NCBI RefSeq assembly: GCF_021559775.1
Contig: NZ_CP056047.1
Coordinates: 1,736,001 to 1,800,000, forward strand
Length of the DNA: 64,000 bases
From: Gillisella vitis
Lineage (GTDB): Bacteria > Pseudomonadota > Alphaproteobacteria > Rhizobiales > Rhizobiaceae
Direction: 5' to 3'
Below are positions 1 to 64,000 of this stretch, one piece after another (position 1 is the stretch's first letter; the number at the start of each line of letters is the position of its first letter). A model generated the notes under the pieces. That model was not told the DNA's origin, ran no database searches, and saw nothing but the letters and a program-made list of their open reading frames with translations. The position numbers and the translations under genes were made by a program.

Positions 1-51
1 CGCCATGGGTTTTGCAGATAGACCTTTCATGCCGCAGGTCAAGCAGTAGCG

Positions 52-1455
52 TTAACATTCCACGACATTGACGGCCAGGCCACCAAGCGAGGTCTCTTTA
101 TATTTCTCACTCATGTCATTGCCTGTCTGGCGCATCGTCTCGATACAGGCATCTAGCGGTACGAAATGGCTACCATCCCCCTTGATGGCCAGCGAGGCCG
201 CCGTCACCGCTTTGACGGCACCCAGCGCATTGCGCTCGATACAGGGTACCTGTACCAGACCCGCCACGGGATCGCAGGTCATGCCGAGATGATGTTCGAG
301 CGCAATCTCGGCGGCATTTTCGATCTGCTCCGGGCTGCCGCCCATCACCGCTGCCAATCCTGCCGCAGCCATGGCCGCTGCCGAACCCACCTCGCCCTGG
401 CAGCCGACTTCGGCACCGGAAATCGAGGCATTGTGCTTGATAATGCCGCCAATGGCCGCAGCCGTCAGCAGATAATCACGCACCCCCTCCTGATCGGCAT
501 CGGGATGAAAATGCAGGTAATAGCGGATCGTTGCAGGCACGACGCCTGCTGCCCCATTGGTCGGCGCCGTCACCACCCTGCCGCCAGCGGCATTTTCCTC
601 GTTGACAGCCATGGCATAGACTGAGAGCCAGTCATTGGCCAGCAGGGGGTTTTGGCGGTTGGAGCGCCATTCTTCCTGGAGCTTGTCATGGATGTAACGG
701 GCGCGGCGCTTGACTTTCAACCCGCCGGGCAGTTCGCCCTCACCCCGCAAACCGCGATCAATACAGCCGCTCATCGCCGTCCAAAGCCGGTCGAGGCCTT
801 CGTCCAACGCCTCGCGGCTCAGGGACACCTCCTCATTGGCGCGCTTCATCTGGGCAATCGTCAGCCCGGATGATTCCGCCATAGCCAGCATCTGCCGGGC
901 GGAGGCGAAAGGATAAGGCACTTTGACGGCGTGAGTTTCTGTCTTCTTCGTCTTCTGCACGGCAGCAAGCTCGATATCGGTCACCACGAAACCGCCACCG
1001 ATGGAATAATAGACCGTCGTCAGCAGCAAGCGACCCTGTTTGTCAAAGGCCGAAAACCGCATGCCGTTGGCGTGACCTGCCAGAGGCGTCTTCTTGTCCA
1101 GCACCAAATCGCTGGCCGGATTGAACTGATAGGCCGGATGCCCGGTGGGACAGACCTTGCCGCTGCGCTGCACCTCGGCGACAAGCTCCGCCATCCGGTC
1201 CGGATCGACCCTGTCGGGCATCTCGCCGGTCAGGCCGATGATAACGGCGCGGTCGGTGCCATGACCAACGCCTGTATAGGCCAGCGAACCGTGCAGGCTG
1301 ACCTTCAGTGCTGCGACCTCGGCGCCAGCCGGGCGCGGCCAGTCATTGGAGAGGATCAGATCAAGAAACCGGCCTGCTGCCGACATCGGCCCCATCGTGT
1401 GCGAGCTGGATGGCCCGATGCCGATCTTGAAAACGTCGAAGACGGAAAGAAACAT
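52..1455 (-). CDS. sdaA: L-serine dehydratase (L-serine ammonia-lyase), single-chain iron-sulfur type
   Basis: Deaminates L-serine to pyruvate and ammonia in the cytoplasm. The 467-residue product has the length of one-chain bacterial SdaA enzymes, which join the beta and alpha domains. The N-terminal signature [11 protein letters not shown] lies at residues 13-23 and the substrate-loop motif APTNGAAGV at 297-305. Three cysteines expected to hold the oxygen-sensitive [4Fe-4S] cluster are visible: C352 (VGCQGEVG), C394 (MTCDPVAG) and C405 (VPCIERN). The ATG at 1455 starts directly with the conserved [16 protein letters not shown], so no other start is needed. It is monocistronic here. A strong terminator-like hairpin lies about 120 nt upstream on the same strand, which could mean leader attenuation or the end of a separate small transcript. 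Confidence 0.96.
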
Positions 1456-1932
1456 GCAAGGACCCTACCCGTGAAGCCGTAGCCAATAGCCTAAACTCTA
1501 GCCTTATCCTCGGCAAATTCGTGATGAAGGATCGACATTCAGTGAAACCGCAGCGACAAAAACCGCAAAACAAAAACAGCGCGGCTCGTCTCCAGCCGCG
1601 CTGTCGTCCCCCGCCGTAAAGCGGATTTCTACCGCAACAAAGCGGCAGGCACGAGGCCAATCCCCCGAAAGCCCCCGAGCACAGCATGGATAGACGATTT
1701 GGCGGCCTTGCTCAATCGCTGACAGGCTGGGAGCCGCATATTTCTTAAATCGCGCCGCAAGCGCGTGGGTATGAGCGATTCACGTCCTCAGTTGACAAAG
1801 ATAATTGATATTGGCGCTTTGCGAATGGACCTTAGACCATCATGATAAAACAGGATGAAAAGCACAGATTCGCAATTGTCATCCACCTGTCCCTCTCCTA
1901 GATCTGCCCATTACCCCAAGATTTGAAAGACA
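1456..1932. other. Intergenic region between sdaA and the DUF599 gene
   Basis: No convincing protein gene is present; the reading frames here lack family features and a ribosome-binding site. The only clear structure is the minus-strand terminator hairpin at 1571-1604. A TTGACA hexamer on the plus strand at 1792-1797 could belong to the promoter of the rightward DUF599 gene, but no good -10 box sits at the expected spacing. Confidence 0.6.
1571..1604 (-). terminator. Intrinsic terminator-like hairpin in the sdaA leader
   Basis: Read on the minus strand, ACAGCGCGGCT (1604-1594) pairs perfectly with AGCCGCGCTGT (1586-1576) across a 7-nt loop and is followed by TTTTGTTTTG. This is a textbook Rho-independent terminator. 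It points towards sdaA and lies about 120 nt upstream of its start, with no recognisable gene behind it. Confidence 0.75.
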
Positions 1933-2715
1933 ATGTCGGACATGACCCTTCTGGATTGGCTTGCTCTGCTGCTGTTTTTCTGCGGCTGGTTCGGCCTGGC
2001 TTTTTTAACCAATGGCCGTCTGATCAAATCCCGCCTCAGCCTCAGCCGGATCATGGCGGAGCGCCGACGCGCCTGGATCTTCAATGCGCTGAAGCGCGAC
2101 CTGCGGATGATCGACACGCAGATCCTCGCCGGTCTGCAAAACGGCACTGCCTTTTTTGCCTCGACCTCAATCATCGCCATCGGCGGCTGTTTTGCGATGC
2201 TGGGCGCCACCGAAAAGGTCGATCTGGTGCTACGGGACCTTCCTTTATTCGGGGCGGGCGGGCGGGCCGCATTTGAATTGAAAGTCTGCGGGCTGATCGC
2301 GATTTTCGGCTATTCTTTCTTCAAGTTCGGCTGGTCCTATCGCCTGTTCAACTATTGCACCATCCTGTTCGGCGGCCTGCCCATGCATGCGGAAGTTCGC
2401 CAGGACCCGGCCGCAGCCGAAGACGCCGCCGAAACCGTGATTGCCATGAATGTCATCGCCGCGCAGAATTTCAATTCGGGCCTGCGGGCGATCTTCATGT
2501 CGATGGGCTATCTCGGCTGGTTCCTGAACGCCTATATGTTCATGGCGACAACGGTACTGATTTTCTTCGTGCTGATGCATCGCCAGTTCTTCTCGAATGC
2601 CCGGCTGGCCGCCATGCTGAAAAATCCGCTCTCCGCGCCAGGACACATGACAGCAAGCCTACAAACCAGCCCCCATCCTGCAACCAATGGCGACAGGTCA
2701 TCTGGAATGTCGTAA
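1933..2715 (+). CDS. DUF599 family membrane protein
   Basis: A 260-residue integral membrane protein of the DUF599 family, whose function is unknown. Hydrophobic segments are visible near residues 5-27, 72-92, 115-135 and 198-220. Basic loops carry RLIKSRLSLSRIMAERRRAW and ALKRDLRMIDTQIL, followed by the conserved TAFFASTSIIAIGG stretch. The last 35 or so residues (from about SAPGHMTAS) are polar and look unstructured. The ATG at 1933 is followed three codons later by another ATG (1942), and either could be used. It precedes another membrane-protein gene on the same strand after 128 nt, so co-transcription is possible but not shown. I can give the family but not a biochemical role. Confidence 0.8.
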   Translation: MSDMTLLDWLALLLFFCGWFGLAFLTNGRLIKSRLSLSRIMAERRRAWIFNALKRDLRMIDTQILAGLQNGTAFFASTSIIAIGGCFAMLGATEKVDLVLRDLPLFGAGGRAAFELKVCGLIAIFGYSFFKFGWSYRLFNYCTILFGGLPMHAEVRQDPAAAEDAAETVIAMNVIAAQNFNSGLRAIFMSMGYLGWFLNAYMFMATTVLIFFVLMHRQFFSNARLAAMLKNPLSAPGHMTASLQTSPHPATNGDRSSGMS

Positions 2716-2843
2716 AGGACCGTGATGCCAGGTGTCATTAAAATGACCTTGGCATAACTCGAACCAAGGGCATGATCTGCCCCGGTGACCATTTGCCATC
2801 CCAGCATGTCCGGTCGCTGTAGATAGCTGTTTCAGGACATCGC

Positions 2844-3812
2844 GTGGCTTTTCAAACCGAATCTCACCTTCCCGCCAAATCCCCCCCCCGCATTGGCCTG
2901 CTTGATGCAATGCGCGGGCTCGCGCTGCTGGCTATGGCTTCCTATCACTTCAGCTGGGATCTGGAATTCTTCGGCTATCTGCCACCGGGTACGGCGGAAA
3001 CCGGGGTTCTGAAGATCTATGCCCGCTGCATCGCCTCGACCTTTCTGTTCCTGGTCGGCATCGGCCTGGTGCTGGCGCATCGAAATGGCATCCGCTGGAA
3101 GTCCTTTGGCAAGCGACTGGTGCAGATTGCCGCAAGCGCCTTTGCCATATCCGTTACCACCTATCTGGCCATGGGGGCAGGCTGGATCTTCTTCGGCATT
3201 CTGCATTCCATCGCGCTGATGAGCCTGCTCGGCCTGGCCTTCATTCGCCTGCCGGTGGTCGTCACGCTGGGCGCGGCAATTGCCACGCTGATCCTGCCGT
3301 TTTATGCGCGCTCGGCTGTATTCGATGCACCCTATTTCTGGTGGCTTGGCCTGTCCGAAACAATTCCGCGCTCAAATGACTATGTGCCGGTGTTTCCCTG
3401 GTTTGCCGCCGTATTGTTTGGCATTGCCAGCGCCCGCCTCGCCCTGCGGTTCGGCCTGTGGCAAAAGCTGGCAGCCTGGCCATCCGGCCCAAAATTGCTC
3501 TCGCTTGCGGGCCGCCATAGCCTGGTCTTCTACCTGGTGCATCAGCCGGTCCTGATCGCTCTCGTCTATCTGGCGACGCTGGTCGTCGCCCCGCCCCCAC
3601 CCGACAGAGCGGCAGCCTATGACCGCAGTTGCCAGCAATCCTGCACGGCTGGCAATAACGATCCCGGTTTTTGCCAACGGTTCTGCGGCTGCACACTGGA
3701 GAAGTTGCAGACCGGAAATATACTCGAACCGCTCCAGTCTGGGGCAATCATAGCGGCGCAAGATGAAAGGGTCCTGAAACTGGCGCGGGAATGCACGATC
3801 GCCAGCCAATAA
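2844..3812 (+). CDS. DUF1624 / heparan-alpha-glucosaminide N-acetyltransferase-like membrane protein with a Cys-rich tail
   Basis: A 322-residue polytopic membrane protein. It opens with RIGLLDAMRGLALLAMASYHFSWDL, the signature of the DUF1624 / acyltransferase-like family in which the catalytic domain of lysosomal HGSNAT also falls. About seven hydrophobic helices end at residue 250 with the conserved GRHSLVFYLVHQPVL. The remaining 70 residues form a hydrophilic tail with cysteines at 263, 267, 277, 281, 283 and 317 (SCQQSC, FCQRFCGC). The start is a GTG at 2844; no upstream ATG is in frame. The family is thought to acylate sugars or related groups at the membrane, but the substrate here is unknown. 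The gene ends 11 nt before the isoprenylcysteine methyltransferase-like gene, probably in one operon. Confidence 0.8.
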   Translation: MAFQTESHLPAKSPPRIGLLDAMRGLALLAMASYHFSWDLEFFGYLPPGTAETGVLKIYARCIASTFLFLVGIGLVLAHRNGIRWKSFGKRLVQIAASAFAISVTTYLAMGAGWIFFGILHSIALMSLLGLAFIRLPVVVTLGAAIATLILPFYARSAVFDAPYFWWLGLSETIPRSNDYVPVFPWFAAVLFGIASARLALRFGLWQKLAAWPSGPKLLSLAGRHSLVFYLVHQPVLIALVYLATLVVAPPPPDRAAAYDRSCQQSCTAGNNDPGFCQRFCGCTLEKLQTGNILEPLQSGAIIAAQDERVLKLARECTIASQ

Positions 3813-3823
3813 AGGGTCCTAAC

Positions 3824-4300
3824 ATGAACGCCTATCGCATGAAGCCGCTGAAATACCCATGGCCGCCGCTTCTTTATGTCGGCGCCTGTGTCCTTGCTTT
3901 TTTTCTCAACGCCTATATTGCCCCTGTCAGCCCTTTCGAGGAGCAGGAGCCCGTGATGTGGATGACCGGCGCGATGATCGCCACCGGTGCAATCGCCATC
4001 GATTTCTGGGCCATCAAGACCCTGATGTCCAACTATACACCCCTCAGCCAGCACCAGCGCGCCCGGCGGCTGGTGACAGAGGGACCTTACCGCTATTCCC
4101 GCAACCCGATCTATCTCGGCTATACGCTGCTGATGATCGCGGCGGGAATGATTCTCGGCAATGTCTGGCTGATCCTGGCAGCGCCCCTCACCGCCATGCT
4201 AACCACGATGATCGCTATCCGCTGTGAGGAAATGCATCTATTGGTGCGGTTCGGCGTCGATTTCGAACGCTATTGCCAGCATACACGACGCTGGCTTTGA
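3824..4300 (+). CDS. Isoprenylcysteine carboxyl methyltransferase-like membrane protein
   Basis: A product of about 158 residues with four hydrophobic segments and the C-terminal ICMT/PEMT-type signature. This runs from LVTEGPYRYSRNPIYLGY (SAM and membrane-associated) to CEEMHLLVRFGVDFERYCQHTRRW (E-E and Y-C-x-R-W). Bacterial members are assumed to be SAM-dependent methyltransferases acting on lipid-like or thiol substrates, but few have been assayed. I chose the ATG at 3824, which begins MNAYRMKPLKYP, over an upstream in-frame start that overlaps the previous gene. It follows the DUF1624 gene by 11 nt. A GC-rich hairpin about 37 nt after the stop codon may end the transcript. Confidence 0.82.
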   Translation: MNAYRMKPLKYPWPPLLYVGACVLAFFLNAYIAPVSPFEEQEPVMWMTGAMIATGAIAIDFWAIKTLMSNYTPLSQHQRARRLVTEGPYRYSRNPIYLGYTLLMIAAGMILGNVWLILAAPLTAMLTTMIAIRCEEMHLLVRFGVDFERYCQHTRRWL

Positions 4301-4336
4301 CGGAATACCGGAAGCGATGAAGTCAAACGATGACAG

Positions 4337-4368
4337 CACTGTGCGCCCCATAGGGCGCGCAGTGCTTT
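4337..4368 (+). terminator. GC-rich hairpin after the methyltransferase gene
   Basis: GCACTGTGCGCCC (4337-4349 approximately) pairs with GGGCGCGCAGTGC (4353-4365), with one wobble and a short CATA loop. A brief TTTAG follows. It may terminate the rightward operon. It also sits at the place where dispersed rhizobial palindromes often carry a first hairpin, so it could be part of the repeat at 4385-4430. Confidence 0.5.
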
Positions 4369-4384
4369 AGCTCTCTGTATCTGT

Positions 4385-4430
4385 TGCATAATTTTATCTT
4401 CAAACCGATTTCGGTTTAAAGAATTATGCA
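4385..4430. repeat. TGCATAAT palindromic repeat, copy 1
   Basis: The outer arms TGCATAAtt and aaTTATGCA are perfect inverted repeats. The inner arms AAACCGA and TCGGTTT flank a 2-nt centre (4402-4417). Related elements occur at 11475-11519, 14163-14207, 23918-23953 and 35613-35655 in this window, always between genes. Confidence 0.75.
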
Positions 4431-4447
4431 ATAGGTGTCGGCTCACT

Positions 4448-4840
4448 CTATGAACCGACACCAATTTCCACCAGACGGGTCAGACAGGCCTCCTCGGCCT
4501 GATCCAGTTCCGCAAGGGTCTCGTCGATATCCTTGCGCTTCTGGCGCAAATCGTCTCGCTTTTCATCGATACGCTTCATCATCAGCTTCAATTGGCCGAT
4601 CTCGCCCGGCGGCTGTTTGTAGACATGGATGATTTCGCGAATATCTGCTACCGTAAAGCCGATGCGACGAGCACGCAGAATTTCTTTGAGAAGATGGCGG
4701 TCGGCACCCCGGTAGACACGGGTACGGCCCTTGCGTTCCGGCTGAATCAATCCCTCGTCCTCGTAGAAACGAAGAGTGCGGGTCGATACGCCGAATTCTC
4801 GGGTCAACTCGGTGATGCTGTAAGATTTTTTCAAGGCCAT
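4448..4840 (-). CDS. MerR-family transcriptional regulator
   Basis: A 130-residue regulator with the MerR winged-helix DNA-binding domain at the N terminus (YSITELTREFGVSTRTLRFYEDEGLIQPERKGRTRVY). The usual recognition continues as RRLLKEILRARRIGFTVADIREII and ends in a long dimerisation coiled coil (about residues 85-125). It lacks the cysteine metal-binding loop of CueR or ZntR types. Its sequence style recalls the LiuR-like regulators of branched-chain amino-acid and fatty-acid degradation, but no catabolic gene lies next to it here. Its promoter contains a near-perfect 22-bp palindrome between the -35 and -10 boxes, which suggests autoregulation. The ATG is at 4840. Confidence 0.88.
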   Translation of the reverse strand: MALKKSYSITELTREFGVSTRTLRFYEDEGLIQPERKGRTRVYRGADRHLLKEILRARRIGFTVADIREIIHVYKQPPGEIGQLKLMMKRIDEKRDDLRQKRKDIDETLAELDQAEEACLTRLVEIGVGS

Positions 4841-4866
4841 GGTGTTCCGTATCGCTCAAGACGATA

Positions 4867-4894
4867 ATCATATTAACTTTTACGTAAAAGTCAA
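4867..4894 (-). promoter_or_regulatory. Promoter with a MerR-type operator palindrome
   Basis: The 16-bp core ACTTTTACGTAAAAGT is perfectly palindromic and extends to 22 bp (4873-4894) with one mismatch. On the minus strand it starts with TTGACT (-35, 4894-4889), and TATGAT (-10, 4872-4867) follows after 16 bp. It lies about 30 nt upstream of the merR start, so it is the likely binding site of that regulator. Confidence 0.75.
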
Positions 4895-4999
4895 TTTTTG
4901 TTCACCTCACTGCTTCAAGCTGGGGAACATCGCATCATTTTGACGGATCTTGCCATATTCAAGACGGATGGGGAGGCAAGTGCATGCGTTTAGCGTGCA

Positions 5000-6415
5000 T
5001 CAAATCGCAAACCACCAGGTGGCGAGCCCCAGAAACGCAAAGAAACCGGTAATATCGGTGACAGTGGTCACGAAAACCGCCGAGGAGACCGCCGGGTCGG
5101 CACCGATCTTGTCCAACAATAGCGGAATGAGAATGCCGGCAATGGCGGCGGCCATCATGTTGATCAGCATGGCCGAGGCAATGATGCCGCCGATATTGGC
5201 GTCATGGAACCAGAACCCGGCAATGACGCCGATCAACACGCCGAAGATCAACCCGTTCAACAAGCCGACACCCGCTTCGCGTCGCACGACCCGCCAGGCA
5301 TTGTGAATGTCGAGATTGCGGGTAGCCAGCGCCCGAACCGTCACGGTCATGGTCTGCGACCCGGCATTGCCGCCCATGCCCGCCACAATCGGCATTAGCA
5401 CGGCCAGCGCGACGATCTGCTCAATGGTTGCCTCAAACAGCGAGATCACCGAGGCGGCCAGGAACGCGGTCAGCAGATTGACCAGCAGCCACGGCACGCG
5501 CGAGCGGGAGGTCTCTGGAATGCTGTCCGACAATTCTTCATCGCCGACGCCGCCCAGGCGCATCAAGTCCTCCTCGGCCTCTTCCTGGATCACGTCAACC
5601 ACGTCATCGATGGTCAGTACGCCGACCAGCCGCCCGCCCTCATCGACCACGGCGGCGGAGAGAAGATCGTATTGCTCGAACAGTTGCGCCGCCTCTTCCT
5701 GGTCCATTTCGGCCGGGATAGGGTGGTTGGTCTCGCGCATAATGGTTTCGATCTTCACCTGACGCTTGGTGCGCAGGATACGGTCGAGATCGACCACGCC
5801 CAGCAGCTTGAAGGTGGGATCGATGACGAAGATCTGGGTAAAACTTTCGGGGAGACCTTCTTCCTCGCGCATATAGTCGATGGTCTGGCCCACCGCCCAG
5901 AACGGCGGTACGGCCACGAATTCCGACTGCATACGCCGTCCGGCGGAGCTTTCCGGGTAATCCAGCGCGCGCCGCAGCCGCACCCGCTCGGTAAACGGCA
6001 ATTGCGCGAGGATTTCGTCACGGTCTTCCTCGTCGAGGTCTTCGAGAATGTAGACGGCATCGTCCGAATCGAGATCGCCGATAGCCGCGGCAATCTGCTC
6101 GTTCGGCATCTGGTCGACAATCTGTAGGCGGATGGCGTCATCCACCTCGGTCAACGCCGTCATGTCGAAATCGTCACCCAGAAGGGTAATCAGCGCCAAA
6201 CGCTGATCCGGCTGGATCGCCTCGATCAGGTCGCCCATTTCCGATTCGTGCAGATGCGCAACTTCCTTGCGCAGGAACAGCACATCACGATCGGCGATAG
6301 CGGCGCCAACAAGCGCGCGGAAATCACTGCGGATCGAGCCGTCCTCGTCGTAGATATCGGCCTTTTCCTCGTCACGGGAATGGCGCGCGCGCACTTGCTC
6401 TTCGATGTCACTCAT
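5000..6415 (-). CDS. mgtE: Magnesium transporter MgtE
   Basis: A Mg2+ channel/transporter of about 471 residues in the inner membrane. An N-terminal superhelical MgtE_N domain (about residues 25-130) is followed by two CBS domains (about 135-260, with VVDLDRILR and VGVLTIDDVVDVIQEE). The C-terminal pore domain has about five helices, including VLMPIVAGMGGNAGSQT, the conserved MgtE signature. The frame is open to 6475, but the ATG at 6415 (MSDIEEQVRARHSRDEEK) has a GGGAGC ribosome-binding site about 6 nt upstream and is the likely start. In MgtE proteins the N and CBS domains sense cytosolic Mg2+ and close the pore. Monocistronic. Confidence 0.95.
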   Translation of the reverse strand: MSDIEEQVRARHSRDEEKADIYDEDGSIRSDFRALVGAAIADRDVLFLRKEVAHLHESEMGDLIEAIQPDQRLALITLLGDDFDMTALTEVDDAIRLQIVDQMPNEQIAAAIGDLDSDDAVYILEDLDEEDRDEILAQLPFTERVRLRRALDYPESSAGRRMQSEFVAVPPFWAVGQTIDYMREEEGLPESFTQIFVIDPTFKLLGVVDLDRILRTKRQVKIETIMRETNHPIPAEMDQEEAAQLFEQYDLLSAAVVDEGGRLVGVLTIDDVVDVIQEEAEEDLMRLGGVGDEELSDSIPETSRSRVPWLLVNLLTAFLAASVISLFEATIEQIVALAVLMPIVAGMGGNAGSQTMTVTVRALATRNLDIHNAWRVVRREAGVGLLNGLIFGVLIGVIAGFWFHDANIGGIIASAMLINMMAAAIAGILIPLLLDKIGADPAVSSAVFVTTVTDITGFFAFLGLATWWFAI

Positions 6416-6611
6416 GCTTGCGCTCCCGTTCCTGTCGCCTTCATGGCGGCGAAGAGACGAATCCCTCACCGCCAACGAAGAGCTTCACCATAACTGCATG
6501 ACAGAAGCGATACATGCCACAAAAAACGGCAGGCGCATGCAGGATGATGTGCGTAATCGACAGGACAAGCGCCGTGCACATCAATGGCGCACAGCGCTTG
6601 GGAAGAGCCGA

Positions 6612-7163
6612 TTACTTCAACCGGCCAGCGATGTCTGCAACACGTTCGCCATAAGCGAGAGCGGTATCGAGGTCGCCCTGGGGAATCTCATCAACGCTGG
6701 CATCGGCGGGCGACTGGACCAGAAGCCCGACCGAACCACCGAGATTGTTGACGTCGGTGCGTTGCGCAGCCTTGCTATTGCTCGGCAAAAGACCAAGGCT
6801 GACCCAGATGCCGCCGTGTTGCGATGCCAAAGTCTGCAAGGAAATCAGCGCGACGGCCTTATCGCCGTTAAAGCTGGCGCTGTTGACAAAACCACCGAAA
6901 ACCTTGTCGTGCCAGCCACGTGTGAACCAGATCTTCGACGACGCCTCGGCAAACTTCTTGAACTGCCAGCTCACATTGCCCATGTAGGTCGGCGACCCGA
7001 AAATGATGGCGTCGGCGGCAGACAGGCTGGCCCATCCGGCTTCCGACACATTGCCCTCACTATCGATTTCGATCAGTTCGGCGCTAGCGCCCTTGGCAAC
7101 ATATTCCGCAACCCGCTTGGTGTGGCCATAGCCCGAGTGAAAAACAACAGCAACCTTCGTCAT
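6612..7163 (-). CDS. Flavodoxin-fold NAD(P)H:quinone oxidoreductase-like protein
   Basis: A 183-residue cytoplasmic flavoprotein. The N-terminal FMN phosphate-binding loop VVFHSGYGHTKRVAEYVA and the downstream GSPTYMGNVSWQFKKF and HGGIWVSLGLLP segments match the flavodoxin/WrbA/NADPH-dependent FMN reductase superfamily. The substrate cannot be told from sequence; quinone reduction is the usual inference. I use the ATG at 7163, which has an AAGGGG ribosome-binding site 6 nt upstream, rather than the in-frame TTG one codon earlier. Confidence 0.85.
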   Translation of the reverse strand: MTKVAVVFHSGYGHTKRVAEYVAKGASAELIEIDSEGNVSEAGWASLSAADAIIFGSPTYMGNVSWQFKKFAEASSKIWFTRGWHDKVFGGFVNSASFNGDKAVALISLQTLASQHGGIWVSLGLLPSNSKAAQRTDVNNLGGSVGLLVQSPADASVDEIPQGDLDTALAYGERVADIAGRLK

Positions 7164-7331
7164 CAACTGCCCCTTTGTGCATGCTGGAAGCCGAAACAGC
7201 GCTGCGGTTTCGGCCTATCTGAACCACGTTCCGGGCAATTCGCCCGGCGCCAAACAGATAGCGATCCGTAACCGGCCCGAAAAGACGGCAGATTCTGCGC
7301 TGATAGGGTGAAAAAAGTAACTGCTACCCGA

Positions 7332-8303
7332 TCAAAGGACGATCAAAACCACCAGGAGACCCAGGCCTAGACGCCAGGCGCCATCGATCAGCCGCATGCC
7401 AAGCCTGATATCGGCACCGCCGATGGCGCGCCGACCAGCCGCGTTCATCATCGGCTCGCGCACTGTTTCTCCAGCATAAATTCGCGGTCCCGCCAGCGCC
7501 ACATCCAGCGCACCCGCCGCAGCCGCTTCCGGCCAGCCAGAGTTTGGCGAGCGATGCAGGCCATGGTCGGTCATCATAACGGCAAAGCATCGTCGGGCTG
7601 CCAGAGCGCCATTGTCCAACCAGACGGAACACACAGTCAACAATCCCGCCAGCCGGGCAGCAGGCCAATTGGCCAGATCGTCCAGCCGTGCCGAGGCCCA
7701 GCCGAATTGCACATAGCGTTCGGATTTATGGCCGATCATCGAATCGGCAGTGTTCAGCATTTTATAGGCAAGCAGACCCGGCAGACCGAGCACGCCATAC
7801 CAGAAGGCGGGTGCCACCACCCCATCGGCAAAGTTTTCCGACAGGCTTTCCAACGCGGCACGCGCCACACCGGCCTCATCAAGCACATCGGGATCGCGCC
7901 CGACAATCATCGACACGGCCCGGCGACCACCGGCGAGGCCCTCATGCAACAAGCCGTCGGCGACGGCCTTCACATGGTCCAGCAGACTTTTCTGCGCCAG
8001 AAACACTGCAGTGACAGCAATTTCCAGCAGGAACCCGAGAAATCCGAGCGTCGCAAACAGACGATGCAGCCCATATCCAACGCCAAGGCTTGCCATCAGC
8101 AGAAGAGCAATCGTCAACACCCCGCCTGCCTTGCGCAGGGGGTCGGCCAGAACAGGCCGGTTCAGAAGCCGGTCGAAGGCCGAAATACATGTGCCAAACA
8201 CCACGACCGGATGCGGCAGGCGCGACCATAGCCAGGGCGGATCGCCAACCACGCGGTCAAGCACCAGCGCCAGAGCTAAGATAAGCAGATGCGCTTCCAT
8301 CAT
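7332..8303 (-). CDS. cobD: Adenosylcobinamide-phosphate synthase (CobD/CbiB)
   Basis: An inner-membrane enzyme of 323 residues that attaches aminopropanol (or its phosphate) to adenosylcobyric acid. The start MEAHLLILALALVLDRVVGDPPWLWSRLPHPVVVFG is the family hallmark (DRVxGDPPxLWxRxPHPVV). Further conserved blocks are ESLSENFADGVVAPAFWYGVLGLPGLLAYKMLNTADSMIGH and the C-terminal GPRIYAGETVREPMM. The symbol follows Pseudomonas denitrificans/rhizobial usage; the Salmonella name is cbiB. It is last in the cobA-cobB-cobC-cobD unit, and its start overlaps the cobC stop by 4 nt, implying translational coupling. Confidence 0.95.
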   Translation of the reverse strand: MMEAHLLILALALVLDRVVGDPPWLWSRLPHPVVVFGTCISAFDRLLNRPVLADPLRKAGGVLTIALLLMASLGVGYGLHRLFATLGFLGFLLEIAVTAVFLAQKSLLDHVKAVADGLLHEGLAGGRRAVSMIVGRDPDVLDEAGVARAALESLSENFADGVVAPAFWYGVLGLPGLLAYKMLNTADSMIGHKSERYVQFGWASARLDDLANWPAARLAGLLTVCSVWLDNGALAARRCFAVMMTDHGLHRSPNSGWPEAAAAGALDVALAGPRIYAGETVREPMMNAAGRRAIGGADIRLGMRLIDGAWRLGLGLLVVLIVL

Positions 8304-9313
8304 GACTGGAAAGCCTGCAAGGCAGCCAGAAGCCGGGCATCGGCCTCTTCGTCGGGCGTCAGACCGATCCGCAACCAGCCCGGCGCATACTCAAAAATCC
8401 GCGTCAGGATATGCGCGCGTGCCAGATGGGCATGGATCTTCGCCGCATCCGTATGCTCCACCAGTGAAAACAGCGGCGTGCCGCCAATCACCGCCAAACC
8501 TGCCTGCGCCAAAACCGCATCAAGCGCTGCCTTGCGGGCAAAAATTCGTGACCTGAGCGCATGGTGATCGGCACTGAACAACTGAGTCGCCACCGACAGA
8601 GCCGGGCCGGATACCGCCCAGGGACCAAGCCAACAGGCAAAGCGGTCCAACATCACCTGATCGGCAATCACAAAGCCCAGCCTCAAACCTGCCAGACCGA
8701 AGAATTTGCCGAAGGAGCGAAACAAGACCAGATTGGGGTGCTCAGCCACAAGCGGCGCCAGCGACTGCTCCGGCTGCGCATCGGCAAAGGCCTCGTCCAC
8801 CAGCAAAAGACCGCCATGGACCGCCATGCGCTGCGCAACGGCGACCAGTTCCGCCCGTTCGATCTGGCGGCCCGTCGGGTTGTTGGGATTGACCACCACC
8901 GCCAGTCCATGGGCGGAGGTAACTGCCTGAAGACTGTCCACCGCATCGACCCCAATACCAACCAGCGTGAGGCTACGGGCATATTCACCGTAGGTGGGGC
9001 TGAGAATAGCGGCCCGCCTGCCCGCATCCATCAGCTTCGGCAAAAGCTGGATGACCGATTGCGTGCCGGGAACCGGCAGCGGCAGAATGGTACCGCTGCG
9101 ATAGAAATCCCGTGCAGCAAGCCGGGCTGCATCCTCGCGTTCGCGGTCCGGCAGGCGGTGCCAGGCGCGGGCATCGATGGCGGGCAGATCCGGTGGACAG
9201 GGATTGATCCCTGTGGACAGGTCCAGCCAGCCTTGAACGCTCCCGCCATAAAGGCGCGCTGCCGCCGCAAGGCCGCCGCCATGGGCAATGGTTTGGCCGA
9301 GCTGTACTGTCAT
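8300..9313 (-). CDS. cobC: Threonine-phosphate decarboxylase / aminotransferase-like CobC
   Basis: A 337-residue fold-type I PLP enzyme of the histidinol-phosphate aminotransferase family. Members make (R)-1-amino-2-propanol O-phosphate from threonine phosphate for the lower-loop linker of cobalamin. Visible motifs are HGGGL near the N terminus, the substrate-site WLDLSTGINP, VVNPNNPTGR, LLVDEAF and the PLP-lysine region RSFGKFFGLAGLRLGF. It sits between cobB and cobD, overlapping each by 4 nt, which supports CobC over a histidine or tyrosine aminotransferase. Confidence 0.93.
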   Translation of the reverse strand: MTVQLGQTIAHGGGLAAAARLYGGSVQGWLDLSTGINPCPPDLPAIDARAWHRLPDREREDAARLAARDFYRSGTILPLPVPGTQSVIQLLPKLMDAGRRAAILSPTYGEYARSLTLVGIGVDAVDSLQAVTSAHGLAVVVNPNNPTGRQIERAELVAVAQRMAVHGGLLLVDEAFADAQPEQSLAPLVAEHPNLVLFRSFGKFFGLAGLRLGFVIADQVMLDRFACWLGPWAVSGPALSVATQLFSADHHALRSRIFARKAALDAVLAQAGLAVIGGTPLFSLVEHTDAAKIHAHLARAHILTRIFEYAPGWLRIGLTPDEEADARLLAALQAFQS

Positions 9314-10620
9314 GCCCGGTTCTCGCCCGCACGGTCGATCAGATGCATATAGGAGCCAGCCACATTGGCGCGCCGCAACCCAACCTGCCCCAGGGAGACG
9401 CCCAGGGCATCTTCCGCAGCAAACAGCCGGTCGCCCTCGCCTTCCTCGATCACGGTCGAATAATGAAACTCGTGGCCGGTCATGACATGGGCAAAGAAAT
9501 CTCCCGCCAATGGCCGTAAAAGCCGATAGCCCAGATGGCGCTTTCGCGCGGCAAAGCTGGTTTTCAGCGGTAAAAGTCCCAGCATCGCATGGTCCGTTCC
9601 ATCCGCATCGGTCAACCCCTCACCCAGCACCATATAGCCACCGCATTCCCCGTAAATTTTCACCGGCCTTGCCGCCGCCGCCTGCATTCCAGCCCGGAAC
9701 CGGTGGGCATTGGCGATCCGCCCGGCATGAAGTTCGGGATAGCCGCCGGGCAGATAGACCGCATCGGCATCACCTGCTGGAACCTCATCCTGCAGGGGCG
9801 AAAAGAAGCTGATCTGCGTGCCGCGTCGCCGCCAGCCCAGCAGCATATGCTCATAGCAAAAGGCAAACGCCTCGTCCCGCGCCACGGCGATGTGATGCCC
9901 TAGCGGCGCAAGCCGGGCAATATTAGCCTCCGAGACCGGATCAGGGCAACGAGCCGCAGCCCTGATAATGGCGTCGAGATCACAGCCTTTTGCCACGACC
10001 TGCGCGGCATGAGTGATAAAGCCTTCGAGATCAGCCTGTTCCGCTGCCTGCACCAATCCCAAATGCCGCTCCGGCAGGGCAAGACCGGTATCGGTGCGGA
10101 TCACGCCCAGCACCGGCATGCGGATCGTGTCCAGCGCCTGACGCAGCATCGCCTCATGCCGGTCGCTGGCGACACGGTTGATGATAACGCCGACTATCAG
10201 CAGACCCGGCCTGAAATCGGCAAAGCCCTTTACCAAGGCGGCGACGGAATGCGAGGTGCGGGCGCAATCGACCACCAGCACCACCGACAGGCCGAGCATC
10301 AGGGCAAGATCCGCCGCCGAACCGGTGCCATCCGCCGCCCCGTCGTAAAGCCCCATCATCGCCTCGACCACCAGGGTCCTCCCACCCTGGCGGTGCAGGG
10401 CGGCATTGGCGGCAATCAATTCCGGGCGCATCGCCCAGGGGTCGAAATTCAGGCAGGTCTCACCACTTGCCGCCGCATGAAAAGCCGGATCGATATAATC
10501 CGGCCCGGCCTTGCCCGGCGCCAGCTTATGACCGGCCTCGCTCAAGGCGCGCAATAGGCCAAGCGTGACGGTGGTCTTGCCTGACCCGGAGGCAGGCGCG
10601 GCAATCAGAAGGCCACTCAT
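9310..10620 (-). CDS. cobB: Cobyrinic / hydrogenobyrinic acid a,c-diamide synthase
   Basis: A 436-residue amidotransferase that amidates the a and c side chains of the corrin ring with glutamine and ATP. The N-terminal P-loop-like ATP site is ASGSGKTTVTLGLLRAL (residues 11-27). The C-terminal class-I glutamine amidotransferase domain contains YLPGGYPELHAGRI, the nucleophile in YGECGGYM, and a terminal GSYMHL. The length matches CobB/CbiA. Whether the substrate carries cobalt depends on which branch of the pathway operates, which this locus leaves open. It overlaps cobA and cobC by 4 nt each. Confidence 0.94.
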   Translation of the reverse strand: MSGLLIAAPASGSGKTTVTLGLLRALSEAGHKLAPGKAGPDYIDPAFHAAASGETCLNFDPWAMRPELIAANAALHRQGGRTLVVEAMMGLYDGAADGTGSAADLALMLGLSVVLVVDCARTSHSVAALVKGFADFRPGLLIVGVIINRVASDRHEAMLRQALDTIRMPVLGVIRTDTGLALPERHLGLVQAAEQADLEGFITHAAQVVAKGCDLDAIIRAAARCPDPVSEANIARLAPLGHHIAVARDEAFAFCYEHMLLGWRRRGTQISFFSPLQDEVPAGDADAVYLPGGYPELHAGRIANAHRFRAGMQAAAARPVKIYGECGGYMVLGEGLTDADGTDHAMLGLLPLKTSFAARKRHLGYRLLRPLAGDFFAHVMTGHEFHYSTVIEEGEGDRLFAAEDALGVSLGQVGLRRANVAGSYMHLIDRAGENRA

Positions 10621-11459
10621 GCCGTATCCTTCAGGCTTCGATTGGCAAAGGGGTCCGGTTGCAAGGCCCGGCCCGACAAGGCCCCCAGCCAGTCCAGCGA
10701 GGGGCGAAGCCGCACCACCTCACCCAGCACCACAATGGCGGGTGGCTGGATGCCTGCTGCCTGCATGGCGACATCGGCCTCACCCAGCGTGGTTTCCAGC
10801 ACCCGTTGCCGGTCCGTTGCGGCATCACAGACGAAGGCCAGCGGCTCTTCAGGCTGGCGGCCCGCCGCTATCAATTGCGCGGCGATGTGGCCCATATGCT
10901 TCATCGCCATATACATGACGATCACGCGGGAACCTTTGGCCACCGCCTGCCAATCGATGCCATCAGGCATGGCGCCGGATGAATCGTGACCGGTCAGGAA
11001 GGTGACGGCATGGTTGACCTCGCGATGGGTGACGGGAATGCCCGCATAGGCCAGACCGCCAATGCCCGCCGTAATGCCCGGCACGATGCGAAACGGCACG
11101 CCATGCTCGACCAATGTCAGCGCTTCCTCGCCGCCGCGCCCGAATACGAAGGGGTCGCCGCCTTTCAGCCGCAGCACCCGCTTGCCGGATTTCGCCAGTT
11201 CCACCAGCCGCAGGGAAATATCGCGCTGCCGGGCCGAGGGCTTGCCGCCACGCTTGCCAGCATATTCCAGCACGGCACCCGGATTGGCGTAGGCAAGGCA
11301 AGCCTCATCCACCAGCGCGTCATGAACAATCACATCCGCCATGGACAGGCCACGCACCGCCAAAAGCGTCAACAGACCTGGATCACCCGGCCCGGCCCCC
11401 GCCAGCCAGACATGGCCCGGCTGCAACAGTGGCAAAGGCTTGAAAACATCTTGCATCAT
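10617..11459 (-). CDS. cobA: Uroporphyrinogen-III C-methyltransferase
   Basis: A cytoplasmic SAM-dependent enzyme of about 280 residues that methylates uroporphyrinogen III at C2 and C7 to give precorrin-2, the branch point to cobalamin and siroheme. Motifs include VWLAGAGPGDPGLLTLLAVRGL, LRLKGGDPFVFGRGGEE, the GITAGIGGLAYAGIPVTHR stretch and VMYMAMKHM. It stands alone without the CysG dehydrogenase/ferrochelatase module. The frame is open to an ATG at 11489, but that falls inside a TGCATAAT palindromic repeat, so one of the tandem ATGs at 11459/11456 is the better start. First gene of the cobABCD unit; divergent from cbiD. Confidence 0.94.
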   Translation of the reverse strand: MMQDVFKPLPLLQPGHVWLAGAGPGDPGLLTLLAVRGLSMADVIVHDALVDEACLAYANPGAVLEYAGKRGGKPSARQRDISLRLVELAKSGKRVLRLKGGDPFVFGRGGEEALTLVEHGVPFRIVPGITAGIGGLAYAGIPVTHREVNHAVTFLTGHDSSGAMPDGIDWQAVAKGSRVIVMYMAMKHMGHIAAQLIAAGRQPEEPLAFVCDAATDRQRVLETTLGEADVAMQAAGIQPPAIVVLGEVVRLRPSLDWLGALSGRALQPDPFANRSLKDTA

Positions 11460-11474
11460 GGCAAGAAGATCTAC

Positions 11475-11519
11475 TGCATAATTTCCCAAACCGAAATCGG
11501 CTGGCGGGGAAAATTATAC
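11475..11519. repeat. TGCATAAT palindromic repeat, copy 2, upstream of cobA
   Basis: TGCATAATTT at the left and AAATTATAC at the right form the outer arms, and the inner CCGAAATCGG is itself palindromic. In its usual orientation (minus strand, ending ATTATGCAGTAG) it lies just upstream of the cobA start, in the region shared by the divergent cobA and cbiD promoters. Confidence 0.65.
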
Positions 11520-11601
11520 CGCCATGACGATGATTTGTCCGAATGAGCGGCAAGGGTCATGCCCATCTTCCCCCCGCCGCAAGCCTTGCCTATAAAGAAC
11601 C

Positions 11602-12729
11602 ATGACCGAAGCCGCGCCGCCCACCGAAACACCCGATGCCGCCGCTCCGCGCAAGCCGAGTGGACCGCTGCGCAAGGGCTGGACCACGGGCGCTTGCGCG
11701 ACAGCCGCGACCAAGGCAGCGCTGACGGCACTTTTGACCGGTGAATTTCCCGATCCGGTGTCGATCCGCCTGCCCGGCGGGCAAGAACCGGCCTTTGCAC
11801 TCGCCTATGAACAGATCACGGACGGCCAGGCCTCTGCGGGCATCATCAAGGACGCGGGCGACGACCCGGATGTGACCCATGGCGCGACCGTGATCGCCAT
11901 TGTTCGGCGTCTCGCCGCTGGTTCTGGCGTCCGCTTCGTGGCGGGCGACGGCGTCGGCACGGTGACTCGGCCCGGCCTGCCGCTGGCCACCGGTGAGCCG
12001 GCCATCAACCCCGTCCCGCGCGCCATGATGGTGGCCGAGGTGGAAGCCCTGACCAAACAGCACGGATTGACGCCCGATGTGGAAATTACCATTTCCATTC
12101 CCGGTGGTCAGGCACTGGCGGAAAAGACCTGGAACCCACGCCTGGGCATTATCGGCGGGCTTTCGGTGCTCGGAACGACCGGCATCGTCAATCCATTTTC
12201 CTGTGCCGCCTGGATTCACTCCATCCATCGCGGCATCGATGTGGCACGGGCCATGGGCCTTCCGCATGTGCTGGGTGCCACCGGTTCGACATCGGAGCGC
12301 ACCGCGCAGCAGCTTTATGGCCTGCCGCAGGAAGCGCTGCTGGACATGGGTGATTTTGCCGGTGGCCTGCTCAAATATCTGCGCCAGCACCCCGTACCCC
12401 GGCTGACGATTGCGGGTGGATTTGCCAAGCTGAGCAAGCTGGCGCAAGGCGCGCTGGATCTACATTCCGCCCGCAGCCAGATCGACAATTCCTTCATGGA
12501 AACATTGATGTCCGATCATCCTCTCTCGCAAGACATCAAGGAGAGGATCAGGTCTGCCAACACCGCCCTGGAAATCCTCGACATCACCCGGCAAAACAAT
12601 CTGGACATGGCAACACCGATTGCGCAAAGGGCAAGAGAAACCGCCCTGTCAGTTCTACGCGGTGCCGATATCGCGGTCGATGTGATCGTCACCGACCGAG
12701 CGGGAGCGATCCTTGCCATCGCCTCCTGA
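11602..12729 (+). CDS. cbiD: Cobalt-precorrin-5B C1-methyltransferase CbiD
   Basis: A 375-residue SAM-dependent C1 methyltransferase of the early-cobalt (anaerobic) pathway. The family hallmark LRKGWTTGACATAATKAAL is at about residues 25-43, followed by DAGDDPDVTHGA, GVGTVTRPGLPLATGEPAINPVPR and NPRLGIIGGLSVLGTTGIVNPFS. These are clear CbiD, not CobF, features. The first 20 or so residues are a Pro/Ala-rich extension. The ATG at 11602 is used. The 3' end overlaps the TTG start of cobK by 17 nt. In a pathway that otherwise carries the CobN chelatase, CbiD presumably replaces CobF at the C1-methylation step. Confidence 0.95.
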   Translation: MTEAAPPTETPDAAAPRKPSGPLRKGWTTGACATAATKAALTALLTGEFPDPVSIRLPGGQEPAFALAYEQITDGQASAGIIKDAGDDPDVTHGATVIAIVRRLAAGSGVRFVAGDGVGTVTRPGLPLATGEPAINPVPRAMMVAEVEALTKQHGLTPDVEITISIPGGQALAEKTWNPRLGIIGGLSVLGTTGIVNPFSCAAWIHSIHRGIDVARAMGLPHVLGATGSTSERTAQQLYGLPQEALLDMGDFAGGLLKYLRQHPVPRLTIAGGFAKLSKLAQGALDLHSARSQIDNSFMETLMSDHPLSQDIKERIRSANTALEILDITRQNNLDMATPIAQRARETALSVLRGADIAVDVIVTDRAGAILAIAS

Positions 12730-13402
12730 ACGCATCCTCATTCTCGGCGGCACAGCAGAGGCGGCAAAGCTTGCCGCAGAGCTGGTGGAGCAAGGTGAGG
12801 CTTTCGTCATTACCGCGCTTGCCGGACGCACCGAATATCCGGCCAGTCTGGCTGGAGACGTCCGCATCGGTGGCTTCGGCGGTGTCGATGGGCTGGTGGC
12901 CTATCTGAGGAGTGAAGGCATTACCAGGGTGATCGACGCCACACATCCATTTGCCCGGCAAATATCCGCCAATGCTGTCGAAGCCTGCCGAAAGGCGGAC
13001 GTACCGCTCATCGTCCATCTGCGCCCGCAATGGCTGGAGCAACCCGGCGACCGCTGGATCATGGTCGAGACACTGGAAGCCGCGGCCCATACATTGCCGG
13101 AGGGAGCCAGGGTCTTCCTGGCGCTGGGGCGGCAATATATCGACATATTTGCGCGGCGAACGGATTGCCACTTTGTGATCCGCATGGTGGATGCGCCATC
13201 AACGCCGCTACCCTTTACCCATGCCGACATCGTTGTCGGCAAAGCGGCGGCGGATTGGGAAGCAGAAAAAGCCCTGCTGGAAAGCCATGCCATCACCCAT
13301 CTCGTGACCCGCAATTCAGGCGGCGAGGCTAGCTATGGCAAGATTATCGCGGCCCGAAAATTGGGATTGCCCGTGGTGATGATCGCCCGCCCGGTCGTTT
13401 GA
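12713..13402 (+). CDS. cobK: Precorrin-6A / cobalt-precorrin-6A reductase
   Basis: A 229-residue NADPH-dependent reductase of the CobK/CbiJ family that reduces the macrocycle after ring contraction and C1 methylation. Motifs are ILILGGTAEAAKLA at the N terminus, IDATHPFARQISANAVEAC, and the C-terminal VTRNSGGEASYGKIIAARKLGLPVVMIARP. The start is a TTG at 12713 preceded by GGGAG and lying inside the end of cbiD. No ATG is in frame before the conserved LGG motif. It forms a two-gene plus-strand unit with cbiD. Confidence 0.93.
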   Translation: MPSPPERILILGGTAEAAKLAAELVEQGEAFVITALAGRTEYPASLAGDVRIGGFGGVDGLVAYLRSEGITRVIDATHPFARQISANAVEACRKADVPLIVHLRPQWLEQPGDRWIMVETLEAAAHTLPEGARVFLALGRQYIDIFARRTDCHFVIRMVDAPSTPLPFTHADIVVGKAAADWEAEKALLESHAITHLVTRNSGGEASYGKIIAARKLGLPVVMIARPVV

Positions 13403-13462
13403 CGACCGATTGCGCTGTCACATCGATATTGATTTTGTTTCGCCACAGTGAAGGCGATATCC

Positions 13463-14020
13463 TCACACCTTCTGAGCTGGCGACCGAATTGCCGTGACCT
13501 TGGGCTTCACACCCATACGTCCGCTGAGCGGCACACAATTTGTCTTGCCCGAATAGGGCCAATATTCGAGCTTGCAGCCATAAGGGCCGCCGACATTTTC
13601 CTCAATGACCGCAATACCGTTCGTTGCCAGAAACTGCCGCGCGAAATCAAAATTGCGCGCCCCCACATTATAGAAGGAGTTGCCGGGACTGGCGCCACCG
13701 AAAATCTTTGCCTCCAAACGCCAGACATTTGCGCCACGCGCCAGCAACCCGTCAACAAGAAGCTCCATCAACTGGCAGCCATATCGCGCCGCCTCGCTTT
13801 TGCTCATGCCCTTGGCAACCGGACCCGGCAAGACGAAATGATTCATACCGCCGAGACCCAGCACGGGATCGCGAATACAGGCAGCGACACAGGAGCCAAG
13901 CACCGTCGTCATCACCGTATCGGGATCGTCGCTGACGGCAAATTGTCCCTGCGAAATGGTCACCCGACCCTTGGGCAGATCCATTCGTGACGCCACTGGA
14001 GCATTCCAAACGAAAGACAT
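13463..14020 (-). CDS. cheD: Chemoreceptor glutamine deamidase CheD
   Basis: A 185-residue CheD-family protein, which deamidates specific glutamines in methyl-accepting chemotaxis proteins and can bind CheC or CheY-type partners. The catalytic triad is intact: T38, C44 in TTVLGSCVAAC, and H61 in GGMNHFVLP. The Cys-His spacing of 17 is the same as in characterised CheD. EAKIFGGA and KLEYWPYSG are also conserved. No other chemotaxis gene is nearby; in rhizobia cheD usually belongs to the che operon, so this is an orphan or second copy. The N terminus (MSFVWNAPVASR) is slightly longer than usual; M13 is an alternative start. Confidence 0.9.
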   Translation of the reverse strand: MSFVWNAPVASRMDLPKGRVTISQGQFAVSDDPDTVMTTVLGSCVAACIRDPVLGLGGMNHFVLPGPVAKGMSKSEAARYGCQLMELLVDGLLARGANVWRLEAKIFGGASPGNSFYNVGARNFDFARQFLATNGIAVIEENVGGPYGCKLEYWPYSGKTNCVPLSGRMGVKPKVTAIRSPAQKV

Positions 14021-14162
14021 TCAATCCGACCCCTAACATTACATTCTAATGAAAGCATAGATTGAGATAAAAACCTATTGATCATTTCTGTCCGTACGCC
14101 GCGCCATAGCGCCCTGCGTTTTGGAAAACCGCACAAAGGACGCTGTAACACTTTATATTTTC

Positions 14163-14207
14163 TGCATAATGTTCTCCTTAAACTGCAACCGGTTTAAGAA
14201 ATTATGA
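14163..14207. repeat. TGCATAAT palindromic repeat, copy 3
   Basis: TGCATAAT (14163-14170) and ATTATGAc (14201-14207) are the outer arms, and TTAAAC and GTTTAA the inner arms. It is preceded by AACACTTTATAT, which also precedes the copy at 35613, so the repeat unit is longer than the palindrome. Confidence 0.7.
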
Positions 14208-14403
14208 CTCAGGCTTTGGATAAGAAATTACACCAGACATTATTGCAACATGCTCACTCATCGGACACAACGCAGACACCAGCCAATTCAGTGGTGCCGA
14301 TTTTCCGATTAGCCAAGCGTTCTGGTTTCCTGGCTAATAAACCATGAATATATTGATTTATTGTCTACTCTTCATCGGTTAACACATGGAGCGATGCAAA
14401 ACA

Positions 14404-14510
14404 GAGCGTTTCCAGGAAAAGTGGAAACGGGTTGTCCGTCAGAAAATGCGTAAAAACAAGGAGCCAGAGCGTCAATGCGCTTCCATGAAGAGCATAACCG
14501 TTCTAGGAAA
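14404..14510. repeat. Second type of hairpin-rich intergenic repeat
   Basis: It contains CGTTTCC (14407-14413) paired with GGAAACG (14423-14429), then GTTGTCCGTCAGAAAATGCG, TAAAAACAAGGAGCCAGAGCG and a terminal GTTCTAG. From memory this layout (tccaggaaaagtggaaac ... gcgtaaaaacaa ... agagcg) resembles an intergenic repeat very common in Rhizobiaceae. Only one copy is in this window, so repetition is not demonstrated here. Confidence 0.5.
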
Positions 14511-14516
14511 CATGCG

Positions 14517-14939
14517 TTACAGTGCTTTTGTAAAACGTATCCCCGTATTGTCGTAGCCAAGGCGATGATAAAGCCGATGAGCAGGGAGACGATGGTTGCT
14601 GGGATTTATTGTCACCCGATCTGCACCCCTCTCGCGAAGCCATTGCTCTGCACAGGTGATCAGTGACGCGGCAATACCCCGCCCTCGAAAATCAGGCGAG
14701 ACAACCAGGGCGATGATGGCGCCACCAAGACCGCTGCGGTAAAATGATGGCGAAACAGAAATGCCAATCATTCCGGAAACGATGCTTTGGTCGACTGAAA
14801 CAAACGCAGCATAGTCATCGCGTCCTGCCATGACATCCATCCGCATTGCAATATCTTCAACCGAACTCGGATAGCCGAGTTCGGTCATAAGATTTGCCAG
14901 CATCGGAAAGTCCGATTTTATCGCAGGTCTTATTTCCAT
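14517..14939 (-). CDS. GNAT-family N-acetyltransferase
   Basis: A 140-residue acetyl-CoA-dependent acyltransferase. The GNAT core is visible: AIIALVVSPDFRGRGIAASLITCAEQWLRERGADRV contains the acetyl-CoA pyrophosphate-binding R-G-x-G-I-A loop, followed by the C-terminal AHRLYHRLGYDNTGIRFTK. The substrate cannot be inferred; neighbours (cheD, a nucleoside hydrolase) give no hint. The ATG at 14939 begins MEIRPAIKSDFPML, the usual GNAT N terminus. Confidence 0.88.
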   Translation of the reverse strand: MEIRPAIKSDFPMLANLMTELGYPSSVEDIAMRMDVMAGRDDYAAFVSVDQSIVSGMIGISVSPSFYRSGLGGAIIALVVSPDFRGRGIAASLITCAEQWLRERGADRVTINPSNHRLPAHRLYHRLGYDNTGIRFTKAL

Positions 14940-15034
14940 CTGCTTTCAGAACCTGTCTTTTAAGAGCAGCACACGGCAGGCATCGCTACTCTGGTCTTGT
15001 TCTACCGCATTACGCGTTTAAACTTTCGGCCAAG

Positions 15035-15994
15035 TCACGCTTCCTGCACAGACACGATCGTGTCGTGGATCAGCTTCAGCACGGCACCGGCCTCGATATC
15101 GGTGCAGATCGTCTGGCTTGGCAGGTCGTCCCAATCGCTGGGGCCGAAGCCCATGCTGTCAGGCTTCTGGATGGTCTGGCCATCGGCAATACCGCCGCAG
15201 ACCACCCGGATCGAACCGCTGCGGATGGTGAACAGCTCCGGTGCCACAACGTAGGCGCAGGCGCAGCTGTCGTGGACCACCATGCCATCAGGCACCCGGC
15301 TCTCGTAGAACTTGATGTAGAACTGCGACAGGTCGAACAGCAATTGCGCCCGCATGCCAGCCGCGTCGCGGATGTCGGACAGTGCCTGGCGGGTCATCAC
15401 GGTTTTCGTCGTGACATCAAGACCAACCACCACCACCGGCCAGCCGGCGGTGAAGACGATATCGGCCGCTTCCGGGTCGCCGTGGATATTGGCCTCGGCG
15501 GCGGGCGTCACATTGCCGTTGACATCGAAGGCACCGCCCATAATGATCACGTCCTTGACCAGAGAAACGATCTCAGGATCTTCCTTCAAAGCATTGGCAA
15601 GGTTGGTCATTCGGCCAACGGCGACAATCCGCACTTCGCCCGGATTGGCGCGGATTGTCTCAACAATGAAGCGATGCGCCGGGCGCGGATCAAGCGGCAC
15701 GTCCACGGCATCCGGCACACCGATATTGCCAAGTCCGTCATCGCCGTGAATGAATTTCGGCGGCTCATGGGTAACACGATGCGGAATGAAGGTTTCGCCA
15801 GCACCCTTGGCAACCGGCGCCTCGATATTCCATTCCTGCTTCAGATAAAGCGCATTGCGGGTCGTGGTCTCAATGGTGGCATTGCCGAACACCGTGGTAA
15901 TGCCCAGCAGATCGATATCCGCATGGTGATGCAGAAACAGCAGTGCCATGGCATCGTCAACGCCGGGGTCCGTATCGAAAATCACTTTATGCAT
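15035..15994 (-). CDS. Nucleoside hydrolase (IunH family)
   Basis: A 319-residue inosine-uridine-preferring nucleoside hydrolase-type enzyme that splits ribonucleosides into base and ribose. The Ca2+-binding aspartate cluster is at the N terminus (VIFDTDPGVDDAMALLFLHHH). The conserved VAVGRMTNLANALKEDP, IIMGGAFDVNGNVTPAAEANIHGDPEAADIVF and VPDGMVVHDSCA (active-site His/Asp) all follow. The frame extends to 16162, but the ATG at 15994 has a perfect AGGAGG ribosome-binding site 6 nt upstream and begins MHKVIFDTDPG. It lies 67 nt after cobM and could be read through from the cob operon, though its role in cobalamin metabolism, if any, is not evident. Confidence 0.93.
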   Translation of the reverse strand: MHKVIFDTDPGVDDAMALLFLHHHADIDLLGITTVFGNATIETTTRNALYLKQEWNIEAPVAKGAGETFIPHRVTHEPPKFIHGDDGLGNIGVPDAVDVPLDPRPAHRFIVETIRANPGEVRIVAVGRMTNLANALKEDPEIVSLVKDVIIMGGAFDVNGNVTPAAEANIHGDPEAADIVFTAGWPVVVVGLDVTTKTVMTRQALSDIRDAAGMRAQLLFDLSQFYIKFYESRVPDGMVVHDSCACAYVVAPELFTIRSGSIRVVCGGIADGQTIQKPDSMGFGPSDWDDLPSQTICTDIEAGAVLKLIHDTIVSVQEA

Positions 15995-16061
15995 GGCATA
16001 CCTCCTAAATCCTTTGGCGGGAGAATAGCGGCCTTGCGCCATCCCGCAACCACTGTTGCCG

Positions 16062-16853
16062 TCAGACGGCCTGGTTTTTCTTGGATACACCCTTCTTGCC
16101 CACATTGCGCAGCACATGGGAAAAACCGGAATTGTAGAGATCGCTATCGCGGAAGGCGACATCGCCGAACACTTTGCCGACCATGATCAATGCCGTGCGG
16201 GTGATTTTCGCCTTGCGCACCTCCTCCGCCATATCCTTCAACGTGGTGCGGATGAACAATTCGTCCGGCCATGTGGCGCGGTAGGCGATCACCACGGGGC
16301 AGTCTTCGCCATAGTAAGGCGTCAGGGTTTCGCGGATATGGTTGAGATTGCGGATCGACAGATGGATGGCCAGCGTGGCGCGAGATTTTCCGAGGATTTC
16401 AAGCGTCTCGAATTCCGGCATCGACGATGCCTTCATCTCGGTACGGGTAATGATGACCGTCTGAGCCACTTCGGGCAGGGTCAGCTCGGTCTTCAGCCTT
16501 GCGGCAGCGGCCGCAAAGGCGGGTACGCCCGGCACCACGTCATAGGGAATATCCAGCGCGTCCAGCCTGCGCATCTGTTCGGCAATCGCCCCATAAATGG
16601 CCGGATCGCCAGAATGCACCCGCGCCACATCTTGGTCCCGTGCATGGGCTTCCTGGATTTCCTGGATGATCTCGTCCAGATGCATGGGCGCTGTGTCCTT
16701 GACCAGCGCATCAGCAGGCGCTGCCTTGACGATTTCCTCCGGCACCAGCGATCCGGCATAGAGGCAGACCGGGCAGCGCTCAATCAGCCTCAAGCCCCGC
16801 ACGGTGATCAGGTCGGGTGCGCCTGGACCGGCACCAATGAAATAAACCGTCAT
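16062..16853 (-). CDS. cobM: Precorrin-4 C11-methyltransferase
   Basis: A 263-residue SAM-dependent corrin methyltransferase (CobM/CbiF family). The start MTVYFIGAGPGAPDLITVRGLRLIERCPVCLYAGSLVPEE is diagnostic, with HSGDPAIYGAIAEQMRRLDALDIPYDVVPGVPAFAAAAA and ITRTEMKASSMPEFETL following. The frame is open to 16964, but the ATG at 16853 lies 1 nt after the cobJ stop codon (TGA-C-ATG) and fits the family N terminus. Last gene of the cbiX-cobH-cobL-cobI-cobJ-cobM unit. Confidence 0.95.
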   Translation of the reverse strand: MTVYFIGAGPGAPDLITVRGLRLIERCPVCLYAGSLVPEEIVKAAPADALVKDTAPMHLDEIIQEIQEAHARDQDVARVHSGDPAIYGAIAEQMRRLDALDIPYDVVPGVPAFAAAAARLKTELTLPEVAQTVIITRTEMKASSMPEFETLEILGKSRATLAIHLSIRNLNHIRETLTPYYGEDCPVVIAYRATWPDELFIRTTLKDMAEEVRKAKITRTALIMVGKVFGDVAFRDSDLYNSGFSHVLRNVGKKGVSKKNQAV

Positions 16854-16854
16854 G

Positions 16855-18723
16855 TCATGCGTCCTTCTGCATTGCCGTATCCGCCTTACCGGAATAGCCG
16901 CGCGGCGTGTAAACCCAGGTCTTGCCGTCACCGGTTTTGACAGTGCGGCTTTCCGACGAACCAACGATGACCACCGTCAGCATATCGACATCATCGACAT
17001 TCAAGCCAGCCAGTGGCACGACCCGCACCGTCTCGCCGGGGCGTCCGAGATTGGTGGCGAGAATGACCGGCGTATCAGCCGGGCGATAGGTCAGCAGCTG
17101 GTCGCGGGCATAGGCCAGCTGCGTGCGCCGCTTCATCGACACCGGATTGTAGAAAGCGATGACGAAATCGCCCTCGCCCGCCGCCTTGACCCGGCGCTGG
17201 ATATGCTCCCAGGGTGTCAACAGGTCCGACAGTGAAATGGTGCAGAAATCATGGCCGAGCGGCGCACCAATCCGGGCGGCGGCAGCCTGAAGCGCGGAAA
17301 TGCCCGGCGAAACCTGCACCTCGATCCGCTGCGCACCCCCAGAAATTCCACCCTTGTCCAAAAGCTCGAACACCAGCGTTGCCATGGCATAAATACCGGC
17401 ATCGCCGGAACAGACCAGCGCCACCGTCTTGCCCTCACCCGCCAGTTCCATCGCATGGACCACGCGGGCTTCTTCCTTGCCAAGGTCGAAATCATGCCGG
17501 GTCTTGCCCTCGGCAAGCGATCCGAGCAGATCGAGGTAAAGCGAGTAGCCAACGAGATCGCTCGACGCTGCCACCATGCGCGAGACTTCCGGCGAACGCC
17601 AACCTTCCGACCCCGGCCCGATGCCGACAACGAACAATGTCCCGCGGGCGCGGCCAAAGCTTGTTTTCTTGATGGGCTGGGCGCTGCGGCCAAGCGCAGC
17701 CGTCACGCCTTTCGATTTAATCTTGGGCAGAACCAGCACCCCATCCGAACCGGCCAACGCCAGCGCCGCGCCCTCCGCCACGCCGTGGCAGCCGACTTCG
17801 GCAAACACCACATCCGAAGGGTTTTGCAACCGGGGCCGTTCCTGTTCCAGCCGCTCGGCGGAAAAGAACCGAGCGGGCACGCCGAAATGCTCGGCCACCG
17901 CATGGATTGCCGCCTCATCGGCCTTGACGTCGATAGAGGCCACAGCACCAAGGCTTTGCGCGGCAAGACCCGATATATCCAATGCCTGCTGCGCCAGCGC
18001 AATCGCCTCTTCAACAGAGGCATGGCGCTCGCAGCCCATGCCCAGCACCAGGGTTTTCGGGTGATAGACCAGTTCCAGCGGCCCCGCCGTTCGGCGCTGA
18101 TCGGTGACGGTCAGCGTCACCTTGCCCTCGTCGTCAAAGGCTAGACGCGAAGCCGCCAGCCAATCCGCATCGCCAACCAGGCGGACGCTTGCCCCGGCCA
18201 CCAATTCGGCCATGACGGTCTTGGCCTGTTCAGGATTGGCCAGCGCATAGCCCTCCGATGGCGCATCCAAAGCCACACCGAACCGCAGATCGCCTGCCGT
18301 GGTAATCGCCGCATGGGCATTGAGAGCCACAGCAACGGTGCGGGCCAGATCATTAGCGCCGTGGTGGCCGCCCAGCAGTGGCACGACAGAATTGCCATCC
18401 TCGGACACGCACAGCACCGGTGGTTCGGACTGCTTATCGGCAAGCAATGGTGCCAGCAGCCGGATCAACGCGCCCGATGCCATGATTGCGATGATCGGAC
18501 GGCCAGCAGAAAACAACGCCCGGACATGGCTTTTCACATCGTCAAAGCTCTGATCCGCCCCGTCCACGCGGGAGGCGACAGCGTGAACCTCACCGCCAAC
18601 AGCCTCGGCAATGCGCCGCGCCAAGGCCAAGGCCGTTGGCATCAGAATGACAATAGCGGGTTTTGTATTGTCGTTTTTTTCAGAGCCAGTTTTTTCAGGG
18701 CCGTTTTTTTGAGGCGTCGTCAT
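16855..18723 (-). CDS. cobJ: Fused CbiG - precorrin-3B C17-methyltransferase (CbiG-CobJ)
   Basis: A 622-residue fusion of two pathway enzymes. Residues 22-140 form the CbiG N-terminal domain (IIAIMASGALIRLLAPLL, GGHHGAN at 119-124). Residues 140-215 form a linker or middle domain, and 222-345 the CbiG C-terminal/CobE-like domain (LVLGMGCERHASVEEAI, VFAEVGCHGVAEGAAL). From about 361 comes a complete CobJ/CbiH methyltransferase (GTLFVVGIGPGSEGWRSPEV, LVCSGDAGIYAMA, AAARIGAPLGHDFCTISLSDLLTPW). CbiG opens the delta-lactone in the early-cobalt pathway, and CobJ methylates C17 and contracts the ring, so the two act consecutively. The first 20 residues are Lys/Glu-rich and low complexity. It overlaps the cobI stop by 1 nt. 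Confidence 0.94.
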   Translation of the reverse strand: MTTPQKNGPEKTGSEKNDNTKPAIVILMPTALALARRIAEAVGGEVHAVASRVDGADQSFDDVKSHVRALFSAGRPIIAIMASGALIRLLAPLLADKQSEPPVLCVSEDGNSVVPLLGGHHGANDLARTVAVALNAHAAITTAGDLRFGVALDAPSEGYALANPEQAKTVMAELVAGASVRLVGDADWLAASRLAFDDEGKVTLTVTDQRRTAGPLELVYHPKTLVLGMGCERHASVEEAIALAQQALDISGLAAQSLGAVASIDVKADEAAIHAVAEHFGVPARFFSAERLEQERPRLQNPSDVVFAEVGCHGVAEGAALALAGSDGVLVLPKIKSKGVTAALGRSAQPIKKTSFGRARGTLFVVGIGPGSEGWRSPEVSRMVAASSDLVGYSLYLDLLGSLAEGKTRHDFDLGKEEARVVHAMELAGEGKTVALVCSGDAGIYAMATLVFELLDKGGISGGAQRIEVQVSPGISALQAAAARIGAPLGHDFCTISLSDLLTPWEHIQRRVKAAGEGDFVIAFYNPVSMKRRTQLAYARDQLLTYRPADTPVILATNLGRPGETVRVVPLAGLNVDDVDMLTVVIVGSSESRTVKTGDGKTWVYTPRGYSGKADTAMQKDA

Positions 18724-19457
18724 TAAAGTCTTTCCGTTTGCGGAGCCGCGCCAAGCGCCCAGCCCTCTGCCCCCTGGTAAATCAGGATCATCGAGAAATA
18801 TGGGGCAACATCTTCCGCGACATCGCCTAGCGGCAGCAGGCGCTCGCTTTGCAGCGACACGCGCTCGACATAACCGGCATTGGCCGTCAGGCCCATGGTG
18901 TCGATCAGCGCCCGGATGCGGGGGAAATGCCGTCCCAATTTGATGATGGCGACGGCAGAGGCGCTTTCGATCCGGGCGCGCAGCACATCATTCTCCAGCG
19001 GGCCTGGTAGCACGGTCAGCACATCGTTGCGGGCCGCCAGCGGGCGGCCATAGGCAGCGGCGGCGGCCATCATCGACGAGACACCGGGAACAACTTCGGT
19101 CGGGTAGCGATGCGCCAGTCGCTCGAACAGATACATGAACGAGCCGTAGAAAAATGGATCGCCCTCACACAGCACCGCCACATCCGAACCGGCATCCAGA
19201 TGATGCGACAGGGTGACAGCGGCGGCGTCATAAATTTCCTGGGCTGGGTATCGCTCGACCCGCATCGGCACGATCATTGGCACTTCCAGCTGGTCGGCCC
19301 GCAGATAGGGCGCGGCAATCTGGCGGGCAAAGCTTGGACCGGTATCAGGTGCCGGATAGGCAACAACCGGCGCGGAGGTCAGGATGCGATGCGCCTTCAA
19401 GGTCATCAGTTCCGGGTCGCCGGGGCCGAGACCAAGGCCATAGAGTTTACCTGTCAT
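18723..19457 (-). CDS. cobI: Precorrin-2 C20-methyltransferase
   Basis: A 244-residue SAM-dependent methyltransferase acting on precorrin-2 (or its cobalt form; CobI/CbiL). It begins MTGKLYGLGLGPGDPELMTLKAHRIL and contains VAVLCEGDPFFYGSFMYLFERL and VVPGVSSMMAAAAAYGRPLA, the family's second and third SAM-site blocks. The ATG at 19457 overlaps the cobL stop by 4 nt (ATGA); the frame extends five codons further upstream but without support. Middle of the unit-C operon. Confidence 0.95.
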   Translation of the reverse strand: MTGKLYGLGLGPGDPELMTLKAHRILTSAPVVAYPAPDTGPSFARQIAAPYLRADQLEVPMIVPMRVERYPAQEIYDAAAVTLSHHLDAGSDVAVLCEGDPFFYGSFMYLFERLAHRYPTEVVPGVSSMMAAAAAYGRPLAARNDVLTVLPGPLENDVLRARIESASAVAIIKLGRHFPRIRALIDTMGLTANAGYVERVSLQSERLLPLGDVAEDVAPYFSMILIYQGAEGWALGAAPQTERL

Positions 19458-20680
19458 TTGGAAACACTCCATGTTGTCACCGGCATCAGCGATTTCCAGC
19501 CGCAGAACCGACCGACGGGTGCTGCGCGCGACACGGAAATCCGGCTCATCTCACCACCATGCAGGCTGCGCAAAGTCACAAGCTGTGCCTCGCCTTCCAA
19601 CGTCACGGCATTGGCGACCAGCCGCCCGCCTGGCTTCAGCGCCTGCCAGCAGGCCTCGAACAGACCGTCGGTGGTGATGCCGCCGCCAATGAAAATCACG
19701 TCCGGCGGATCAAGCTTCAGCAGCCCCGCCGGTGCTTCGGCCTCGACAATCTCCAGATCCGGCACGCCAAGCACCTCGGCATTGTCGCGCATCATCGCCA
19801 GCCGCTCCGGCTTCGGCTCGATTGCGATAGCGCGGGTGCCCATTCCAGTCCGCAGCCACTCAATCGCGATGGAGCCGCAACCGGCACCGACATCCCAGAG
19901 CAAAGCATTGGGAAACGGCGCCAGATGCGCAAGCGTTGCCGCCCTCACCTCACGTTTGGTCAATTGCCCATCGTGACGGAAGGCATCGTCCGGCAGGCCC
20001 GGCACCGGCGAGAGAAGCACTCCGGCAGCGGCGCAATCCACGGCAAGCGTGTTGAAATCAGCAATCCCCGGCAGCTGCGCCAGCAGGTCTTGCGCGGTGA
20101 CATGCAGGATGCGCTCCAGCGCGCCGCCCATATGTTCCAGCACATGCAGCATGGAGGCCCCAAAGCCACGCCGCACCAGCAGATCGGCGGCCTCGAAAAC
20201 CGTTTCGGCATTGGAGGTCAGGGCGAGGATACGCGCACCCGGCAGCACATGCCGGTTGAGATAGGACAGCGGGCGGCCATGCAGCGAAATCTGCGCCACA
20301 TTTTGCAGCGGCCAGCCAAGCCGGGCAGCCGCCAGCGAAAAGGCCGAGGGGCTGGGCAGAACCCGCATGTCTTCCGGCTGCACATAGCGCCGCAGCGTCG
20401 CACCTATGCCGAAATGCATGGGATCGCCGGTCGCCACCACCACGACCGGCGTGCCGCGCAGTGCCAGAAGCTGATCCAGTGTTTCCCGAAAACCAGCACC
20501 CCAGGTGAGGATGCGCCGCACATTGGGAATGGCATCGGCCACCGCATGTTCCAACCGCTCACCCAGCACCAGCACCTGCGCTTCGCTGAGATGGGCAAGC
20601 TGCTGCGGCGTCAGGCTGGCGAGACCGCCATCACCGATGCCGATAATGGTCAGCCATGGATCGCTGGTTGCCTCAGTCAT
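19454..20680 (-). CDS. cobL: Precorrin-6Y C5,15-methyltransferase (decarboxylating)
   Basis: A 408-residue bifunctional enzyme equal to CbiE plus CbiT. The CbiE-type methyltransferase spans about residues 10-210 (ITIIGIGDGG-like start, VVVVATGDPMHFGIGATL, LPSPSAFSLAAARLGWPL). The CbiT-type Rossmann methyltransferase starts near 235 with SAM motif I DVGAGCGS at 263-270. It methylates C5 and C15 and decarboxylates the acetate on ring C. The ATG at 20680 lies within the 3' end of the cobH fusion gene (8-nt overlap), a better choice than the upstream ATG at 20737. Confidence 0.95.
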   Translation of the reverse strand: MTEATSDPWLTIIGIGDGGLASLTPQQLAHLSEAQVLVLGERLEHAVADAIPNVRRILTWGAGFRETLDQLLALRGTPVVVVATGDPMHFGIGATLRRYVQPEDMRVLPSPSAFSLAAARLGWPLQNVAQISLHGRPLSYLNRHVLPGARILALTSNAETVFEAADLLVRRGFGASMLHVLEHMGGALERILHVTAQDLLAQLPGIADFNTLAVDCAAAGVLLSPVPGLPDDAFRHDGQLTKREVRAATLAHLAPFPNALLWDVGAGCGSIAIEWLRTGMGTRAIAIEPKPERLAMMRDNAEVLGVPDLEIVEAEAPAGLLKLDPPDVIFIGGGITTDGLFEACWQALKPGGRLVANAVTLEGEAQLVTLRSLHGGEMSRISVSRAAPVGRFCGWKSLMPVTTWSVSK

Positions 20681-22325
20681 TGGCGCCAAGCCCTCCCGCC
20701 AGCGCATTGACCGCAGCCGATGCCATGGCGGAACCACCTCGCCGACCTTGAACGGCTATGAACGGCACGCCCCGGCTGTTGGCGGCAAGCTCTGCCTTGC
20801 TTTCGGCTGCCCCGACAAAGCCAACCGGCAGACCGAGGATCAATGCTGGCTTCGGCGCTCCCTGATCCAGCAGTTCCAAGAGGCGAAACAGCGCCGTCGG
20901 CGCATTGCCGATGGCAACGACCGCGCCTTCCAACTGACCGGCCCAAAGATTGACCTGCGCTGCCGAGCGGGTATTGCCTGCCCAGGCGGCCAGTGGCCGC
21001 ACCCTGACATCATTGATCAGGCAGACCACTTCGTTTTCCGCGGGCAGAAGACTGCGGATAATGCCGTGCCGGACCATTTCCGCATCGCAGAGAATGGGCG
21101 CACCGGCGGCAAGTGCCGCAGCGCCTGCCTCAAAGGCACCCTGCGAAAACACGATGTCATCGGCCATATCGATCATGCCGCAGGCATGGATCAAGCGGAT
21201 CACCAGCGGCTGCATGACAGCAGGAAACCGGTCGAAATTGGCCTCGCGCCGGATAATCTCGAAGGACTGGCGGTAAATCTCGGCTGGCTGGCGGATATAG
21301 TCGAGGACTGGAATCTGCATGACGTCTTCCGTTGCGTCATCCGGCTCACCTAACGGAAGCTCTGCACCTGTGATGGCCAGATCTTCATGGCCAATGCCTA
21401 GCACCCAGCCCTCTTCCTGCGTCGTCACGTCAATCTCCTCATCCGAGAGCATACGGGGCCGTTCAAACAGCCGACCCAACATCCCGGCCGCGTCGAACCC
21501 CGCAAAGGCTCTCGCCACCCGGCGCACCTGCGCGGCATCCTTCACTTCATTCTCGTGATCCCCCAACGAAAACAGCGAGGGATAAATTTCCGCCAAAACG
21601 ACATGATGGCCGCCGCTGGAAAAATCCGGCTGGCCATCGAGCCGCCCAAAGGCACCCTCTGGTTTTTCCGCATGTCCAGCCGCAAAGCCAGTCTCAAACG
21701 GCCAGACCGCAATCTTGTCACGGTTCGGATGCCCGTCGAGAAAGGCACTCAACCGGGCAATGCCCAGCAGGCTCTGGCTGCCGACTGACCCGGCATAGGC
21801 TAGTTGCCAGACGGATTTTGCGCCGCGCGCATGGCGCTCCGAAAGCCGCAGGGTGAAAGGCGCGCTGGTGGGGGCCGCGGGCTTTGTCGCGGGCAGACCA
21901 TCCAGGTCCAGCGCCTGCGGCCTGCCCCAGAAGCGCAGCTCCCGAGCAAAATAATCCCGGTTCCAACGGGCAGCCAGCGCGAAACGGTTATTGGCGTTAT
22001 CAGCGCCGTCCTCAATCTCACGGGCAATGGCGCGCCACAGCCCTTGCCAACCCGACTCACCCGTCACCCGCTCTGCTGTGCCCGTGGGATAACCGAAGGC
22101 GAAATCGAAACCGGCCAGCAGGCGCTTTCCTGCCGCCAGCGCATCGCTGACCACAGTCTCAAACCGCGCCATGAAGGCGGCACGGGTGGGGAAGTTTTCC
22201 AGCCAGACGATTTCTGCCCCCGCCGCACCGCAATCGACAAGGCAGGCCCAGATGGAGTTCTTGCCCGTCACCGGCTTGGCTGCGCCGGACCAGTCCACGA
22301 TCAAGATGCGGTCGAATAAGGCCAT
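20673..22325 (-). CDS. cobH: Precorrin-8X methylmutase fused to a 335-residue N-terminal domain of unknown function
   Basis: A 550-residue fusion. Residues 336-550 are a complete CobH/CbiC methylmutase that moves the C11 methyl to C12 to give hydrogenobyrinic (or cobyrinic) acid. The active-site histidine is in VIRLIHACGM, with ILCDAEMVRHGI and PALILGLPVGFVGAAESK. Ordinary CobH is about 210 residues, so residues 1-335 are extra. That domain begins ILIVDWSGAAKP, has AGFDFAFGYP near residue 70 and NNRFALAARWN near 112, and looks like an RNase H-like fold reminiscent of DUF429; its function is unknown. The ATG at 21320 (MQIPVLDY) could in principle also start free CobH. It overlaps the cbiX stop by 1 nt. 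Confidence 0.9.
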   Translation of the reverse strand: MALFDRILIVDWSGAAKPVTGKNSIWACLVDCGAAGAEIVWLENFPTRAAFMARFETVVSDALAAGKRLLAGFDFAFGYPTGTAERVTGESGWQGLWRAIAREIEDGADNANNRFALAARWNRDYFARELRFWGRPQALDLDGLPATKPAAPTSAPFTLRLSERHARGAKSVWQLAYAGSVGSQSLLGIARLSAFLDGHPNRDKIAVWPFETGFAAGHAEKPEGAFGRLDGQPDFSSGGHHVVLAEIYPSLFSLGDHENEVKDAAQVRRVARAFAGFDAAGMLGRLFERPRMLSDEEIDVTTQEEGWVLGIGHEDLAITGAELPLGEPDDATEDVMQIPVLDYIRQPAEIYRQSFEIIRREANFDRFPAVMQPLVIRLIHACGMIDMADDIVFSQGAFEAGAAALAAGAPILCDAEMVRHGIIRSLLPAENEVVCLINDVRVRPLAAWAGNTRSAAQVNLWAGQLEGAVVAIGNAPTALFRLLELLDQGAPKPALILGLPVGFVGAAESKAELAANSRGVPFIAVQGRRGGSAMASAAVNALAGGLGAND

Positions 22326-23653
22326 CAGGTCTTCTTCATGGATTTTGGCCCGAGCGGATGATCCGCATGGGGGTAAGGCGCATGGGTATGGCTGTGGGCG
22401 TGTCCATGGTCGTGATGGTGGTCATGCCCGTGGTGGGCGTGTCCATGGTCGTGCGTGTGATCATGCCCATGGTGGTCGTGGCTATGGTCATGACCACAGC
22501 CGCAATCCGACCCGTGTTCGTGGACATGCGCCTTACCGCTGGACGGCGCATTCATCACCGCTTCCAGTCCCGCATCTGGGCTGGCATTCAGCAAATGCCC
22601 GTATTTGCCGCCAAGCGTTGTCGATGCGCCATAGTCGAAAGCCGGTTGCAGCGGGGCCGGATCGGCATGGCTATGCACCGGCGTCCACGGCAGGCCATGC
22701 TTGAGACAGAACGCCTGATCGCGGCAGGAGGCGTCGCAATCGCCCTTGCACGGACAGTCTTCCAGCCCGCCGCCAATGCCCTCGACATGATGGTGGTGGC
22801 TTTCCTGCGGCTGGCCGATATCGGCCTCGAAGCCTAGAACCTGTTCGCGGTATTTGCACATCTGGCAGTTCATCACCGCCGCCCCTTCGAGGATTTCGTG
22901 CACCCGGTCCTGAAAGGCATCCAGCACCAGCGGATGGTCGTTGAGATAGCTGGCCTTGACGAACTGGATATCCGGATGGCGGGCTGCCACCTCATCGGTA
23001 TAGCTGTAGATCCGCTTCACCAGCACGCCGGTAAACAGGAAATAGGGGAAGACGATAATGCGTTTGTAACCCAGTTTGGCGGCATGGGTCAGGCCCGGCT
23101 CCACCAGCGGAAAGGTCACGCCGGAATAACAGGTTTCGCCCCAGCCAAAGCCCATGCCTTCCCACAGCATCCGCATCACTTTGGTGGCGTTAGAATTGGC
23201 ATCGGGATCGGAAGAGCCGCGCCCGACCACCATCAGCAGCGTGTCATGCTTATCGACAAAACCCAGTTGCGCATTCGCCTCATCTACTGCTGCCTGGATG
23301 CGATCACCGGCAGCGCGGATCATCTTCAGGTCGATGCCAAGCTCGCGCCCATAGTTGATCACCATGCCCGGGTTCTGCGCCTGATAGGTATTCAGCACGG
23401 AGGGAATATCGTTCTTGGCATGGCCCGCCGCAAACAGCATGCCCGGCACGGCCAGAACCCGTGTCACGCCCTTTTCCCGCAAGCTGTCGAGACCTGCCGA
23501 GATCACCGGATTGCAGAATTCCAGATAGCCGTATTCGACGGGGAGGTCGGGATTGCGCGCTTTCAGCCCTTCGGCGATGACAGCGAATTCGCGCGCCGCA
23601 TTCTGGTTGCGGCTGCCATGTCCACAGACCATGATTCCGAGTTTTTCTGCCAT
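22325..23653 (-). CDS. cbiX: Long-form sirohydrochlorin cobaltochelatase CbiX with Cys cluster and His-rich tail
   Basis: A 442-residue chelatase that inserts Co2+ into sirohydrochlorin in the early-cobalt pathway. Two CbiX/CbiK-type half domains fill residues 1-255, with the metal/porphyrin-site histidines H12 (VCGHGSRN) and H78 (LFAAGHAKND). MNCQMC at 261-266 matches the MxCxxC [4Fe-4S] motif described for Bacillus megaterium CbiX. A further cluster CPCKGDCDASC (300-310) follows. Residues 376-432 are extremely His/Asp-rich, probably for cobalt storage or delivery. The frame is open to 23815, but the ATG at 23653 (MAEKLGIMVCGHG) has a GGGAGC ribosome-binding site. First gene of unit C; no B12 box is visible in its leader. 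Confidence 0.92.
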   Translation of the reverse strand: MAEKLGIMVCGHGSRNQNAAREFAVIAEGLKARNPDLPVEYGYLEFCNPVISAGLDSLREKGVTRVLAVPGMLFAAGHAKNDIPSVLNTYQAQNPGMVINYGRELGIDLKMIRAAGDRIQAAVDEANAQLGFVDKHDTLLMVVGRGSSDPDANSNATKVMRMLWEGMGFGWGETCYSGVTFPLVEPGLTHAAKLGYKRIIVFPYFLFTGVLVKRIYSYTDEVAARHPDIQFVKASYLNDHPLVLDAFQDRVHEILEGAAVMNCQMCKYREQVLGFEADIGQPQESHHHHVEGIGGGLEDCPCKGDCDASCRDQAFCLKHGLPWTPVHSHADPAPLQPAFDYGASTTLGGKYGHLLNASPDAGLEAVMNAPSSGKAHVHEHGSDCGCGHDHSHDHHGHDHTHDHGHAHHGHDHHHDHGHAHSHTHAPYPHADHPLGPKSMKKT

Positions 23654-23989
23654 GACAAAAGGCTCCCTGCTTCGTTTCGTTTTATGTACGAAGCGCCGGA
23701 GCCGCCGGTTTTTCCGGCATCTCCTATGGCCTTTGGGACAGCTCCGGAATTGGCCCCCTGATTGGGTCAGCCGCACCGGACGATTCCAGCCTGTCGAACA
23801 GGCGCCGTCGCACATCTTGAGGGGCAGGAATAGCGAAGGCCCGGTTCCGGGTCAAACCGCAATTTCAGCCGGAGACGATCCGCCACGGTCAAGATCATTC
23901 TCACGGAAAATTTTCCTCTCAAACCGATTACCGTTTCGCAGGGAATGCAGTAAGAGGCTTGATACGCCCCTCTTCTGCGGATTTCCCCG
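23654..23989. other. Divergent intergenic region between cbiX and the TSUP permease gene
   Basis: The region has no protein gene. It carries a degenerate palindromic repeat (23918-23953) and a short GCCGG-TTTTT-CCGGC hairpin near 23703. I looked for the cobalamin riboswitch B12 box (as at 31929-31944) and found none, so cbiX control is not by an obvious second riboswitch. Confidence 0.55.
23918..23953. repeat. TGCATAAT-family palindromic repeat, degenerate copy 4
   Basis: TCAAACCGATTACCGTTTCG and the trailing AATGCAGTAA match the core and right end of the other copies. The left TGCATAAT arm is reduced to AAAATTTTCCTC. It lies 37 nt before the start of the rightward TSUP gene. Confidence 0.5.
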
Positions 23990-24775
23990 ATGACCGATAT
24001 TGCCATCCAAGCCCTGATCTTCCTGTTTTTTGCCGCCTTCATTGCAGGTTTTGTCGATTCCATTGCCGGTGGTGGCGGGTTGATCACCATTCCCGCCATG
24101 CTGATTGCCGGTATTCCACCGCTGGAAACGCTGGGAACCAACAAATTGCAGGGCATGTTCGGCTCGGCCTCTGCCACCATCGCCTATGGCCGCAAGGGTC
24201 ATGTGAACCTGAAGAAACAATTGCCGATGGCCGCCATGTCGGTGCTGGGTGGCGCGATTGGCGCTGTCATCGCGACCTATGTGCCGGGCGATGTGCTGAA
24301 AGCGTTGATGCCGTTTCTGCTGGTGGCGATTGCCGCCTATTTCGCCCTGAAGCCGAATATTTCCGACGTCGATAGCCACCAGCGGATGACGCCATTCCTG
24401 TTTGGCCTGACCCTTGCGCCACTAATCGCCATTTATGACGGCGTCTTCGGCCCCGGCACCGGCTCTTTCCTGATGCTGGCCTTCGTTTCGCTCGCCGGTT
24501 TCGGGATGTTGAAAGCCACCGCCCACACAAAACTGCTGAATTTCGGCTCCAATGTCGGCGCCTTCCTGGTCTTCGTCTTCAATGGCGTGGTTTTGTGGAA
24601 AATCGGCATTGTCATGGGCATCGGTCAGTTCCTGGGCGCCCAGACCGGCTCGAAACTGGCAATGAAAAGCGGTGCCAAAATCATCAAGCCGCTGTTGATC
24701 GTCACCTGCATCGGGCTGGCGATAAAGCTGCTGCTGGACCCGACCAATCCGGTGCGGGTCTGGATGGGGATTTGA
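23990..24775 (+). CDS. TSUP family (TauE/SafE, DUF81) membrane permease
   Basis: A 261-residue inner-membrane protein with about eight hydrophobic segments in two repeats, each starting with the family motif. The first is AGFVDSIAGGGGLITIPAML (about residues 20-39) followed by LGTNKLQGMFGSASATIAY. The second is IAIYDGVFGPGTGSFLMLAFVSLAGFGMLKATAHTKLLNFGSN. TSUP proteins export sulfite or sulfonates or move other small anions; the substrate cannot be read from sequence. It is divergent from cbiX across 336 nt and is flanked by cobalamin genes on both sides. A role in the cobalt or sulfur economy of the pathway is therefore conceivable but unproven. Confidence 0.9.
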   Translation: MTDIAIQALIFLFFAAFIAGFVDSIAGGGGLITIPAMLIAGIPPLETLGTNKLQGMFGSASATIAYGRKGHVNLKKQLPMAAMSVLGGAIGAVIATYVPGDVLKALMPFLLVAIAAYFALKPNISDVDSHQRMTPFLFGLTLAPLIAIYDGVFGPGTGSFLMLAFVSLAGFGMLKATAHTKLLNFGSNVGAFLVFVFNGVVLWKIGIVMGIGQFLGAQTGSKLAMKSGAKIIKPLLIVTCIGLAIKLLLDPTNPVRVWMGI

Positions 24776-24806
24776 ACCACGTTGCTATGTTTACAACCAT
24801 CCACTA

Positions 24807-24821
24807 TATTCATTTTGAATA
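24807..24821. promoter_or_regulatory. Inverted repeat upstream of parD, likely autoregulatory operator
   Basis: TATTCA-TTT-TGAATA is a perfect 6-bp inverted repeat 19 nt before the parD start. ParD-type antitoxins bind such palindromes to repress their own operon, which is the basis for this call. Confidence 0.5.
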
Positions 24822-24839
24822 CAGGATAGAGGTTTACCC

Positions 24840-25088
24840 ATGGCAACAACCAGCCTGACACTTGGCCCGCATTGGGAAGGCTTCATCAAGCAGCAGATAA
24901 ACAGTGGCCGCTATGCCTCTGCGAGCGAAGTGGTGCGCGACGCGCTCCGCGAGTTGGAGGAGCGGGAAGAAAAGCTGAAAATTTTGCGCCATCAGATCGA
25001 CACGGGTTGGCAACAGGCAGACCGTGGAGAGTTTGCAGAGGATTGGTCGCTCCAGTCCCTCAATGAAAAGCTCGACCGCGAACAATGA
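24840..25088 (+). CDS. parD: ParD-like antitoxin
   Basis: An 82-residue ribbon-helix-helix antitoxin. The start MATTSLTLGPHWEGFIKQQINSGRYASASEVVRDALRELEEREEKL is the canonical ParD N terminus (beta strand, then two helices with the SGRYxSASEVVRDALRxLE signature). The C-terminal part (about residues 45-82) is the toxin-neutralising tail. A GAGGT ribosome-binding site precedes the ATG. It overlaps the toxin gene by 4 nt and an operator-like inverted repeat lies in its promoter. Confidence 0.93.
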   Translation: MATTSLTLGPHWEGFIKQQINSGRYASASEVVRDALRELEEREEKLKILRHQIDTGWQQADRGEFAEDWSLQSLNEKLDREQ

Positions 25089-25381
25089 GCGGCAAAAGCT
25101 ATCGGGTTACTGAAATAGCACGTCTCGATGTCGAGGATATCGGTCGTTACACCAACAAAACCTGGGGCAAGCGTCAGAGAAACGATTATCTACGAGCCTT
25201 GTTCAGCAGGTTCGAGTTTCTCGCTGAATTTCCCTATTCTGGACAAAAGCATGACCACATCAGGGAAGGCCTTTTCGGTTTTTCCGAGGGCGCGCATGTG
25301 ATCTTTTACCGGATCAATGCCGGTGGGATCGACATCCTCCGTGTCCTTCATCAGCGCATGAGCCTGGAAGGGCGACTGTAA
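25085..25381 (+). CDS. parE: ParE-like toxin of the RelE/ParE superfamily
   Basis: A 98-residue toxin. YRVTEIARLDVEDIGRYTNKTWGKRQRNDYLRALFSRFEFLAEFPYSGQKHDHIREGLFGFSEGAHVIFYRINAGGIDILRVLHQRMSLEGRL-type order is visible, that is, the ParE beta-sheet core, the conserved R in the I-R-E-G-L segment, and the C-terminal VLHQRM. ParE toxins usually poison DNA gyrase. The 4-nt ATGA overlap with parD is typical. The pair sits between the TSUP gene and the 3' end of cobO, as an accessory insertion in the cob locus. Confidence 0.93.
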   Translation: MSGKSYRVTEIARLDVEDIGRYTNKTWGKRQRNDYLRALFSRFEFLAEFPYSGQKHDHIREGLFGFSEGAHVIFYRINAGGIDILRVLHQRMSLEGRL

Positions 25382-25432
25382 CAGCCCCGATCAAATAACA
25401 GCGCGCGCCCCAGAATAATCAGTTCTGCGCCA

Positions 25433-26077
25433 TCAGAACTCCACACCCAGCTGCGCCTTGATGCCGGAGCGAAACGGGTGTTTGACCAGTTCCATTTCCG
25501 TCACCAGATCGGCAATCTCGATCAGCTCATCCTTGGCATTGCGGCCCGTCAGCACCACATGGGTCATGGGCGGTTTTTCTTCCGACAGGAAGGCAACGAC
25601 TTCGGCCAGGTCAATATAGTCGTAGCGGATGGCGATATTGATTTCGTCGAGCAGCACCATGCTGTTGGCGGGATCGCGGATCAGTTCCTTGGCCTTGTCC
25701 CAGGCGGCTCTGGCCATGGCCATGTCGCGGGCCTTGTCCTGGGTCTCCCAGGTAAAGCCCTCGCCCATGGTGTGGAAAGCGCAGAGGTCGGAAAAATGCC
25801 GCAGGATCAGGTCGCGTTCGCCGGTTGACATCGCCCCCTTGATGAATTGCACCACCGCGCATTTCTTGCCATGGGCGATATGGCGGAAAATCATCCCGAA
25901 GGCTGCCGAGGACTTGCCCTTGCCCTTGCCGGTATGGACGATGATCAGGCCCTTTTCGCCGGTCTTGGTCGCCATGATCTTGTCGCGCGCCGCCTTTTTC
26001 TTCGCCATCTTCTCGGCGTGGCGGGCAAGATCGTCCGACGGTGCTGCAACGGCTCCGCTATCGACGGTTTCGGTCAT
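25433..26077 (-). CDS. cobO: Cob(I)yrinic acid a,c-diamide adenosyltransferase
   Basis: A 214-residue CobO/CobA(BtuR)-type corrinoid adenosyltransferase that adds the 5'-deoxyadenosyl ligand to cobalt. The ATP-binding P-loop is GLIIVHTGKGKGKSSAAFGMIFR (about residues 44-66). Also visible are VVQFIKGAMSTGERDLI, HTMGEGFTWETQD, VLLDEINIAIRYDYID and VVLTGRNAKDELIEIADLVTEME. The first 40 residues are a Lys/Ala-rich extension. It is last in the cobP-cobW-cobN-cobO unit and its start overlaps the cobN stop by 4 nt. Confidence 0.96.
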   Translation of the reverse strand: MTETVDSGAVAAPSDDLARHAEKMAKKKAARDKIMATKTGEKGLIIVHTGKGKGKSSAAFGMIFRHIAHGKKCAVVQFIKGAMSTGERDLILRHFSDLCAFHTMGEGFTWETQDKARDMAMARAAWDKAKELIRDPANSMVLLDEINIAIRYDYIDLAEVVAFLSEEKPPMTHVVLTGRNAKDELIEIADLVTEMELVKHPFRSGIKAQLGVEF

Positions 26078-29000
26078 AGGGCATTCTCCAATTGGATAGG
26101 CTGTAAAATCTGGGCGTCAGAAATCTGGGACAAATGATATCTCGCCGAATTGCTGCGCGGCGTCCAGAGGCCGCGATCAATGGCTTCCAACAGCCGCTGC
26201 GACATGTCCTTCAAGGCAGCCGGGTTTTTATCGGCCATGAAAGCCCGCACCCGGTCATCGCCAATAAAAGCCCGGTAGACGGCGTCGAAATGCGGCTGGC
26301 GCACGGCGCCGGTGGTGGCGGCAAAGGCGAACAGATAATCCACGGAGGCGGCAATTTCGAACGCGCCCTTATAGCCGTGACGCATCACGCCTTCGATCCA
26401 TTTCGGATTGACGACACGAGCGCGCACCACCCGGCCAATCTCTTCCTCCAGCGTGCGGATCACAGGCTTTTCCGGTCGGGAATGGTCGTTGTGGTAGACG
26501 GTTGGCCTGCGACCCGAGAGCTGCTCGACCGCTGCCGTCATGCCACCCTCGAACTGATAGTAATCGTCGCTATCCAGCAGATCATGCTCGCGATTGTCCT
26601 GGTTCTGCACCACGGCCTGCACGCCCTGTAAGCGCTCTTCGAACAGGCCGCGCTCAGCCCTGCCTTCTTCGCCCGCGCCGTAAGCGTAAGCGCCCCAGAC
26701 CAAATAGGCCTCGGCCAGATCGGCCCGGCGCTCCCAGCCCTTTTCATCGATCAAGGCTTGCAGGCCCGCACCGTAAGCGCCGGGTTTCGAGCCGAACACC
26801 CGGTAGCCCGCCCGGCGGCTGGCGGTCTTTTCGTCCAGCCCCTGTTGCTGAAACAAGACTGTTTCAGCCTTGATGCGCGCTGCAATCGGGTTATCCGCCG
26901 CATCCTCATCCAGAGCGCCAACTGCTCGCACCGCCTTGTCGAACAAGGCGATCTGCTCAGGAAAGGCATCGCGGAAAAACCCTGATATCCGCAGCGTTAC
27001 ATCGACACGCGGGCGACCCAAAATTGCCTGGGGAATGATCTCATAGCCGGTCACCCGGCGGGAGGCGCTGTCCCAGAGCGGCTTGACGCCGATCAGCGCC
27101 AGCGCCTGGGCAATATCATCGCCGCCCGTGCGCATATTGCTGGTACCCCAGGCGGTAATGCCAAACGATACCGGCCACTCGCCATGGTCCTGCACATAGC
27201 GGGCAACCAGCAGTTCGGCGGATTTCTGGCCGAGTTGGTAAGCGGCAGGCGTCGGCACGGCGCGGCTATCGACGGAGTAGAAATTACGCCCGGTCGGCAG
27301 CACATCCGGTCGTCCCCGCGTCGGCGCACCGGACGGACCGGGAGCGACGAAGCGGCCAGACAGTCCTTTGAGCAGTCCGGCGATTTCCGCTGGGCCGGAT
27401 TTGATCACGCTCGGTTTCAGCCGGGCTTCAACCTCATCCAGAACAGCGCTTGTGTTTTGCCAGCCTTGGGGACAGGCAAACCTGCACGACACCATGTCTG
27501 CGGCCAGCAATTCGATCCGCTCGACCGTATCGCCCTTGGTGCGCCAGGGGGCTTGCGTCAGGTTTCTCAGAAGGTCGGGCTGCGGCCCGTCCCATATATC
27601 GGAAAACACACAGTCCAGAGGGTCGAAATCGGCCCAACCGCCAAGCGCATCGGCAGCAATCGCCCGGTGCAGACTGGCATCGCCGCCCTGGCCCCCTTGG
27701 CTCTGCCCTTGTCCACGCGGCACCCGCGCCAAGGCCACGACCAGATCGGTCAGCAACCGGCCTTGCGGTGCCTGCCCGAAAATATGCAGGCCGTCGCGGA
27801 TCTGCATTTCCTTGAGGTCGCAGAGATAGGCGTCGAGCTTGGTCAGCTTGACCTCCTCCGCCTCGCCCCCGGCAATGCCCGCATCCTCATCCAAACCGAT
27901 ATCGGCGACCAGATCAAGGATCTGGGATTTCAACAAGGTAACCCGGCGTGGATCGCCGCCCATCGCCTGGTAATATTCATCGACCAGCGCTTCCAGATCC
28001 TTCAGCGGACCATAGCTTTCCGCCCTGGTCAGCGGCGGGGTCAGGTGATCGATAATAACGGCGCTCGCCCGGCGCTTGGCCTGCGTACCCTCACCGGGAT
28101 CGTTGACGATGAAGGGATAGAGATGCGGCACCGGGCCCAGCACCGCTTCGGGATAACAGCTCTCGCTCAGCGCCAGTGCCTTGCCCGGCAACCATTCCAG
28201 ATTGCCGTGCTTGCCCATATGAATGATGGCGTGAACGCCAAATCTCTGGCGGAGAAATGCGTAGAAGGCGAAATAGCCGTGGGGCGGCACCAGATCCGGC
28301 GAATGATAGCTGTCCTTCGGATCGATATTATAGCCCCGCGCTGGCTGAATGCCGACCATCACCTTGCCGAACCGCAGCAGCGGCAGCGCGAAACCATCCC
28401 CGGCAAAAAATGGATCGGCCTGCGGCTCCCCCCATCTGTCGCTAATCTCCCGCCTGATCTTGTCAGGCAGGTTCCTGAAAAACCGCTGGTAATCGGCAAG
28501 CGGCAGGGTCTCGCGGATCACCCTGCCCTTCACCGCCGCATTGGTGACACCTGCCATCAGTGTCGCCATCAGCGCATCAGAGTTGGCGGGCAGCACGCCG
28601 GTGTCATAGCCTTCGGCCTTCAGGGCCTTCAACACTTCAAGGCTGGCGGCAGGGGTATCCAGCCCGACACCATTGCCCAGGCGTCCATCCCGGTTGGGAT
28701 AGTTGGCCATGATCAGGGCGACCTGCCGTTCTGGCGCAGGCGTGTGCCTCAGCCGCGCCCAATTGGCGGCCAGGCTGGCGACGAACGCCATGCGGCCCTG
28801 GTCCGGCGCATGGCTGACCAAGGTGGTTTCCACCCGCGCATCATAGCGGGCAGCGGATTTGAACGAGACAGCCCGGGTCAACACCCGCCCGTCCACCTCC
28901 GGCAGCGCGACATTCATGGCGAGATCGCGGGCACTCAGCCCTTGCATCGATGCGTCCCACACAGAGCGTGGCGACGAGGAAAACAGCGCCTGCAATACCA

Positions 29001-29856
29001 CGGCACCCTGCTCGTCCAGCACGGTCGAGGGCGCATCAGTGCCCGGAACGGACACGGCAAAGCCTGTCGTATTGACCACCACATCCGGTGCGGCCTGTTT
29101 AAAAATCATCCGCAGCGTCTCAACGCAGACAGCATCTTTCAGACTGGCGACAAACACCGGCAAGACCCGCAGGCCCTGCGCTTGCAGCGCCTCAATCATC
29201 GCCTCAACCGGCGCGGTCTCGCCGCTCTGGACGAGGGCGCGGTAAAAACAGAGGGCGGCAATCGGCCCCTCGCCTGCAAGCGTCTGCCACGCCGGAACGT
29301 CGATCGCCCCTCGCCCCGGCCACCACAGCCCGGCTTTCAGCAGCGGCAAAGCCTCTTGCGGTTTTGGTGCATTGGTCAGCAGCGCTTGCGCAAAAGCCAC
29401 GAAATGGCTGGCATTGCTATCGCCGCCCTCAATCAGATAGGCCCAAAGCGCCGATAAATCCGAGGCATCCAGATTTGAAAAAGCCTCCAGCCCGGGATCC
29501 GGCTTGTCGTCGCCGGGCAGGACGGCAATTTTTATCCCATGGCGGCGGGCGCAGGCGTGCAGCGCTTCCAGCGCATAATGAAAATAGCTGGCCCCACCCA
29601 GCGCCCTGACAACGATCAGTTTCGCATGACGGGCGGTGCGCTCGATATAGGTATCGACCGACATCGGATGTTTCAGCGCCATCAGGCTGGCCAGCCGCCA
29701 TGTCGCAGTCTCGGCTTGCCGCGCCAGCGCCGCCGCTATGGCCGATAGCTCGGTATCGGCGGCAGACAGAAACAGGATATCCCCTGGCGTCTGGCCAAGG
29801 TCTATCGCGTCATCCCCGTCGCTGATCGAGCCTTGCTGGGCAAGCAGAAGATGCAT
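26074..29856 (-). CDS. cobN: Cobaltochelatase large subunit CobN
   Basis: A 1260-residue subunit of the ATP-dependent aerobic cobaltochelatase (CobN-CobS-CobT), which inserts Co2+ into hydrogenobyrinic acid a,c-diamide. Length and motifs match: ALIMANYPNRDGRLGNGVGLDTPAASLEVLKAL, the magnesium-chelatase-H-like PPHGYFAFYAFLRQRFGVHAIIHMGKHGNLEWLPGKALALS, and the C-terminal FGITAWGTSNMRTGGDDIAQALALIGVKPLWD with DITLRISGFFRDAFP-like sequence. cobS and cobT are not in this window and would be needed elsewhere. It starts 3 nt after the cobW stop and overlaps cobO by 4 nt. A long open frame on the opposite strand is only its shadow. Confidence 0.97.
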   Translation of the reverse strand: MHLLLAQQGSISDGDDAIDLGQTPGDILFLSAADTELSAIAAALARQAETATWRLASLMALKHPMSVDTYIERTARHAKLIVVRALGGASYFHYALEALHACARRHGIKIAVLPGDDKPDPGLEAFSNLDASDLSALWAYLIEGGDSNASHFVAFAQALLTNAPKPQEALPLLKAGLWWPGRGAIDVPAWQTLAGEGPIAALCFYRALVQSGETAPVEAMIEALQAQGLRVLPVFVASLKDAVCVETLRMIFKQAAPDVVVNTTGFAVSVPGTDAPSTVLDEQGAVVLQALFSSSPRSVWDASMQGLSARDLAMNVALPEVDGRVLTRAVSFKSAARYDARVETTLVSHAPDQGRMAFVASLAANWARLRHTPAPERQVALIMANYPNRDGRLGNGVGLDTPAASLEVLKALKAEGYDTGVLPANSDALMATLMAGVTNAAVKGRVIRETLPLADYQRFFRNLPDKIRREISDRWGEPQADPFFAGDGFALPLLRFGKVMVGIQPARGYNIDPKDSYHSPDLVPPHGYFAFYAFLRQRFGVHAIIHMGKHGNLEWLPGKALALSESCYPEAVLGPVPHLYPFIVNDPGEGTQAKRRASAVIIDHLTPPLTRAESYGPLKDLEALVDEYYQAMGGDPRRVTLLKSQILDLVADIGLDEDAGIAGGEAEEVKLTKLDAYLCDLKEMQIRDGLHIFGQAPQGRLLTDLVVALARVPRGQGQSQGGQGGDASLHRAIAADALGGWADFDPLDCVFSDIWDGPQPDLLRNLTQAPWRTKGDTVERIELLAADMVSCRFACPQGWQNTSAVLDEVEARLKPSVIKSGPAEIAGLLKGLSGRFVAPGPSGAPTRGRPDVLPTGRNFYSVDSRAVPTPAAYQLGQKSAELLVARYVQDHGEWPVSFGITAWGTSNMRTGGDDIAQALALIGVKPLWDSASRRVTGYEIIPQAILGRPRVDVTLRISGFFRDAFPEQIALFDKAVRAVGALDEDAADNPIAARIKAETVLFQQQGLDEKTASRRAGYRVFGSKPGAYGAGLQALIDEKGWERRADLAEAYLVWGAYAYGAGEEGRAERGLFEERLQGVQAVVQNQDNREHDLLDSDDYYQFEGGMTAAVEQLSGRRPTVYHNDHSRPEKPVIRTLEEEIGRVVRARVVNPKWIEGVMRHGYKGAFEIAASVDYLFAFAATTGAVRQPHFDAVYRAFIGDDRVRAFMADKNPAALKDMSQRLLEAIDRGLWTPRSNSARYHLSQISDAQILQPIQLENAL

Positions 29857-29859
29857 GGC

Positions 29860-30933
29860 TTACGCTGCCGCCCGGATGGCATCGGCAATCGCCAATTGGT
29901 CGAGATCATGCAGGCCGATCACCACCAGCCGCGTCGCCCGCTGCTCGCCAGAGGCCCAGGGCCGGTCATAATATTGGTCAATGCGGCTGCCGACCGCCTG
30001 CACCACCAGCCGCATCGGCTTGCCCGGCACATCGACGAAGCCTTTCAGCCGCAGCACGTCATGCGCTTCGATCACGGTCTTCAAGCCATCGACAAAACGG
30101 TCCGGCTCGCGCACCTGCGGCAGATCGACAACAAAACTGTCGAATTCGTCGTGGTCGTGATGATGGTCATGGTCCTCACCGCTCGCATGCAGCGCCTCAT
30201 GCTCCAGCTCGTGATGGGACTTGCGATTGTCGATATCGGCTTCCGAACCCGCACCGATACCAAGCAGCACCATGACAGGTACATCGCCATTCTTCGCCTC
30301 GATCAATGTCGGCTTGCGGCTCATCCGTGCGGTCACATCGGTTCGCACTTTGGCAAGACCATCGGCATCGAGCAGATCGGTCTTGTTGAGCACGATCAGG
30401 TCGGCGCAGGTCAACTGGTCCTCGAACAGCTCCTCAATCGGGCTTTCATGGTCGAGACTGTCATCAGCAGCGCGCTGGGCATCGATCCGGTCGTGGTCGT
30501 CGGCAAACCGGCCAGCGGCGACAGCGGCGCTATCGACCACCGTCACAACACCATCCACGGTCACGCGAGTGCGGATGTCCGGCCAGTTGAAGGCGGCCAC
30601 CAGCGGCTGCGGCAAAGCAAGGCCGGAGGTCTCGATGACGATATGGTCGGGCAACACATCCCGTGCCAGAAGCTTTTGCATGGTCGGCACGAAATCATCA
30701 GCAACGGTGCAGCAGATACAGCCATTGGTCAGTTCGATAATGTCGTCCTCGGTGCAGGTCTCGGCGCCGCAGCCTTTCAGCACTTCGCCATCCACACCCA
30801 GATCACCAAACTCGTTGATAACAAGCGCAATTTTCTTGCCACCCGCATTCATCAGCATATTGCGGATGATCGTCGTCTTGCCCGCGCCGAGAAAGCCGGT
30901 GATAACCGTGACGGGAATCTTCTTTTGCAACAT
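29860..30933 (-). CDS. cobW: CobW, COG0523 GTPase metallochaperone
   Basis: A 357-residue G3E-family GTPase thought to deliver cobalt to the CobN chelatase. The Walker A motif is GFLGAGKTT (residues 13-21). The metal-binding NGCICC motif is near residue 72, followed by the GTP-specificity NKTD block (LIVLNKTDLLDADGL). A histidine-rich loop (ASGEDHDHHHDHDEFD) lies near residue 245 before the C-terminal CobW_C domain (LKGFVDVPGKPMRLVVQAVG). It lies 3 nt after cobP and 3 nt before cobN, strong context for the cobalt-specific subgroup rather than the zinc-linked ones. Confidence 0.96.
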   Translation of the reverse strand: MLQKKIPVTVITGFLGAGKTTIIRNMLMNAGGKKIALVINEFGDLGVDGEVLKGCGAETCTEDDIIELTNGCICCTVADDFVPTMQKLLARDVLPDHIVIETSGLALPQPLVAAFNWPDIRTRVTVDGVVTVVDSAAVAAGRFADDHDRIDAQRAADDSLDHESPIEELFEDQLTCADLIVLNKTDLLDADGLAKVRTDVTARMSRKPTLIEAKNGDVPVMVLLGIGAGSEADIDNRKSHHELEHEALHASGEDHDHHHDHDEFDSFVVDLPQVREPDRFVDGLKTVIEAHDVLRLKGFVDVPGKPMRLVVQAVGSRIDQYYDRPWASGEQRATRLVVIGLHDLDQLAIADAIRAAA

Positions 30934-30936
30934 TGT

Positions 30937-31464
30937 TCAGCCTTTCATTTTCAGGGGCAGGCCAGCCGCGACGAAGTAAACCTCGTCAGCGCTTGCCGCG
31001 ATCAATTGATGAAGCCGTCCGGCATGGTCGCGGAAATGGCGCGCCATGCGGTTTTCCGGCACGATGCCAAGGCCGACTTCATTGGAAACAAGCACGATGG
31101 AGGCGGAAAGCCGGGGCAGCAGATCCGCAAGGGCTTGCGCCTCAGCGGCCATGTCGCGCCCCTCCTCCATCATCAGATTGGTCACCCAGAGCGTCAGGCA
31201 GTCAACCAAGATGACCCGGCCCGGCGCATCGATAAACGTCAGCCTGTCCACCAGCGCCAGCGGCTCCTCATGCGTCACCCAGAGCGGGCCGCGATCCTGC
31301 TGGTGCTGGTTGATCCGGGCGCGCATTTCCTCGTCCCAGGCCCGCCCGGTCGCCAGATAATGACGCTCCAGGCCGGTCTCCGCACAAAGCTGTTCGGCAA
31401 AATGCGACTTGCCGGACCGCGCGCCTCCGAGAACGAAGACACGTTTCGAAACTGTCTCGGCCAT
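30937..31464 (-). CDS. cobP: Adenosylcobinamide kinase / adenosylcobinamide-phosphate guanylyltransferase
   Basis: A 175-residue bifunctional enzyme (CobP, enterobacterial CobU) that phosphorylates and then guanylates adenosylcobinamide to AdoCbi-GDP. The P-loop is [18 protein letters not shown] near the N terminus. [24 protein letters not shown] contains the guanylated histidine region. [19 protein letters not shown] and [29 protein letters not shown] are also diagnostic. The frame extends far upstream, but the ATG at 31464 ([10 protein letters not shown]) gives the family length and lies 4 nt after the stop of the preceding gene. Confidence 0.96.
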
Positions 31465-31468
31465 GGCG

Positions 31469-31771
31469 TCAGTTTCCACCGGCAGGCGGCGTGTAGAGCC
31501 CGCTGGAGCGCGGCACGAAGCCCGGCCATGCGGATGGGGCTGCATCGGCAGCAGATGGCGCAGACGTCCGCACATCCGGCCTTGGCTGCGACAGCGCCCC
31601 GCCAAAGGTGGAATTGGAACCGGACGGTGCGCGCAATTGCTGCTCCGCAGGCCGCTCGGAAGGGCCAGAAGGCGTATGACGGGAAAACGGCAGCAACGCA
31701 AAAACCAGCGCCGCCAGCACAAGCAGAGCTAAGGCCGCACCTATGCTGCGTGATGACACGAGCGTCATCAT
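31469..31771 (-). CDS. Uncharacterised 100-aa single-pass membrane protein, first gene after the B12 riboswitch
   Basis: I do not recognise a named family. The 100 residues consist of a short polar N terminus, one strong transmembrane segment (about residues 9-28, [20 protein letters not shown]), and a 70-residue Pro/Ser/Ala-rich tail that looks disordered and extracytoplasmic. There are no cysteines or histidine clusters, so it is not an evident CbtB-type cobalt transporter subunit. A GGAGG ribosome-binding site precedes tandem ATGs (31771 and 31768). Its position, first in the riboswitch-controlled cobP-cobW-cobN-cobO unit and 4 nt before cobP, ties it to cobalamin synthesis or cobalt handling by context only. 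Confidence 0.75.
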
Positions 31772-31866
31772 GACCTGCCTCCGTTAGGCGCAGGCGTCAT
31801 ACTGCAAAACGGCCAAAAGACCGTGGAGCGGAGCCTGGAAGGCCCGCGATCAATCTGTTGCGCCAC
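31768..31866 (-). CDS. Candidate 32-residue leader ORF between riboswitch and first gene
   Basis: A GTG at 31866 is preceded by GGAGG at 5-nt spacing and opens 32 codons. The product starts MAQQIDRGPSRLRSTV and ends NGGRS; it is basic, has one Cys, and matches no family I know. Its TGA stop (31770-31768) overlaps the ATG of the 100-aa gene as ATGA, the arrangement used for translational coupling. It lies just downstream of the B12 box. Coding status rests only on the ribosome-binding site and overlap, so this could be chance. Confidence 0.4.
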   Translation of the reverse strand: MAQQIDRGPSRLRSTVFWPFCSMTPAPNGGRS

Positions 31867-31919
31867 GACAACCTCCGTGCTGGCGTCGGGGATCTCTCCC
31901 CCAATTGGGCGTAAAGCCC

Positions 31920-32280
31920 GTCACGGACGGCAGGTCTCCTGGCTCACAGCGTCAAACCGGTACCATAACGGCACCCGTTCGCAGATTTCCCTCACCTTCC
32001 CGGAGGTCATAGCAAAAGCGAAAAGGCGGACGATTCGTAGATAAAGAGGCGTCCAACCCCGGCAGATCGCTTTGCCACTCCAGTGGCTTTTCCGGTCCAT
32101 CCGCTCATCGCACCGGCCACACCACGCGGCCCGCCATGCAAGGATCGTCAAAACCGGATGGAAAACCCTCGCTGTTCTACAGTCGCGGGGTCGGCTGCGT
32201 TTGGCATGCCCTGTCTGGGTCCACGCCTTCGCATTCCCTTTTGCTTTCCAGCCTCAATCTCTTCAGGCCGAAAACCATCC
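31920..32280 (-). promoter_or_regulatory. Cobalamin riboswitch controlling the cobP-cobW-cobN-cobO unit
   Basis: On the minus strand all core elements are in order. A 5' GGTTTTCGGCCTGAAG lies near 32275, CCGCGACTGTA at 32188-32178, the hairpin GCCACTGGAGTGGC at 32087-32074, GGGAAGGTGAGGG near 32003-31991, and the B12 box AGCCAGGAGACCTGCC at 31944-31929. Adenosylcobalamin binding would repress the downstream genes. The element spans about 360 nt, longer than the roughly 200 nt usual for the class. The extra length comes from two additional predicted stems, CCATCCG/CGGATGG (32161-32155 with 32103-32097) and GCAAAGCGA/TCGCTTTTGC (32075-32067 with 32021-32012). A GGGCTTTACGCCC hairpin follows the B12 box. 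Confidence 0.95.
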
Positions 32281-32341
32281 ACATCTAGGGTTAGCAGAAT
32301 GAGACTTTAAGTCAATCATACAAGCCATGAGCTACTACCCA

Positions 32342-32815
32342 CTATAGCTTTGGCGCGGTCAGGGAAAACAGCGAGCGTATCCGGGCTGAAATTTCTTCCG
32401 CCAGGCTTTCAGGGCCAAGCGTCTGGTCATTGGTAATGGTCAGCACCTTGAACGCGCCCTGAGCGACCACATCACCGGTTTCAACCGAGGCAGCACTGAC
32501 TTTGACCTCGGCCTCGTTATGCTGCTTGTCCAGCCCAAGCCCACTCGCCATCGCCTCGACCCTGACCGTCAGAATCACCCGTGGCAGAACCTCGCTGCGC
32601 ACCGTAGCGGCGACGGCAGCCGACAGACGCCGCTCCACACCCTGAACCAGAACCAACGGCACTTTTGGACCAGCCAGTACGGTGACCGCACGAATATCAT
32701 AGTAGAACTTCTTCCGATCTGATTGAAACAGTCCTGCCATGCACCCGGCAAGCGCCATGCAGATCGATAGAAAGGCAAGAACGCGCAAATACCGCAGCAA
32801 GGTCATACTCCGCAC
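32342..32815 (-). CDS. Putative lipoprotein of unknown function
   Basis: A 157-residue exported protein. The N terminus MTLLRYLRVLAFLSICMALAGC is a lipoprotein signal peptide with lipobox LAGC, so the mature chain would be acylated on Cys and anchored in a membrane. The mature part has no recognised domain; it contains alternating beta-like stretches (LPRVILTVRVEAMASGLGL, AEVKVSAASVETGDVVAQGAFKV). Either the GTG at 32815 or the ATG at 32806 could be the start; the lipobox is intact in both. It lies upstream of the riboswitch on the same strand, 60 nt before the riboswitch 5' end, and is probably a separate transcript. Confidence 0.75.
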   Translation of the reverse strand: MRSMTLLRYLRVLAFLSICMALAGCMAGLFQSDRKKFYYDIRAVTVLAGPKVPLVLVQGVERRLSAAVAATVRSEVLPRVILTVRVEAMASGLGLDKQHNEAEVKVSAASVETGDVVAQGAFKVLTITNDQTLGPESLAEEISARIRSLFSLTAPKL

Positions 32816-33256
32816 AAAGATATGGCACGGACCATCAAAGCCAGAGCTTGCCGCAAGCTTACGCTATAAGTCCGCAACGGAGATAGACGTGATGACGGCG
32901 TTTTGACGAATTATGCCGCCTTTTGCTGGCCACAAAGCAGGGAATGTTGCGCAAAAGAAAATATCCGCTGGATTCTTGTTAAACAAAGCCATTATGGGAC
33001 CGTCTTGCGCCTGAAGGTCGGCGATTCCACACCCTCGGACCGGTGAGAATTTCACTCGAAAAAGGCCTGTTTTGAGCGTCCCAAGATCACGCTCAAATCT
33101 TAGCCGAAGCACAATTAATAGCCATGAATCTGCACAAACGCATAGCAGTCGCCCATTTATTGCACTGCCATAAAGACCTTCCCCGATGTATAAGCATGTC
33201 AACAGCTGAGGCGGGAGAGACCGCCGGATCAGCAACCAAGATCTCGAGGAAACGTC
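32816..33256. other. Intergenic region upstream of the DUF1127 gene
   Basis: No protein gene is evident; a minus-strand frame across this interval is antisense to the DUF1127 gene and lacks support. The clearest structure is a perfect hairpin TTTGAGCGT / ACGCTCAAA (33071-33079 with 33089-33097, 9-nt loop) with no T-tract, which could be an operator or an RNA element. An ATGTATAA near 33189 might belong to the promoter of the DUF1127 gene. Confidence 0.5.
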
Positions 33257-33400
33257 ATGAACCCGATCCGCATTGCAAAAAACTGGATTAGCTATCGCCG
33301 CACTCTGTCCGAGCTGGGCGGCCTGTCCAACCAGACCCTGTCCGACATCGGCATCACCCGTTACGACATCCGTCACATTGCCAACCGTTCGTTCCGTTAA
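33257..33400 (+). CDS. DUF1127 (YjiS-like) small protein
   Basis: A 47-residue basic protein, MNPIRIAKNWISYRRTLSEL at the start, then GGLSNQTLSDIGITRYDIRHIANRSF. The arrangement WxxYRRTxxELxxLSDxxLxDIGxxRxDI is the DUF1127 signature. Related small arginine-rich proteins in Agrobacterium and Rhodobacter influence phosphate and carbon metabolism and RNA stability, but this copy's role is unknown. A GAGGAAAC ribosome-binding site precedes the ATG, and an intrinsic terminator follows 36 nt after the stop, so it is a self-contained small transcript. Confidence 0.93.
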   Translation: MNPIRIAKNWISYRRTLSELGGLSNQTLSDIGITRYDIRHIANRSFR

Positions 33401-33435
33401 TCGGATCCGGTTTTAAATTTGAAATTGAATGTTCG

Positions 33436-33460
33436 AACGGCGCTTTTGGCGCCGTTTTCT
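33436..33460 (+). terminator. Intrinsic terminator after the DUF1127 gene
   Basis: AACGGCGC (33436-33443) pairs with GCGCCGTT (33449-33456) around a TTTTG loop and runs into TTTTCT, a Rho-independent terminator on the plus strand. Confidence 0.85.
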
Positions 33461-33553
33461 ATTTCTGGATCTCCAAACCAAGCTCGCATCTCCAAAGTGC
33501 AATTTGATCGGTTGAAGATTGGAAGCGGCGGCAAGGCGTGATAAGCAGCCGCC

Positions 33554-35011
33554 ATGACAGACAACAACACCTATTTCCCTATTCACATCATTGGCGGCGG
33601 GCTGGCTGGCTCCGAAGCCGCCTGGCAGATCGCCGAGGCGGGCGTGCCGGTCATTCTTCATGAGATGCGCGGCCTTCGCGGTACCGACGCCCATAAGACC
33701 GATAGCCTGGCCGAGCTTGTCTGCTCCAATTCCTTCCGCTCCGATGATGCCACCGCCAATGCGGTCGGGGTTATCCATGCGGAAATGCGGCTGGCCGGCT
33801 CGTTGATCATAGCCTGCGCCGACCGTCATCAGGTACCGGCAGGCGGCGCGCTTGCCGTTGACAGAGATGGCTTTGCCGAAGCTGTGACGCAGGCGCTGCA
33901 TGCCCACCCGCTGGTAACCGTGGTGCGCGAGGAAATCACCGGCCTGCCGCCACGCGATTGGGATCTCAGCATTATCGCCAGCGGACCGCTGACATCACCG
34001 GCGCTGGCCGAGGCCATCCGCTCGGAAACCGGCGAGGATGCCCTTGCCTTTTTCGACGCCATCGCCCCCATCGTCCACCGCGACAGCATCAATATGGATA
34101 TCTGCTGGTATCAATCGCGCTATGACAAGGTGGGGCCAGGCGGTACGGGCAAGGATTACATCAACTGCCCACTGGATGAGGCCCAGTATAACGCCTTCGT
34201 TGATGCATTGATTGCCGGTGACGCGGTCGGCTTCAAAGAATGGGAAGGCACCCCCTATTTCGACGGCTGCCTGCCCATCGAAGTCATGGCGGAACGCGGG
34301 CGTGAAACCCTGCGCCACGGGCCGATGAAGCCGATGGGGCTGACAAATTCCCATAATCCGACCGTGAAAGCCTATGCTGTCGTGCAGCTGCGCCAGGATA
34401 ATGCGCTGGGCACGCTCTATAATATGGTCGGTTTTCAGACCAAGCTGCGCTACGGTGCCCAAGCCGAGATTTTCCGGATGATCCCCGGTCTGGAAAACGC
34501 CGAATTCGCCCGGTTGGGTGGCCTGCACCGCAATACCTATATCCATTCGCCCGTGCTGCTGGATCAATCCCTCTCCCTAAAGAGCAGACCCGGCCTGCGC
34601 TTTGCCGGGCAGATCACCGGCTGCGAAGGCTATGTCGAGAGCGCCTCCATCGGCCTTCTGGCCGGTCGCTTTGCCGCTGCCGAGCGCAAGGGCGACGCCT
34701 TCAGCCCGCCGCCGGTGACAACTGCGCTCGGTGCGCTGCTCAACCATATTACCGGTGGCCATATTGTGTCCGACGACGAGCCCGGTAAAAAGTCTTTCCA
34801 GCCGATGAACATCAATTTCGGCCTGTTTCCGGATCTGGAGCCGGGCTCCATCGTCAAGCCCGAGGGCGTGAAGCGATTCCGGGGCAAGGACAAGACTGTC
34901 ATGAAGCGCCAGTTGATCGCCATCCGCGCCTTGGCCCATTGCCGGGAATGGTTGGGCCTGCCGCCGCACATCCCACAGCCGGTTGAGCAACTGGAAGACG
35001 CGGGCCTGTAA
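33554..35011 (+). CDS. trmFO: Methylenetetrahydrofolate--tRNA-(uracil-5-)-methyltransferase TrmFO
   Basis: A 485-residue FAD-dependent enzyme that makes 5-methyluridine at position 54 of tRNA using methylenetetrahydrofolate. The N-terminal FAD site is [30 protein letters not shown]. Further hallmarks are [89 protein letters not shown] and the C-terminal [21 protein letters not shown]. Length and motif order match the TrmFO (formerly Gid) subgroup and not GidA/MnmG. Monocistronic; a small 9-bp tandem repeat follows its stop. Confidence 0.97.
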
Positions 35012-35032
35012 TTTCAAGGCCCGACAATCTCA

Positions 35033-35065
35033 ATGGACCTGATGGACCTGATGGACCTGATGGTC
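35033..35065. repeat. Short tandem repeat, 9-bp unit ATGGACCTG
   Basis: Three exact copies of ATGGACCTG (35033-35059) are followed by a partial fourth (ATGGTCC). It lies in the 62-nt gap between the convergent trmFO gene and the next gene; no function is apparent. Confidence 0.85.
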
Positions 35066-35073
35066 CAACCTAC

Positions 35074-35538
35074 TCACGAGGACGTCTTGTCAAACCTGTC
35101 TTCCGCCGGTTCCAAATCGTTCGGCGCGATATAGTTGCCGAGCAGCCATAGCGACACTTCTGCTGCCTCGGCGGGTTTGGCGAAAATATAGTCGCCGTTA
35201 TGCTGGGCGGCATCGAGAAACGTGACGTGAAAACCGTGAACGCTCTCCAGTGGTCGGACCTGCACATGCCCCGGCTCGATCAGATGGCAGGCATAATGAT
35301 TGCGAAGATTGCGCATGAAACCGGCACGGTTGTCATGTAGCCTGACGAAAACCGCCTTGCCATCAGCCGTGGCATGCAGGCTGCGGATGGCTTCGCCAGG
35401 AAAGGCCCGGCCGAATTCCAGGATGGCAAGCCCGACATCGCTTAGGGTTTCGCCGTCATTGCGCTCCGCCATGCGCGAAACGTACCACGCAAAGGCGATA
35501 ATGCCCAAAAACACAAAAATACCGATCCCAACGCCCAC
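35074..35538 (-). CDS. Uncharacterised membrane-anchored protein
   Basis: About 154 residues with no family I can name. The N terminus is a single hydrophobic segment (VGIGIFVFLGIIAFAWYV), followed by a soluble domain containing LHATADGKAVFVRLHDNRAGFMRNLRNHYACHLIEPGHVQVRPLES and LLGNYIAPNDLEPAEDRF. I chose the GTG at 35538 because GGAGG lies 6 nt upstream; there is no suitable ATG, and the longer open frame runs through a palindromic repeat. It is convergent with trmFO. Confidence 0.7.
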   Translation of the reverse strand: MGVGIGIFVFLGIIAFAWYVSRMAERNDGETLSDVGLAILEFGRAFPGEAIRSLHATADGKAVFVRLHDNRAGFMRNLRNHYACHLIEPGHVQVRPLESVHGFHVTFLDAAQHNGDYIFAKPAEAAEVSLWLLGNYIAPNDLEPAEDRFDKTSS

Positions 35539-35612
35539 TGGCAACCTCCGGATGATGCAAGAGCAGCAATGCCGATCGAGGATCGTGCAATTGCGGCAAC
35601 ACTTTATATCTG

Positions 35613-35655
35613 CTGCATAATCCTTTGAATCGATTCCAACTTGCGGATTTTGCAG
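35613..35655. repeat. TGCATAAT-family palindromic repeat, degenerate copy 5
   Basis: CTGCATAATCC at the left and GGATTTTGCAG at the right form imperfect outer arms around GAATCGATTC. It is preceded by AACACTTTATAT exactly as copy 3 at 14163, so both copies share a longer unit. It sits upstream of the leftward gene at 35538. Confidence 0.6.
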
Positions 35656-35781
35656 TCGGCGAGATCTAACGGATGAGCCTTGCGTGAGTTTGGAGTTTGG
35701 CGGGAGCCAAGGCAGCATTTGCCAAGGAAAAGGGAAAACCTGTGTTCTCAACCGGCTGGTTCAGTATCAACCGGACAAACT

Positions 35782-36645
35782 CTAGAATCGTCCCGTCATG
35801 CTAGCGCGGAGCAGCGTCAGCTGGCGGCGCCACTGGGCTCGGCGGATCGGTGTTTGCAGAATATCGGCGCCGCGCCGGCGAGCATCCCGCAGAATCGGAC
35901 CGGCAAGCGCCACGGGCAGATAGGCCGGAACCAGAGACGCAGGAAGCTTGCCGCCAGCCCGCGCCTTGGCAAGATGATCAAGCCCCAGACCGGCAAAGGC
36001 TTCGATTGCTCCATCGATTCTCATCTCGTCCCTGCCCGACAGGAAGGCCTCGCGGTCAAGGCCAGTCGCCGCCAGGATTTCGTCGGGAATGTAAAGTTGC
36101 CCCCGCGCCCGATGCTGCGGCATCAGCGCCAGCAAGCCGGCAATGGCCTGAGCAACCCCGGCATGACCGGCAATGGTTGCGCAATTCAGTGCGGCCTGGG
36201 TATCCAGCACCAGGCTCGCCAGTTGGATCAGCGCCGAGGCGGTCTCTCCCGCATAGCCTTCCAGCGCCGATCTTGGCCCGATCGGATCGTCGTAAAGATC
36301 GGCAATCCGCGCATCGATCATGTCGAGCAAGGGCTGAACCGGTAAACGATAGGATTCCACCGCCGCCAAAAGCCCTGCCGCCAGCGGATTGGCCGTGGTG
36401 TCGCCATGTCCCTTGCCCGAAAGCAGGTCGCGCCAATATTGCAGCCGGATTTCGCCCGGCAAGGGCTCCCGCACCAGATCGCGCACCCGGGCAAGTTCAG
36501 CATTGAAGGCATAAAGCGCTGCCAAGGCAGGCTGTTTTTCCGGCGGGGAGAGAAGGCAGGCCAAATACCGGTCGCGGTCGATCTCCCGCAGCATAGTCAG
36601 GCAGACATCCGGGACCAATGGCGATGGTTTTACGCTTTCCGCCAT
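35782..36645 (-). CDS. Squalene/phytoene synthase-like protein with degenerate Asp motifs
   Basis: A 287-residue all-helical protein of the squalene/phytoene synthase superfamily (ALYAFNAELARVRDLVREPLPGEIRLQYWRDLL; RARGQLYIPDEIL). Both Asp-rich Mg2+-diphosphate motifs are eroded. The first reads RVRDLVRE instead of DDxxDE, and the second, before GQLYIP, has no NxxxD. This pattern resembles the mitochondrial complex I assembly factor NDUFAF6 and its alphaproteobacterial relatives. A prenyl-synthase activity is therefore doubtful and a role in respiratory complex assembly is a reasonable alternative. The ATG at 36645 lies 4 nt after the stop of the Mth938-domain gene, in one operon. Confidence 0.8.
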   Translation of the reverse strand: MAESVKPSPLVPDVCLTMLREIDRDRYLACLLSPPEKQPALAALYAFNAELARVRDLVREPLPGEIRLQYWRDLLSGKGHGDTTANPLAAGLLAAVESYRLPVQPLLDMIDARIADLYDDPIGPRSALEGYAGETASALIQLASLVLDTQAALNCATIAGHAGVAQAIAGLLALMPQHRARGQLYIPDEILAATGLDREAFLSGRDEMRIDGAIEAFAGLGLDHLAKARAGGKLPASLVPAYLPVALAGPILRDARRRGADILQTPIRRAQWRRQLTLLRASMTGRF

Positions 36646-36649
36646 GAGA

Positions 36650-37036
36650 TCAGACTGCAATCAATGCGGCGGCGACGGGCCGTTCTTCCGCCAGCATCAC
36701 ATTATAGGTCCGCACCGCAGCACCTGTACTCATCGGGTCAGAACCAATGCCAGCGGCGGTCAGAGCGGCTTTAACGTCGCTGGGGATACGGCGCAGTTCC
36801 GCGCCCGTGCCGAGCAACAGGAACTCGACCTTATCCGCCTCGTCCAGCAGGCGCTGGAGGGCGGCGACCGTCAGGTCCTCGCCCTCGCGCATATCCCAGC
36901 CATAAATGCCTGATGGTAAGAGCAAAAGGGAGCCGCGATGCGACATATCCGCGAACCGGAACCCGCCATTGCCATAGGCATCAATGGGGGACCGGCCCGG
37001 AAAATGCGCCTCGCGGATGATAATGCCCTTTGCCAA
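36650..37036 (-). CDS. Mth938-like domain (DUF498/NDUFAF3-type) protein
   Basis: A 128-residue small alpha/beta protein. FRFADMSHRGSLLLLPSGIYGWDM, LLLGTGAELRRIPSDVKAALTAAGIGSDPMSTGAAVRTYNVMLAEERPVAAALI is the standard Mth938/DUF498 arrangement (in two pieces here). The family includes the human complex I assembly factor NDUFAF3. It sits 3 nt after secDF and 4 nt before the NDUFAF6-like gene; the pairing of NDUFAF3-like and NDUFAF6-like genes supports a joint function. In rhizobia this trio with secDF and yajC is a conserved order. Confidence 0.85.
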   Translation of the reverse strand: MAKGIIIREAHFPGRSPIDAYGNGGFRFADMSHRGSLLLLPSGIYGWDMREGEDLTVAALQRLLDEADKVEFLLLGTGAELRRIPSDVKAALTAAGIGSDPMSTGAAVRTYNVMLAEERPVAAALIAV

Positions 37037-37039
37037 TGC

Positions 37040-39610
37040 CTATGCTCCCGCCTTGCCCGTCGCGCCATTCTTTTCCGGCTTTGCTTTTTCAGCCTTATCC
37101 GGCTCGCCCTGACCTTCAGGGCGCAGACGGAAGGCGATCAGAACCGGTGCCGCCATATAGATAGAGGAGAATGTGCCAACGAGAACCCCGAACAACATGG
37201 CGAAAGTGAAGGAGCGGATAACTTCGCCACCGAACAGGAACAGGGCCAGAAGAGCCAGAAGCGTGGTGACCGATGTCAGGATGGTCCGCGACAGGGTCTG
37301 GTTGATCGACGTGTCGATCAACACATCCAGCGGCATTTTCTTGTAACGGCGCAGGTTCTCGCGCATCCGGTCATAGACGACCACGGTATCGTTCAGCGAA
37401 TAGCCGACAATCGTCAGGATGGCCGCGATACTGCTGAGGTCGAATTCCACCCCGGTGACCACGTAGAGGCCAAGCGTCAGGATGACGTCATGCAGGGTTG
37501 CAATGATGGCGCCTGCCGCAAACTGCCATTCGAACCGGATCCAGATATAGACCAGGATCGCCATCAGCGAAATCAGCACGCCGATGGTTGCCGATTTCGT
37601 CAGCTCACCAGACACGGACGGCCCGACCACTTCGGTGCGGCGGAACTCATAAGCCTGTTCCAATGCGCCGCGCACCTTGGCAACAGCCGACTGCTCGCCG
37701 TTTTCCCCTTCGTCCTGGGCCTGCAAACGGACCAGTACGCTGCTCGGATCGCCAAAACCCTGGACCTGAACATCGCCAAGATTGAGACTGCTCAACTGTT
37801 CACGGATCGCGGCGGGATCGGCATTGCCCTGACGCGCCTTCAACTCGATGATCGAACCACCGGTAAAGTCGATACCCAGCTTCATACCAACCGTGCCGAA
37901 ACCGACAAGGGCGGCAATGGACAAGGCAGCCGACAGCAGGAACGTGTAACGGCGGACACCCATGAACGGGATGTTGGTTCCGTCGAAAATTCCGGTCCGA
38001 ACCCCCTTGGGAAGAGCCTTGGGACGGCGCGTGTTGACCCAGACGGTAAACATCCAGCGGGTCAAACCAAAGGCGGTAAACACCGTGGTGATGATACCGA
38101 TGGCAAGCGTCACCGAGAAGCCCCGCACCGGACCGGATCCAAGGAAGAACAACACACCAGCGGCAATCAGCGTCGTGACATTGGCATCGACAATGGTCGC
38201 CAAGGCCTTGTTGAAGCCGATATCGATCGACTGAATGAGGGAACGCCCGCTCTTATATTCCTCGCGGATACGCTCGTAGATCAGCACGTTGGAATCGACA
38301 GCCATGCCGATGGTCAGCACGATACCGGCGATGCCCGGCAGCGTCAGCGTCGATCCAAGCAGCGTCAGGATGGCAATAATCATGACGATATTGGCAAACA
38401 GCGCCAGCACGGCAAGCACGCCGAAGAAGCCGTAAAGCCCGATCATCAGCACCACGACCAGCCCCGCGCCGATGAAGCCGGCAGAAACCCCGGCCCGGAT
38501 CGAATCGGCGCCAAGGCTTGGGCCGACGGTGCGCTCTTCGACCACGGTCAAGGTTGCTGGCAGTGCGCCAGCGCGCAGCAGGACGGCCAGGTCATTGGCG
38601 CCCTGCACCGTGAAATTACCGGAAATCTGGCCGGAGCCACCGACAATCGGTTCGCGGATCACAGGCGCGGAAATCACCTGATTGTCGAGCACGATGGCAA
38701 AGGGCCGCCCGACATTCTGCTGGGTTGCCTGGGCAAAACGCTGCGCACCACGACTATCAAAGCGGAAGCTGACCACCGGTTCGTTATTCTGCTGATTGAA
38801 GCTTGCCTGCGCATCGACCAGATCCTCCCCGGATACCAGAACCCGCTTTTCGACCAGGTAAGGCACCGCAGCCTCATCCTGGCTGTAGAGCACTTCGGAC
38901 GTGGCAGGTGGGCGGCCGCTTATGGCTTCGGTGGCCGACATGCTGGTATCGACCATGCGGAAGCTCAGTTTCGCGGTCTGGTTCAACAGATTCTTCAAAC
39001 GCTGCGGATCATCCAGACCCGGCACCTGCACGATGATCCGATCGGAGCCCTGACGCTGGATCAACGGCTCGGTATTGCCAAGCTCATCGACGCGGCGGCG
39101 CACGACTTCGATGGACTGGGTGAGCGCCGAGGACATGCGGTAATCTATACCGGCATCGGTGAGGTTAAACTTCAACACCCCATCGCCGCTATCGTCCAGT
39201 GTCGCTTCCTGGACGCTGCTCGACCCGAAACCGCCGGTGCTGACCGGCGCAGTCAGTGTCTGCAAGGCCTTGCGCGCCGCATCAAGCTGAGACGGATCGG
39301 TAATGCGGACCTGGACCGCCTGACCAACGCCATTCAGCCCGGTATAGCGAACGCCCGCATCGCGAAGACTGCTGCGGATATCGCCAACCACGGCTTCGAG
39401 CCGCTCCTTGACGATATCGTTGCGCTCGATCTTCAGCATGATATGCGAGCCGCCCTGCAAATCGAGGCCGAGCGTCATCTGCTTGCTCGGGAACCAGGAC
39501 GGAAGACGGGCCAGTTGATCCTTGCTGAACAGATCGGGCAGCGCGATCAGGACGCTCGCCACGACGGCAAGCCAGAGGAGAATGGTTTTCCAGCGGGAGA
39601 AATGCAGCAT
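37040..39610 (-). CDS. secDF: Fused protein-export membrane protein SecDF
   Basis: About 856 residues, SecD and SecF in one chain. They form an RND-type subcomplex that uses the proton gradient to pull exported proteins through SecYEG. The SecD part starts with one helix and LGLDLQGGSHIMLKIE, has the periplasmic P1 domain (residues about 60-330), then five helices from LPATLTVVEERTVGPSLGADSIRAG. The SecF part starts near residue 560 (RRYTFLLSAALSIAALVGFGTVGMKLGIDFTGGS) and carries FRRTEVVGPSVSGELTKSA and FSLNDTVVVYDRMREN-type motifs. I chose the ATG at 39610 (MLHFSRWKTI); an ATG two codons upstream is also possible. About 210 nt after yajC, separated by a terminator-like hairpin. Confidence 0.96.
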   Translation of the reverse strand: MLHFSRWKTILLWLAVVASVLIALPDLFSKDQLARLPSWFPSKQMTLGLDLQGGSHIMLKIERNDIVKERLEAVVGDIRSSLRDAGVRYTGLNGVGQAVQVRITDPSQLDAARKALQTLTAPVSTGGFGSSSVQEATLDDSGDGVLKFNLTDAGIDYRMSSALTQSIEVVRRRVDELGNTEPLIQRQGSDRIIVQVPGLDDPQRLKNLLNQTAKLSFRMVDTSMSATEAISGRPPATSEVLYSQDEAAVPYLVEKRVLVSGEDLVDAQASFNQQNNEPVVSFRFDSRGAQRFAQATQQNVGRPFAIVLDNQVISAPVIREPIVGGSGQISGNFTVQGANDLAVLLRAGALPATLTVVEERTVGPSLGADSIRAGVSAGFIGAGLVVVLMIGLYGFFGVLAVLALFANIVMIIAILTLLGSTLTLPGIAGIVLTIGMAVDSNVLIYERIREEYKSGRSLIQSIDIGFNKALATIVDANVTTLIAAGVLFFLGSGPVRGFSVTLAIGIITTVFTAFGLTRWMFTVWVNTRRPKALPKGVRTGIFDGTNIPFMGVRRYTFLLSAALSIAALVGFGTVGMKLGIDFTGGSIIELKARQGNADPAAIREQLSSLNLGDVQVQGFGDPSSVLVRLQAQDEGENGEQSAVAKVRGALEQAYEFRRTEVVGPSVSGELTKSATIGVLISLMAILVYIWIRFEWQFAAGAIIATLHDVILTLGLYVVTGVEFDLSSIAAILTIVGYSLNDTVVVYDRMRENLRRYKKMPLDVLIDTSINQTLSRTILTSVTTLLALLALFLFGGEVIRSFTFAMLFGVLVGTFSSIYMAAPVLIAFRLRPEGQGEPDKAEKAKPEKNGATGKAGA

Positions 39611-39771
39611 CGACATCTCGAAGGGTAAGGTCTGGGGCAAATAGACCGGGATCGTCAAACGGAAATGGCGGCTTGATACGCCGAGCAAAATTTACCGCAG
39701 GGCAAACCAGCGCTCAACATACAAAGCGGCCATTTCAGAGGACGGAAGCGGCTTTTCTCCAGCAGACAGCA

Positions 39772-39802
39772 GAAAAAAGTCAGGCCGCCCTGTTGGGCGG
39801 CC
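39772..39802 (-). terminator. Intrinsic terminator between yajC and secDF
   Basis: On the minus strand GGCCGCCC and GGGCGGCC (39802-39795 and 39790-39783) pair around AACA and are followed by TGACTTTTTT. It probably limits read-through from yajC into secDF. Confidence 0.85.
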
Positions 39803-39819
39803 CGGTGTTCAAACTTGAT

Positions 39820-40191
39820 TCAGGAGTCGCTCTTGGCCGCGTCGGTCTTGGCAATCTCCGCCTTGACCGGTTCGCCCTTGACGCGGACTTCGGCGATCAG
39901 GCTGCGCAGCGCCTTGACCTTGACGCCATCAGCAATTTCGACTTCCAGTTCCTTGTCGTCAGTGACCTTGGTCACCTTGCCGATCAGGCCGCCACCCAGC
40001 ACCACCTGGTCGCCACGGCGAATGGCCGACAGCGTTGCTTCCCGCTTTTTGAGCTGGTTGCGCTGCGGGCGGATCAGCAGGAAATACCAGATCACCATCA
40101 AGGGTGCGAAAAGCAGAAGCATTTCAAACCCGGACCCCATCCCACCAGCGGCAGGTGCTGCATCCTGAGCGAATGCCTGTGTTATGAACAT
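39820..40191 (-). CDS. yajC: Preprotein translocase accessory subunit YajC
   Basis: A 123-residue inner-membrane protein associated with SecDF. One transmembrane helix (MLLLFAPLMVIWYFLLIRPQRNQLKKREATLSAIRRGDQVVLGGGLIGKV, read from about residue 24) is followed by the small beta-rich cytosolic domain with the conserved RPQxxxxK and GDxVxxxGGxxG motifs and a Lys/Ala-rich C terminus. The frame extends to 40350, but the ATG at 40191 has an AGGAG ribosome-binding site 6 nt upstream and gives the normal length. Confidence 0.95.
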   Translation of the reverse strand: MFITQAFAQDAAPAAGGMGSGFEMLLLFAPLMVIWYFLLIRPQRNQLKKREATLSAIRRGDQVVLGGGLIGKVTKVTDDKELEVEIADGVKVKALRSLIAEVRVKGEPVKAEIAKTDAAKSDS

Positions 40192-40400
40192 GAGAAACTC
40201 CTTCGGAACCGGGGCAGCAAAGATCCTGTCCCCCCTGTTTTGCCGCCGGAATATAGGAATACCCCAAGGGAATGCAACAGAAACAGCGGCTTTGCGTACC
40301 GAATCCCCGGTCAATACACTTTCGAACCCTGTATGACCATGGTAGCGCAACGATCACAGGCGGTCTTGGACCACTTTTCCCGCGTGAACGGAGGCAAAAC

Positions 40401-41267
40401 ATGACCGATATGCTGGCTGATCTGCTGCGGGAAGTGACGCGGCTCGCCGATGCCATGGAGCGGCTGGCCGGTCCCGCCCCTGCGCTCAACGATTGGAGCG
40501 GCGCCGACTGCTTCGTCTGGCATCCGACCAATCAGCATCTGCAACCGGTGCCAAGGCCCAACCGCGTCGCGCTCGGCCTGATCAGGGGTGTCGATCGGGT
40601 GCGCGACATCCTGCATGAAAACACCGAACGGTTCGCGCTCGGCTTTGCCGCCAACAATGTCCTGCTCTGGGGCGCGCGCGGCATGGGCAAATCCTCGCTG
40701 GTCAAGGCGGTGCATGCCGATATCGTAAAGGCTACCGGCGTGCGGCTGAAACTGGTGGAAGTACACCGCGAAGACATCGCCTCCCTGCCCGCGCTGATGG
40801 ACCTGCTGAAAAACAGCCAAGAGCGGGTGCTGCTGTTTTGCGACGATCTTTCCTTCGACCATGACGATACCGCCTATAAATCGCTGAAAGCGGCATTGGA
40901 TGGCGGTATCGAGGGCCGTCCGGACAATGTGCTGTTTTACGCCACCTCCAACCGCCGCCACCTCCTGCCCCGGCATATGATGGAAAATGAGCAATCGACC
41001 GCCATCAACCCGTCGGAAGCTGTCGAAGAAAAGGTCTCGCTCTCCGACCGATTCGGCCTTTGGCTCGGCTTTCATAAATGCAGCCAGGACGACTACCTGG
41101 CGATGATTGACGGCTATGCCGCGCATTTCAAGCTGCCGCTGCCGCCTGAACAATTGCACGCCGAGGCTCTAGAATGGGCCACCACGCGAGGTGCGCGCTC
41201 CGGGCGAGTCGCCTGGCAGTATATCCAGGATCTGGCCGGGCGGTTGCGGGTCGAGATCGGACGCTAG
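40401..41267 (+). CDS. DUF815 family ATP-binding protein
   Basis: A 288-residue predicted P-loop ATPase of the DUF815 family. NNVLLWGARGMGKSSLVKAV is the Walker A region (about residues 85-104). VLLFCDDLSFDHDDTAYKSLKAALDGGIEGRPDNVLFYATSNRRHLLPRHMMEN (in two parts) supplies Walker B (CDDL) and the sensor, and SLSDRFGLWLGFHKCSQDDYLAMI closes the AAA-like fold. Function is unknown. The ATG at 40401 has GGAGG 6 nt upstream. It is divergent from yajC (209 nt) and convergent with the NlpD-like gene, sharing a terminator. Confidence 0.9.
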   Translation: MTDMLADLLREVTRLADAMERLAGPAPALNDWSGADCFVWHPTNQHLQPVPRPNRVALGLIRGVDRVRDILHENTERFALGFAANNVLLWGARGMGKSSLVKAVHADIVKATGVRLKLVEVHREDIASLPALMDLLKNSQERVLLFCDDLSFDHDDTAYKSLKAALDGGIEGRPDNVLFYATSNRRHLLPRHMMENEQSTAINPSEAVEEKVSLSDRFGLWLGFHKCSQDDYLAMIDGYAAHFKLPLPPEQLHAEALEWATTRGARSGRVAWQYIQDLAGRLRVEIGR

Positions 41268-41298
41268 GTTTTCCAGCCCAAGCGAAAGCCACTTATAA

Positions 41299-41328
41299 AG
41301 AAAGGCCCGGATTGCTCCGAGCCTTTCT
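41299..41328. terminator. Bidirectional terminator between the DUF815 and NlpD-like genes
   Basis: AGAAAGGC (41299-41306) and GCCTTTCT (41321-41328) pair, with an inner CCGG/CCGA region. A T-rich run leaves the hairpin on the minus strand, and the two genes converge on it. Confidence 0.75.
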
Positions 41329-41382
41329 CAACTTTCCTGAAACGCACTACCTTATTCAAGAAAAACTCTTGCGAACCAAAGC

Positions 41383-42999
41383 CTATTCCAGGAAGCCCAT
41401 CGGGTTGACCGGGGTCGCATCCTTGCGCACTTCGAAATGCAGGGTGGGCTGGCTGGCATTGCCGCTCATGCCCGAGGTTGCCACTTGCTGGCCACGCTGC
41501 ACCTTCTGGCCGCGCTGAACGGAAATGGCATCGGCATGGCCGTAAACAGTCACAGTGCCGTCGTCATGGCGAACAAGCACAGTGTTGCCGAGTTCTTTCA
41601 GACCATTGCCAGCGTAGATGACCACGCCGTTTTCGGCGGCCTTGATCGGCGTACCGGTCGGCACGGAAATATCGATACCGTCATTGCGCTTACCAGCGAC
41701 ATTGGCGCCAAACGGAGCCACCACCGCACCACGCACCGGCCAGCGATATTTGCCGATGCCGGTTGCATCCGGGGCCTTGTCGCCTGGATCGGCGGAGGCA
41801 ACATCGGTGACCGACTTGGTCGGCGCGGCGGGCGCCGGAGCCGCAGCAGTCACCTTAGGCGCTTCCGGCTTGATATTGGCAGGCGCCGTGCTGACAGGTG
41901 TCGCGGCCAGCTTTTGATCGGCCTGCGGCAGTTCCAGCGTCTGGCCAACGCGGACACCCTGGGTGCCGAGATGGTTTGCCTGCTTCAGGGCTGCAACGGA
42001 AACACCGTTTTCGCGGGCAATCTTGGCAATCGAGTCGCCTGACTTGACCACATAGGTGCCAGCGGCAGGCGGCGTCTTGCCGGTGCCCGCGGCATTGGTG
42101 GTGTTATTTGCGGCAATATCGGTCTTGACCTTGTCGCGCAGCTTCGGATTGGTCGGCAATACCGCGACCTTTTCTTCCTGGCGCGGCGTTGGTCCAGGAG
42201 ACTGATCTGGAGGCAACAGCGTGCCTTCGGCAGCAGCCGCCCTGGTCGGCGTATTGCGCGAACCGAAGGTCGGAATGAGGATGGACTGACCGGGACGCGC
42301 AGCCCCTGCCGTCGAAAGACCATTGGCCTTGACGATTTCCTTTTCCGGCACGCCGTAACGCTGTGACAAGGTGGCCAGGCTTTCGCCCGGCTTCAGCACA
42401 ACGCGGGGTGCATTGACCGTGCTCCAACCATTGGCACCTTGGCCATTGGCACCAGCGCCTTGGCCAGCTGGCAGGCCGGGCTTTGCCGGCTGCGGAAGGG
42501 TGTTGGTGGACAAGCCGTCGCCGTCTTCCAGTGCAGCCGACTGGTGAGTAGCCGCCGGGAATGGCTGGGCCGAGGCCGTCTGGCGGCGCGAAGAGATCGG
42601 GCCTGTCGACGCGGTGGAGCCGGACGGCGGCGCAAGTTCGGCCTTTTGAACGGACACAGCCGAGGAGGCACGCCGTGCTGGCGAATAGGTCTGCTGGGCC
42701 GGATAGGGCTGCGTCATCGCCTGCTGGCGATTGCCATAACCACCGCCACCCATCGATCCCCCGGACGCCACTGGAGCATAAGAGCCGCCGCCATCGACAT
42801 CCGTCTGGGGCACCGGTGCATTAGCCATTCCAGTGATCTGGCCGCCCGTCGAGGCGGTCGTCATCGAATCGGTTTTGGAAAACAGGCCGGAAAAGCGGCT
42901 TGAATCGGAACTGCAACCAGTTGCGACGCTTGCCATCAGGCCAACCCAGAGAATCTGGGCAACAGGCATGCCGGATTTATAAGACTGACTCTGACGCAT
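41383..42999 (-). CDS. NlpD-like lipoprotein: two LysM domains and a degenerate LytM (M23) domain
   Basis: A product of about 538 residues with a lipoprotein signal (lipobox VATGC within the first 30 residues). A long low-complexity region follows, then two LysM peptidoglycan-binding domains (VVLKPGESLATLSQRYGVPEKEIVKANG; YVVKSGDSIAKIARENGVSVAALKQAN) and a C-terminal M23/LytM domain from about residue 420. Two of four zinc ligands are lost: the His before GIDIS is Asn (KRNDGIDIS) and the first His of HxH is Thr (QPTLHFEVR). Like E. coli NlpD/EnvC it is therefore expected to activate a cell-wall amidase at division and not to cut peptidoglycan itself. The start at 42999 (MRQSQ) is uncertain; an ATG nine codons upstream exists. 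Downstream of pcm by 251 nt. Confidence 0.9.
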   Translation of the reverse strand: MRQSQSYKSGMPVAQILWVGLMASVATGCSSDSSRFSGLFSKTDSMTTASTGGQITGMANAPVPQTDVDGGGSYAPVASGGSMGGGGYGNRQQAMTQPYPAQQTYSPARRASSAVSVQKAELAPPSGSTASTGPISSRRQTASAQPFPAATHQSAALEDGDGLSTNTLPQPAKPGLPAGQGAGANGQGANGWSTVNAPRVVLKPGESLATLSQRYGVPEKEIVKANGLSTAGAARPGQSILIPTFGSRNTPTRAAAAEGTLLPPDQSPGPTPRQEEKVAVLPTNPKLRDKVKTDIAANNTTNAAGTGKTPPAAGTYVVKSGDSIAKIARENGVSVAALKQANHLGTQGVRVGQTLELPQADQKLAATPVSTAPANIKPEAPKVTAAAPAPAAPTKSVTDVASADPGDKAPDATGIGKYRWPVRGAVVAPFGANVAGKRNDGIDISVPTGTPIKAAENGVVIYAGNGLKELGNTVLVRHDDGTVTVYGHADAISVQRGQKVQRGQQVATSGMSGNASQPTLHFEVRKDATPVNPMGFLE

Positions 43000-43250
43000 G
43001 ATACAACCCACTGACGACGCAACCATTTGTGAGTTTATTAAAGCGCGTTAGTGTTACCGGGCGGTTAACCGCGTGGAATCCTTATGAACATTCCGCAAAA
43101 AATCGCAGGAAAACCGGGGGCTACGTCTCTGGAAACCCTGCTGTGCCGGGGTTTTACAAAAAAGCCATTAACCATAAAAATTAATGGGACTGAGTCGAGC
43201 ACCAGCAAACCCTCCCATTTTGGTAAATTTAGAGAGGTGGAAGCTTCCAA

Positions 43251-43904
43251 TCAGAGGAAGGCAGCAACATTTGGGGTCAGGGGCAGATAGGGAACCTCGA
43301 ACAGGTCTTCCCGCTCAAACCGGCTGCCCGTCCGGGTGAGCCGCACCATGACGCATCGATTTTCGTCCACAATGAGCGGAGCAAGCAGCACCCCGTTATG
43401 AACGAGTTGCTCGGTAAAGACTTTTGGCATCGACGGAAACGCGGCGGTCGCGATGATTCGGTCGAATGTCCCCTCGCCCGGCAAGCCCAGGCTGCCATCG
43501 CCATGACGAATAATCGCATTGCGGACTGACAATTGCTCGAGACGCGACTGCGCATCGTTGACCAGCGTCTTGTAGCGTTCCACCGAGACGACACGTTCGC
43601 AAAGCCGCGCCAGAACAGCGGTCATGAAACCGCTGCCGGTGCCGACCTCCATCACCCGCTGGCCGGGCTTGACCCGCAGGCGCTCGATCAGCCGGACGGC
43701 AAGATCGGCCCCTTCCATGAAGGCACCGCATTCGAGCGGGATCGTCTGGCGGGAATAGGCGTGTTCGGCCAGATGATGGGCGACGAATCGCGAGCGTGGC
43801 GTCTGTTCCACCGCGGTCAGCAGGTTGATGTCGGAAATTCCCTCGGAGCGCAGCCGCAGCACCAGGGCGGCAAAGCCTTCTTTTTCAAGCATGGCAGATT
43901 TCAA
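43251..43904 (-). CDS. pcm: Protein-L-isoaspartate O-methyltransferase
   Basis: A 217-residue SAM-dependent methyltransferase that repairs isoaspartyl residues in damaged proteins. SAM motif I is [18 protein letters not shown], with the family's pre-motif [30 protein letters not shown] and the post-motif [19 protein letters not shown]. The start is probably the TTG at 43904, because GGAGGT lies 6 nt upstream and the codon overlaps the surE stop by 4 nt (TTGA). The ATG at 43892 would leave the ribosome-binding site too far away. surE-pcm is a widespread pair. Confidence 0.92.
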
Positions 43905-44671
43905 GACCCCACCTCCGGGTTCAGCGCGGCGGCGATGATATCCTGAACCGCATAGTCGGTCAGGTCCAGCTTCAGCGGCGTCACCGAAATACGGTTGTCA
44001 CGTAATGTGCCAATATCGGTACCCGGGCGGAAATTGCCCTTGCGGTCGCCGAATCGCAGCCAGAAATAGGGCACCCCACGTCCATCCGTCCGCTCTTCGA
44101 CGCTGAGCCCAAAGTCGAGTTTGCCCTGTGAGGTCACATCGACGCCCGCAACCTCGCCCGGTTCACAATTGGGGAAATTCAGGTTGAGGAATGTGCCGGG
44201 CGGCAGGTCGATGCGCATCAGCTTGGCAATCAGATTTGGGGCATGCGTTTCAGCCACATCCCAGGGAATCGAATGGCCAGCGACGTAGCTATAGGCCTGG
44301 CTAAGCGCAAACGAGCGCACTCCATGCACCGTGCCTTCGATGGCCCCAGCCACCGTGCCGGAATAGGTGACATCATCAGCAAGGTTCGCCCCGGCATTGA
44401 CGCCCGATAGCACCAGATCCGGTTTGCCGGGCAGCAGTTTGCGAATGGCCATGATGACGCAATCGGTCGGCGTTCCCCGTAGGGCAAAGCGTTTCTCACC
44501 AAGCTGCCGCAGTCGCAACGGCTCCGACAGGGTCAACGAATGGGCAAGCCCGCTCTGGTCGGTTTCCGGCGCAACAATCCACACATCGTCGGACAGCGTC
44601 CGGGCTATTCTTTCCAGAACGGCCAGACCGTCTGCATGAATGCCATCGTCATTGGTCAGCAGAATCCGCAT
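43901..44671 (-). CDS. surE: 5'-nucleotidase SurE
   Basis: A 256-residue metal-dependent nucleotide phosphatase. The N terminus [23 protein letters not shown] carries the metal-binding [71 protein letters not shown] (in two segments) and a C-terminal tail typical of the family follow. It acts on nucleoside 5'- and 3'-monophosphates and is linked to stationary-phase survival. It lies 32 nt after serS and overlaps pcm by 4 nt. Confidence 0.96.
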
Positions 44672-44703
44672 TGGTCCTCGTCAAGACATTTCCGAAGCCG
44701 GAA

Positions 44704-45987
44704 TTAGCTGGCTTTTTCGATTCTCGTCAGACCGCCCATATAGGGCAACAATACGTCAGGCACAGTGATCGAGCCATCTTCGTTGAGATAGTTCTCCATC
44801 ACTGCAATCAAGCACCGGCCAACCGCCGTACCCGAGCCGTTCAGCGTGTGAACGAAGGTCGTACCCTTGCCATCCTTGTTGCGGTAGCGGGCATTCATCC
44901 GCCGTCCCTGGAAATCGCCGCAAACCGAGCAGGAGGAGATTTCACGAAACGTGTTCTGTCCCGGCAGCCAGACTTCCAGATCGTAGGTCTTGGCGGCGCC
45001 AAAGCCCATGTCGCCGGTGCAAAGCGTCATGGTGCGGAAATGCAGGCCAAGGCGCTTCAGCACTTCTTCGGCGCAGGCCGTCATCCGCTCATGTTCCGCC
45101 AAGGCGCTCTGCGCATCGGTGATCGACACCAGTTCGCATTTCCAGAATTGATGCTGGCGCAACATGCCGCGCGTGTCACGGCCAGCTGACCCTGCTTCCG
45201 AGCGGAAGGACGGCGTCAAAGCGGTAAATCGCAGCGGCAGTTTTTCCTGATCGAGAATTTCGCCGGAGACCAGATTGGTCAGCGTCACCTCAGCCGTCGG
45301 GATCAGCCAGCGACCATCGGTGGTCTTGAACAGTTCCTCAGAAAATTTCGGCAATTGGCCGGTGCCATACATCGCCTCATCGCGCACCATCAGCGGCGAG
45401 GAGACTTCGGTATAGCCATGCTCGCTGGTATGAAGATCGATCATGAATTGGCCAAGCGCCCGCTCCAGCCGCGCCAACGGCCCGGTCAGCACCGTGAAAC
45501 GTGCGCCGGAAAGCTTGGCAGCCCGGTCGAAATCCATATAGCCCAGCGCTTCACCGATTTCCGGATGCTCGATGGCCTTGTGATTCCAGCCCGGCTTCTG
45601 GCCAACAACACGCGCCACGACATTGTCGTGTTCATCCGCGCCAACAGGCACATCATCAAGCGGAATATTGGGAATGCGCGACAGGGCGTCGTTCAGTTCC
45701 GCGCTCAGGCGACGCTCGTCTTCTTCGGCAGCCGGCAGGGTGTCCTTCAGCGAGGCAACTTCGGCCTTCAGCTTTTCGGCCAGCGCCATATCCTTCTGCG
45801 CCATGGCCGCGCCGATTTCCTTGGAGGCGGAATTACGACGCGATTGCATGTCCTGCATGGACTGGACGACGGCCCGGCGCTGTTCATCAAGTGCAATCAG
45901 GCTCTGCGACAGCGGCTCTGCCCCGCGCTTTGCCAGCGCCTGATCGAGAAGCTCAGGGTTTTCACGAATCCATTTTATATCAAGCAT
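44704..45987 (-). CDS. serS: Seryl-tRNA synthetase
   Basis: A 427-residue class II aminoacyl-tRNA synthetase. The N-terminal tRNA-binding coiled coil covers about residues 25-105 ([23 protein letters not shown] onward). Then come the dimer-interface motif 1 (GFTEV-like [25 protein letters not shown]), motif 2 ([27 protein letters not shown]) and motif 3 ([18 protein letters not shown]). The frame is open to 46236, but the ATG at 45987 begins [22 protein letters not shown], the universal SerS start. It lies 41 nt downstream of tatC. Confidence 0.98.
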
Positions 45988-46028
45988 CGTCGTTCCAAAT
46001 ATGTAAGCGGGCCAAATTCTGACGCAGG

Positions 46029-46841
46029 CTATTTCACCTCGGTGGAAGCACTGGCCTCTGCCGCAGCTTTCTTCGACCGGTCCCGTTCCACCAGCTTTGC
46101 CGCATAGATCGAGACTTCGTAGAGAAGGATGGTGGGGAGTGCAAGACCGATCTGGGACATCGGATCGGGCGGGGTCAGGATGGCCGCAACGATGAAAGCG
46201 ATGACGATAAAATATTTGCGCTTTTCGGCCAGCCACTTGCTATCGATAATCCCGACCCGGGCCAGAAGCGTGGTCACCACAGGCAATTGGAAGACAAGAC
46301 CGAAGGCAAAGACAAGCGACATGATCAGGCTGAGATATTCCGAAACTTTCGGCATCAGCGAAATCGCCACGTCACCCTCCCCCGGCGCCTGTTGCATGGC
46401 CAGGAAGAACCACATCACCATCGGGGTAAAGAAGAAATAGACCAGCGCCGCCCCCATCAGGAACAGGACCGGAGAGGCGACCAGGAACGGCAGGAAGGCC
46501 TGGCGCTCGTTTTTATAAAGGCCCGGCGCCACGAACTTGTAGATCTGCGCAGCAATCACCGGAAAAGCGATGACCATGGCAGAAAACATCGCCACCTTGA
46601 CCTGGGTGAAGAAGAATTCCTGCGGTGCCGTATAGATCAACTCCGCTTTGCTCACATCCAGATGCGCCCAGATCACCGCCCATTTATAGGGAATGACCAG
46701 AAGATTGAACAAATGCTTGGCAAAGAAAAAACAGACGATGAAGGCCAGGAAAAACGCACCCAAAGACCAGATCAGCCGCGTCCTCAGCTCTATCAGATGC
46801 TCGATCAGCGGCTGCGGCTTGTCCTCGATGTCGTCGCTCAT
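46029..46841 (-). CDS. tatC: Twin-arginine translocase subunit TatC
   Basis: A 270-residue inner-membrane protein that recognises twin-arginine signal peptides. The N terminus contains [22 protein letters not shown] (the conserved HLxELRxR), followed by six helices, including [43 protein letters not shown] and [20 protein letters not shown]. The C-terminal tail is basic and Ala/Ser-rich. It overlaps the tatB stop by 4 nt; gene order tatA-tatB-tatC. Confidence 0.97.
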
Positions 46842-47743
46842 GCTTCACCCTTACTGGTGTCTTGCTTTTCAGTGTCTGGCGCACGCGACTCAGGCTGGCT
46901 GGCCGTCGTCTCGCCAGGGACAGTCTTCTTCCTGGACACGGTTTTCTTTTTCAATGCTGGCACAGCAACCGTCTCCGGCAGACCCTTTGTCGTTGCTGGC
47001 CGTTTGGTGCGCGTCGTCGTCTTCGGCGACGAATCCGAAACAGCAATATCCGCATCAACAGACGCCTGCGTGATCGGCGCGGTGACGGCCGCTGGTTTTA
47101 GATTTTTGACTGGCTTGGAAACAGCCTTGGCTTTCGTGGCTTTTGCCGTCTTTGCTACCTTAGGCGCCGACACTTCAGACGTCAGAACTTCAGTCGCCGT
47201 AGCGTCCGACTTTGGCTTTCGCACCCGTTTCACCGGTGCTTTTTCCACTGGGGTGACAGCTTCGGCAGCTTTGACGACCGGTGCTGTCACAGGTGCGGCG
47301 GCAGCCGAACCCGGCAATTGCGGCTTTGCCAGGGTATCCCCCAGCGGGGCCAGTGGCGGAAGATCTTCCGCCGTCATTGGCCGGGCCGGTTCATCCGCCA
47401 GCGGCAGACGGCTACTCTCATCTTCAGGGAAATGATCCACCTGCGTCGAGCGCTGGAGATCCGATCTGATATCGGCCCCCATCTGCCGCAGCGGGTTGAT
47501 CGCCTCGCGCAGCGCATTGGCGGGGTTCAGCCGCTGGGCATCATCGATCGTGCGGCGCACATCGTCCATGTCAGCTTCGCGCAGGGCTTCGTCGAACTGG
47601 GCGCGAAACTCGCCCGCCGTCTTGCGCAACCGCGTCGTCATCTTGCCAAAGGCCCGCAGCATGGGCGGCAAGTCTTTCGGACCAACCACAACGATCAGCA
47701 CGACCGCGATGACCAGCAATTCGCTCCAGCCAATGTCAAGCAT
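46838..47743 (-). CDS. tatB: Twin-arginine translocase subunit TatB with a long C-terminal extension
   Basis: A 301-residue TatB. The membrane helix and amphipathic helix are normal (MLDIGWSELLVIAVVLIVVVGPKDLPPMLRAFGKMTTRLRKTAGEFRAQFDEALREADMDDVR, residues 1-63, read in parts), with the conserved E8 and GPxxLP hinge. Typical TatB is 150-200 residues; here the part after about residue 130 is a long Ala/Val/Lys/Thr-rich, probably disordered tail. TatB forms the substrate receptor with TatC. It lies 94 nt after tatA and overlaps tatC. Confidence 0.95.
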   Translation of the reverse strand: MLDIGWSELLVIAVVLIVVVGPKDLPPMLRAFGKMTTRLRKTAGEFRAQFDEALREADMDDVRRTIDDAQRLNPANALREAINPLRQMGADIRSDLQRSTQVDHFPEDESSRLPLADEPARPMTAEDLPPLAPLGDTLAKPQLPGSAAAAPVTAPVVKAAEAVTPVEKAPVKRVRKPKSDATATEVLTSEVSAPKVAKTAKATKAKAVSKPVKNLKPAAVTAPITQASVDADIAVSDSSPKTTTRTKRPATTKGLPETVAVPALKKKTVSRKKTVPGETTASQPESRAPDTEKQDTSKGEA

Positions 47744-47837
47744 TCTTCAGTCTCCTGAAGCCGTCGGCCAAGCGGCGACCCATTCCAGAAACAGACCGGC
47801 GCCATCGGGCACCGGCCTCATTCAATTGCACGCATGG

Positions 47838-48053
47838 TTATTTGTGATCGTCGGCCCGGTGGTCCACGGTCTTCGACTGATCGGCAGGCCGGGAAGCCGC
47901 ATCCGGGGCAGCATCTTCGTCCGACATGCCCTTCTTGAAGTTCTTGATGCCCTTGGCAACGTCACCCATCAGTTCCGGGATCTTGCCGCGGCCAAACAAC
48001 AACAGCACAATCGCCAGAACGATCAGCCAATGCCACATACTGAAAGAACCCAT
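47838..48053 (-). CDS. tatA: Twin-arginine translocase subunit TatA
   Basis: A 71-residue pore-forming subunit. [48 protein letters not shown] (in parts) shows the single transmembrane helix, the FG-x-GKIPEL hinge and the amphipathic helix, followed by an acidic/polar tail. I use the ATG at 48053, with GGAGT 7 nt upstream, rather than the in-frame GTG three codons earlier. First gene of the tatABC-serS run. Confidence 0.96.
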
Positions 48054-48231
48054 GGTCCCCACTCCTTATTGATCGGTCATACCGATGTAAGATGTTTGTG
48101 CATCTTTTTCAAATTACAAAATCTTTTACCTGATTGGCATGGGAAATGACGGGAGGCAAGACACCGCTGCTGCCCCATCAACAGTCCCGCAGACTTTATG
48201 GGCATTTCTACGGTCCAAGCTCAACAACAGA

Positions 48232-48954
48232 TTATGCATCACGGGCATCGGCGGGTGCCAGCAGGCCCAGTTCCTCCAGATCCAGCTGAGTAATAGGGTC
48301 TTCGTCCTCGCCAAGCGCATCACCATCCATCGGCATCGGCACATGGAAATTCGCAGGGATACGCCCCGTCAGCAGCCCCGCCCCCTTCAATTCCTCCATG
48401 CCCGGCAGATCGCGCAACTCCTCCAACCCGAAATGATCGAGAAAATCGCGAGTCGTGCCGAACGTCACAGGCCGGCCCGGTGTACGGCGGCGACCGCGAA
48501 ACCGCACCCAGCCAGCTTCCAGCAAGACGTCGATCGTGCCTTTGGAGGTCTGCACACCTCTGATATCCTCGATTTCGGCTCGTGTGACCGGCTGGTGATA
48601 GGCAATGATCGCCAGCACTTCCAACGCCGCCCGCGACAGTTTGCGCACCTCGTTGTCTTCACGGCGAATGGCAAAGGCCAGGTCAGCGGCGGTGCGAAAT
48701 GCCCAATGTCCATCAATCCGCACCAGATTGACGCCACGCGGCGCATAATCGGCCTGAAGCGCCTTCATCAGCCCGCCAATATCGGTGCCGCGCGCCAGAC
48801 GTTCAGCCAGAAAACTTTCCGAGACTGGCTCTGCCGAGGCGAAGACCAGCGCCTCGACGATCCGCAAGGCCTCGCGCTCACGAATAGCGGCAAGCCCGCC
48901 TGCCCCATCCTTGGCATCGGCTTCATCTGGTTGATTGTCGCCCGTCATTGCCAT
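48232..48954 (-). CDS. scpB: Segregation and condensation protein ScpB
   Basis: A 240-residue winged-helix kleisin partner of the SMC-ScpA-ScpB condensin. REALRIVEALVFASAEPVSESFLAERL begins the first WHD, and LSRAALEVLAIIAYHQPVTRAEIEDIRGVQTSKGTIDVLLEAGWVRFRGRRRTPGRPVTFGTT (in segments) is the diagnostic second WHD. The ATG at 48954 overlaps the scpA stop by 1 nt; a GTG one codon upstream is possible. About 30 residues of acidic low-complexity sequence close the C terminus. Confidence 0.95.
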   Translation of the reverse strand: MAMTGDNQPDEADAKDGAGGLAAIREREALRIVEALVFASAEPVSESFLAERLARGTDIGGLMKALQADYAPRGVNLVRIDGHWAFRTAADLAFAIRREDNEVRKLSRAALEVLAIIAYHQPVTRAEIEDIRGVQTSKGTIDVLLEAGWVRFRGRRRTPGRPVTFGTTRDFLDHFGLEELRDLPGMEELKGAGLLTGRIPANFHVPMPMDGDALGEDEDPITQLDLEELGLLAPADARDA

Positions 48955-49850
48955 CACACGCCACCATCGGCATGAGGCACCAACATGCCCGCCGCATCCC
49001 GGCCCTTGCCGCCCCGCATATAGATCGGCTCGAAAGCGCCAGCCTGGCGAATTTCCAGCTTGCCTTCCCGCACCAGTTCCAGCGAGGCGGCAAAGGCGCT
49101 GGCAATCGCCGTGATCCGCTCACTGGGATCGGCCAGATATTGCAACAAATAGCTGTCCAGCGCCGTCCAGTCGCTGATCTCGCCAATCATCCGGTTGAGC
49201 AGCGTGCGGGCGTCAACGAGCGACCAGACCGTGCGCCGCTCGATTGTCACCTGCGTATAGGCCTGACGCTGGCGCAGATTGGCATAAGCCGACAGCAGGT
49301 CGTAGAGACTGGCCTCAAAGGCCGAATTCACCCGATCCGGCACATGTTCGGGCGCGCCGCGCTGAAAGATGTCGCGGCCCAGACGGTTGCGGTTGACCAG
49401 CTTTCCAGCCGCATCGCGCATCGCTTCCAGCCGCTTCAGCCGGAAGGCCAGCGCTGCGGCCATTTCCTCACCGGATGGCTCGTCGTCCTTGGCCTGTTGG
49501 GGGATCAGCAGCCGCGACTTCAGATAGGCGAGCCATGCCGCCATGACAAGATAATCGGCGGCAAGTTCAATGCGGATGCTGCGGGCCTCTTCGACGAACA
49601 GCAGATATTGTTCGGCCAGCGCCAGAACCGAAATCCGCGACAGATCGACCTTCTGATTGCGGGCCAGAAACAGCAGCAGATCCAGAGGGCCTTCGAAGCC
49701 AGCAACATCGATGACCAAAGACGGATCATCGCTGGCCCGCTCGCCTGCCGCATCGCCCTGCCACAGCTTCTCCATTGGTGTGGCGGCGCCCCCCTTCACA
49801 TTGGAAGCCGGAGCGGGGGAAGCCGGAGCGGGTGCGACAGGCTCTGCCAT
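48954..49850 (-). CDS. scpA: Segregation and condensation protein ScpA
   Basis: A 298-residue kleisin subunit of the SMC condensin. After a Pro/Ala-rich N terminus of about 45 residues comes the ScpA signature VAGFEGPLDLLLFLARNQKVDLSRISVLALAEQYL. AADYLVMAAWLAYLKSRLLIP and the C-terminal winged helix (RITAIASAFAASLELVREGKLEIRQ) follow. The ATG at 49850 overlaps the nagZ stop by 1 nt. scpA-scpB downstream of nagZ is a common alphaproteobacterial order. Confidence 0.95.
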   Translation of the reverse strand: MAEPVAPAPASPAPASNVKGGAATPMEKLWQGDAAGERASDDPSLVIDVAGFEGPLDLLLFLARNQKVDLSRISVLALAEQYLLFVEEARSIRIELAADYLVMAAWLAYLKSRLLIPQQAKDDEPSGEEMAAALAFRLKRLEAMRDAAGKLVNRNRLGRDIFQRGAPEHVPDRVNSAFEASLYDLLSAYANLRQRQAYTQVTIERRTVWSLVDARTLLNRMIGEISDWTALDSYLLQYLADPSERITAIASAFAASLELVREGKLEIRQAGAFEPIYMRGGKGRDAAGMLVPHADGGV

Positions 49851-50866
49851 CACGCCACCGCGATCAAGGAGGCGAATTCGGCGCGGATCGCCTGTTCATC
49901 AGCGCCGTCGTTACCGCCGAAAGCCGCCTCGACGGCCTTTGCCCGCGCAAGCGCCGCTCCGGCCAATACCGGAGCGCGTTCCGCCACCTGCACCATTTCC
50001 TCCATAATGCCATGGCAATGCAGCAGAACATCGTTGCCAGCGGCAACCACCGCCCCTGCCCGCTCGGAAATCGTCCCTTTCAGGGCATTCATGGAGAGAT
50101 CGTCATTCATCAGCAGCCCCTGGAACCCGATCAGTCCGCGTATCACTTCATCCACGACAATGGATGAGGTCGAGGCCGTATAATTTGGGTCATAGGCAGA
50201 ATAGACCACATGCGCGGTCATCGCCATCAATTCACCGTTAAGCCGCCGGAAGGGCGGGAAATCATGCGCCTCCAACTCGGCCCGTGACGCCGTCACCACC
50301 GGCAATTCATGATGAGAATCGGCCATGCCCCGGCCATGACCGGGAATATGCTTGACGGTCGGCAGCACACCGCCCGCCTTCAAACCCGCCGCCGCCGCCT
50401 CGCCCAATGCCCCGACCGTTTCCGGATCAAAACCATAGGCGCGATTGCCAATCACATTGCTGGCCCCTTCGACCGGCACATCCAGCACCGGCAGGCAATC
50501 GACATTGATGCCGTAGCGCATAAGATCAAAGGCATGCAGCCGCGACATCAGCCAGGCGGCGCGCAGCCCTTTCTCCTTGTCCTGACGGTAGAGCGCGCCG
50601 ATCTCGGCACCCGATGGATAGCGCGGACACATCGGCTCGCGAATGCGCTGCACGCGCCCGCCCTCCTGATCGATCAATACCGGCGCATTGCGCCCGCCAA
50701 CCGTATCGCGCATCTGCGCAACCAGATTGCTGATCTGCGCACCGTCAAGGCAATTGCGCCCGAACAGAATGAAGCCCCAAGGCTGATGCTCTCTGAAGAA
50801 CGCCTGCTCATCGGGGGTTAGAACCGGGCCGGAACAGCCCAAAATCATTGCTTTTGCGTGGGTCAT
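49850..50866 (-). CDS. nagZ: Beta-N-acetylhexosaminidase NagZ
   Basis: A 338-residue glycoside hydrolase family 3 enzyme that removes N-acetylglucosamine from muropeptides during peptidoglycan recycling. The general acid/base region is KHIPGHGRGMADSHHELPVV and the nucleophile region LLMNDDLSMNALKG. GFILFGRNC and DQEGGRVQRIREP are also conserved. The frame is open to 51001, but the ATG at 50866 begins MTHAKAMILGCSGPVLTPDE, the usual start. It follows the SPOR-protein gene, which also concerns the cell wall. Confidence 0.95.
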   Translation of the reverse strand: MTHAKAMILGCSGPVLTPDEQAFFREHQPWGFILFGRNCLDGAQISNLVAQMRDTVGGRNAPVLIDQEGGRVQRIREPMCPRYPSGAEIGALYRQDKEKGLRAAWLMSRLHAFDLMRYGINVDCLPVLDVPVEGASNVIGNRAYGFDPETVGALGEAAAAGLKAGGVLPTVKHIPGHGRGMADSHHELPVVTASRAELEAHDFPPFRRLNGELMAMTAHVVYSAYDPNYTASTSSIVVDEVIRGLIGFQGLLMNDDLSMNALKGTISERAGAVVAAGNDVLLHCHGIMEEMVQVAERAPVLAGAALARAKAVEAAFGGNDGADEQAIRAEFASLIAVA

Positions 50867-51031
50867 GGCGCGAACAATAGTCCAGCTTTGCGAAAAGCCG
50901 AGGGCAAACCGCCGATCATGCACAGGAATCCACGGAAAAAGCAGCAGAAAGGGCGCTATTCTTAGAGAAAAGCGCCCTGAAACGAAGTCACATTCAATCA
51001 AAGGGAACCGTAAAAAGGCTCCCCTATGCCT

Positions 51032-53707
51032 TTAGCGCACCACCATGCAATTTCCGCCAGCGCCGCGATAACGTTCGCAGAGCGACACGGCTTCATCCTT
51101 GCTGCCAGCCGGGATACGGACACGGTAGTAGGTGCCCTTGCCCGGAATATCGGCGGCCTTGATGTCGACGCCCCGGCCACCGATCACGCTGCCGAATTTA
51201 GCCGACAGGTTCTTGTAGCTTTTCTGAGCATCGGCTTCGCTTGGCAGCGAAGAGATCTGAACCAGATAACCGCCGGAGATGGCAGCCGTGCTGGCAGGCG
51301 TAGGAGAAGCAGAAACAGGCGTAGTAGCAGGCGTTAGGCTCTTGGGAGCCGCCGCTGCCGTCTGCACTGGCGAGGCGGATGGCCTGTTGCGCGGAACCGG
51401 CATATTGGGAGCTGGAACGCCTGCACTATCCTGGGTTGCATCCGGTGCAGCCGTTGCCGTATCCGCAGAGGCCATGGCCTGTTCCACGCTCTGCGGAGCA
51501 GCGGATCCTGGCTGGGCCGCCGCTGGCTGGGAAGCCGCAGGCTGTTGGGCAGGGGTTTCCTGCGCCACCAACGAGCCGTCCGGCCGCACGATCATCGTTT
51601 TCACCTTGCGGGGCGAAAGGCTCTGCTGGTCGCCTTGCTTGGCGGCATCGCCCGGCTGGCCATTCTGGCCCGTCTGCGCGGCATCACCGTTCATGCCAGC
51701 ATTGTCAGCCTCTGATTCCTGTTCCAGTGGCAGATTGTCAGGCTCCAGCGTGCGCTGGGCAACATCCACCGGCTCTTCCTGCGAAGAGATCAGGCTCTTT
51801 TGCTGAGGCTGGTCAGGAGCGGAACCAGACACGCGGTCATAGACCGCCTTATTCTGGTTCGGAACGGACTTGCCACCGGGATCGGCAGGCACGACCTTGA
51901 CAGGCCCCTTGTCAGCCATCACCACTTTCGGTTCATTGGAGCTGAACGTTTCCCCCCCACTGGTCTTCATCCAGGCGTAGACACCGCCGCCACCAACCAG
52001 CACGATCACCGCTGCGGCAGCCATCGCCACCCAGCGGCGCGAACCGCGCGGCTCTTCGTAATCGTCATAGTCCTCTGCTTCCAACGGCATAGGCACAGGC
52101 CCGCCGGGCTTGGCACCGAAACTATGGGGACCGTCAAGGCTCTTGCGAAAATCTTCCTCCAGTGCCTTTTCGAACACGTCGAAATCATCGCTGGGCATAT
52201 TTTTGACCTGCTCGGCCAAGGGCGGCATGGGCGCTACCGGAGCAGCAACAGCCGCTGCGGCCACAGCCTGCGCCGGCTTTGATGGCGCAGATGCTGAACG
52301 TGGCTCCACCGTCTGATCCAGCAATGTTGCCAGTTCGGAATCGATATCGAAATCGTAATCCTGCCGATAGGTGGCAGGCGCGGCATCTTCCACCGGTGGC
52401 AAATCGGGAACGTCCAGATGCGCGACAGCTTCCAGATGTTCGTCTTGATCCGAAATTTCTGCGGCATCAAACGGCAGCGGAACGGGTTCGCTCACATGCT
52501 GCGGCGCCGGTTCAGCAATAGGCGCTGCCGCCTGAACAGGTGCGGCCTCTGCCGGACGGGACGGCTGATGCGCGGCAGGACCAGCAACAGCGGCTGCCAC
52601 GGGCTGCGGCGGCCGATGCTCTGTCACCGATGGCGCGGACTCAGCCTCCAGCTCGGAAAGGTCGAGTTCGATATCTTCGAGATCGAAATCAAAATCGCCA
52701 CCGAAAGGATCGGCCTCCTGCTGGGCGAGAGATGTTTCGTCCTGGAACTCGGGCTGATGTTCATCGCGCTGATGATCAGGGCGCTGATGGTCAAGGCGCT
52801 GATGGTTAAGGCTTGGGGACGCCGCCTGAGGTTCGAATCGAGGCTCTTGCACCGAATAGGCAGAAGCTGCGACGGGCCGAGCCTCCACCTCTTCATTGCG
52901 CGCCAGAGCCTCGAAAAAGCTAGGAACCTCCCGCGAGGGCGGGGCAAGCGGCGCACCTGCGAAAACCGATTGGGCAACAGGCTGGAAAAGCGGCGGTTCG
53001 CGGCGCTGGGCGACAGCATCCTGCGTAGCAGTTGCCGATGCTGGTGCTCGCTGTTCTTCAGGACTGAACCCAAAATCGAAATCCTGCTCCATTTCTCGCG
53101 CATCAGGCTCCGGGTGGACTACAGGGGCGGCTGCCTCAACCGGAGCAGGCTCCATCACCGGCTCTTGCCGCTGGCGGGTCTGCTCTTCATGGCGAGCCGC
53201 ACTGGAACGCGAGGCGCCAGCACTGACCGGATTGAAATTGGCAAGCGGCAAACGATGACGCCCATAGCCTTCGGTTGGATCGGCTCCACCGGAACGCGCC
53301 GAAGGCGGTTCTACGGCCACATCGCCCACTGACCACTCAAGTTCATCGGCAAGGGATATGTCCGAAACAGGAGCCTCGTTGCCACCAAAGGACACTGGCT
53401 CTCGCGCCGATACCGCTTCATGGGAATAACCGGCTGACGGCTGGGACACGCCGACATAGGCAGGCGCATCGACGTAACCATCGAGATCCTGAAGCAGTTC
53501 GTCCTGCAAATTGACCTGATCATGCGCTGGCGAATGCCGGTGCGGCTCTGGCGCCGCAGGCGGAGTCATACTCTGAGTCATGGGAGGGTCACGACGCGCC
53601 ACCGGCGCATCGTAGCCGACGAGACGGGCCAGCTCTGCCAACGGATCGTCGTCCGCAAACGCACTGCCTGCTGGATCCCTGCTATATGCAGCCTGTTTTT
53701 GCACCAT
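51032..53707 (-). CDS. SPOR-domain inner-membrane protein, FtsN-like
   Basis: An 891-residue protein with a very long cytoplasmic region (about 555 residues, acidic, Pro/Ala/Gln-rich, probably disordered). One transmembrane helix near residues 556-575 (VAMAAAAVIVLVGGGGVYAW) and a periplasmic low-complexity linker follow. A C-terminal SPOR domain (about 812-891, GGYLVQISSLPSEADAQKSY to CMVVR) binds denuded septal glycan. This layout suits a division-site protein of the FtsN type, which is supported by the neighbouring nagZ. Four degenerate 5-residue repeats (DHQRx) lie at about residues 299-319. The size is larger than standard FtsN but usual for Rhizobiales. Confidence 0.88.
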   Translation of the reverse strand: MVQKQAAYSRDPAGSAFADDDPLAELARLVGYDAPVARRDPPMTQSMTPPAAPEPHRHSPAHDQVNLQDELLQDLDGYVDAPAYVGVSQPSAGYSHEAVSAREPVSFGGNEAPVSDISLADELEWSVGDVAVEPPSARSGGADPTEGYGRHRLPLANFNPVSAGASRSSAARHEEQTRQRQEPVMEPAPVEAAAPVVHPEPDAREMEQDFDFGFSPEEQRAPASATATQDAVAQRREPPLFQPVAQSVFAGAPLAPPSREVPSFFEALARNEEVEARPVAASAYSVQEPRFEPQAASPSLNHQRLDHQRPDHQRDEHQPEFQDETSLAQQEADPFGGDFDFDLEDIELDLSELEAESAPSVTEHRPPQPVAAAVAGPAAHQPSRPAEAAPVQAAAPIAEPAPQHVSEPVPLPFDAAEISDQDEHLEAVAHLDVPDLPPVEDAAPATYRQDYDFDIDSELATLLDQTVEPRSASAPSKPAQAVAAAAVAAPVAPMPPLAEQVKNMPSDDFDVFEKALEEDFRKSLDGPHSFGAKPGGPVPMPLEAEDYDDYEEPRGSRRWVAMAAAAVIVLVGGGGVYAWMKTSGGETFSSNEPKVVMADKGPVKVVPADPGGKSVPNQNKAVYDRVSGSAPDQPQQKSLISSQEEPVDVAQRTLEPDNLPLEQESEADNAGMNGDAAQTGQNGQPGDAAKQGDQQSLSPRKVKTMIVRPDGSLVAQETPAQQPAASQPAAAQPGSAAPQSVEQAMASADTATAAPDATQDSAGVPAPNMPVPRNRPSASPVQTAAAAPKSLTPATTPVSASPTPASTAAISGGYLVQISSLPSEADAQKSYKNLSAKFGSVIGGRGVDIKAADIPGKGTYYRVRIPAGSKDEAVSLCERYRGAGGNCMVVR
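52751..52810. repeat. 15-bp tandem repeat inside the SPOR-protein gene
   Basis: Four imperfect units of the type GCGCTGATGGTCAAG (52751-52765, 52766-52780, 52781-52795, 52796-52810) encode the repeated residues DHQRx. It is in frame, so copy-number change would alter length without a frameshift. Confidence 0.85.
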
Positions 53708-53775
53708 AACCCTACACTTCCACTCGCTACGCGACCATCGGCTTGCCAGCGCAATGTGGGGAATTGGTGACGATA

Positions 53776-55533
53776 CTATCGCATCTCTTGCGGAGCATCC
53801 GTGCCGGTAATGGCCAGTCCGGACTGCAACACAGAAGCGACAGCATGCACCAGCCCAAGTCTGGCAAGACTTGATTGTCGGTTTTTATCGTTAACAAATC
53901 GTAATTCCGGCTGATCCTTGCCCTTATTCCAGTGAGCATGGAACGAACTAGCCAGATCGTAAAGATAAAATGCGATGCGATGCGGTTCCATTGACTGGGC
54001 CGAAGCTTCAATGATTCGCGGATATTCCGCAAGCTTGGCAATCAATTGCACTTCGCTCGGCTCGGTAATACCGGTCACGGCAGCTTCCAGAACATCCGGC
54101 GAAAGATCGATATCGCCGAAAGCTTCGCGCGCCTGCCTAAAGATCGACATGCAACGGGCATGAGCATATTGCACGTAGAAGACCGGATTGTCCTTGGACT
54201 GCTCCGTCACTTTGGCAAAATCAAAATCCAATGGCTCGCTGCTCTTGCGGTAAAGCATCATGAAGCGCACCGAATCACGGCCGACTTCTTCGACCACGTC
54301 GCGCAACGTCACGAAATCACCCGACCGCTTCGACATCTTGACCGGTTCGCCATCGCGATAAAGCTTGACGAGCTGGCAAAGCAACACGGTCAGCTTGGCC
54401 TTGCCCTCGGACACAGCCTTGGCCACAGCCTCCAGCCGCTTCACATAGCCACCATGGTCGGCACCCAGAACGTAGATCATCCGGTCAAAACCGCGATCAT
54501 ACTTATCCTTGAAATAGGCGACGTCGGCGGCAAAATAGGTATAGCTGCCATCGGACTTGATCAGTGGACGATCGATATCGTCGCCGACTTCGGTGGAGCG
54601 AAACAGCGTCTGCTCGCGATCCTCCCAATCTTCAGGCAATTGTCCCTTCGGCGGCGGCAGCGTGCCGCGATAGACATGGCCCTTGAAGGTCAGGTCGTTG
54701 ATGGCGGTGCGGATCGCGGCGGCCCCATTGGCATGCAATTGCCGCTCGGAATAAAACAGGTCGTGATGCACATTGAGTGCTGCGAGATCCTCACGGATCA
54801 TCACCATCATCGCATCGATGGCGCGATCCTTGACGATCTCCATCCACTGCTCTTCCGGCATGTTGTGCAGACGCACGCCATATTCCTGAGCCAGCGCTTC
54901 GCCGACCGGTATCAGATAATCACCAGGATAAAGCCCAGCCGGGATCTCGCCGACGGCCTCACCCAACGCCTCGCGGTAGCGCAGGAAAACGGAACGGGCC
55001 AGCACGTCGATCTGCGAACCGGCATCGTTGATGTAATATTCCTTGGTAACGCCATAACCGGCAAAGGCCAGCAGATTGGCCAGCGCATCGCCGACCACGG
55101 CGCCCCGGCAATGGCCGACATGCATCGGCCCCGTCGGATTGGCCGAGACATATTCGACATTGACCTTGCGGCCAGCACCGGTTTGCGAGCGGCCGAAATC
55201 CGTGCCTCCAGAAATCACATTGGCCAGCAGCCGCTGCCAATAGGCAACCGACAGGCGGATATTCAGGAAGCCGGGACCGGCCACGGAAACCTCGGCAATA
55301 TCGGCATCTTCCTTGAGTTTTTCGCCGATCAGATCGGCCAGAACCCTGGGGCTGACGCCCAGCGGCTTGGCCAGAACCATCGCCGCATTGGTTGCGGCAT
55401 CGCCATGGCTTGCATCGCGCGGTGGTTCGACGACGATCCGGTCGAACGACAGTTCGCTTCGCTTTTCCTTTACAAGATCAAGGGTTTCCAGCGCAGTTTT
55501 GATTCGATTTTCGAAATCGGCGAACAGGTTCAT
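53776..55533 (-). CDS. argS: Arginyl-tRNA synthetase
   Basis: A 585-residue class I synthetase. The HIGH motif appears as [25 protein letters not shown] and the KMSKS-like motif as [15 protein letters not shown]. The N-terminal Arg-tRNA D-loop-binding domain ([20 protein letters not shown]) and the C-terminal DALR anticodon domain ([24 protein letters not shown]) frame them. The ATG at 55533 is preferred to an ATG three codons upstream. It lies 62 nt after dgt and 68 nt before the SPOR-protein gene. Confidence 0.98.
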
Positions 55534-55595
55534 GAGGATCAATCCAGACAGATGCAGGTCGAAGCCAGCCCAACAGGCGGCGTTTCGCCCGCTGC

Positions 55596-56813
55596 CTAGC
55601 GCAAATCGGGTGTATGGTCAAACAGCTGCCGGTGGACACGCACCGCATAGGTGTCGGTCATCCCGGCCAGAAAATCGCCGACATGGCGGGCTTTGGCAGG
55701 CGTTTCCAGCCCTGCCGTATGCTCCACCCAATAGTCGCTGCGCATCAGGGTCGGATCGGCCATATAGGCCTTGAACAAATCCGTGACGATCTGGGCCGCG
55801 CCAGCGCGAATACGCATAATATCGGGATGGCGGTAGATTTTCGAAAACAGCAGTTTCTTGATCTGCCGGTCGGTCTCAGCCATTCCTTCCGAAAAGGTAA
55901 TAACGGTTTCACCCGCCTGGCGAATATCGTCAGCCGACATCGGGCGAATACGCGCCAGCCGCTCCTGGGCCACCGCAATCACGTCCTCAACCATCCGGGT
56001 GATCTGGCGGCGCATGATCTCATGCGTAAACCGGTCGGCCTCTAGATTGGGATAGCGGTCGCGCACATCGCGCATCAGACCAGCCAGAAACGGCACATCC
56101 TCCAGCATATCAAACGTCAGATAGCCGGAGCGCAGACCATCGTCGATGTCATGGGTATTATAGGCGATATCGTCGGCGACGGCAGCGGCCTGCGCCTCCA
56201 GACTGGCATGGCTGGCAATGTCGAGATCCTGCATCTGACAATATTCTGTTATCGGCAAAGGCACCGGTCCGCGCGTCCCCTCGCCGTCCGCATTCATCAG
56301 CGGCCCATTGTGCTTGACCAGGCCTTCCAGCGTTTCCCAGGTCAGGTTAAGGCCATCGAATTCGGCGTAGCGGCGCTCCAGCTTGGTGACGATCCGCAAC
56401 GACTGGGCATTGTGATCGAAGCCGCCATAGGGCTCCAGCAATTCGTGCAGCGCATCCTCGCCGGTATGGCCAAACGGTGTGTGGCCGAAATCATGGACCA
56501 GAGCCACGCCTTCGGCCAGATCCTCGTCGATGCGGAAGGCGCGAGCCAGCGCCCGGGCAATTTGCGCCACCTCGATCGTGTGGGTCAACCGGGTGCGGTA
56601 ATGGTCGCTGTCGGGGCCGATGAAAACCTGCGTCTTGTGCTTGAGGCGGCGAAAAGCTGTCGTATGAACAATGCGGTCGCGGTCGCGCTGGAAATCGGAC
56701 CGGGTCAGGCTGCCGCCTTCCGGATAGAGGCGCCCACGCGAGTTCCAGGGATCGGCAGCAAAAATTGCCCGTTCTCCAACACCGAATCCCAATGCATTTC
56801 TATCGATTGTCAT
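55596..56813 (-). CDS. dgt: Deoxyguanosinetriphosphate triphosphohydrolase-like protein
   Basis: A 405-residue HD-domain dNTPase. The metal-binding histidines and aspartate are in [50 protein letters not shown], shown as the H...HD...D signature. [33 protein letters not shown] supplies further active-site residues. The N terminus holds [38 protein letters not shown]. It hydrolyses dGTP or other dNTPs to deoxynucleoside and triphosphate. Divergent from erpA across 194 nt. Confidence 0.95.
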
Positions 56814-56912
56814 GCTTGCTCTTCATCCTGCCCATTGACGCTTTCGCCTATGGTTCATACCTATAGGAAAATCCCGTGCAAGGCACCGGCTTCCTCTTTA
56901 TAATGACCTAAC

Positions 56913-56954
56913 TTCCTGCCAATTTTTGCTGCTTCGCCGCGAAGTTGACAGGAA
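56913..56954. promoter_or_regulatory. Nested inverted repeat in the dgt-erpA divergent promoter region
   Basis: TTCCTGCCAA (56913-56922) and TTGACAGGAA (56945-56954) match at 9 of 10 positions, with an inner CTTCG/CGAAG. TTGACA within the right arm could be the -35 box for erpA, though no clear -10 follows. It may be an operator or an RNA hairpin; I cannot assign a regulator. Confidence 0.4.
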
Positions 56955-57007
56955 AAAATAGACAAACCCCAGGTTTCTACGGGCCTTGAACCCGTCAGGA
57001 GGCAAAA

Positions 57008-57340
57008 ATGACCACACAGACAGTTACAGTTTCGGAAAATGCAGCCAAGCGTATCGCCAAAATCGTTTCCAGCGAAAATGACAAGCACGCTCTGCGCGTC
57101 TCTGTCGAAGGTGGCGGCTGTTCTGGCTTTTCCTATAAATTCGACCTGGATCAAGGCCCGCAGGACGGCGATCTGGTGATTGAGCGCGATGGCGCCACGC
57201 TGCTGATCGATCCGGTATCATTGGTCTACATGGCCGGGTCGGAAATCGATTTTGTTGATAACTTGATGGGCCAGTCCTTCCAGATCACCAATCCCAATGC
57301 CGTCGCCAGCTGCGGTTGTGGCACCAGCTTTGCCATGTGA
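57008..57340 (+). CDS. erpA: Iron-sulfur cluster insertion protein of the ErpA/IscA family
   Basis: A 110-residue A-type Fe-S carrier that hands clusters to apo-enzymes. The three conserved cysteines are present: one in VEGGGCSGFSYKFDLD and two in NAVASCGCGTSFAM at the C terminus. VTVSENAAKRIAKIVSSEN is the typical N terminus. An AGGAGG-type ribosome-binding site (caggaggcaaaa) precedes the ATG. Followed after 85 nt by xthA on the same strand, a conserved rhizobial order. Confidence 0.94.
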   Translation: MTTQTVTVSENAAKRIAKIVSSENDKHALRVSVEGGGCSGFSYKFDLDQGPQDGDLVIERDGATLLIDPVSLVYMAGSEIDFVDNLMGQSFQITNPNAVASCGCGTSFAM

Positions 57341-57425
57341 GGCTTTTGTGGGTTCGGTATAATTCTCCGTGGCAAACGGCAGGCTTTCCGTTAGAACCGG
57401 GGCCTGAACGAAGGAAAGCCTGCCG

Positions 57426-58220
57426 ATGAAAATTGCCACCTGGAACATCAATGGCGTGAAAGCCCGCCTTACCAATCTCTGCCAATGGCTGGAAAGCTCA
57501 TCGCCAGACATCGTCTGCCTCCAGGAAATCAAATCCGTCGATGAAGGCTTTCCGCGCGCCGAGATCGAGGCTTTGGGCTATCACGTCGAAACCCATGGGC
57601 AGAAGGGGTTCAACGGCGTCGCGCTTCTCTCAAAAATCAGGCCAGATGAGGTCAATCGCGGCCTGCCCGGCGACGAGGCCGATGAGCAGGCGCGCTTTAT
57701 CGAGGGTGTATTTTCGGTGGCCGATGGCGTGTTGCGGGTCTGCTCGCTTTACCTGCCCAACGGCAATCCCTCCGACGATCCGGTGAAATACCCCTACAAG
57801 CTGGCCTGGATGGCCCGGCTGCAACGCTTTGCAGCAGATCGGCTTGCCCTGGAAGAACCGCTTATTTTGGCAGGTGACTATAATGTCATTCCGCATCCGC
57901 ATGATTGCTTCGATCCGGCGGTCTGGGCCACGGACGCGCTTTTCCTGCCACAAACCCGCGCCGCATTCCAAGCGCTGGAAAATCTGGGCCTGACCGATGC
58001 TGTCCGCGCCACGACGGATGCGACGAAGCTTTACTCGTTCTGGGATTATCAGGCAGGTGCCTGGCAGAAGAACAACGGCATTCGCATCGATCATCTTCTG
58101 CTCTCGGCGGAGGCCACTGACAGGCTGGTCTCGACAGAGATCGAAAAGCATGTGCGCAGCTGGGAAAAGCCCTCCGACCATGTGCCGGTTATCGGGCATT
58201 TCAATTTCGTCGCAGCATAA
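57426..58220 (+). CDS. xthA: Exodeoxyribonuclease III
   Basis: A 264-residue AP endonuclease/3'-5' exonuclease of the EEP fold that acts in base-excision repair. MKIATWNINGVKARLTNLCQWL, VCLQEIKSVDEGFP (metal-binding Glu), LILAGDYNVIPHPHD (active-site Asp and Asn), RIDHLLLS and the terminal SDHVPVIGHF (catalytic His) are all intact. Co-directional with erpA and convergent with exoR. Confidence 0.96.
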   Translation: MKIATWNINGVKARLTNLCQWLESSSPDIVCLQEIKSVDEGFPRAEIEALGYHVETHGQKGFNGVALLSKIRPDEVNRGLPGDEADEQARFIEGVFSVADGVLRVCSLYLPNGNPSDDPVKYPYKLAWMARLQRFAADRLALEEPLILAGDYNVIPHPHDCFDPAVWATDALFLPQTRAAFQALENLGLTDAVRATTDATKLYSFWDYQAGAWQKNNGIRIDHLLLSAEATDRLVSTEIEKHVRSWEKPSDHVPVIGHFNFVAA

Positions 58221-58242
58221 GAGGATGTAGTAGGGTAGCCGC

Positions 58243-59058
58243 TCAGGGCTGCTCCTGCACCTGCGGCACGAGCGCCACGGCAACGCGGCGATCCTTTTCA
58301 TCGGCAAGCGAGAAGGCGCGCTCCTGGAGATCCTCGATCCACGGACAATCCTTCGGCGCGCATTTATCAAGCGCTGCCGTCAGGAAAGCGAGCCCACGGG
58401 CCGCCTGTCCTTCTTCGAAAATCACATCACCAAACAGGGCCATGGCGCCCGCATGGCCGTTCTTCCGAGCAAGGTTGAGCCATTTCTTGGCCTGCTGGAC
58501 GTTGCGTTTGCCGCCCTCGCCCGCCAACAGCATTTTCGCCAGCTCGAACTGGGCTTCCGGAAAACCAAAGGCGGACGCCGCTTGAAAATAAAGTTGCCGG
58601 GCCTGGACCAGATCCGATTTGACCGGGCTGCCGGCAATGCCCTGCTGATAATAACTGGCAAGCGAGATCAGCGCATTAACGAAATAGACTGTGTCTTCCG
58701 AGCCCGGCTCTACACCCTGGTTGGCAATTTCGGAATAGATCTTGAAGGCTTCATAATCGTTTTTGACGACGCCATCGCCATCGGCATACATATTGGCCAG
58801 CGCCCAGCGCGATCCGGTGTGACCTTTTTCAGCCGCATACCGATAGGCTTCAACGGCATCCTGCGTCTTGCCGCTCTTTTGAGCGTTGAAGCCGAACTTG
58901 AACAGATCGAAGGGACCGGACTCCTTGGAGACACCGGCCTTGAAGTCGAATGCATGGGCACAGCCCGTATAAAACAGATTACCGAACGCCAATGACAGCA
59001 GCAGAAAGGCTGAAGACTGTCCGATTGTCCGCCCCTGATTACCGTAAACCTTAAACAT
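58243..59058 (-). CDS. exoR: Exopolysaccharide production negative regulator ExoR
   Basis: A periplasmic Sel1/TPR-repeat protein of about 271 residues. It matches rhizobial ExoR closely: FDFKAGVSKESGPFDLFKFGFNAQKSGKTQDAVEAYRYAAEKGHTGSRWALANMYADGDGV, QGVEPGSEDT, ARQLYFQAASAFGFPEAQFELAKMLLAGEGGKRN and KKWLNLARKNGHAGAMALFG (read in segments). In Sinorhizobium and Agrobacterium ExoR binds the sensor ExoS/ChvG and keeps ChvI inactive until it is proteolysed. This controls succinoglycan, motility, type VI secretion and virulence. A signal peptide precedes the predicted cleavage after AHA. I use the ATG at 59058; the ribosome-binding site is weak and a GTG at 59064 is an alternative. Confidence 0.94.
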   Translation of the reverse strand: MFKVYGNQGRTIGQSSAFLLLSLAFGNLFYTGCAHAFDFKAGVSKESGPFDLFKFGFNAQKSGKTQDAVEAYRYAAEKGHTGSRWALANMYADGDGVVKNDYEAFKIYSEIANQGVEPGSEDTVYFVNALISLASYYQQGIAGSPVKSDLVQARQLYFQAASAFGFPEAQFELAKMLLAGEGGKRNVQQAKKWLNLARKNGHAGAMALFGDVIFEEGQAARGLAFLTAALDKCAPKDCPWIEDLQERAFSLADEKDRRVAVALVPQVQEQP

Positions 59059-59661
59059 TTCCACGACCAAAGGCCCTTCTACGCACAAGCGAAGGATTTA
59101 CGACAGCGCCAGAGCCAACAACGTCCGCAGCCGGGTACAGATCCAAATCCCATAAAGAACGCAACCAGATTGAAATCCGGTAAATTATTCTTCGCGTCCT
59201 CTCTATTTTCCCCAACATAAAATGCCTTTCGGGCGAGAAAGCGGCCTGAGACCTGAAACTGCGGCCGGTATACTGCTCCACGCCTTTTGCTGTGTCGAAT
59301 AAGCCGGAGCCTCCTGAAAAACCGAGGTTTTTCATCCGAACCCATCTTCTCTCGATCAAGCAAGCGCAGGGATTGCACACCCGGAACTTCGCAACGAACT
59401 TGTGCTGCGCTCTCTTTGTGGCGGGAAATAGACATTTTAGCGCTAAGAGGATTACCATGGAGAGGATATAAAATATGTTGCAAATAAAGCACAGAACGGA
59501 CAACCAGAGCACAGCAAAATCAGCTATAGTCAGGGCAACGCATCCACCTGTCGAGACCCTCTCCACAGGGCCGCGCGCCATATTTAGCGGACACATGTTC
59601 ACGATCGCTACGAAGCTCTCAAGGGCGACGTCCGGCATAACGAGGGGACAAGGGGTAAGAC

Positions 59662-59727
59662 ATGCTGAAAAGCCTGGGTCGGCTTCGTCGTAGCTCCATT
59701 AGGCAAATGGCACGATCGCTCATTTAA
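59662..59727 (+). CDS. Candidate 21-residue basic peptide ORF
   Basis: The ATG is preceded by AAGGGG at 7-nt spacing and encodes MLKSLGRLRRSSIRQMARSL plus Ile. The peptide is strongly basic. The terminator hairpin at 59705-59744 overlaps its end. It resembles the small Arg-rich peptides common in rhizobia but has no family signature; expression is unproven. Confidence 0.3.
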   Translation: MLKSLGRLRRSSIRQMARSLI

Positions 59728-59744
59728 GAGCAACCGTGCCATTT
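59705..59744. terminator. Hairpin terminator downstream of the FadL-type gene
   Basis: AAATGGCACG (59705-59714) pairs perfectly with CGTGCCATTT (59735-59744), with an inner GCTC/GAGC stem. A/T runs on both sides make it usable in both directions; it lies 21 nt after the FadL-type stop codon. Confidence 0.8.
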
Positions 59745-59764
59745 CATAGAGTCATGAACTGATA

Positions 59765-60922
59765 TCAGAACTTGATCTGGTAGGAGCTACCGAAGGCATA
59801 GGCCCAGTCTCCATTAGCGGTCGCATCATAGGATGCACCCTTGGAATAGCTTTGGCTCCCGGCGGTGAGGTAGCTGACCCCTGCCCCAACACGCAGATCG
59901 CCTGGGCCAAGCTTGATCTCGGTTCCCACACCCAACGTCCAGGTATCGGTCATGATATCGGCGCCATTGCCTACACCCTTGTCCCAGGTGATATTGACGG
60001 TACCGGAAACGCGATCGTTAAACTTGTGGCCAATGCCCGCCTGGATGGTCCAGCCATCTTTCCAGAAAAAATCGTCCCTCTGGGCGCCGAGGCCAGTAAT
60101 ATTGTAGTTGAGCGTTTGCAAAACGCTCCAGTCCGTCCACTTGACAGAGCCGTAGGCAAGCCAACCGGGTGCGATACCGCTTTGCAAGCTTAGCTTGAGT
60201 GATTGAGGCAAGGTGCCATAACCATCTGCAGAAACGGCACCAGTGCCCAGTAGCGCCGACAGGGCACGCGGCGTGAAGTCACCATCTGCCTCTTCCTTGA
60301 TCTGCGAACGATACATCAGCTGGGCACGCATCGCATATTCGGGAATGTCATAGCCCACACCCAAGCGATATCCGACAGACGAATTATCCTTCAGGTGCAG
60401 CGTTCCATAATATGAATCGGCCGTGTAATCGAAATCCTGGAAGAAACCGCCACCCAACACATAGAGCTTGCCAGGACCAACATCGAAACGCACGGCGCAC
60501 GTGCCGCCATATTCATTGGTGATAAAATGCTTCTTGGTGTAATAGTTGAAATTGCCTGAAGCAGCCCCGGCCAACTGGTCAGCACGACGTGTATCCGTTC
60601 CATAGGTAGAGGATGCACCGAAGGGCTGGGTATAGGTAAAGGCACAGCCCAATGCATCGGAAATCTGGACCTTGGCGGCAACACTGGGAATCCAGTAACT
60701 GTCACTAAAACTACTGTCAGATGATTTCGATCCTCCCACCGTGTCGTATTTACGCTCCGGCGAGACGAAGACAGCGCCAGCGCGAGCCTTGACTTTCCCA
60801 TCCTCGTAAAGAATGTCGGTATCGGCTTCACCTCGGGAAAAGCCGCCCGCCAGAGCCGCCGTGCTGGAAAGCGCCGCCGCGACCAAAGCCAAAACGCTCA
60901 GCGTAATTTGTTTTTTTGACAT
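59765..60922 (-). CDS. OmpP1/FadL/TodX-family outer-membrane protein
   Basis: A 385-residue outer-membrane beta-barrel. The signal peptide is MSKKQITLSVLALVAAALSSTAALA with cleavage before GGFSRG. The body alternates amphipathic strands and ends in the outer-membrane sorting signal with a terminal Phe (YAFGSSYQIKF). The family imports long-chain fatty acids or other hydrophobic compounds. The usual FadL N-terminal hatch motif is partly recognisable (FSRGEADTDILYEDGKVKARAGAVFVSPERK). The ATG at 60922 has GGAGGGG immediately upstream. Monocistronic, with its own terminator. Confidence 0.85.
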   Translation of the reverse strand: MSKKQITLSVLALVAAALSSTAALAGGFSRGEADTDILYEDGKVKARAGAVFVSPERKYDTVGGSKSSDSSFSDSYWIPSVAAKVQISDALGCAFTYTQPFGASSTYGTDTRRADQLAGAASGNFNYYTKKHFITNEYGGTCAVRFDVGPGKLYVLGGGFFQDFDYTADSYYGTLHLKDNSSVGYRLGVGYDIPEYAMRAQLMYRSQIKEEADGDFTPRALSALLGTGAVSADGYGTLPQSLKLSLQSGIAPGWLAYGSVKWTDWSVLQTLNYNITGLGAQRDDFFWKDGWTIQAGIGHKFNDRVSGTVNITWDKGVGNGADIMTDTWTLGVGTEIKLGPGDLRVGAGVSYLTAGSQSYSKGASYDATANGDWAYAFGSSYQIKF

Positions 60923-61467
60923 GTCCCCTCCACACATAGGAATTTTGTTGAATGAAGCCTAACCTATTAAAACTAAATGACAACTTCACGAAACACGATT
61001 GCAGCGCACCATATGAATGGCTCGTTTTACGTAAGGTCTTATTAACGCCGTAAAATTGACAAATTGAAAGGAACCTTTTGCGTCAAACTAGGATTTTCCC
61101 CGAGTTTGCGGAATAATATTTTACATTTCTTCGCAACCGTTGCGAAACAGCAACGCAGCGCCTATTCGTTATTCTTGATATTCCAACGCCATTTTTTGCA
61201 GTGCAAAAGCAGCGTTCCGCTGGACGATTAAGTCACTGGCATAAGCTGTTTCACGATCAAAAAACCGAGGGCGTTTCCACCTTCGGGTACAATCACAATG
61301 GAAGTGATTTCAGATGGCTACGGCATCCCTCGTGGGTTTTAGATCACACACGGCCACGGAAAACCTGTTTGGTTTTGCTTGAACCAGACAGGTTTTCATT
61401 TTTCCTATTATCGTTTGTTTTGCTGGGAAACGTGAAACCCACATTTCCCAAGACAAACTCCAGGAGG
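60923..61467. other. Intergenic region between the FadL-type gene and valS
   Basis: 545 nt without a supported protein gene. The part near 60960-61090 is AT-rich and probably holds the FadL-type promoter on the minus strand. A very stable hairpin lies at 61359-61397 after valS. The stretch 61200-61350 has no assigned role; a rightward small RNA ending at the hairpin is possible. Confidence 0.5.
61359..61402. terminator. Strong hairpin terminator downstream of valS
   Basis: GAAAACCTGT plus TTGGTT (61359-61374) pairs over 16 bp with AACCAG plus ACAGGTTTTC (61382-61397). ATTTTT follows on the plus strand. It would end valS transcription from the right and could equally end a rightward transcript. 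Confidence 0.75.
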
Positions 61468-64000
61468 TCAACCGGCCTCGTTGACCCGCTGCAGGGCCAC
61501 GGCCAGCACGCCGCGCTGCTCTTCCAGTTCGGCAAGCCGCTGACGCTCAGCCGCGACGACTTCCGGATCGGCATTGGCGACAAACTTCTCGTTGCCGAGC
61601 TTCTTGCGCCCCTTCTCAATATCCTGGTCCACCTTGCCAATGGACTTCTCTAGCCGGGCTCGCTCAGCACCAAGATCGATCAGGCTGCCGAGCGGCAGGC
61701 AGGCCGTGGCCTCGCCGACAATCACCTGAGCAGACCCCTTCGGCGCTTCCGGTGCATGGCTAATGTCACCCACCCGCGCCAGACGCTTGATGGCGGCTTC
61801 ATGGTGCTCCAGCCTGGAGCGGGTCACGCCGTTGGCACCCACGACTGTGAGCGGTGCGACGGCGGAAGGCGGCACATTCATTTCAGCGCGGGCCGAACGA
61901 ATGCCGCTGACCAGATCCACCAGCCAGTTGATATCGGCCGCCGCCTGCTCGTCGCTGAAGGTCAGAACTGGCCAATCGGCATGGCACAGCAGTGTTTCAC
62001 GCTCGACACCCTCACCTGCGGTATGCGCCCACAATTCTTCCGTCATGAACGGCATGAAGGGGTGCAGCAGCTTGTAGGTCTGCTCCAGCACATAGGCAGC
62101 GCAAGCCTGGGCTTCAGTCTTGGCAACCTCGTCTTCACCGGCAAAGACCGGCTTCAGCAATTCCAGATACCAGTCGCAGAACTGGTTCCAGACAAAGCGA
62201 TAAAGCGCGCTGGCCGCATCATTGAACCGGAAATGCGCGATGGCCTCCGTGACCTCGCGTTCAGCCCGCGTCAGTTCCGTCAAAATCCAGCGGTTGATGG
62301 CCAGAGTCGCCGCTTCCGGCAGGAAGGATGGATCGGACTTCACACCGTTCATCTCGGCAAAGCGGGTGGCGTTCCACAGCTTGGTGCCGAAATTGCGATA
62401 GCCGGCAACCCGCGCCGTATCCAGCTTCACGTCGCGGCCCTGGGCGGCCATGATGGTCAGCGTGAAGCGCAGCGCATCGGCGCCATATTCATCGATCAGC
62501 TCCAGCGGATTGATGACATTGCCCTTGGATTTAGACATTTTCTGACCGTTCTTGTCACGCACCAGCGCGTGGACATAAACGGTTTCAAATGGTTCGACGG
62601 GATTGCCCGCTTCATCCTTCATGAAATGCAGGCTCATCATCATCATCCGGGCAACCCAGAAGAAGATGATGTCAAAGCCGGTGACGAGCACATTGGTCGG
62701 ATAATAGCGCGCCACTTCCGGTGTTTTTTCCGGCCAGCCAAGCGTCGAGAACGGCCAGAGCGCCGAGGAAAACCAGGTATCGAGCACGTCTTCATCGCGG
62801 GTGAGGATTTCGCCCGGTTTAAAGTTTTCGATCTTGTCTTCCACGAAAGCCTTCATCGGCCCTTCATGCGACAGATAATGTTGAATGGCGGCGTGAAGCG
62901 CCGTTTCCTCGTCCTTTTCGACGAAGACCTGACCATCCGGACCATACCAGGCCGGAATCTGGTGTCCCCACCAGAGCTGACGAGACACGCACCATGGCTG
63001 GATATTCTCCATCCATTCGTAATAGGTCTTGTCCCAGTTCTTCGGCACGAATTTGGTACGGCCCTCGCGCACGCTGTCGATGGCGGGCTTGGCCAGCGTC
63101 TTGGCGTCCACATACCATTGCTCGGTCAGGCGCGGTTCGATTGGCACGCCGCCTCGGTCGCCATGCGGCACTGTGTGTTTATGCGGCTCGATCTTATCAA
63201 GCAGCCCTTCCGCCTCGAAGATCTCGACGATCTTCTTGCGGACGAAGAACCGCTCCTGGCCTTCAAGCTCGGCCCAAACCATCTGCTGTTCACGGCTTGG
63301 GGTCAGTCCCTCCAAGAAATCGTCATTTTCGACAATGGTCACGGTCGCATCGATATTGAGGATGTTGATCATCCTCAGGCCCGCGCGCTTGCCAACATCA
63401 AAGTCGTTGAAGTCATGGGCGGGTGTCATTTTTACAGCACCCGTACCGGCCGTCGGATCGGGATATTCGTCACCGACAATAGGAATTCTGCGGCCAACGA
63501 TCGGCAGGATCACATGCTTGCCAATGATCGACTGATAGCGCTCGTCATCGGGATGAACGGCAATGCCGGTATCGCCCAGCATGGTTTCCGGACGCGTCGT
63601 GGCGACCACCAGATAGTCGCGGGTCTCCCATTCCGTCGCCTTGCCGTCTTCATCGAAGGCCACAGGGTGCTGGTAGGTCACGCCCTCTTCCAGCGGATAG
63701 CGCAGATGCCAGAGATTGCCATTGACCTCATGCTGTTCGACTTCCAGATCGGAAATCGCCGTCAAAAGCTTGGGGTCCCAATTGACGAGACGCTTGTCCT
63801 TGTAAATCAGGCCCTGCTTGTAGAGGGTGACAAAGACTTCCAGAACCGCCTCGGACAGGCCCTCGTCCATGGTGAAGCGCTCGCGCGACCAGTCGCAGGA
63901 TGCGCCAAGCCGCTTCAGCTGGTTGAAGATCAACCCGCCCGATTCGTCCTTCCACTCCCAGACCTTGTCGATAAATGCATCACGGCCCATCTCGCGACGG
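61468..64000 (-). CDS. valS: Valyl-tRNA synthetase, 3' part (5' end beyond the window)
   Basis: The C-terminal 844 or so codons of a class I synthetase; the N terminus with the HIGH motif lies past position 64000. Visible are the connective-peptide editing domain ([51 protein letters not shown]), the KMSKS motif [26 protein letters not shown], and the anticodon-binding domain ([15 protein letters not shown]). The C-terminal coiled coil follows ([46 protein letters not shown]). These identify ValS, not IleS or LeuS. The frame is uninterrupted to the window edge. Confidence 0.97.

What the first reader, a model, noticed from the sequence alone, without database searches (positions are those of the whole stretch)
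21321..22325. 335-residue domain of unknown function fused to the N terminus of CobH
Seen: the 550-residue gene has a full CobH methylmutase from residue 336, so two thirds of the protein is additional. The N-terminal domain has two acidic motifs (VDWSGAAKP; AGFDFAFGYP) spaced like the catalytic carboxylates of RNase H-like folds and recalling DUF429. A fusion in a tight biosynthetic operon normally implies a role in the same pathway, and CobH is the last ring-modifying step. A nuclease-like fold there would be unexpected.
Basis: partly seen in the sequence, partly recalled or inferred. Interest (0 to 1): 0.65.

Follow-up and report, generated by a model that had tools for sequence, protein, structure and literature searches.

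The report
RNase H-like domain fused to CobH
A vitamin B12 enzyme in this plant-associated bacterium carries an extra front half that is predicted to fold like a DNA/RNA-cutting enzyme and keeps its likely active-site residues; the same piece turns up, fused or free, beside vitamin B12 and molybdenum-cofactor genes in related bacteria, but what it cuts is unknown.

Summary
Confirmed: window 20673-22325 (-) is one 550-residue gene, CobH (349-543) behind an N-terminal domain (about 1-317) and a disordered linker. The domain has no Pfam or PHROGs match. AlphaFold2 (pLDDT 89.6) gives RNase H topology; structural neighbours are mostly RuvC-like at modest Z (5.3-6.8). Four carboxylates (D11, D74, E246, D263) are conserved in 42/42 and, with one D11E, 63/63 rows. 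DUF429 is at best a remote relative. NCBIfam knows the domain as the 'unknown domain' of a MobB fusion (PRK14495).

Of 43 sampled class genomes with the strong domain I read 39 neighbourhoods: 11 adjoin CobH (6 fused), 5 other cobalamin genes, 3 Moco genes, 20 none recognised. 108 of 138 CobH genomes lack the strong domain; 13 of 43 carriers lack CobH; one 92%-complete carrier also lacks CobU, MoaC and MobB. Fusion state changes at least 9 times on the tree.

Best reading: an active metal-dependent phosphodiesterase or nuclease, co-expressed with cofactor genes and loosely tethered to CobH, not a corrin-ring step.

The parts
20673..22325 (-). Complete fused gene, 550 aa (RNase H-like domain + linker + CobH)
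21375..22325 (-). N-terminal globular domain, residues 1-317; predicted RNase H-like fold (E6-11, E25-33, E36-45, H48-64, E69-73 ... E242-246, H262-279)
   Evidence: homologues
22293..22295 (-). Codon of D11, end of strand 1, putative catalytic carboxylate
   Evidence: D in 42/42 and 62/63 rows (E in L115)
22104..22106 (-). Codon of D74, just after strand E69-73, putative catalytic carboxylate
   Evidence: 42/42 and 63/63 rows
21588..21590 (-). Codon of E246, end of strand E242-246, putative catalytic carboxylate
   Evidence: 42/42 and 63/63 rows
21537..21539 (-). Codon of D263, start of helix H262-279, putative catalytic carboxylate
   Evidence: 42/42 and 63/63 rows
21303..21374 (-). Linker, residues 318-341, pLDDT below 50, variable among relatives
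20676..21302 (-). CobH precorrin-8X methylmutase domain, residues 342-550 (PF02570 at 349-543)
21186..21188 (-). Codon of H380 of the HACG motif (its role as the CobH catalytic His is recalled, not from a call); H in 30 of 31 aligned fusions
22325..23815 (-). CbiX chelatase gene directly upstream; its stop shares one base with the ATG of the fused gene (TGATG)
19454..20737 (-). CobL (CbiE-CbiT), next gene downstream; its longest frame (GTG start) overlaps the end of the fused gene
18723..19472 (-). CobI precorrin-2 C20-methyltransferase
16855..18723 (-). CobJ with an N-terminal CbiG-like part
   Evidence: CobJ over its cut-off, CbiG models below theirs
16062..16964 (-). CobM precorrin-4 C11-methyltransferase
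25433..26077 (-). CobO adenosyltransferase
26074..29856 (-). CobN cobaltochelatase subunit
29860..30933 (-). CobW
31912..32294 (-). Cobalamin riboswitch about 1 kb upstream of cobW (the stretch between was not examined)

Best explanation
The N-terminal domain is a member of an unnamed bacterial family with an RNase H-like (RuvC/DUF429-type) fold and an intact set of four acidic residues. It most likely hydrolyses phosphodiester bonds with two metal ions (inferred). It is an accessory enzyme, not a corrin-ring step. In many alphaproteobacterial cobalamin operons its gene lies between cbiX and cobH, and there the neighbouring reading frames have fused and split repeatedly. In the window the two enzymes are tethered by a flexible linker and made together, and CobH does its own chemistry. 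Shown: the gene structure, the conservation, the gene neighbourhoods, the repeated changes of fusion state on the tree. Predicted only: fold and linker flexibility. Inferred only: catalysis, substrate, independence of the two activities.
For: Fold and residues. Family and its bridge towards DUF429. Locus: 45 of the 80 best named loci hold a CobH fusion and 12 more a separate domain gene directly before cobH (a sample of close kin). Repeated fusion and fission: at least 9 label changes forced by well-supported branches. Both halves under purifying selection. Independence: 108 of 138 CobH genomes lack the strong domain (18 of these 108 have a weak relative) and 13 of 43 domain genomes lack CobH; G198 has the domain without a match to CobH, CobU, MoaC or MobB; L190 has a decayed N-domain before an intact CobH; L098 has an intact N-domain with its CobH histidine replaced. 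No stable interface predicted: pTM 0.59 for the whole protein, linker pLDDT below 50. Precedent: the domains of the RNase HI-CobC fusion MSMEG_4305 are reported to act separately in vivo (PMC7466739, abstract and Discussion read).
Against: No activity has been shown for any member. Foldseek found no PDB match with E at or below 1e-3, and its two top rows are hexokinases, not nucleases; Z 5.3-6.8 lies in the range the tool calls common. Coordinates could not be inspected, so the four carboxylates were not shown to lie together. Stand-alone copies beside CobU, CobB, CobD and CbiG seem more frequent than an unrelated passenger should give, which favours a real tie to cobalamin. The deep forks of the tree are weak, so whether the cobH position is ancestral is open.
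Confidence: 0.5

Rival explanations
1. The domain is a dedicated cofactor-pathway phosphoesterase that acts on a nucleotide-bearing or phosphorylated intermediate or by-product shared in kind by cobalamin and molybdenum-cofactor synthesis; fusion to CobH or MoeA keeps it with its pathway.
For: Neighbours across lineages are cobalamin genes (CbiX, CobH, CobU, CobT, a CobC-like phosphatase, CobB, CobD/CbiB, CbiG) or Moco genes (FdhD, MobA, MobB, MoeA). CobH co-occurs with the strong domain: 30/43 versus 108/342, odds ratio 5, p 2e-6, not corrected for kinship. NCBIfam knows it as a MobB fusion.
Against: G198 (92% complete) keeps the domain without a match to CobH, CobU, MoaC or MobB. Among CobH-less genomes, carriers do not clearly have CobU more often than others: 4 of 13 against 10 of 67 random controls. 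The weak relatives show no significant excess of CobH (18/43 versus 90/299, p 0.16). 108 of 138 CobH genomes lack the strong domain. CobK is present in 31 of 32 CobH genomes with and without it, so it does not stand in for that enzyme. 20 of 39 sampled neighbourhoods read showed no cofactor gene among those recognised.
Confidence: 0.27
2. The domain is a housekeeping RNA- or DNA-processing nuclease whose tie to cobalamin genes is only historical (drift), as proposed for MSMEG_4305.
For: Some stand-alone copies lie beside RNA-maturation genes: an RsmD-type methyltransferase (L116 by Pfam; L128, L140, L147 by BLAST cluster), a pseudouridine synthase (L128 by Pfam, L147 by cluster), a CCA-adding enzyme in convergent order (L069 by Pfam; L067, L068, L070, L072 by cluster). 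A DUF429 protein of M. smegmatis is reported to have RNase HII activity (PMC4429107, passage read).
Against: Drift does not easily explain different cobalamin neighbours of stand-alone copies in separate lineages. The RNA-gene neighbourhoods are each confined to one or two families.
Confidence: 0.15
3. The domain is a non-catalytic scaffold or regulatory part of CobH.
For: One divergent fusion (L190, G043) has lost the strand-1 Asp and a central segment yet keeps CobH (read by eye).
Against: The four carboxylates are kept in the 42 rows of A1 and the 63 rows of A3 except one D11E (the two sets share the window and a few identical loci); many copies occur without CobH beside them; no predicted interface.
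Confidence: 0.07

Closest known systems
NCBIfam NF011066 / PRK14495, 'MobB/unknown domain fusion protein'
   Same: Its unknown domain (model positions about 167-452) is this domain: 42 of 42 members of A1 match, best E 7.7e-85.
   Different: By its name and positions the model has MobB in front; here the domain precedes CobH. The whole-protein cut-off (596 bits) is not met (156.8 bits for the window domain).
DUF429 (PF04250), placed in the RNase H-like superfamily, clade D with RuvC/YqgF (PMC3985635, abstract and passages read)
   Same: Conserved Asp on strands 1 and 4, a DxPxG-like motif at strand 4 (DFAFGYP against DMPIGLP), a later E-x-x-P motif.
   Different: No Pfam match; direct profile comparison no better than a control; DUF429's C-terminal DDxxDA motif is not kept as such; extra conserved motifs (NNRF, PFWG, GSVGSQ, WPFET, EEGWILG).
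Mycobacterial RNase HI-CobC fusion (Rv2228c / MSMEG_4305)
   Same: An RNase H-fold domain fused N-terminally to a cobalamin enzyme through a variable linker (PMC7466739, PMC4429107).
   Different: A type I RNase H, another cobalamin enzyme (CobC), reported only in Actinomycetales; taken here as an independent fusion of a different RNase H branch (inference).
RuvC/YqgF-type Holliday junction resolvases
   Same: Predicted fold (6p7b Z 6.8, 4ld0 Z 6.3, 1nu0 Z 5.3) and, as recalled, acidic residues at comparable places.
   Different: No sequence match in PDB; about twice the length, with large inserts.
CobH / CbiC (PF02570)
   Same: The C-terminal domain is an ordinary CobH with the HACG histidine.
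   Different: Carries the extra N-terminal domain.

Membership tests
RNase H-like superfamily | Core topology strand-strand-strand-helix-strand followed by further helix/strand elements | tested here: met
   AlphaFold2 model, pLDDT 89.6, pTM 0.88: E6-11, E25-33, E36-45, H48-64, E69-73... E242-246, H262-279. Prediction only.
RNase H-like superfamily | Structural similarity to solved members | tested here: inconclusive
   VIA-align Z 5.3-6.8 over 107-161 residues, mostly RuvC-like, in the 50 rows listed; Foldseek none with E at or below 1e-3, top rows hexokinases.
RNase H-like superfamily | Conserved acidic residues on strands 1 and 4 and in the C-terminal part | tested here: met
   D11, D74, E246, D263 in 42/42 rows and, with one D11E, in 63/63 rows. 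That they meet in space was not measured.
DUF429 (PF04250) | Pfam match over the gathering score | tested here: not met
   No match for the window domain; 1 of 42 members at E 0.059.
DUF429 (PF04250) | Profile-profile similarity above control | tested here: not met
   E 0.055 and 0.017 against 0.057 for a CobH control. Indirect link: A1-A7 99.9% probability; A7 member L204 matches PF04250 with 22.6 bits, cut-off 23; but A7 as a whole against DUF429 E 0.086.
NF011066 (PRK14495) | Whole-protein curated score 596 (MobB plus domain) | tested here: not met
   156.8 bits; only the domain part is shared.
NF011066 (PRK14495) | Match to the non-MobB domain part | tested here: met
   42 of 42 members of A1 at E at most 1e-3.
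CobH / CbiC (PF02570) | Pfam and NCBIfam curated cut-offs | tested here: met
   238.4 bits (cut-off 22.5) and 313.8 bits (cut-off 276).
Active nuclease | Metal-dependent hydrolysis of nucleic acid | not testable with these tools
   Needs purified protein.

The most novel reading that the evidence does not exclude
The domain is the founding member of a cofactor-linked RNase H-fold phosphoesterase family that hydrolyses a nucleotide-bearing corrinoid or molybdopterin species (repair, salvage or clean-up): a use of the RNase H fold on small-molecule cofactors rather than on nucleic acid, repeatedly fused to CobH, MoeA and MobB.
Probability: 0.12. Interest if true: 0.8.

Novelty: new variant of a known kind. 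Interest (0 to 1): 0.46.

Why it matters
It gives a fold, a putative active site and a testable substrate question to an alphaproteobacterial domain that the Pfam copy searched does not hold and NCBIfam lists as an 'unknown domain'. A second fusion of an RNase H-fold protein to a B12 enzyme, beside the mycobacterial RNase HI-CobC one, asks whether such fusions are drift or a real link between nucleic-acid or nucleotide hydrolysis and corrinoid supply. Ties to molybdenum-cofactor genes widen that question.

Tried and rejected
Viral contigs: no relative (one scan with a single protein, which reaches close relatives only). PHROGs: no match. PDB by sequence: no meaningful match. Replacement of CobK: rejected, CobK is present in 31 of 32 CobH genomes tested (11 with the domain by CobH, 21 without the strong domain); the one miss is an 80% complete genome. 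Direct membership in DUF429: tested, not met. Obligate cobalamin role: rejected from genome content. CobU as a marker for carriers without CobH: no clear excess, 4 of 13 against 10 of 67 controls over the cut-off. A separate start for CobH at M336: the ATG exists, but the nearest relative L075 has Lys there, so it is not conserved. In the tree L042, L055 and L066 were labelled 'other' because their cobalamin neighbours were found later; the CobH-fusion count does not depend on that. Families absent are not thereby excluded. Literature: searches for the fusion, PRK14495, DUF429, and RNase H with cobalamin showed no description of this domain in their listings (open-licence PMC papers only).

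Dropped rows and partial reads: L073 (a weak relative) was left out of A1 and the tree, and L130 (identical to another row) out of the tree; A3 holds the window plus 62 of the 80 named loci (cut them to 65 by similarity, and I left out L075, L084 and L095); A4 holds the window plus 30 of the 32 fusions (L075 and L095 left out); neighbourhoods were read for 39 of the 43 strong genomes (G011, G016, G071, G290 not opened); of the 48 loci with neither CobH, CbiX, MobB nor MoeA nearby, neighbours were scanned with Pfam only within one or two genes, and that tally showed 25 of 119 families, so a cofactor gene may have been missed; of 6 plasmid records 3 were opened; of 30 regions with weak relatives 25 went into A7, with L073 and L074; of 90 random controls drawn 67 were searched; I left out second matches of the same genome. 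The 80 named loci are the best matches and so lean towards close kin of the window. Some rows are the same sequence from two collections (for example L036 and L127).

Full report
Observation. The frame at 20673-22325 (-) has 550 codons from ATG to stop. Residues 349-543 match CbiC/CobH (PF02570, 238.4 bits), and the NCBIfam equivalog for precorrin-8X methylmutase is exceeded (313.8 bits, cut-off 276). Residues 1-335 match no Pfam family up to E 1 and no PHROG. The upstream cbiX stop and the ATG of this gene share one base (TGATG). Neighbours by NCBIfam and Pfam: CbiX and CobL, CobI, CobJ with a CbiG-like part, CobM, CobO, CobN, CobW; a cobalamin riboswitch lies at 31912-32294 (-). The nearest named relative of the domain is Agrobacterium vitis NCPPB 3554 (94% identity); the own genome holds a single copy of the domain at E at most 1e-3.

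What the domain is. NCBIfam matches residues 4-212 to the non-MobB part of NF011066 (PRK14495, 'MobB/unknown domain fusion protein'; E 6e-45 for the whole protein). All 42 members of my first alignment match that model (best E 7.7e-85). A protein search of 385 genomes of the class found it in 52; a profile found it in 86, of which 43 strongly (E below 1e-80). AlphaFold2 on 63 rows gives pLDDT 89.6 and pTM 0.88, with RNase H order of elements: three strands, a helix, a strand, then inserts, a strand (242-246) and a helix (262-279). In the structural second look the 50 listed entries are mostly RuvC-like folds (poxvirus resolvases, RuvC, Ydc2, YqgF, Cas12a/Cas9, Spt6, terminase nucleases), Z 5.3-6.8, with a few others such as pantothenate kinase and MutS. 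Foldseek alone had no match with E at most 0.001, and its two best rows were hexokinases (E 0.17), whose ATPase fold is known to resemble RNase H (the resemblance is noted in PMC3985635 for actin-like ATPases). The fold is therefore well supported by topology and by consistency, weakly by score.

Active site. D11 ends strand 1, D74 follows strand 4, E246 ends the late strand, D263 begins the C-terminal helix. They are D/D/E/D in 42 of 42 rows of A1 and in 63 of 63 of A3 except one D11E (L115). PMC3985635 (abstract and passages read) places DUF429 in the RNase H-like superfamily near RuvC/YqgF and names conserved residues on the first and fourth strands as the potential active site. I could not measure distances in the model.

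Relation to DUF429. Direct evidence fails: 1 of 42 members at E 0.059; hhalign E 0.055 and 0.017 against 0.057 for a CobH control. There is a bridge: weak relatives found by the profile (27 proteins, A7) match the domain profile at 99.9% probability, E 1.3e-34, and one of them, L204 (E 4e-15 to the domain profile), reaches 22.6 bits against DUF429's cut-off of 23; 2 of 27 match DUF429 at E up to 1. But A7 as a profile against DUF429 is again at noise (E 0.086). I file the domain in the RNase H-like superfamily by predicted fold, and as a remote, unproven relative of DUF429, not as a member.

Where it lives. Among the 80 best named loci, 45 have the domain and CobH in one frame, 12 have a separate domain gene directly before cobH (L082, L083, L084, L089, L090, L091, L093, L130, L131, L135, L138, L149), one contig ends inside the gene (L085) and 22 lie elsewhere. 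This sample leans to close kin. In the sampled class genomes 43 carry the strong domain; 11 have it within 10 kb of CobH, 6 of them fused (window, L035, L038, L040, L057, L058). I read 28 of the 32 others. Five adjoin other cobalamin genes: CobU in L036, L048 and L066, CobB in L055, CobD/CbiB in L042 with CobT and a CobC-like phosphatase nearby. Three lie in FdhD-MobA-MobB-(domain)-MoeA clusters, fused to MoeA in two (L064, L065). The other 20 showed no cofactor gene among those recognised; recognition was partial (BLAST with a set of cob and Moco references, and Pfam for near neighbours with a capped listing). Outside the sample, Pelagibacterium L129 has it beside CbiG with CobB nearby. On plasmids it is fused to MoeA/Glp in Salipiger and Alloyangia and free between mobB and moeA in Ruegeria TM1040 (3 of 6 records opened). 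One MAG has it in frame with a hydantoinase A (L047). With an assumed chance rate of 1.25% for a cobalamin gene as direct neighbour, 5 of 32 has p 5e-5, and 3 of 32 (the three CobU cases fall in one clade of the tree) p 0.007; the rate is my assumption, and 4 of the 32 were not read.

Need for B12. CobH is present in 138 of 385 genomes; 30 of 43 strong-domain genomes have it, against 108 of the other 342 (odds ratio 5, p 2e-6, kinship not corrected). So the domain goes with cobalamin synthesis, but 108 of 138 CobH genomes do without the strong form (18 of them have a weak relative) and 13 of 43 carriers lack CobH. Weak relatives show no significant excess of CobH (18/43 versus 90/299, p 0.16), though two lie near it (G043, G269). 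Of the 13 carriers without CobH, CobU is over the cut-off in 4, against 10 of 67 random genomes with neither, MoaC in 11, MobB in 6. Ten of the 13 are at least 90% complete. G198 (1.5 Mb, 92% complete) has the domain and no match to CobH, CobU, MoaC or MobB. Absence in draft genomes is soft evidence.

Fusion history. On a tree of 103 rows, CobH fusion (42 rows) needs 15 changes, at least 9 forced by well-supported branches, and fused and free forms are interleaved even within Rhizobiaceae. Deep forks are weak and the root is only for drawing, so the ancestral position is not settled. The linker is variable and predicted disordered, with pTM 0.59 for the whole protein. Both halves are under purifying selection (dN/dS 0.05-0.20 for the N-domain, 0.04-0.16 for CobH, 12 chosen pairs, several with saturated dS). 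Two exceptions point to independence: L190 keeps CobH with a shortened N-domain that lacks the strand-1 Asp, and L098 keeps the N-domain while the CobH histidine is Glu, its CobH scoring below the equivalog cut-off (239.8 against 276).

Precedent and mechanism. In mycobacteria an RNase HI is fused to CobC; the authors found the domains functionally separate in vivo and suggest drift (PMC7466739: abstract and Discussion read; PMC4429107: passages read). PMC4429107 also states that a DUF429 domain of M. smegmatis has RNase HII activity. By analogy, and from the conserved carboxylates, I infer a metal-dependent phosphodiesterase that is co-expressed with cobalamin genes and tethered to CobH without sharing its chemistry. 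The cobalamin and Moco neighbours of free copies keep a pathway-related substrate open (rival, 0.27).

Novelty. The domain has no Pfam entry in the copy searched, and the listings of my paper searches showed no description of it. RNase H-like folds and an RNase H-cobalamin fusion are known, so I rate it a new variant of a known kind.

Noticed in passing
L080, L081, L085, L086 at about 8916 (after the N-domain, in frame): The region after the N-domain holds an in-frame translated repeat (PAGHLPHxGG, in three of the four followed by SPRVGEM) that also occurs elsewhere in rhizobial loci (L083, L084, L088), as if a small repeat element had inserted into the disordered linker without breaking the gene.
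   Followed up: partly
window 22325-23815 (-): The CbiX frame has 496 residues with a Cys-rich stretch and a long His/Asp-rich C-terminal tail, and the same region also encodes CobN, so two kinds of chelatase are present.
   Followed up: no
L175-L204, L073, L074: A second, broader family (IDWSGA ... GAKQVGKGxLAGMR ... EIYPxLF ... DxxxDALxxAAGLR ... EGWIFGV) occurs in many genomes of the class, lies between this domain and DUF429, and 25 of 27 members match no DUF429 model.
   Followed up: partly
L047:3357-6677: The domain is in one frame with a hydantoinase A / oxoprolinase, a fusion partner outside cofactor synthesis; single draft contig.
   Followed up: partly
window 16855-18723 (-): CobJ carries an N-terminal CbiG-like part (622 aa), another fusion in the same cluster.
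   Followed up: no
window 23990-24775 (+): A gene related to PRK10621 (258.5 bits, below that model's cut-off of 383) on the opposite strand lies between cobO and cbiX.
   Followed up: no
window 12731-13402 (+): The own CobK match covers model positions 1-219 of 234 and is reported with one TGA inside; the frame stops right after '...MIARPVV', so its C-terminus may be slightly short.
   Followed up: partly
L067-L070, L072: In one group of loci the free domain gene lies convergent with a CCA-adding enzyme gene in conserved order.
   Followed up: no
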